Source: Physcia stellaris (lineage: Eukaryota > Ascomycota > Lecanoromycetes > Caliciales > Physciaceae). From it: 26,487 nt of DNA. The notes under the pieces were generated by a model. That model was not told the DNA's origin. It ran no database searches and saw nothing but the letters and a program-made list of their open reading frames with translations. Shown here piece by piece: positions 1 through 26,487 of the stretch (position 1 is its first letter; each line of letters opens with the position of its first letter). The stretch spans positions 1 through 26,487 of the forward strand of contig JABSSW010000107.1 in assembly GCA_018902385.1 (NCBI GenBank), given 5' to 3'. A program made the translations under genes and the position numbers.

Positions 1-1265
1 TTCACATTTCAGCTAATGCTCATTTCAATCATCGTTAAATTCAATAATTGTTTGAAAATGCGATTATTGAATGCATTATCAATCGTGATCGTCATTAACT
101 TTTTTGTTATTTCATAGAATTTTAGTATTGACAGCAGAAGATTTAACATTTTTTTTTCGTCATGACAAACATTTAACGAAACAAAGTCGATAAGTTTTTT
201 TTGATATTGAAAATTAATATTCATTCAATATATCATCACATTTAAATAAGCGATTTTTTGTTGATTGAATCAAGCATTTAACGAAATAAAAATTCGATCA
301 ACATTTTTCAATTCGTCTTTCAATTGATCACGAATTTCTTCATAGTTTTTCGTTACAAATTGATTTAATTTGATGCGATGTGATAGTTTCAAAATGAATC
401 GACTCATTTTCAAACATATTCGAAAATGCTCGTTCTCGATCGTTCGATAAGAAAAATCACAAGCAATAAAAATTTTGATTAAATGTTTTTCAAAGAGTTT
501 TTCGTCGAATGTTGCACGAGAATCGAGTTTGTTTTTTTTTTAATAAAAGTAAGTAAATGCATTATCAACATGCATTATTCAACAGATTTACATTAACATT
601 CTCGAAAGACTCGATTATTTTTTGAAAATCAAACGACATTGTTCGATTTTTTTTTTCAATTTTAAGACGATGTTTTGCGTTTTTCAAATGTTTGTTCATG
701 ACGTTGATGTCGTCATTTGCGTTTGACGAATGTTGTTGAACTTTTATAACATGTTTTACAAGCAATCATTGATGTTTCGTCAGACATTCTCGCTATTTGA
801 ACAAATTCTTGTCAGCATGAAGCAACTTTATCTTTCTTGTTCGATCAATGTGAATTATTGTACTTTGTTTGAGTTTTGTTCAAGATATTTTCATCAAAAT
901 TGATTTGTTTTCATTACTTTAAAAAAAGCATTCGAGCTTTTCTTTTTTCAGAATACATATTTTTTATTGTTATGAAGATTAAAATCAGAATGTTTTGTTC
1001 GAAATTCTTTCGTCAATTTGATTATTTGATTTTGACGATTATCAAAAATTGAAATTATCGATGATTGAAATTTGTGATGATTATCAAAGATTGAAATGAT
1101 TAATTGTTGAGAATTGTCAATTGACATATCGTCATCGTCGTTCATGATGAACGAACTTTCTAAATCTTGAATTGAAAACGAAGAAGAATTCGAAAACAAT
1201 TCGGAATTCGACATCTTATTTGACATTTGAATAAATGATAAAAATAATGCAAAGTGATAATGCAA
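1..1265 (-). pseudogene. hAT-family DNA transposase relic, N-terminal part (window-truncated)
   Basis: Degenerate transposase of a hAT (Activator-type) cut-and-paste transposon. Reading leftwards, an acidic, Ser-rich N-terminus (ATG near 1226 or 1265; residues 'FIMNDDDDMSID') is followed by a BED-like zinc finger: a CKTC pair at 749-760 and, in a shifted frame, 'MNKHLKNAKH' then 'FDFQKIIESF'. Next come 'YEEIRDQLKDELKNVDRI', the 'SLNA*' block that corresponds to hAT 'LDxW', and 'ITIDNAFNN' at the lower end, which matches the conserved hAT 'TTDNASNN' block. TGA codons at 270-272 and 225-227 sit where hAT proteins have Trp. The first catalytic Asp position reads Asn (SLNA), as expected from GAT to AAT. 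At least one frameshift separates the finger from the core. The C-terminal catalytic Glu and dimerisation domain lie outside the window. Family call is good; the start codon is uncertain. Confidence 0.78.
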
Positions 1266-1579
1266 TTTGAAGCACTAATTGTATATAGCACGAAATCAAG
1301 TTTCAAGATAATGCACAAAAATAATGCAAATATGATAATTGCAATTGTTCGATGAAAATCTTGAATCAAAAAGTAGTATAATTCAAAAAATAATAAATTG
1401 TCGAGAAGAATTGATAATAATTTCGAATACAAAGTAATATTATGATTATCACGTTTGATTTATATGAAATAATGCAAAAAAAAAATTCGAAAACTTTGAG
1501 AAAAAGCATTTATAATTAGTATCAGAAATATCGCGAAGTAATGTAATACGTCATGAAGTTAGAGTTTTTGACGAATCAA
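1266..1579. other. AT-rich leader upstream of the hAT relic, no gene seen
   Basis: AT-rich DNA on the 5' side of the minus-strand hAT gene. It holds short A/T tracts and no recognisable ORF, RNA gene or repeat. It retains AG and CT dinucleotides at a moderate level, so it is less mutated than the Gypsy DNA to its right. Confidence 0.4.
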
Positions 1580-1790
1580 ATCAAACTCGACATCGAAATT
1601 TGAAGTTTGATTCAAATTCAAATCAAGTCTTGACATTTTGACTTGAAATTTGACTTAAGCTCAAATCTTTTAGCGTGTCAAGAGTTTGAACTTGACTTAA
1701 ATTCAAGTTCAAGTCGAAATTTTCGACTTGCAAATCGGATCAAGTCGACGCACTCGAGCTTGAAACTTGATTCGACGATCAGTTTAGATT
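1580..1790. repeat. Dense short inverted/direct repeats of the CAAGTTTGA / TCAAACTTG type
   Basis: About 200 bp built from variants of TCAAGT, AACTTGA, GACTTGA and TTTGAACTTG in both orientations, for example around 1601-1635 and 1680-1725, ending in CTCGAGCTTGAAACTTGA near 1755. It lies 5' of the hAT relic. Subterminal arrays of short motifs that bind transposase are typical of hAT elements, so I infer this is the subterminal region of that transposon. A clean terminal inverted repeat and an 8-bp target duplication could not be identified. Confidence 0.55.
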
Positions 1791-2105
1791 TAATGATTTA
1801 GATTTGTTTTCTGATATTGATAAATTTGTTTGACGATTATTTTTGCAATTCGTTTTTCGATGAATTTTGTTTGATACATCGACTTTCGCGATAGACACTT
1901 TTTTGAAAATTCTGTACAACATTAGAGCGAACTATGCTTTCTATTTTTCTTTGTTGACTCGCTGAATAGAATCGAGTCTCGTTGTTCAATCTGACTTTGA
2001 AAAAAAAAATGACGTTTTAGATTTTCGCATTGAATTTAAAATCTTGTTTATTGAATAGATTGTCGTATTTCGAACAATCTAAAAAAATGAATGATTTCGA
2101 TATAA
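1791..2105. other. Unassigned AT-rich segment between hAT repeats and LTR-like repeat
   Basis: No ORF of note, RNA gene or clear repeat. AG and CT dinucleotides remain moderately common. It probably belongs to the element bounded on the right by the repeat at 2106-2300. Confidence 0.3.
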
Positions 2106-2300
2106 TGTGAAATGTCATGCATTGATATGATATTAATACATAATTACACGAAAATATCGAAATGAAAAACAAATACATGAAAATCTGACAAAACATATGT
2201 AAAAAATTTGATCATAAACGAAATTCGAATTTGTCATTCGATGTGATAAAATAAAAATATTAATTTTGTCAAATGTTGAATTCGATGCACGTTCGTCACA
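2106..2300. repeat. LTR-like repeat, copy 1 (TGTGA...TCACA)
   Basis: A 195-bp block starting TGTGAAATG and ending GTTCGTCACA. It recurs in the same orientation at 22485-22703, which has about 24 extra bases. The ends form TG...CA with the inverted termini TGTGA/TCACA, as in LTRs. To its right the G4 protease frame begins abruptly; to its left lies the less mutated hAT-containing DNA. I read it as the right-hand LTR of an element that extends left and interrupts G4. Flanking 5-mers (TATAA and TCATG) do not match, so a solo LTR with intact target duplication is not supported. Confidence 0.55.
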
Positions 2301-2664
2301 TCATGTTCGCAAACAAAAATTTCTGATTTTCGTTTGTTACACGCATATCGAACGTATTGTAATCAAAAATTAAACGATATTTTTGTCAGAAATTCTCGTT
2401 TAAAATCAAATCGTTATTCATATTAAAAATCAAACAATCAATGATTGTATAAAATTCATTTTTGTTTCAATTAAATTTAATGAAATCAACGACGTCAACA
2501 ATTTTATCGCTTTTTAATTGCATTTTGTCAAAAAAATATTGTAATTTTAATTTCAACAAATCGACAATGCGTTGAACAATGAAACAATAAAAAATATTCG
2601 AATTCGCAAATACAACGACGCGACGTTTTTTTTTTACGTTCACATCGAAACGTAATCACGTTTT
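2301..2664 (-). pseudogene. Ty3/Gypsy element G4: protease-region relic
   Basis: Minus-strand pol fragment of an old Gypsy element. The frame read leftwards from about 2625 contains 'RRVVVFANSNIFYCF', 'DKMQLKSDKIVDVVDFIKFN', and then 'MNNDLILNENF' followed by TGA at a likely Trp position ('ENF*QKYRLIFDYNTFDMRV'). This matches the end of Gypsy retropepsin domains, where 'DLILGxxW' precedes '...IDY'. The reading continues from the G4 gag at 12651 once G1 and one copy of its GTTTT duplication are removed. A one-base slip in a poly-A run near 2630 is needed to stay in frame. It is cut at 2300 by the LTR-like repeat, so reverse transcriptase and integrase are missing here. Confidence 0.62.
2660..2664. 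other. Target-site duplication of G1, left copy (GTTTT)
   Basis: GTTTT immediately left of the G1 5' LTR. The identical five bases lie immediately right of the 3' LTR at 12646-12650. Five-base duplications are normal for Ty3/Gypsy integrase. Confidence 0.8.
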
Positions 2665-2901
2665 TGTTACGAGCATGTTTGACAAATAAATTTGACAAAT
2701 AAATAAATGATATAATAAATGATTGAACAAATAAATTTAAATCGAATTATGTTTTAGTTTTTTGACGAAATTAACGTAATTTGAAATTTGACGTTCGCAC
2801 ATTGTTTGCAATTTCATTATTTTGTATATATTTGTTTTTGCAAATTTATTGTTTTCGTTTAATTAATCAATAATACGTTTATTCAAACACGATTCATGAT
2901 A
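2665..2901 (+). repeat. G1 5' LTR
   Basis: 237 bp, beginning TGTTACGAGCATG and ending ATTCATGATA. It pairs with an equally long 3' LTR at 12409-12645. I count nine differences between the two, all transitions: four in ApG/CpT context and five in CpA/TpG context. The last two bases are TA, not CA. That end is fixed by the GTTTT duplication. Confidence 0.92.
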
Positions 2902-3505
2902 TTACAATAAATTTTCAATTTTTATCGTTCGTCGTGATACGCGAACGTTCAAAAATAAAATTTCAAATCGATTAATTTTTTTTGACGAAACAAACGACGA
3001 AAAAATTTTGTTGATCAAACAAACGATCAAAAATTTTTTTTGACAAAACATCAAACGAAAATCGTAAAATAACAAAACGAATTTTCACGCAATCGACGAT
3101 AAAAAACGAAAATTGATTCGATTAATTTTTTTTCTTTTTATCATTTTCAATTTTTTATTTTCAATTATGATTCGAAATCATCACGAAACAATTTTTTTCG
3201 AATTTTTTATTTCGATGAAATAACGTTTCAAAACGTTACGTTTCAACGTGAATCGTATGTTACATGAAATTAACGACAATTTTTTCGATGAAAATTTCGT
3301 TAATCAATTCAAACGTCGTCGATTTATATCAACGATCGAATTCATAAAAATGAAAAATAACGAAATTATTTATTTTTTGAATATCGTCATCATCGATCAA
3401 TTGAAATGATGAATCAATCATAAAATTGTCGATTTTTTAAAAAAATTTGATCGATTACGCATCGATCGTGACAATTATTTAAACGTTTTGATTTAATATC
3501 AAAAT
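2902..3505 (+). other. G1 untranslated leader
   Basis: AT-rich leader between the 5' LTR and gag. A primer-binding site should start at 2902 (TTACAATAAATT), but mutation has blurred any tRNA match and I cannot assign one. The first 27 bases recur in reverse beside the LTR at 20618. No ORF of note. Confidence 0.6.
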
Positions 3506-4680
3506 TTGTACAATATTGTCAACGTCGATCGTGACGAATTGATTAATACGAATGTCAAATTAAATGAAATTCGTCGAAAATTGAATATTTTGAAAAACGA
3601 ATACGAAAAACAACGTGATTTATTTTTGATCAAACAAAAAAATTACATTTTTTTGAAAAAAAATCACGACATTTTGTTGATCAAAATTCGCGATCGTGCA
3701 CGAAATTTTGATGTCGACGATGAAAAAAACGACGATAAAATCAATATAATTAATTTTTTTCAAAAAAACAAACGACGTTTCAAAACACATTCAAATTTTT
3801 TTAAATTCATCAATAAAATGAAATTCATTTGACGTGTTTGAAAAACAAAAATACACGATAAAATGACGATTATCGTTGATTATTACGACACGAACATAAT
3901 CGCAATTATTATTGTAATTGATTGAATTGAAAATGATGTCGATAATCACATACAATCGATTCGTAATATTGATATGAATCATTTCAAAATTTGACATATG
4001 ATGTTGAAATTTTTGAATATTATTTACGAAAATTTTGATTTCAAACGCAATATGTATAATCAATTTCGAACATTGATTATGAATATTCAAAATTTTCAAT
4101 TTTTTATTTCATTTTTTTCGTTTTAACAATTCAATTGATTATAACGAAATCATCAAAATCGAAAAATTGATGAACAAAATTTTTTGAAATTTGAAAAAAA
4201 CGATAAATGTATATTTACGTGAATTTATTACGTTCGATAAAATTCGAATCATTTTGCAACAAATATACAATCGACAATCGAATTTTCGAAAAAAAAAATC
4301 GCGACACGTCAACAACGTTTTAAATTGTTTCAATTCAAATCAATTTTTGTCGTTTCGATTTCGATGTTTTTTACGAAATTTGTCATTTCGATTTTTTTCG
4401 TGAAATTTACAATTTATTTTTATTTCAACGTTGAAATCAAAATTCGTGATTCGATAATCGACAAATTGATCGTCACGAACAAATGTTTTACATATGATGA
4501 AATCAATCATGTTTGAAAAAAATGTTCGAACGTTCACAAACATCAAAAACGTTATTGACACAAAATGCAAATGTTTTATATGAATTTGATTGACGAATCG
4601 AACGATTTTGAATCGAACAATTAATAATTCACATCGAAAACGCGATTGATAAATATTTAAAAAAATTTTTTATTCACGAT
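3506..4680 (+). pseudogene. G1 gag relic (capsid and CCHC zinc knuckle)
   Basis: Gag encodes the capsid/nucleocapsid that packages element RNA. A first open block (3506-3832; opens with TTG, not ATG, so the true start is unknown) is charged and coiled-coil-like ('RRKLNILKNEYEKQRDLF'). Capsid-like sequence follows in broken frames; 4191-4403 has 'INVYLREFITFDKIRIILQQIY'. A zinc knuckle closes the gene at 4484-4525: Cys 4484, Tyr in place of the second Cys at 4493, His 4508, TGA at 4514, and Cys 4523, with CX2-X4-H-X4-C spacing preserved. Several frame changes occur. Assignment rests on the knuckle, the order of domains and position behind the LTR. Confidence 0.7.
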
Positions 4681-4686
4681 GATAAT

Positions 4687-5160
4687 ATGTTTGATTTTTT
4701 CATTAAACGATTTTTAATTATTAATTGTACGTTATCATTCAACGATAATAAACATAAATTAAAAATTTTAATAAACATTGATGCAATTGATTATGCATTC
4801 ATGAATAAAAAAATCGCGCAATTTGTATACAACATATTGAACATAAAATTTGTATTTTTATTGAAATCGAAATCATTGATTGAATTCGACGATCGTCAAA
4901 TTTTTTCAATAATTCACGTCATATATTTTAAATTAACGATAAAATTGCATTTCGAATTGATCGTTTTTTTGTTAATCATCGATTTGAATAATCATTCGAT
5001 AATTTTAAAAAAATCGTGAATGAACAAACATAAAATCATATTGAACATGATTTACGATAAATTGATTTTCAAATCGTTCAAATGCAATCATTATGACAAT
5101 ATATTCAATCAAATTGTTCAAATTCGACGTTTGAAAATTTTCAAATCAAATCGTCGATAA
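4687..5160 (+). pseudogene. G1 aspartic protease relic
   Basis: Retropepsin-like domain that would cleave the polyprotein. The open block 4687-5019 reads 'INCTLSFNDNKHKLKILI' and then 'NIDAIDYAF', aligned with the family pattern D-T/S-G-A-T-x-Y-A. The catalytic triad at 4774-4782 is now Asn-Ile-Asp: the Asp is lost (GAC to AAC) and Gly became Asp, both as expected from ApG/GpG mutation. Further on, 'LLIIDLNNHSIILKK' matches the flap/C-terminal segment. The frame continues past 5019 after a TGA at a probable Trp. Inactive. Confidence 0.75.
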
Positions 5161-5641
5161 AATGTATTTAATTGACATCGTGATATCGTATTATCGCAAA
5201 AAAACAATTCGAAACATATAACGATAATAAAATTTCGATATATCATTTTATTTCGATTTAAAATCAAATTTTTATTTTTTACAATTGAAAACGAATCAAA
5301 TATATTCGATTCGAAATGTTTCGAATGTTCAATTCATTCGAACGTCGATGACGATGACGAATCGTCAATTATCGAATCAAATAATTCAAAAATTGATATC
5401 ACGACGATTACGAAAACGACATTCGTCAAAATTTTTTTTTGAAAAAACAACGCAACAAACGTTGAAAAATCAAAAAACAACAATTCGAAATTTTTTCATT
5501 TTCGAAATTGAATTTAAACGATTCAATGAATATCGCGATGATTGATGCAATATTTTTTTATTTGTTCGTCGATTTCAAAAATCGAAAACAAAAAATGTAA
5601 TGTTTTTTTATTACGATCAATCAAATCGATATCGCGTTCAA
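5161..5641 (+). pseudogene. G1 pol linker between protease and reverse transcriptase
   Basis: Low-conservation spacer of the pol polyprotein, including an Arg/Lys/Gln-rich open block at 5285-5545 ('SRRLRKRHSSKFFFEKTTQQ'). This opens with a non-ATG codon and so is not an independent gene. The segment contains no CC, CT, AG or GG dinucleotide. The Copia-like element interrupts it after 5641, and pol resumes at 8885. Confidence 0.55.
5637..5641. other. Target-site duplication of the Copia-like element, left copy (TTCAA)
   Basis: TTCAA directly left of the LTR at 5642. It is repeated at 8880-8884 directly right of the other LTR. Removing the element and one TTCAA restores continuous G1 pol sequence. 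Confidence 0.88.
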
Positions 5642-5839
5642 TATTGAAAGAATCATGGGTGACTATCATTCTATTGCTCTGAATCTCGTTGTTCTAGGTA
5701 AGTTACATGCAGGTGGAAGCACAAGGAGTGTGCGGGTGCCAAGGCACTAGTCCCAACAAGGACGCACTAGTCCTTCTTTCGTCAGGTTATACTAACTGGA
5801 CCTGACTGCAGCACACCTGCGGAGGCTGTATTTCCAACA
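5642..5839 (-). repeat. LTR of the Copia-like element (3' LTR in element orientation)
   Basis: 198 bp; in element sense it starts TGTTGGAAATACAG and ends CTTTCAATA. Against the other LTR (8682-8879) I find one difference: T at 5666 versus C at 8706, a CpC-to-TpC change. Inside are a doubled GCACTAGTCC and the hairpin AAGGAC...GTCCTT. Confidence 0.93.
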
Positions 5840-5849
5840 CTCCCCCACA
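5840..5849 (-). promoter_or_regulatory. Polypurine tract of the Copia-like element
   Basis: Element-sense TGTGGGGGAG directly abuts the TGTTGG start of the 3' LTR. This is where a plus-strand primer for reverse transcription is expected. The core GGGGGAG recurs many times upstream (see the repeat entry 5840-7096). Confidence 0.82.
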
Positions 5850-6588
5850 GCAACCGCTTGTGCCTCCTGCTCTGTATCCTAACGAGCCCAGCCTGGAGCT
5901 TCCGTGCAAGCTCCCCCAGCGCGACGAGTCCTGGAGCTCCCCCAGCGATGTGGCTCCCCCAGCGATGCGTAGGTCCTGTAGGGCTAGACCATACACCGAT
6001 GCGAAGACTGCAGAAACGAACGAATCGAGGTCCGGTGACCTATTGGCTTCAGGTATGACGTAAGGCCGAATTGTAAGGCGTGCGACCGAGCATCTGAAGG
6101 ATTGCGACCGTGTTCTGGATCTCCATGAGGTGAAGCATCGATGTGGGATCTGGTACCTAGAATTGGGTAGAAGGTACACCATGGAGCAAGTACCAATTGC
6201 CTGAGTAGTGCGATATTGACGAGAGTGCAGGTCACACCATGATCTTGGTAGCATCATTGTGGATCTCAGGGTTCTCAGGTACTTCTTGCGGCATCAATGG
6301 ATCAGTTCCTATGTGATTTGGCTGTAGGAAGTCCATAAGGTATGCCGAATATGTGGAGCAAGCAGGAGATGGTCGAGAAAACGATAAGGAAGGTGTGTAT
6401 CGATGCAAAGAGTGCAGATTCGAGCTTTTCTGACCTGACTAAGACCTGCCAGAGAACCAGGTCGATTAGTATGCGAAAAGGTCAGATATCTCCAGTGCTT
6501 GATCGAGTTCTTGTCCTTCTTGATCGAGTTTCTGCTTCCTTGTTGACCGAGTTCATACTCTGCAAGGCCGAGGTGTAATAACTGCATA

Positions 6589-6664
6589 GTACGCTCCCCC
6601 GAAGCGGTACTATGTGACTCCTAGTCATGTCTGTACAGTACGCTCCCCCGAAGCGGTACTATCT
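6589..6664. repeat. Two copies of a 24-bp hairpin unit around CTCCCCCG
   Basis: AGTACGCTCCCCCGAAGCGG plus TACT occurs at about 6589-6612 and again at about 6638-6661, 49 bp apart. Each can fold with AGTAC pairing to GTACT and GC to GC, leaving the C-tract in the loop. Confidence 0.7.
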
Positions 6665-6907
6665 GGTTCGTTACTCCTCTTCTAACAGTTCGTACAGTAC
6701 GTCAAGTACGCTCCTCCGAGACTGTACTGCCAGGACTGTACTCTACTCACTCTCTCCCCCTCGTATTTATCGGGCGACTGAAGCCTCAAAGGGTAGTAGG
6801 GAATAGAGGCGATTATCAGTCGTGTTAGATCAAGACGAAGCCGCAACAAAGGTAAGTCCCTACCATATTCGTCAAACAATAAAACAAAGCATACAACAAC
6901 TTGTAAA

Positions 6908-7022
6908 GCTCCCCCAGGCCGAAAATTGGGCGGGAGGGGCGGGACATCGAATCCATTAAAACAACAACAACTTTTATGCTCCCCCCAGGCCGATCAACGG
7001 TTAATAGGGAGGGCGGGCGGGC
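6908..7022 (+). repeat. Two G-quadruplex-capable tracts in a ~70-bp duplicated unit
   Basis: GGGCGGGAGGGGCGGG at 6928-6943 and GGGAGGGCGGGCGGG at 7007-7021. Each has four G-runs separated by single bases. Each sits in a duplicated unit that starts GCTCCCCC(C)AGGCCG (6908, 6978) and is followed by CAA-rich sequence. The G strand is antisense to the element transcript. Confidence 0.72.
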
Positions 7023-7083
7023 AAAACAACAAACAAACAACATGCTCTAACTCCCCCAAAGCAGTGACTCCCCCGAAGAGGGG

Positions 7084-8505
7084 TCAATACTCCCCCGAAG
7101 CAGGGTGAAGAGGAGCGAAACGCCAGTAACGCATCCCCATGGGTATCCCATTGCTCTCAACTCTTGAGGCATTTCGCATGGCCCAACCAGTAGGCCAATA
7201 GGTGGCGGAACGCCCTTGGCAATGCCTGCAAACAGGAGGCGAGCGAGAGATCCTTGGGAAAGAGGGGCGCACCGAAGCAAATCGAGGAGTAGAGCGAAAC
7301 AAGGAAGGTGACGTGCGGGCCGACTGTTTGGCCGGGTCATGCACTGCTGGAAATGCTTCGAATTTGGCCGATTTGGAAGCAGGTAAGGCCACCGCATTAA
7401 AGTATGACGTAATGCGCGTTTGTATGGGGCCAGATTTGCAATTGCTTCTGGGGCTGCATTTGCCAGAGCTGCGCGGGGACAACGGCTTGTTCTGGCTTGG
7501 CTGCAGGCCAAATGGACTCGGCTTCCCAGCGAACATATGGAACAAGTCGTCCATGGTGAGATAAGGCTTCTGAATGCCTTGGTGTTTCGAGGTCGGGGTT
7601 CGAGGCGGAGTAAGCGGAGCAAGCGGGCAACAGACTGCGGGCTTCTCCAAGATTTTGCTCACCGATTTGGGTGTCGCAATCGGGAGACGAGAGGGTTTCG
7701 GCGCAACGACTGGTCGTGAGGCGATTTCTGCCCAAGATATCGGTTTCTTTGGTGTTGCAACCGACGAGGTAGGTGATATGCTCTCTGAACGCTCGCGTAC
7801 AATTTCTGGTGCGGGCATCGAGAGAGGTAAGAGTTTCGGTGACGTTGGAGGTGAGGAGGTTACCGATCGAGGTGACGAAGCAGGAGGAGTAGGAGGTGAA
7901 ACAACAGACTGCTCAGCAAGCTTCGGCTTCTTTGCATGACGAGTACGGATATGCTCGTGGAGCTTGGTGTTGCTGTCAAATTTTGTCTTGCAACGCCTGC
8001 AGGTATATCCTTCTGCCCGTTTCTTGGCCAGGCGGGCTTCCTCCTTTTGCTTTGTCAACTGCTTCATTTCCTCCTTGAGCTTGTTCTTGACCTCCAACTC
8101 ATGCTTTCGTAAATGGTAACTCTCTTGTGCCCTCTTCGCTTGAGTGAACCAACTGCATCGCAAAGCCTTAGCATCCCCAGTCAGGTGCATGCTATACAGC
8201 GTTTTCAGATCTTGCGTCATTGGGTGGCCATCAGGTACGTGGTCGCAAAGGGCAGACGAAAAAGGTAAAAGGTCAGGTGCGGAGGTGGCCGCAGGAGTAG
8301 GAGTAGTCATTCTGACTGAGTGTAGGATTCGCGAGAAGGTTCGATATCGTAAGGTATTCGTAAGGGGTTCGGTAGGTAGGCGAATTCGTAAGGGACTCGC
8401 GAAGGGTATGTAGGTAGGTCGAATTCGCGAGGGATTCGAAAGGTGAGTAGGTGTTACCGATGTAACTGAGGGTGTACCAAGGTACTGGATATTGCTCGAT
8501 TGCAA
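7084..8505 (-). CDS. C2H2 zinc-finger protein with PIP-box-like motif, carried by the Copia-like element
   Basis: Intact 473-codon ORF. Residues 1-65 are encoded by a short tandem repeat, so Met66 (8310, 'MTTPTP') is a plausible alternative start. Residues 84-125 are globular-looking ('DHVPDGHPMTQDLKTLY'). Residues 130-165 are a charged, probably coiled-coil helix ('LEVKNKLKEEMKQL'). Residues 169-190 are one canonical C2H2 finger: Cys169, Cys172, Phe176, Leu182, His185, His190. After it comes a long Pro/Ser-rich, presumably disordered region, then 'PYLTMDDLFHMFAGK' (314-328). QTRITSYF at 362-369 fits the PCNA-binding pattern Q-x-x-I-x-x-F/Y-F/Y. The tail contains 'VCRHCQ' (425-430). It occupies the gag position behind the primer site. 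It may be a divergent gag-like protein or a captured host gene. Function is unknown; nucleic-acid binding is inferred. Confidence 0.75.
   Translation of the reverse strand: MQSSNIQYLGTPSVTSVTPTHLSNPSRIRPTYIPFASPLRIRLPTEPLTNTLRYRTFSRILHSVRMTTPTPAATSAPDLLPFSSALCDHVPDGHPMTQDLKTLYSMHLTGDAKALRCSWFTQAKRAQESYHLRKHELEVKNKLKEEMKQLTKQKEEARLAKKRAEGYTCRRCKTKFDSNTKLHEHIRTRHAKKPKLAEQSVVSPPTPPASSPRSVTSSPPTSPKLLPLSMPAPEIVRERSESISPTSSVATPKKPISWAEIASRPVVAPKPSRLPIATPKSVSKILEKPAVCCPLAPLTPPRTPTSKHQGIQKPYLTMDDLFHMFAGKPSPFGLQPSQNKPLSPRSSGKCSPRSNCKSGPIQTRITSYFNAVALPASKSAKFEAFPAVHDPAKQSARTSPSLFRSTPRFASVRPSFPRISRSPPVCRHCQGRSATYWPTGWAMRNASRVESNGIPMGMRYWRFAPLHPASGEY
8311..8460. repeat. Degenerate ~45-bp tandem repeat at the ORF 5' end
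   Basis: Units containing GTAGGTAGG-CGAATTCG-(T/C)(A/G)AGGGA-(C/T)TCG repeat at about 8365-8410 and 8408-8450, with shorter TTCG(C/T)(G/A)AAGG pieces upstream. They overlap codons 1-65 of the C2H2 ORF, which makes that N-terminus doubtful. Confidence 0.6.
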
Positions 8506-8660
8506 TTAGGTCGATTTCGGGTCTGACAAGACTGGATACTCCTCAATGGAGTTGGTTACTGCTGCGAGTACTGCAAACCTTGCTGTACTGCCTGGCGGCT
8601 AGTTACTACTGCTCGGCGTCCTCTGACATGCTGTAGCTGGTACTAGATGTAGCGAAAGCT

Positions 8661-8681
8661 GCTAACCCGGTTCTCATAACC
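8661..8681 (-). promoter_or_regulatory. Primer-binding site of the Copia-like element
   Basis: Element-sense GGTTATGAGAACCGGG starts right after the LTR. GGTTATGAG is complementary to CTCATAACC, the anticodon-loop segment of eukaryotic initiator tRNA-Met. Half-tRNA-iMet priming is known from Copia elements. The match after the first nine or ten bases is uncertain. Confidence 0.7.
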
Positions 8682-8879
8682 TATTGAAAGAATCATGGGT
8701 GACTACCATTCTATTGCTCTGAATCTCGTTGTTCTAGGTAAGTTACATGCAGGTGGAAGCACAAGGAGTGTGCGGGTGCCAAGGCACTAGTCCCAACAAG
8801 GACGCACTAGTCCTTCTTTCGTCAGGTTATACTAACTGGACCTGACTGCAGCACACCTGCGGAGGCTGTATTTCCAACA
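8682..8879 (-). repeat. LTR of the Copia-like element (5' LTR in element orientation)
   Basis: 198 bp, identical to 5642-5839 except at 8706. Element-sense AGTATAACC (about 8826-8834) could supply a TATA-like element, but no transcription start can be placed. Confidence 0.93.
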
Positions 8880-8884
8880 TTCAA
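8880..8884. other. Target-site duplication of the Copia-like element, right copy (TTCAA)
   Basis: Identical to 5637-5641. G1 pol sequence continues from here. Confidence 0.88.
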
Positions 8885-9756
8885 AACATTGCGAACGAAT
8901 TTTGAATCGTTGAAAATTGTTGTTATAATCAAAAAAATTTTGAAACACGAACAAATCAAATCGATTTTTGAACGTATAATGAAAAAAATAACGAAATATT
9001 TCAAATATTTGTCAAAAATATTCGATTTTCAAAAAACAATTGAATTGTTATCGCATCGATTTTACGATCATAAAATCGAATTTTTAAACGATAACAATAC
9101 ATTGTTTCGAAACAAAATATATTCTTTGTTCAAATTCAAATTTCAAAAATTCAAAAAATATTTGAAAAATAATTTTTAAAAAAATTTCATCGTATTCAAT
9201 CAAATTGCATACGTTTTGTTCGTTTTATTTGTAATTAAATCAAATGATCAATTACGTTTGTGTGTGAATTATCGACGATTTAATCACATCACAAAACGTA
9301 ATCGATATTTTATTTTTTTGATCGAAAAAATTTTAATTAAAATGCAAAATTGCAAATATTTGATCAAATTGAATATTATATCGATTTTCAACAAATTTCG
9401 AATGAATGAAAAAAATGAAAAATTCATCACGTTCGTCATTTTCATGAAATCGTACAAATATCGAATATTATTTTTCGAATTGATCAACGAATTCGCGAAT
9501 TGACAACATTACATGAACGATTTGTTATTCAATTTTTTAAACGATTTTTGTCAAATTTATTTAAATGATATTTTCATTTACAACAAATTCAAAAAAAAAC
9601 ACATCGTTCACGTTCGTAAAATGTTGAAAAAATTCAAAAAAATCGAATTACAAATAAATATTGAAAAATGCGAATTTTTCAAAAAAAAAAAACGTTTTTG
9701 AACGTTATATTATCGATAAATGATTTTCGCATGAATTCAAAAAAAAAATAAAAATC
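8885..9756 (+). pseudogene. G1 reverse transcriptase relic
   Basis: Polymerase domain that would copy element RNA. In order: 'ELLSHRFYDHKIEF' (LPxHRxxDHxI), 'YLKNNF', 'VLFVIKSNDQLRLCVNYRRFN' (motif 1, expected CVDYR; Asp is now Asn), 'NRYFIFLIEKI' (NRYPLPLI; Pro lost), 'KYLIKLNIISIFNKFRM' (first catalytic Asp is now Asn), 'FELINEFAN', TGA at 9501-9503, 'QHYMNDLL' and 'CQIYLNDIFIYN' (catalytic YLDD is now YLND). 'IEKCEFFKKK' and, after a one-base slip near 9700, 'FLNVILSINDFRMN' follow. Both palm-domain Asp changes are inactivating. Stops are TAA at 9177-9179 and TGA at 9501. Very secure identification. Confidence 0.93.
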
Positions 9757-10617
9757 ATTGTCAATTGAAAACGTTTTACGAATTTGAAAAAAATACAAAT
9801 TTTCGTGAATTTCGTCAATTTTTACAGACGATTCATTCGTGATTTTTCGAAAAAAATTCGAATTTTCATTCGAATGATCAAAAAATTTGTGAATTTCGAA
9901 TGAATTGAAAAAATCGAAAAAGTTTTCAATTTTTTCAAAAAAACGATGACGAAAATTTTTATATTACGACATTACGATCGAATCAAACAAATCATTTTAA
10001 AAATCGATTTTTTTAATTACGTCAATGTCAAAATATTATTTCAATACGACGACGAAAAAATGTTGCATTTCGTTGTTTTTTACAATCGTAACATGATTTC
10101 AATCGAATGCAATTACGAAATTTATAACAAAAAATTGTTAATCATTATTCGTTGTTTAGAACATTGACGTTTTAAATTCGAAAATATCGAAAAATCGATC
10201 AAAATTTTCATCGATCACAAAAAATTGAAAATTTTCATAACGTCGAAAAAATTCATTTTTCGTCAAATTCGTTGAGCAGAAATTTTCTCGAAATTTAACA
10301 TTGTCATTCAATTTCAATTTGAAATTCAAAACGTTAAAACAAATATTTTAATTCGTATGTTTGATTTTCAATTCAAAAACGAAATTAATGAACGATATCA
10401 ATATCGAAAACAAATATTGTTCATTTTAAAACGATTCGAAATTCACGCGATAAAATTTGACGAATTTATTTACGAACGAATTTTAATTGTTAATAAAATT
10501 GACGATAATTGCACGACGTATCGTGAAATTATCGAACAAAATTTCATTTCAATGAACGAAATCGATTTACGAAATTGCAATGAAAAAAACGATATTTTAT
10601 ATCGAAATGATCGATTA
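9757..10617 (+). pseudogene. G1 RNase H and connection domain relic
   Basis: Frame 1 runs unbroken in register from 9757 to 11688 apart from point-mutation stops. The segment starts 'VN*KRFTNLKKIQIFVNF' and 'YRRFIRDFSKKI' (classic Gypsy thumb/connection). RNase H follows: 'LKIDFFNYVNVKILFQYDD' (T/DASDYA pattern, first Asp kept), 'ECNYEIYNKKLLIIIRCLEH' and 'FIDHKKLKIF' (TDHKNL). TGA codons at 9766, 9901, 10165 and 10273 stand at Trp positions. It degrades the RNA strand during reverse transcription; this copy is dead. Confidence 0.9.
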
Positions 10618-11688
10618 TGAATGTCTGTCGATATTTTTTTATTCGTTGATTTTTTCAAAAAAATTCACGAATTTTCGATTTCGAAACATTCAAATTTTAA
10701 TTGTATAAAAAATTTTATACGTCGCGATTATTATTGATTCAATATGCGCAAATTCGTTCGTCGATACGTACGTAATTGTTATAAATGTCAACGTACAAAA
10801 ATTTTCAAAAATCGAAAAAATAATTTATTCATTTTTTTGATCATTTTTTTGCAACGTTGAATCGACATATTTATAAATTTTATCATCGAATTGTTCGACG
10901 TTCACGATTATAACGTCATTTGCACGATAATTGACAAATTTAACAAAAAACGTCATTACGTGTTTTGCATCGTCGACGACGAAAATACAAACGCGAAAAT
11001 CACAATCAAAATATTTATCAATTACGTATTTCGTACGTATGAATTATTTTTTTTTATAACGTTAAATCGAAAATTTCAATTTATATCGTTCGTTTGACAA
11101 ACATTTTGCAAAATTCTCGACATCAAATGTAAATTTTTTATCGTTTTTTATTCAAAAATCGATGAACAAATCGAAAAAATCAATCAAAATATCGAGAAAT
11201 AATTACGACAATATTGCAATTACATGCAAAACGATTGAAACATTTGATTGTTTATAATCGAATTTGCAAACAACAACGCGATATTTGCAACAACAAAATT
11301 GTCATCATTTTTTATCAATAAGAATTTTCATTTTCGTATAAATTTTTCATTAAATTTTATTTCGTATGTTACAACGAAAAAACGACTTTTAATTATCAAA
11401 ACAAAAAATATTATCGATATAATGCAAAATATTTTCAATTACGTACGAAATCATGCAAAAATAATTCAAAAACGTATAATAATTCAAATCAACAAACATC
11501 GAAAAATCGTGAAATATTTCGAAAAAAATTTCGTTTTTTTGAATCGACGAAACATCAAAACGATTAAATCATTTAACAAATTTGATGACAAAAAATTAAA
11601 ATCGTACAAAATGTTAAAACGTATGAGCAATTTTTATCGATTCGAATTATCAAAAATCATGCGAATTTACGATGTGTTTCATTGTTGA
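10618..11688 (+). pseudogene. G1 integrase relic (HHCC, core, C-terminal)
   Basis: Integrase would insert the cDNA. The N-terminal zinc-binding domain keeps His in 'IHEFSISKH' and the Cys pair in 'RYVRNCYKCQRTK' (about 10762-10797). The catalytic core includes 'FDVHDYNVICTIIDKFNKKRHYV' and 'FINYVFRTYELFFFITLNRK', where the SDRG box has become LNRK (Ser to Leu, Asp to Asn, Gly to Lys), and 'KIDEQIEKINQ', in which Glu survives. The C-terminal part has 'IEFANNNAIFATT' and 'KSYKMLKRMSNFYRFELSK'. Stops: TGA at 10618, 10735, 10858, 11095, 11236 and 11245 (Trp positions), and TAA at 11200 at a Gln position. Secure. Confidence 0.92.
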
Positions 11689-12050
11689 TTTTTTCGCAAA
11701 AATTTTCGTGATTTTTTCGAAAATCAAATTAACGAATTTTTCGATTTCGTTATAGTCAACGAGAATTTCGAATGAAAAATGAACGATATTTTGAAATTTC
11801 GATATTATTACAATCGTTTTCAATATCGTGTCAATTGATCGAATTGATTTTATAATCGAACGTGATATTATGTCGACAACGAAAAATTCGATAATGTTCG
11901 CGACGTAATGAACGATTTTCATCGTAATAATTTCACGACAACAAATTCAAAATCGTTCAAAACGTTGATTTCAATATTTCAAATCGTTGTCAACGAAACA
12001 AATTTTTCAACGAATCGTCGTCGTTTTCGAAAAAAAATCGTCATGTTAAC
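11689..12050 (+). pseudogene. G1 chromodomain / C-terminal tail relic
   Basis: Beyond a TGA at 11686 the pol frame continues as 'FFRKNFRDFFENQINE', then about 11758-11850 with 'MNDILKFRYYYNRFQYRVN' and TGA, the pattern of a Gypsy chromodomain (w.VE.IL..R...g.l.Y.VkW.G). Chromodomains direct integration towards heterochromatin. Mutated beyond function. A homologous stretch lies antisense at 21480-21800. Confidence 0.75.
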
Positions 12051-12408
12051 ATTAATCGAAATTATTTTCGATTAACATTTGACGCAACGAATTCGATTTT
12101 CATTCATTTGTTTTTGATTTCACGATTTTTATTCAACAATTCAAATTTTATTATTTTTTCGATGTTATTTACAATCAAAATTTACATCGCATGAAAAATT
12201 GAATCGTGTCAAAAACATTTTCAAAAATTGTCGTCAAATTTTATCGAACGTTGAAATGACATTAAAATATTAAAAAATGAAAAATGATGATCGTGAAATT
12301 TTTGAATTTTGCAATTATACAATTTGATCAACAAAATTTTCAACAAGATTTTCAAATTTCGCAACAACAACGAATCGTCGAAACGACGTTCGCGAAAAAA
12401 AAAAATAA
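12051..12408 (+). other. G1 3' untranslated region with polypurine tract
   Basis: AT-rich, no ORF of note in element sense. The last 17 bases (12392-12408, GCG followed by an A-run and TAA) abut the 3' LTR and are the expected polypurine tract, with its G residues probably turned to A. 12178-12400 recurs in reverse at about 21110-21340, and its inner part also at 23447-23530. Confidence 0.65.
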
Positions 12409-12645
12409 TGTTACGAACATGTTTGACAAATAAATTTGACAAATAAATAAATAATATAATAAATGATTGAACAAATAAATTTAAATCGAATTATGTTTTA
12501 ATTTTTTGACGAAATTAACGTGATTTGAAATTTGACGTTCGTACATTGTTTGCAATTTCATCATTTTGTACATATTTGTTTTTGCAAACTTATTGTTTTC
12601 GTTTAATTAATCAATAATACGTTTATTCAAGCACGATTCATGATA
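12409..12645 (+). repeat. G1 3' LTR
   Basis: 237 bp, TGTTACGAAC to ATTCATGATA, matching 2665-2901 with nine transitions and no indels. The GTTTT duplication follows at 12646-12650. Confidence 0.92.
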
Positions 12646-12650
12646 GTTTT
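12646..12650. other. Target-site duplication of G1, right copy (GTTTT)
   Basis: Identical to 2660-2664. G4 sequence resumes here on the minus strand. Confidence 0.8.
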
Positions 12651-14074
12651 CGACATACGTTTATTAACATTCAAATTGATTAAAAACATCAATTCGTTTT
12701 TCGATTGTATTTTTGAAATGTACGAATTCTTTTCACGAGTTTCAAAATTTCAAAATTTCGACGTTTTTATATTAAACATCTTCGAAATCGTGATTGTGAT
12801 AAACGAAATTTGTTCATTTTCAATTATCAAATCGATTTTTTTTTGTCGATTTTGAACGATTTATGCAATTAAATGCAATTCATGCGACGACGATTTCAAA
12901 CGTTTTTCGAATTTTTGTTTTTGTCACGATTTTTATCGTTTCGACGAAATCGTCAATTTGACAAATCATTTTCAAACACGATTTGAAATTCGAACAAATT
13001 GAAAACAAAATGATTCGTTTGATCACAATTGTAACATTTTTTCGCGAAAATATTTATAACGTTTAAATTTTTTGTTGTTTATTGTTTTGAACGACAAAAA
13101 TTTATGTTGATTGACTCGTCGTTGAAATTGTTCGAAAAACAAAAACATATTTTTGCGTTGACATTTTCGTGTTTCGAAACATTCGTCATCATGTTGTAAT
13201 TTTCATATTCGAATACATTTGATTTTGATTGAAAATGTAATTTCGAATATCGACAAAATTCGTCACGATATTTTTTTGATCGCGAATTCAATAACGTGTT
13301 CGCGAATGTTTTCGTATATCGACGTGAATTTGTTATTGTAATCGACGATTTTGTTGAAATGCGTCAAATTGAATTGATTTCGTTGTATATTTTGAAAAAA
13401 TTTTGTTGTGAATCGTGTTCGTTTCAACGAATGAGAAAATATTTTTGAATTCGAATCATTTGTCGTCAAATTTTTGCAATTGTTGAACATTTTAAAAAAA
13501 ATAAATCATTCGACAATTTTGTTTTCGAAATATTGTTCGATGACGATGAAAACGTTGATTTTGTTGACTAAATGTGAATTGAACACATGAAATTTCTCGT
13601 GTTTGAATAGAAAATCTTTGATTTCAACATGATTACGTTCACGTTTTTGAAAAATTGAAAAACGACGATCGATAATTTGATCATCGAAAATGATTTGCGT
13701 TTCAATTTGCGCGTTAAACAAAATAAAATCAAACAAATGATCGTCGTCGTTAAAATCAACGATTTACAATCAATCTTCGCAAAAGATTGATTGTAATTCA
13801 TAAACAAATTGATTCGTAATGTACGTTCACGATCGCGACGAAATTGATCATTTAATTGAACGACGACATCATTTTCGACGACGATATTATTTTCGACAAA
13901 ATCGACGTTTTTTTCGTTCGAATTTTCGACGAATTCGTCAACGATTTCATCGAATTGATTGTCGAATTCTGTTGCAATGTTCGCAAAATTTGAAAAATCG
14001 AAAACAATCGTACGTTGTAAAAAATCATTTAAACGATCACGACGACGTTTTAAATTATCATTTTGAATAAACAT
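12651..14074 (-). pseudogene. Ty3/Gypsy element G4: gag relic
   Basis: Minus-strand gag beginning at ATG 14074 ('MFIQNDNLKRRRDRLNDF'). The N-terminus is acidic ('DEIVDEFVENSNEKNVDFVEN'). The frame shifts near 13780 and continues as 'FNAQIETQIIFDDQIIDRRF' and 'VFNSHLVNKINVFIVIEQYF', then 'KIVDYNNKFTSIYENIREHV'. A zinc knuckle reads KCYNCDQTNH: Cys at 13034-13036 and 13025-13027, His at 13010-13012; the fourth Cys position reads Leu. TGA codons interrupt at several plausible Trp positions. Beyond it, 'FRRCLI' and 'INLNVNKRMSKT' lead to the G1 junction, and the protease follows at 2664. The LARD-like element splits its leader at 14120. Confidence 0.68.
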
Positions 14075-14120
14075 GATGATTGATAAGTAAAAAACTTTAG
14101 AAATTTTAAATTCTCAAATG
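14075..14120 (-). other. G4 leader, gag-proximal piece
   Basis: Short untranslated stretch upstream of the gag ATG, ending in AAATG (14116-14120), the left target duplication of the LARD-like element. The leader continues at 20310. Confidence 0.55.
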
Positions 14121-14411
14121 TGTAAGAAACATTGCATCAGAAATGTATAGCAAAAACAATAATATGATTAAATTAATAATTGTTGAACTAATTGTTTTGC
14201 AGATTTCGCAATATATATTCGTTTTGTCTGTTCAATTGTACGAGTTTTTGAGTTTTTGCGCATGAATATTTAGTCGATATGCGATATGAATGTCGAATGA
14301 TTAATATAATAAAACTGATCGTTTCGTGAATTGATGTTTCGAATTTGCTTGATTTGAATTTTTGACAATCGAAATTCGATTCGCATTGTTTTGAACTTTG
14401 AATTTTTTACA
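14121..14411 (+). repeat. LARD-like element, left LTR
   Basis: 291 bp from TGTAAGAAACATTGC to ATTTTTTACA. Compared with 20019-20309 I count 23 differences and no indel: 22 transitions and one transversion. Of the transitions, 12 are C/T before T, 7 are A/G after A, and 3 are A/G after T. Confidence 0.92.
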
Positions 14412-15120
14412 CGTTTTTTTTTCTAAACATCGAAATTTTTTGAAATGATCAATATTTTTCGTATGCTTTGCAACAAAAATTCATAAATTGATGTATTCGT
14501 ATGTTGTATTCATATGTCTATTCATGAATTGTATTCATGAATTGTATTCATGAATTTGAAAAATCGTTATAATCGCGACTTTCGCATTTTGATATAATTT
14601 GAAAAATCATTGTGATCGTGATTTTCGCATCGAATATTTTATCATTCATTTCGATTTTTATCAGTTTGCGTTAAAAATCTGAAAATCATTTTCGTGAATG
14701 ATTTAAAAAAAACATGATTTGATAATTCAACTGTTTGCTGTTTTCAGTATCGAAAATTTAATTTCGTACAATTCACGACTCTCGATATAATGATTGACAA
14801 TTAACTAAATAACAATGAAATTTGAATTCGAGTCAATTTATATCTGTCTATTTTTTATCTTTTTATTTCATATATCGAAATCGATGAATTTATCGAGAAA
14901 AAAAATGTTTAAACGCGAGAGACGTCGAATAGACGCGATCGCATTCGATATATCAAATTTCGAAAATTTGTTCGATTTTTTGCATTTCATTTTACATTCA
15001 CAATATTCAACGCTCAATTAAATCGAACAACAATTTTTGAAAATGTTTTTAACACGATTCAATTCCTCTATGCGTCGTAAATCTCAGACAATAAACAACA
15101 CAAAATCGTGACATGAAATT
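14412..15120. other. LARD-like interior, left part, with one unassigned reading frame
   Basis: An ATG-initiated frame at 14815-15021 (+) encodes 68 residues including 'RKKMFKRERRRIDAIAFDIS' and continues after TAA at 15019 for some residues. I do not recognise it; a gag remnant is possible. The rest is AT-rich without features, except for repeats of GAATTGTATTCAT near 14524-14552. Confidence 0.3.
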
Positions 15121-15124
15121 TGAA

Positions 15125-15690
15125 ACGATTATTTTCGAATCAATTGTTTCATCAAAAGAATTATATTTGCAAAACGTTGAACGCGTCATGATATTGAATG
15201 TTAAATTGTTCGAATCAATTGTATTATCAAAAACATTGAATTTGTCATGTTATTGATTTTCAAATACGTTTTCGTTATATGATTTGATTTGAATTTGTTA
15301 CACAGTTTATTCGTGATTATAAAACGTCTATCGTGTCGCGATACTGACATGACTATTCGAATCAATTGATTTGTCAAATGAATTATATTTGCGAAAAACG
15401 TTCGACATCGAACGCGTCATGATATTAAATTGTTTTCGAATCGATTGTATCATTACAAAAATTATATTGTCGTGTTGTTGATTTTCAAATATTTTCTCAT
15501 TATACGATTTGTTCGAGACTCGATCGTTTATTTATGATTATAGAACGTCAATCGCGTCGCGATAAACATGATTATTCGAATCAATTATATCGTCAGAAAA
15601 ATTGAATCATGTTATTGATTTTCATATACGTTTTCATTGTTTGATTTGATTTGAATCTGTTGCACGATTTGCTCGTGACTTGATTATATT
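15125..15690. repeat. Degenerate tandem repeat, units anchored on TTCGAATCAATTG
   Basis: TTCGAATC(A/G)ATT(G/A) recurs near 15137, 15210, 15356, 15434 and 15576. GTT(A/G)TTGATTTTCAAATA recurs near 15249, 15474 and 15609, each followed by a GATTTG...CGTGA...TTATAA type segment. It is consistent with about two and a half copies of a 220-bp unit that has been shortened and mutated. Confidence 0.65.
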
Positions 15691-16100
15691 TGTAATTATT
15701 CTTTGTCAATGTCGATGTCTTATAAATTGATGCATAAATTCTAAATGTTTGTTTCTAACGAAACTTTTTTTTTTTTAATTTCAATTTTTTTAGAAAGCAA
15801 AACGATTTCTGTATGCAATTATGTGAATCTTTGAATTTTTATTTTTATTCAGCAATTTCGCGAATTTTCAATCATTTATCTTGTAATTTGAGAAATTTCG
15901 ACAAAGTTTCGAACGATGATATTCTCGATGAATATGCATGTTTTGCAAAAAAACTTTGTCATGACAATCAATTGTTCTATTCATTGTGTTTTACATGATG
16001 AGAAAAAATCATGAAACTGTGCTGTGTGCGAAATTTTCTATGATCGTCGTTTTTTGAATGTATGATTCATGTTTTACTTTTCGATAATATGTTATAAAAT
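15691..16100. other. LARD-like interior, unassigned
   Basis: An ATG frame at 15813-15998 (+) encodes 61 residues with several Cys (ending 'AKKLCHDNQLFYSLCFT') and stops at TGA. Not recognised. No partner domain nearby. Confidence 0.25.
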
Positions 16101-16740
16101 TCACGTAAATTAATTCACGTCAATGTTCGTTGAATTGAAACGATAATTTATCGTATAATTTATGATGAAATGTTTGTTCGCAAATTTTTGATTCATGTTC
16201 GCATGTTTAAATCTTGTCAAAATGTTTGCAATGATTTTATATTTTGCAATTCATGATTTCACGCACATGTTAAAATATGACGAAATATTTGTTGCATGTT
16301 CGTGATATATTTATTTTTATTCATATGCTCAAATTTTGACGAAATGTTTGCAACGATTCGTATTTCGCAATTTGCGATCGTGTTTGTTTGTTTGCTAAAA
16401 TATAATTTCTATTCGTATGTTTCAATTCGAACGAAATGTTTTGACAATTGATTTATATTTCGTTTTCGACTTATTGTTGCATTACATATAAAAATATACT
16501 TGAGTTTTGACGAGATGTTTTGACAAACGATTTATATTTCGCAATTTGCAATGCTTTTTTCGATCAACATATGTTTTGAAATGTTTTTCATCAAAATGCT
16601 CGATCAGAAATCGTTTCGCACGAACAACGTCTTTTTTATAATTTGATTCGATTTACAATATTTTCGTATTGATTTCAAAATGCGTTTATCGAAATGTTCG
16701 ATCAAAAATTGTTTCACACGAATGACGTTCTTTTTTTAAA
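16101..16740. repeat. Degenerate repeats built on GACGAAATGTTTG...TATTTCGCAATT
   Basis: The block (G/T)(A/T)CGAAATGTTTG(C/A)AACGATT...ATATT(T/T)CGCAATT recurs with variation near 16160, 16217, 16280, 16338, 16432 and 16508, spaced roughly 60-100 bp. Two related AAAAAT(T/C)GTTTC(G/A)CACGAA segments lie near 16608 and 16707. Non-coding. Confidence 0.55.
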
Positions 16741-17039
16741 ACTTGATGACACGTAAAGCAATTGCATGTTAAATTTTCAATTTCGTTTTGTTGTCAATGC
16801 GAATGTGATCATATCAAAAATAATTAATTTCTGTTTCACAATTGCACACGAGATTTGCGACAATGAACGAATCAAATCATTTATCTATGTATGAGTTTGA
16901 AAATCGTCGTCAATGTTTATTTTATTTCAAATTCGTGAATATGTTCTTGTTCAATCATTCATTGATCAAATTCGAAAATTCGCGCATTATCAATATTATT
17001 ATATTCATCGACGATCACGTTTGATGCACAATCGAAAAC
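16741..17039. other. LARD-like interior, unassigned reading frame
   Basis: An open stretch at 16842-17024 (+) reads 'FATMNESNHLSMYEFENRR' and 'SRIINIIIFIDDHV' and ends in TGA. Its first codon is not ATG (an internal ATG lies at 16863). Not recognised. It could be a remnant exon of a captured gene or chance. Confidence 0.25.
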
Positions 17040-17240
17040 GTTGAAAAAATCATTCGAAAAATTGTTCTTTTTTCTTGAACGAAATCATTCGAAAAACTAA
17101 TTTCTCGTTGTCAAAAATCTTTCGAAAAATCTATAACTTTTCTTTGAAAATCACTCGAAAAATACATAATTTTCTTTTTGAATTGAAACTCATTCGAACA
17201 CGAAATGTTTATTTCAATTGTCAAAAATCTCTCGAAAAAT
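17040..17240. repeat. Short repeats of TC(A/T)(T/C)TCGAAAAAT
   Basis: AATC(A/T)(T/C)TCGAAAAA occurs near 17049, 17085, 17117, 17149 and 17227, spaced about 30-80 bp, with TTGTCAAAAATCT(T/C)TCGAAAAAT occurring twice (about 17110 and 17219). Confidence 0.6.
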
Positions 17241-20018
17241 TTATGATTTCATTATGACTTTTGCATTACTGTTTGAATCACATCGAAATGATTTAAAAAA
17301 TCATCGTAATTGTGATTTTCTCATTTAACAGATTCGAATTGATCGATTTGTTTGCAAAAATCGTCGCAAAACGTCAAATTGACAATTGTTTTGAAATTTC
17401 GATGATATTATTGTGATCGAACGCTATTTATAACTTATTGCGTTGTCGAAATCATGCTATTATAATCGAGACGTCGATTTTCACATGAACAAATCTAGTC
17501 GAATTGAATTATGATAAAATAAATGTTTTCAAAAATGCGTTTCGTCGACGTTTGAAAACTTGATTGTTTCGACAATTGTTCTATTTTTCGTATGAAACTT
17601 TGTCAATTTTTTATCATTGAAATCAAAAAATCAAACTTATTGAAATTTTGTTCGTAATTTGTATGATATTAAAAACTGTGATTTTTATTCTTGATGTAAC
17701 TCGTTGCTCGTATAGCAATTCATTTTGTCGTATCTGCACATTCATCAAAAAAACGACGACGAAAATTTGTTTTTGCGTTTGTCACTTTTAGAAAAAACGA
17801 ATTCAAAAAGTTTATATTATAAACTATATGATCGTATTGTTTGAATACACTATAACATATAAATTTAGACGTTTCGACAGAAATCTATTGTGCTGACGAA
17901 TTCAACGAAACAAAAAATAAAACGATGTATTCAACAATTTGTTTCAACGTCGTTTAACGTTCATGATTCGCATAAATGCGAAATCTTGTTGCATATTTTA
18001 TTCATATAAAAATTTGTAAACGCAAAACTCGTTGCATGCGCAATCATATAACAAATCGTAATTTTTGTCGAACGATGTATTTTGTTTTGACGTCGTTTGC
18101 GTTCGTCATTTGCTTTACGCAAAATCTGTTGTATGAATTATAATCTATTCAAATTGCGATTTTCGTCGAACTATGATGATCAAATAATTCATATAAATGA
18201 AACTTGTTGTACGTTGCATTTTTATGATTTATATAAATGCAAAATCGTCGTCGAGCAATTCGACGATAAAATTGACGTCTTCATATGAAATGACAAAATT
18301 AAAAAATTTTATAAAATCGTTGTCTAAATATTTAATCAAATATATTTTCAATACTGTTAGTCATCTTTCGATAAAAAATAGATAAAATTATGAAATAAAT
18401 TCTTGTTCAATTTCGAATCTATTGCATGTTCGTGATTCATTGCGAATTCGTCAAACGTATTGTATATTCGTCAAATTTATTGCAAATTTGTTGCATGTTC
18501 GTCGAATTCATAATTCGTATAATTTTTAATGACAATTCGACGTATGTTTTCGATTTTCGATAAAAACAAAAAATTTGTGTTTATTGTTCGATTGATGTTT
18601 TGTCTGAAATCGTTTTCTCACTAAAAAACATTTGTACGAATATAACGAAAACTTTTTCTGTGCTATGAAAAATAGAAACAATTGATTTTTTCGATTCAAT
18701 GTGTTCGAAACGATTCATGATGAAAAAATTTTGCATCGCAAAATGTCAAAATCGAATTTAATCGATATATTCGTCTTGATTTTGTTGCATTCATGACAAT
18801 TTCACGAAATCGATTGATTCATGTCAATTTCTAGAAATTTTCGATAAAGAAACATTTGCGACAATTCTTGTTCGAGAAATATATTCGTACGAAACAAACA
18901 TCATAAATTTGAATTGATTGTTTTTTAAAATTGCAATCTCGTGATTAAAAATTTGAAATGAAATTGCTTTGAATTCAACGAAAACATTATTTTTCAAATT
19001 GATTTTTTTATTGCAATTAATTTTGCGAAACTTTTTGCGACAATGTTTGATAACAAAATCGACAAAATTCGTCGTGAATAAAAAAAAAATGAATGACTCA
19101 TTGCTATTATCATTACTTATCGTTTATGAGAACATTCACTATTCGAATTTGAATGAAAATGATCAATTGATTCAATTGTTATTTTTTTCGAAATCAATTT
19201 CTACAGAATCAACATCTTTTTTGTGAAACAATATGAAATTTCATGAAATTCAAATACGATTTTGCTTTGCTGTATTGACAATTCATGCGATCGAAACGTT
19301 GACGATACAACGTATTTTGATTGATTTTCTGTTAATTTTATCGAACGTGAATTTTCTATCGTCGTCGTGATTTGAAACAGTATTGCATTCGTATAATTTT
19401 TCGATCGTGTGTTATTGTCGAAATCGTCATGAGATTTTCATTGACGAAAATATTCTAATATGTTTTTATTGAGATTATCGTTCGATCAGTTTTTGATGTT
19501 CTTGATATTTTAATTTCTGAAAACAAAATGATCGAAATTATTGTAATGAATGTTTCGACAAAATGCGCAAATTTTTTCAATCGTTTTGATGTTTTTGATT
19601 TGTGATTACTGTTATGAATAATCGAAAACTTGAATTGATTGACGTTAAAAACGTCAATGAAATCGAATGATTGAAATCACGTATGTAAATTTGTCATTAT
19701 ATGAAAATAGATAGTTTGCTTTTGAAACTCTGTTTTGAAATTTCTTTTTTGTGACTTTTCAAACTCGTGCTCGCTTTCTAGATTGAACAATGTAATGATA
19801 GCAATGCAATACAATCAGTCACGATTGCGATATTTAGTTGTATAAAGTAAATTCTTCATCTCAAATCTATTTCTCGTTCAACTTTTGTAAAATCAATATT
19901 TCGTTCGAATCGAACGTTGAGAACGTCGTAATGCATTCAATCGTTGAAAACATTCAACTGCTTGATTGTTGACTATACACGAGTGATATTAATCTGATGA
20001 TTATTGTAGTTATTAAAA
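17241..20018. other. LARD-like interior, right part, no recognisable gene
   Basis: 2.8 kb of AT-rich DNA. Around 17925-18255 are loosely repeated TATAAATGCAAAA(T/C)(C/T)(T/G)(T/C)GTTG segments with poly-pyrimidine spacers. Reading frames at 18097-18288 and 18969-19226 (ending 'ENDQLIQLLFFSKSIS') have no domain I recognise. No tRNA or terminator signal was noted. Confidence 0.3.
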
Positions 20019-20309
20019 TGTAAAAAACATTGCATCAAAAATCTATAGCAGAAACAATAATATAATTAAACTAATAATTGTTGAATTAATTGTCTTGCAG
20101 ATTTCGCAATATATACTCGTTTTGTTTGTTCAATTGTACGAATTTTTGAATCTTTGCGCATGAATATCTAATCGATATGCGATATGAATGTCGAATGACT
20201 AATATGATGAAATTGATCGTTTCGTGAATTGATGTTTCGAATTTGCTTGATTTGAATTTTTGACAATCGAAATTCGACTCGCATTGTTTTGAATTCTGAG
20301 TTTTTTACA
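20019..20309 (+). repeat. LARD-like element, right LTR
   Basis: 291 bp from TGTAAAAAACATTGC to GTTTTTTACA, partner of 14121-14411, followed directly by AAATG. Confidence 0.92.
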
Positions 20310-20375
20310 AAATGAATATCAAATGCAACGAAAACAATTTGAATTGACAAAAAGCAATAACACAATCAAATACAT
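20310..20375 (-). other. G4 leader, LTR-proximal piece, with LARD target duplication
   Basis: Starts with AAATG (20310-20314), the right duplication of the LARD-like insertion. Joins the short leader at 14075-14120 once the insertion is removed. The G4 primer-binding site should lie here but is not recognisable. Confidence 0.45.
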
Positions 20376-20587
20376 TGTAAATATAAAAAAAATGATGTTA
20401 TCAATGTAAAAATTCAAAATTGATAAAATTAATGTGAAAAATCGTTTGACTTTATATAATAGACTAGTCGCAAAAAGCGCATAATTGAATTTGACAAAAT
20501 TCAAAATCAAAATTAGATTTTGAATTTTAAACGAATATATCGTTTCGATTGTCGAAAGATTTTCTGTTAAACAATCTGATCATTACA
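20376..20587 (-). repeat. Probable 5' LTR of G4
   Basis: Element-sense sequence starts TGTAATGATCAG at 20587, abutting G1-family DNA, and a TTACA end lies at 20376 (TG...CA, with TGTAA/TTACA termini). Element-sense TTATATAAAG near 20452-20460 is a good TATA box candidate. The 3' LTR is not in the window, so the inner boundary is tentative. Less CpY-depleted than the gag. Confidence 0.45.
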
Positions 20588-20617
20588 CGAACGATAAAAA
20601 TTGAAAATTTATTGTAA
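20588..20617 (-). other. Stub of G1-family leader
   Basis: In reverse this matches the first ~27 bases after the G1 5' LTR (2902-2928: ACAATAAATTTTCAATTTTT and on), then stops at the G4 LTR. It shows that G4 inserted just inside a G1-family element. Confidence 0.65.
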
Positions 20618-20842
20618 TATCATGAATCGTGTTTAAAAAAACGTAATATTGATTAATTAAACGAAAACAATAAATTTGCAAAAACAAATATATACAAAAT
20701 GATAAAATTGCAAACAATGTGCGAACGTCAAATTTCAAATCATGTTAATTTCGTTAAAAAATTAAAACATAATTCGATTTAAATTTATTTGTTCAATCAT
20801 TTATTTATTTGTCAAATTTATTTGTTAAATATGTTCGTAACA
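20618..20842 (-). repeat. G1-family LTR (a 5' LTR by its flank)
   Basis: 225 bp, reverse-complement of the G1 LTR from TATCATGAATCG to GTTCGTAACA, with small deletions. Because G1 leader sequence follows in element sense (20617 down to 20588), it is the 5' LTR of an element whose body lies left of G4, outside the window. Confidence 0.82.
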
Positions 20843-20886
20843 TAACGCAACGTTTGCAAATTTAATTCGAACGTTAACGTCATCGT
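20843..20886. other. 44-bp spacer between two G1-family LTRs
   Basis: TAACGCAACG to CATCGT. No match to either LTR. It is all that separates two elements in the same orientation. No shared target duplication was evident. Confidence 0.5.
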
Positions 20887-21110
20887 TATCATAAATCGTG
20901 TTTGAATAAACGTATTATTAATTAATTAAACGAAAACAATAAATTTGCAAAAACAAATAAATACAAAATATTGAAATTGCAAACAATGTGCGACGTCAAA
21001 TTTCAAATCACGTTAATTTCAACGTAAAATTAAAACATAATTCGTTGTTCGATCATATATTATATTAATTATCTATTTGTCAAATTTATTTGTCAAACAT
21101 GTTCGTAATA
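20887..21110 (-). repeat. G2 3' LTR (G1 family)
   Basis: 224 bp, reverse-complement of the G1 LTR with indels. To its right lies an A/T-run then CGCGAACGTCG, the same polypurine/3' untranslated context as left of the G1 3' LTR at 12409. It is therefore the 3' LTR of the minus-strand copy G2. Confidence 0.85.
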
Positions 21111-22484
21111 TTTTTTTTTTTCGCGAACGTCGTTTCGACGATTCGTTGTTGTTTCGAAATTGAAAAACTTTGTTGAAAATCTTGTTGATTGATTTGAATG
21201 TTTGTAAAATTCAAAAATTTCACGATTATCATTTTTCATTTTCGAATTTTCGTTATTGTTTCAAAATTCGATAAAATTTGACAACAATTTTTGAAAATAT
21301 TTTTGACACGATTCAATTTTTCATGCGACGTAAATTTTGACTGTAAATAACATCGAAACGATAAAAAAATTTAAAATTGCGAAAAAAAAAAATGAAAAAT
21401 CGAAATGAATGTATTGAATTCGAAATTTTCAAATTTTAATCGAATGTAATTTCGATTAAAATTCAAAACGACGATTTTTTCAAAAACGACGACGATTCGT
21501 TGAAAAATTTAATTCGTTAACGACGTTTTGAAATATTGAAATTAACGTTTTGAACGATTTTAAATTTGCAATCGTAAAATAAATCGATAAAAATCGTTTA
21601 TCACGTCGCGAACATTATCAAATTTTTCGTTATCGACATAATATCATGTTCGATTATGCGATCAATTCGATCAATTGACACGATATTGAAAACGATTGTA
21701 ATAATATCGAAATTTCAAAATATCGTTCATTTTTCATTCGAAATTTTCGTTGATTATAACAAAATCAAAAAATTATTTGATTTGATTTTCGAAAAAAATA
21801 CGAAAAAATTTTTGCGAAAAAAATCAACAATGAAACACATCGTAAATTGCATAATTTCAAACAATTTCGAATTAATAAAAATTGTTTCGTTACGTTTGTA
21901 ATATTTTGTAAAAATTTAATTTTTTGTTATCGAATTTGTCAAACGATTTGATCGTTTTGATATTTCGTCGATTGAAAAAATCAAATTTTTTCGACGTATT
22001 TTACGATTTTTCGATATTTGTTGATTTGAATTGTTATACGTTTTTGAATTATTTTTGCGTAATTTCGTACGTAATTGAAAATATTTTTGTATCGTGTCGA
22101 TAATATTTTTTGTTTTAACGATCAAAAATCGTTTTCTCGTTGTAACATACGAAATAAAATTTAACGAAAAAAATTCATACGAAAATGAAAATTTTTATTG
22201 ATGAAAAATGAAAATAATTTTGTTGCAAAAATTGCGTTGTTGTTTGCAAATTGATTATAAACAATTAAATATTTTAATCGTTTTGCATGTAATTGCAATA
22301 TTATCGCAATTTGTTTTTCGATATTTTAATTGATTTTTCGATTTATTCATCGATTTTTGAATAAAAAACGATGAAAAATTTACATTTAATGTCGAAAATT
22401 CGACAAAATGTTTGTCAAACGAACGAAAATTGAAAATCTATCAAACGTTATAAAAAATTTTATGTGTACGAAATACGTAATTAA
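21111..22484 (-). pseudogene. Ty3/Gypsy copy G2: integrase C-terminus, chromodomain and 3' region
   Basis: Second copy of the G1 family in reverse. 21111-21340 matches the G1 3' untranslated region. The antisense of 21480-21830 matches the G1 chromodomain region (shared frame 'TILKTIVIISKFQNIVHFSFEI' on the opposite strand). 21916-22260 holds the integrase C-terminal part in shifted frames ('FNYVRNYAKIIQKRITIQIN', 'NRRNIKTI'). 22260-22484 reaches into the core and ends at 'ITYFVH'-equivalent codons matching 11015-11100 of G1. The copy then stops at the LTR-like repeat at 22485. It has more frameshifts than G1. Confidence 0.82.
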
Positions 22485-22703
22485 TGTGAAATGTTATGCA
22501 ATGAAATATGATATTATTACATAATTACACGAAAATATCGAAATGAAAAGCAAATACATCAAATTTGCAAAAACATATGTAGAAAATTTGATTTCTTGAA
22601 TGCGTCAAGACGAGTTTCGATTCTAATATTCGATATGATAAAATAACGATGTTAATTCGATGTTAATTTTGTCAAATGTTGAATTCGATGTACGTTCGTC
22701 ACA
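22485..22703. repeat. LTR-like repeat, copy 2 (TGTGA...TCACA)
   Basis: 219 bp, same orientation as 2106-2300: TGTGAAATGTTATGCA at the left, GTTCGTCACA at the right, with a 24-bp extra segment near 22595. It retains some AG and CT dinucleotides, unlike both neighbours. Left is G2 integrase, right is unassigned DNA that is not the continuation of G2. It therefore marks the edge of another insertion or rearrangement. Confidence 0.6.
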
Positions 22704-23446
22704 TTATTTTTCGTTTTTTTCAATTTCGTTTCGAAACGATCAATTGAATTTTTCTGTTTTTAACGATGAACGTTTTGCGCGATCTAAATGCGTTGTTGAA
22801 TGACGTTGAATTGAACGATTGATAAAATGAACAAATAAATTCGAAATGTTGTGAAATCGATTTCGTTCGCGAAATCGATTCGTCAAAAATCGTGAAAACA
22901 TCAAATCGATTTACGATGAAATGAACAATTTGATCATGTTAATAAAATCATCGTAACAATGTTTAAAATCTTGATATTTTCGCGTATGCGAAAATTCGAT
23001 GTATACATTGCATGCGACAAAACGTGAATGTAAAAATGTCGAAAACAAAAAATGATCAATTATATAATTCGTCAAAAATAATTTCGACGAACATTAATAA
23101 ACAAACAATTGAACGCGTCAACAATTTTGAAAATTTTTGCAACATCAAATTGATATCACGAAACGAACAATTTGATCAAATCGATAAAATTTTTATCATC
23201 ACGATTAACGCGTTGATGTTATCGCATATACGACGTTTGATTCGTACATTGCATTCAACGAAATATGCATGTATTAAATTTTTTGAAAAACAAATATTTT
23301 GAACGAATTTTACAAATAATTTCGCGTGTCATTAATAAACAATTGAGAATTTTGTTGACGAATTTGTAAATATTCGAATTTTTTTGACAATTTGTTGTTA
23401 TTCATATCATTGCATGACATTTTACATTATTATTCATTGTTCAGTA
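22704..23446. other. Unassigned, saturated-mutated DNA with a diverged tandem duplication
   Basis: Roughly 22914-23120 and 23159-23350 resemble each other. Both start GAAA(T/C)GAACAATTTGATCA, contain (G)TA(T/C)ATTGCAT and end in CATTAATAAACAA, about 245 bp apart. A 96-residue open stretch at 23012-23302 (+) overlaps both units and has no domain I recognise. No LTR or pol motif is seen. Confidence 0.45.
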
Positions 23447-23990
23447 AGATTTGACGACAATTTTTGAAAATGTTTTTGACACGATTTAATTTTTCATGCG
23501 ACGTAAATTTTGACTGTAAACAACGCGAAATGATAACGAAACAAATAACAAAAAAAAAATTATTGAAATCAATTTGAAAATGAATTGTAATAAATTCGAT
23601 AACAATTTTTTGATCGATCATAAACAATAAAATTCATAATTTAATTATTTCGCAAAACAAATTTTGTTGTTTTTGAATTAATTTCGTGAAAAACATTCAC
23701 GATATTTTGAATATTTTGAAATTCGTCGTCGTCAACGTAATATCATGTTCGATCGTGAAATTTTCATTCGAATCAATTGTAACGATATTGAAAATCGATA
23801 ATAATGATATCGAAATTCTAATATATTATCGAATTTTCATTCAAACATTTCATTTGCGATAATTGATTTTGAAAATCGTTATGTTGTTTTTTCAACGAGT
23901 TTTAAAATTTTTTTTAACAATCAAAAATGAAAAATTGAATGAATGTGCATATCGTCGAGCAATTTCAATTCATAAACGAAATTTTTTTGA
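23447..23990 (-). pseudogene. G3 chromodomain and 3' region relic
   Basis: 23447-23530 in reverse matches G1 12178-12245 closely (GATTTGACGACAATTTTTG, then TTTTTGACACGA). 23700-23900 in reverse corresponds to the chromodomain region. Frames are badly broken. Confidence 0.6.
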
Positions 23991-25140
23991 TTATTTTGTA
24001 TGAATTGATTTTTTGTCGTTCAAGTTTGTTTGACGAACGAATCGTTTTTATATAACGACGATTTAATCAAAAATAATTTTTATTTCAAAATTTATAAAAA
24101 ACGAAATTTGTTGATTCGAACAATCGTTTTTGTTTTGCATCGACAATATTGATTTTGACATATTCGATGATACGATTCATTTTTTCGACAATGAATTCGT
24201 TTTGTTTAATCAACAAACGTTTTTTGTGATTTCGTAATCATTTAAATTTGATTCAAAATCATTTCGAAAATGATATTTTTATTGATGAAAAATGAAATGA
24301 ATTCGATGATTGTTGAAACATCGTTGTTGTCAACGAATTTCATGATATTTATTCAATCAATTCAATCGTTTTGACGATAATTCGCAATACAAACGTAATC
24401 GAATTTCGATATTTTGATTGATTCGTTCGATTTGATCATCGATTTCAAATTGAAAAACAATGAACAATTTACATTTGATTTTTAATCGTTTACAAAAAAT
24501 TTTCAAACGCGATTTACGAATTGATTATTTCGATTTGAAATAATGAAAAAAATAATTCATGAATACGAAATACATAATGAAACAATATTTTGACACAAAT
24601 TTGAATTTTAAATCATCGTCATCGATCACGCAAAAACGTAATGACGTTTTTTGATTAAACGATCGATAATAATACAAATAACATTATTGTTTTTGAAATC
24701 AAATAATTCAATTATGAAATTATCGATATATCGATTAAATCGTTGATTAAAAATCGACAATGAAATTAACAATGCGTGACGATTATCGTGTGAAAATTTC
24801 GATCGTTGATATTTGTAACAATTGCGAATATAACGTTTGATAAATAATTTTATATTAAATCAATAATAATAACGTTTAATAAATTTTTCAATACGATTCA
24901 TATTCGAATATACGCAAAAAAATTGATCGTGAACGTCACGAATTATTTCAATTATGAAATTTAATTGATTTGATATTCACAAATTTTCGTTTTTAAAAAA
25001 AATTTCGTTTCGAACGAAACAATTTTGCAAATTTATTTTTTTGTTGATGATTTGATCATCGATCAAAATTTGACGATGATTAATACAATTTTCGTTTTTT
25101 CGATTGATTTGCATGACACGTTCGTATAAATCGTTTTAAA
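23991..25140 (-). pseudogene. G3 integrase relic
   Basis: In element sense from 25140 down: zinc-binding end 'RFIRTCHANQSKKRK' (the second Cys of the CxxC pair reads Asn), core 'YCFIMYFVFMNYFF' and 'CKRLKIKCKLFIVFQFEIDD', 'QIERINQNIEIRLRLYCEL' (catalytic Glu region), then the C-terminal part 'EKMNRIIEYVKINIVDAKQK' and 'NRRYIKTIRSSNKLERQKI'. TGA codons interrupt at likely Trp positions, for example after 'LSSKRLN'. The same architecture as G1 with clearly different residues. Confidence 0.82.
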
Positions 25141-25620
25141 CGTCAATTGAACATAATTGTAATCGAAAAAAACAACAAAATTTGTTTTTATAAAATTCAC
25201 GTTCGTCGTTTTCGACGAAACGAAATTCAAACATTTTAATCAAAACGTTCGTTTTAACGTTTTTGATTTCGAATTGATATTGAATTTTGATGTTGTAATT
25301 CGTTAAAATTTCGATTTAACGCATTTGACGAAAAATGAAATTTTTGTTTGTTATAAAAATTTTCAAATTTTTGTGATCGATGTAAATTTCGATCGATTCG
25401 TCGATATTTTCGAATTCGAATTTTCAATGTTTTAAACATCGAATAATGATCAAAAATTTTTGTTATATATTTCGTAATTGCATTCGACAAAATCATTTTT
25501 TGTTGAAAAAAATCATCGAATGAAAAATTTCGTCGTCGTCGTATTGAAATAAAATTTCATTTAAACATCAATTTGAAAAATCGATTTTTCAAAATCGTTT
25601 TACGATTGCGATCGTAATGT
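25141..25620 (-). pseudogene. G3 RNase H relic
   Basis: In element sense 'ECNYEIYNK' (frame partly covered by an overlapping frame at 25254-25496), the TDHKNL-equivalent 'TSITKI*KFL' and 'NFNELQHQNSISI' are visible in alternating frames. Homologous to G1 10095-10330. Inactive through frameshifts and TGA codons. Confidence 0.7.
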
Positions 25621-26487
25621 CGAAAATTGAAATTTCGATTATTTGTTTTTTCAAAATTTCGAACGTTTCATTAGATCGAAATCGATTCATTCGAAATCAA
25701 TTTTTTTTGATCATTCGAATTAAAAATTTGACGAATTTCGAAAACGTTTTGATAAAACGTCGATAAAAATTGCAAAAATTCACAAACGTTTGCATTTTTT
25801 GATACAAATGAAACGAATTCAATTGACGATGTTTTGTATTTTTTGAAATTTATGCGTAAATTTTTTGTTGATAATATGATTTTCGAAAAAAATGAAATTT
25901 TCGTTTGAAAAAATTCGCATTTCTTGATATCGATTTGAAATTCGATTTTTTTAATTTTTGAAATATTTGAATGAAATGTCGTTCATGTTGTTTTCGAATT
26001 TTATTGTAAATGAAAATATCATTCAAATACATTTGACAAAAATGATTGATGTATTCAAACAACAAATCGTTCATGTAATGTTGTCAATTGATCAATTGAT
26101 TAAATCAAAAAACAATACATGATATTTGTAAATGTTTAACGAACATATAAAAATAATAAAATTTTCGCTTTATGAATTCATTCGAAATTTATTGAAAATC
26201 GATATAATATTCAATTTGAACAAAAATTTGCAATCGATAATTTTACGAAAATTTTCGATTAACGAAATAAAATAATTATTACGTTTGATTATGACGTTCA
26301 TTTTCGATAATCGACACACAAACGAAATTGTTCGTTCGATTTGACGACGAATAAAATAAACGAAACATAAAACGTTTTGTTTGAATTGATAAATTTTTTT
26401 GAAAATTATCGTGTAAATATTTTTGAAAAATTTCGAATTTTTTAAACGATAAAAAATAAACTCGATTTCGAAATAATTGATTCGAAT
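25621..26487 (-). pseudogene. G3 reverse transcriptase relic (window-truncated)
   Basis: From the right edge: 'FVCVSIIEN' region equal to the LRLCVDYR block of G1, then TGA at the Trp before 'QHYMNDLLFEYINHFCQ', and 'MYLNDIFIYNKIRKQHERHF' at 26074-25960, in which the YLDD catalytic box reads YLND exactly as in G1. 'NANFFKRKFHFF' follows. The N-terminal polymerase part, protease and gag are outside the window. Confidence 0.85.

What the first reader, a model, noticed from the sequence alone, without database searches (positions are those of the whole stretch)
3136..5641. Mutation signature aimed at C before a pyrimidine: CC, CT, AG and GG are absent
Reading 3136-5641 line by line I found no CC, CT, AG or GG dinucleotide in 2.5 kb, although CA, TG, CG, AC, GT, TC and GA are common. 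The same near-absence holds in 8885-12645 and 21111-26487. Low GC alone cannot remove four dinucleotides and keep their partners. CpG is spared, so this is not methyl-CpG decay. CpA is spared, so it is not classical Neurospora-type RIP. The simplest reading is a RIP-like C-to-T process with a CpY (CpT/CpC) target. I know of no well-described fungal RIP whose main target is CpY; this deserves a check against the literature.
Basis: partly seen in the sequence, partly recalled or inferred. Interest (0 to 1): 0.92.

Follow-up and report, generated by a model that had tools for sequence, protein, structure and literature searches.

The report
Fungal repeat mutation hitting C-before-pyrimidine
In this fungus, repeated DNA has been attacked by a C-to-T mutating process that hits C before C or T and largely spares C before A or G, roughly the reverse of the textbook fungal process, so the usual detection indices miss it.

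Summary
Window 3136-5641 holds 0 CC, CT, AG and GG (2000 shuffles: mean 303, minimum 256), while CpA and CpG are enriched. The window is contig C107 of a 44-Mb fungal genome. In a 200-kb sample, the 34 bins under 30% GC show the same signature and the 356 bins of at least 40% GC do not. An intact LTR element at 5642-8879 has AT-rich copies elsewhere; in 23 alignments C became T at CpC 849/1061, CpT 570/1227, CpA 72/1161 and CpG 54/851, the last two equal to background. CpC goes first, then CpT. Both strands are hit, unevenly in places. At one boundary examined, multicopy DNA is mutated and adjoining single-copy DNA is not; several copies show leakage-like gradients. Three C5-methyltransferase genes, one DIM-2-like and two RID-like, are present. 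Best reading: repeat-induced point mutation with preference CpC > CpT >> CpA, CpG. CpA indices score 0/51 windows here. My searches found no CpC-first RIP in ascomycetes; the key 2011 survey was not readable.

The parts
3136..5641 (.). CpY-saturated stretch: no CC, CT, AG or GG; interior of an LTR-flanked repeat
   Evidence: one search counts; shuffles
2665..2901 (+). 237-bp terminal repeat (left) of the mutated LTR-type element that spans 2665-12645
   Evidence: direct repeat D2; 228 of 237 identical to 12409-12645, all 9 differences transitions
12409..12645 (+). 237-bp terminal repeat (right) of the same mutated element
   Evidence: D2
8885..12645 (+). right part of the mutated element; high-copy family
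   Evidence: 0 CC, 0 GG, 6 CT, 12 AG; query 9000-12645: near full-length copies at 83-94% identity; 39 of 875 candidates scored; 7 copies compared
5642..8879 (+). intact (unmutated) 3.2-kb LTR-type element nested inside the saturated element; served as the unmutated reference for copy alignments
   Evidence: end repeats 5642-5839 and 8682-8879 and 5-bp target-site duplication TTCAA at 5637-5641 and 8880-8884 read from the sequence; D3; 199 of 201 identical; 89 matches including itself, the others at 68-97% identity, 39 of 217 candidates scored
7084..8505 (-). 473-aa open frame of the intact element, with a C2H2-like segment by eye; used to count stop codons in mutated copies
   Evidence: no Pfam match at E 0.01; stops in copies
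12646..21110 (.). partly mutated degenerate repeat: CC 1, GG 0, CT o/e 0.41, AG 0.20
   Evidence: (sub-stretch 14000-18500: 179 matches, listed ones other than itself at 64-93% identity, 40 of 611 candidates scored)
20587..26487 (-). second, inverted copy of the mutated element, near-saturated (21111-26487: 0 CC, 0 GG, 15 CT, 11 AG), running to the window end
   Evidence: inverted repeats
1..3135 (.). partly mutated AT-rich DNA: CC 0, GG 2, CT 61, AG 79

Best explanation
The window is repeat-rich DNA of a filamentous ascomycete (inferred) hit by repeat-induced point mutation whose target is C followed by a pyrimidine. Repeated copies are recognised, C is converted to T on both strands, CpC fastest, CpT several-fold slower, CpA and CpG barely, until CC/CT/GG/AG vanish. 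The effect leaks a few hundred to about 1200 bases into adjoining DNA. SHOWN: the context preference, hits on both strands, restriction to repeats at the one boundary examined and by composition in the sample, leakage-like gradients, presence of RID-like and DIM-2-like genes. INFERRED: that a RID- or DIM-2-type cytosine methyltransferase is the mutator and reads the base 3' of the target C as a pyrimidine; that it acts in the sexual cycle.
For:: 59 alignments, 23 dropped as double hits; in the 23 AT-rich ones (9014 aligned bases) CpC 849/1061, CpT 570/1227, CpA 72/1161, CpG 54/851; the 13 GC-rich ones give 603/2513, 328/2582, 144/2544, 113/2022. Transversions per base are 0.040 in AT-rich and 0.048 in GC-rich copies, so mutated copies are not older; dose series over 175 bins, e.g. 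CpC 0.458, CpT 0.123, CpA 0.069, CpG 0.041 at low dose and 0.96, 0.94, 0.13, 0.04 at the top; little effect of the 5' base; both strands mutated; L025 CpY mutation falls from about 90% to 0 over 1.2 kb; in L011 the mutated 1-4000 is multicopy, 4401-10000 is single copy apart from two short fragments, and the signature stops at about 4.0-4.4 kb; 34 bins under 30% GC carry the signature, 10 bins of 30-40% are intermediate, 356 bins at 40% or more are normal; three C5-methyltransferase genes, one DIM-2-like, two RID-like. MAT alpha-box gene.
Against: Timing, dependence on RID/DIM-2 and a direct link to duplication cannot be tested here. Many copies of the LTR element remain intact or half intact although they are 73-87% identical to one another, which RIP might be expected to hit if its homology limit is low (65% over 100 bp was used for Neurospora; passage of PMC7296669); they may lie past a threshold, or mutation may come mainly from neighbouring repeats. 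Strands are not always hit evenly: L028 1-975 has 27/119 on one strand and 10/124 on the other, L033 61/296 and 38/349. CpC followed by C is hit less (212/348) than CpC followed by A, G or T. CpA shows more C/T polymorphism than CpG in the saturated family (193/664 vs 74/611 columns), so CpA is not fully excluded. The test of repeats against unique DNA rests on one boundary plus the composition sample.
Confidence: 0.84

Rival explanations
1. Slow decay of methylated cytosine: a DIM-2-type enzyme methylates CpY in heterochromatin at all life stages and spontaneous deamination turns mC to T, with no sexual-cycle burst.
For: A DIM-2-like gene is present; the signature follows the AT-rich compartment; gradients at element edges also fit spreading heterochromatin.
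Against: AT-rich and GC-rich copies have similar transversion divergence (0.040 vs 0.048 per base) although CpC is 80% converted in one and 24% in the other, so age alone does not drive it; a much higher rate confined to heterochromatin is not excluded. The end repeats 2665-2901/12409-12645 differ at 9 of 237 sites while the element between them is near-saturated. CpG is not elevated.
Confidence: 0.11
2. A cytidine deaminase of APOBEC/AID kind edits single-stranded DNA of retroelements.
For: C-to-T hypermutation of retroelements; some local strand unevenness.
Against: From general knowledge such deaminases read the 5' base; here the 5' base has little effect (at CpC: A .77, C .73, G .71, T .74; at CpT.44.40.41.34) and the 3' base decides. 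Both strands are hit, and changes run as gradients into element copies.
Confidence: 0.02
3. Ultraviolet pyrimidine-dimer mutation or plain AT-biased composition.
For: CC and CT are dipyrimidines; GC is low.
Against: TpC before A or G is abundant (TCA 92, TCG 84 against TCC 0, TCT 0 in 3136-5641); CpG o/e 4.27; bins of at least 40% GC in the same genome are normal; composition shuffles never fall below 256.
Confidence: 0.01
4. Classical CpA-directed RIP, or an assembly or bisulfite artefact.
For: None found beyond the RID-like and DIM-2-like genes.
Against: CpA changes equal background (6.2% vs 5.7% in GC-rich copies); TpA/ApT 0.42 and substrate index 1.44 in 3136-5641, the reverse of classical RIP. 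Mutated and normal DNA alternate inside single stretches (L011, L012); bisulfite would spare CpG, not CpA (general knowledge). Reads were not available to test the assembly.
Confidence: 0.02

Closest known systems
Classical RIP of Neurospora crassa (RID, with DIM-2)
   Same: C-to-T on both strands of repeats, genes spared, leakage into flanks, RID- and DIM-2-like genes present
   Different: Published order for N. crassa is CpA > CpT > CpG > CpC (passage of PMC5496416); here CpC > CpT >> CpA, CpG, the least favoured site there being the most favoured here
CpT-rich RIP reported in Ascochyta rabiei, Colletotrichum truncatum and Anisogramma anomala
   Same: CpT-to-TpT is a prominent change; A. anomala also has two rid and one dim-2 (passages of PMC4835772, PMC6180176, PMC10998396)
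   Different: C. truncatum families (14 analysed by the authors) and A. anomala repeats have TpA/ApT of 0.93 or more; CpA is a co-target in A. anomala and the main one in some C. truncatum families; A. rabiei reports relatively lower CpA change. The passages seen name no CpC target
RIP-like hypermutation of Basidiomycota (CpG or TpCpG; Rhizoctonia solani AG8)
   Same: C-to-T with a non-CpA target. The AG8 table of heterozygous SNPs lists CpC changes as the densest (one per 214 bp, against CpG 370, CpA 422, CpT 491; passage of PMC4014442), the nearest thing to a CpC excess that I saw in print
   Different: AG8 authors describe a CpG bias, CpT is the rarest there, genes and repeats are hit alike, and the figures are not per available site; here CpG is spared (o/e 4.27), CpT is second and bins of normal GC are spared
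Trichoderma reesei RIP
   Same: Species-specific order of dinucleotide preference
   Different: CpA~CpG, then CpT > CpC (passage of PMC5496416); CpC is again last
Stagonospora nodorum and Monilinia RIP
   Same: CpC loss is noted beside the main signal: CpC and GpG depleted in S. nodorum repeats (PMC2621366); CpC-to-TpT double changes in Monilinia (PMC8959702); passages only
   Different: CpA-to-TpA is called dominant or classical in both

Membership tests
Repeat-induced point mutation (RIP, broad sense) | Excess of C-to-T / G-to-A transitions in copies of repeats | tested here: met
   1578 C>T or G>A against 123 T>C or A>G and 359 transversions in 23 AT-rich alignments
Repeat-induced point mutation (RIP, broad sense) | Repeated DNA hit, single-copy DNA spared | tested here: met
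   (one boundary, in L011; 4001-4400 not searched); composition of 20 stretches
Repeat-induced point mutation (RIP, broad sense) | Both strands mutated | tested here: met
   19 alignments of 370 columns or more, summed by hand: 922/2864 and 1019/3643 CpY sites; uneven in L028 1-975 (27/119, 10/124) and L033 (61/296, 38/349)
Repeat-induced point mutation (RIP, broad sense) | Leakage into adjoining sequence | tested here: met
   decline along L025 and L029, mutation confined to one end in L032, rising unevenly in L031; flanks beyond the fetched stretches were not read, so the source of the spread is inferred
Repeat-induced point mutation (RIP, broad sense) | RID and/or DIM-2 methyltransferase encoded | tested here: met
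   homology only. PDB 9bap is named only DNA (cytosine-5-)-methyltransferase in the output; the names DIM-2 and RID are assigned from recall; function not tested
Repeat-induced point mutation (RIP, broad sense) | Acts premeiotically in the sexual cycle | not testable with these tools
   only a MAT alpha-box gene was seen
Repeat-induced point mutation (RIP, broad sense) | Length and identity threshold for recognition | tested here: inconclusive
   intact parts of copies mostly 73-85% identical pairwise (87.5% over 351 columns once); 198-bp end repeats at 99% unmutated; consistent with a threshold but no proof
Classical CpA RIP (Neurospora type) | CpA the main target; TpA/ApT raised, (CpA+TpG)/(ApC+GpT) lowered | tested here: not met
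   CpA 6.2%; TpA/ApT 0.42, substrate index 1.44, 0 of 51 window bins positive at RIPper thresholds
Basidiomycete CpG / TpCpG RIP-like mutation | CpG or TpCpG the main target | tested here: not met
   CpG 54/851; TCG 30/344 (ACG 6/196, CCG 5/188, GCG 15/214)

The most novel reading that the evidence does not exclude
A RID- or DIM-2-type mutator in this ascomycete lineage has a re-specified +1 base pocket (pyrimidine, C over T, instead of A), perhaps through divergence of one of its two RID-like paralogues. RIP then saturates repeats while creating stop codons almost only from Trp TGG, and is invisible to CpA-based indices, so RIP may be under-counted in fungi scored RIP-free.
Probability: 0.5. 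Interest if true: 0.78.

Novelty: new variant of a known kind. Interest (0 to 1): 0.68.

Why it matters
RIP is commonly detected with indices built on CpA. Here the thresholds of one such tool of 51 window bins positive, while a CpC index of 51. Genomes scored as RIP-free may need re-scoring. The change also alters the damage: 9 of 10 new in-frame stops seen were TGG>TGA and none of 39 CAA/CAG/CGA codons compared became a stop, whereas CpA changes make stops from CAA and CAG (genetic code). A natural mutator that prefers CpC to CpA would let the base-reading part of RID/DIM-2 be mapped.

Tried and rejected
Rejected: AT bias alone, methyl-CpG decay, CpA RIP, UV and APOBEC-like editing (reasons under rivals).

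Led nowhere: naming the organism. The 18S search (RF01960) never gave an answer, so the species is unknown. Pfam found no domain in the element's 473-aa frame at E 0.01. Structure prediction and fold search were not used: I judged that they would not give a base preference, and the RID-like genes are interrupted by introns. Rfam found nothing in the window at gathering thresholds, and ARAGORN no tRNA.

Literature: 10 searches, all in the held open-access library. Of 15 papers opened I saw matched passages only, no whole text or section: PMC4014442, PMC2621366, PMC5555474, PMC5496416, PMC7979813, PMC7882544, PMC5602860, PMC9073689, PMC8959702, PMC10998396, PMC7296669, PMC6714961, PMC4835772, PMC6180176, PMC4522978; in PMC5602860 and PMC9073689 'CPC' was a strain prefix. 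Searches (RIP with 'CpC to TpC'; with CpY) returned 0 papers. Clutterbuck 2011, a survey of RIP context, was not looked up or read (seen only in a reference list); the Gladyshev 2017 review is not held; DeRIP (PMC3017866) could not be opened (paper cap). A lichen metagenome paper that mentions RIP (PMC12542154, listed) was not opened. Against novelty: in PMC7882544 CpT-to-TpT is called dominant in alignments of RIP-capable controls, so CpT as such is not new, and AG8 shows dense CpC SNPs.

Data handling: one search counted LTR segments twice; one search repeats it without double hits. Low-identity copies were chosen on purpose, so the share of mutated copies in the family is not estimated. The GC-rich set contains partly mutated copies. 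Bins are sorted by CpY mutation itself, so only the CpC/CpT order and the flat CpA/CpG are informative. The sample took fixed positions on 20 contigs, not random ones. Index scans covered the window and 6 of the 20 sampled stretches.
Full report
Observation. Shuffling the same bases 2000 times gives 303 of the four on average and never fewer than 256. The other two intervals named are near-empty (0 CC, 0 GG; 6 and 15 CT; 12 and 11 AG). The rest of the AT-rich window is hit less: CC and GG are almost gone (CC 0 and GG 2 in 1-3135, CC 1 and GG 0 in 12646-21110), but CT and AG survive in part. The same order, CC before CT, appears in the copy alignments below.

Setting. The window is contig C107, bases 1-26487, of a 43,974,083-base genome in 147 contigs; I infer a filamentous ascomycete from its DIM-2-like, RID-like and MAT alpha-box genes. 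A mutated LTR-type element runs 2665-12645, with 237-bp end repeats identical at 228 of 237 sites. Inside it sits an unmutated 3.2-kb LTR-type element, 5642-8879, with near-identical ends (199 of 201) and a 5-bp target duplication TTCAA read from the sequence. A second, inverted copy of the mutated element starts near 20587. Part of the mutated element (9000-12645) has many near full-length copies at 83-94% identity; 39 of 875 candidates were scored.

Genome sample. Twenty 10-kb stretches at fixed positions were read, 400 bins of 500 bases. In 34 bins below 30% GC, CC is 0.02 and GG 0.01 of expectation, CT 0.15, AG 0.14, CpG 3.79, CpA 1.28. Ten bins of 30-40% GC are intermediate (CC 0.40, CT 0.79). 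In the 356 bins at or above 40% GC the four lie between 0.91 and 1.09. So the signature belongs to one compartment, not to the whole genome.

Direct test. The unmutated element served as reference for ten loci holding copies (L012, L025-L033), nine of them chosen for low identity. Of 59 alignments, 23 were dropped as repeat hits on the same bases. In the 23 AT-rich ones C became T at CpC 849/1061, CpT 570/1227, CpA 72/1161, CpG 54/851 (chi-square 1724). In the 13 GC-rich ones the figures are 603/2513, 328/2582, 144/2544 and 113/2022; that set includes partly mutated copies, which accounts for its raised CpC. Transversions per base are similar (0.040 and 0.048), so the mutated copies are not older. 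Sorting 175 bins of 200 columns by CpY mutation, CpC runs 0.07, 0.20, 0.46, 0.65, 0.77, 0.85, 0.94, 0.96; CpT 0.04, 0.10, 0.12, 0.22, 0.39, 0.61, 0.73, 0.94; CpA and CpG stay between 0.04 and 0.13. The base 5' of the C makes little difference. The second base 3' does in one case: CpC followed by C is hit less (212/348) than CpC followed by A, G or T (0.77-0.81).

Saturated family. Seven copies of 9000-12645 (window plus L034-L039) have 0-1 CC and no GG, with 3-53 CT and 6-90 AG. Columns polymorphic for C/T number 1 of 320 before C, 191 of 1097 before T, 193 of 664 before A and 74 of 611 before G. CpC is therefore finished in these copies, CpT still varies, and CpA seems to change slowly: from the mildest copy (L039) to the window copy CA+TG falls from 462 to 402 while TA rises from 176 to 237. 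This speaks against a strict 'CpA is spared' wording.

Repeats and edges. In L011 bases 1-4000 are mutated and match many other places (62 matches including itself, 40 of 80 candidates scored). Bases 4401-10000 are normal and match only themselves apart from fragments of about 200 and 75 bases. The signature fades between 4.0 and 4.4 kb. Inside LTR-element copies the mutated share can fall off from one end: in L025, pooled over strands, 90, 81, 72, 55, 36, 17 and 0% per 200 bases; L029 declines likewise, L032 is mutated at one end only and L031 rises unevenly. This resembles the leakage described for RIP (passages of PMC4014442 and PMC7296669). Over the 19 alignments of 370 columns or more, CpY changes number 922/2864 on one strand and 1019/3643 on the other (my sums), but some lightly mutated parts are uneven (L028 1-975: 27/119 and 10/124; L033: 61/296 and 38/349). 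Many copies remain intact at 73-87% pairwise identity, which a low homology limit would not predict.

Machinery. A six-frame Pfam search for C5 methyltransferases gave four matches in three genes. L002 matches PDB 9bap, named DNA (cytosine-5-)-methyltransferase in the output, at 2e-181, and aligns through the catalytic region; that this is DIM-2 is my recall, so I call L002 DIM-2-like. L001 and L003 share an N-terminal region and 40% identity over 174 residues of the catalytic part and are RID-like; the RID label rests on Pfam DNA_methylase and recalled motifs. Two rid genes plus one dim-2 are also reported for Anisogramma anomala, whose RIP is CpA and CpT. Which gene makes CpY mutations here is unknown.

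Mechanism proposed. A C5-methyltransferase-type mutator is favoured over a deaminase because the base 3' of the target decides, as expected for CpN-reading methyltransferases (general knowledge). TpC before a purine is abundant in 3136-5641 (TCA 92, TCG 84), which excludes UV. Steps shown: context, strands, repeat link at one boundary, gradients. Steps inferred: enzyme, sexual timing, deamination chemistry.

Consequences. The stringent RIPper thresholds (passages of PMC6714961) of 51 one-kilobase windows positive here, while (CC+GG)/(TC+GA) below 0.1 holds in 43 of 51; in L011, L012 and L013 the counts are 0 of 19 each against 7, 11 and 17, and in L005, L006 and L014 none by either. In mutated copies of the 473-aa frame, seven loci were tried and four gave codons (850 compared): 10 new stops, 9 of them TGG>TGA and one GCA>TAG; 9 of 11 TGG and 0 of 39 CAA, CAG or CGA codons became stops. 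The A. rabiei authors note that CpT changes never make nonsense codons (passage).

Novelty. In the passages seen, N. crassa and T. reesei put CpC last; several ascomycetes show CpA, with CpT beside it or dominant in some alignments; S. nodorum repeats also lose CpC and GpG, and Monilinia shows CpC-to-TpT double changes, both with CpA leading; basidiomycetes show CpG or TpCpG, though the R. solani AG8 table has CpC as the densest SNP class. Ten searches found no report of CpC-first RIP in an ascomycete, but the library is open-access only and the 2011 survey was not read. I therefore call it a new variant of a known kind.

Noticed in passing
window 12646-21110: Strand asymmetry in the partly mutated repeat: CT 176 but AG 79, although C (1104) and G (1189) are similar. 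Some lightly mutated LTR-element copies (L028 1-975, L033) are uneven too, the heavily mutated ones much less so.
   Followed up: no
L001 (C6:790057-794028) and L003 (C5:497807-501292): Two diverged RID-like methyltransferase genes (40% identical over 174 residues, apparently sharing an intron position); L001 reads EET where L003 reads EQT.
   Followed up: partly
window 5642-8879: 3.2-kb LTR-type element with a reverse-strand 473-aa frame bearing a C2H2-like segment by eye and no Pfam match; several intact but diverged copies (mostly 73-85% identical pairwise).
   Followed up: partly
L013 (C9:500001-510000): 500-base bins as low as 11 and 15% GC, lower than the CpY-saturated repeats of the window (about 22-25%), suggesting another AT-enriching history or simple-sequence DNA.
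   Followed up: no
G000:C4:738502-738876: MAT alpha-box match (1.1e-25) in an open frame of 345 aa, so the strain carries a MAT1-1-type gene.
   Followed up: no
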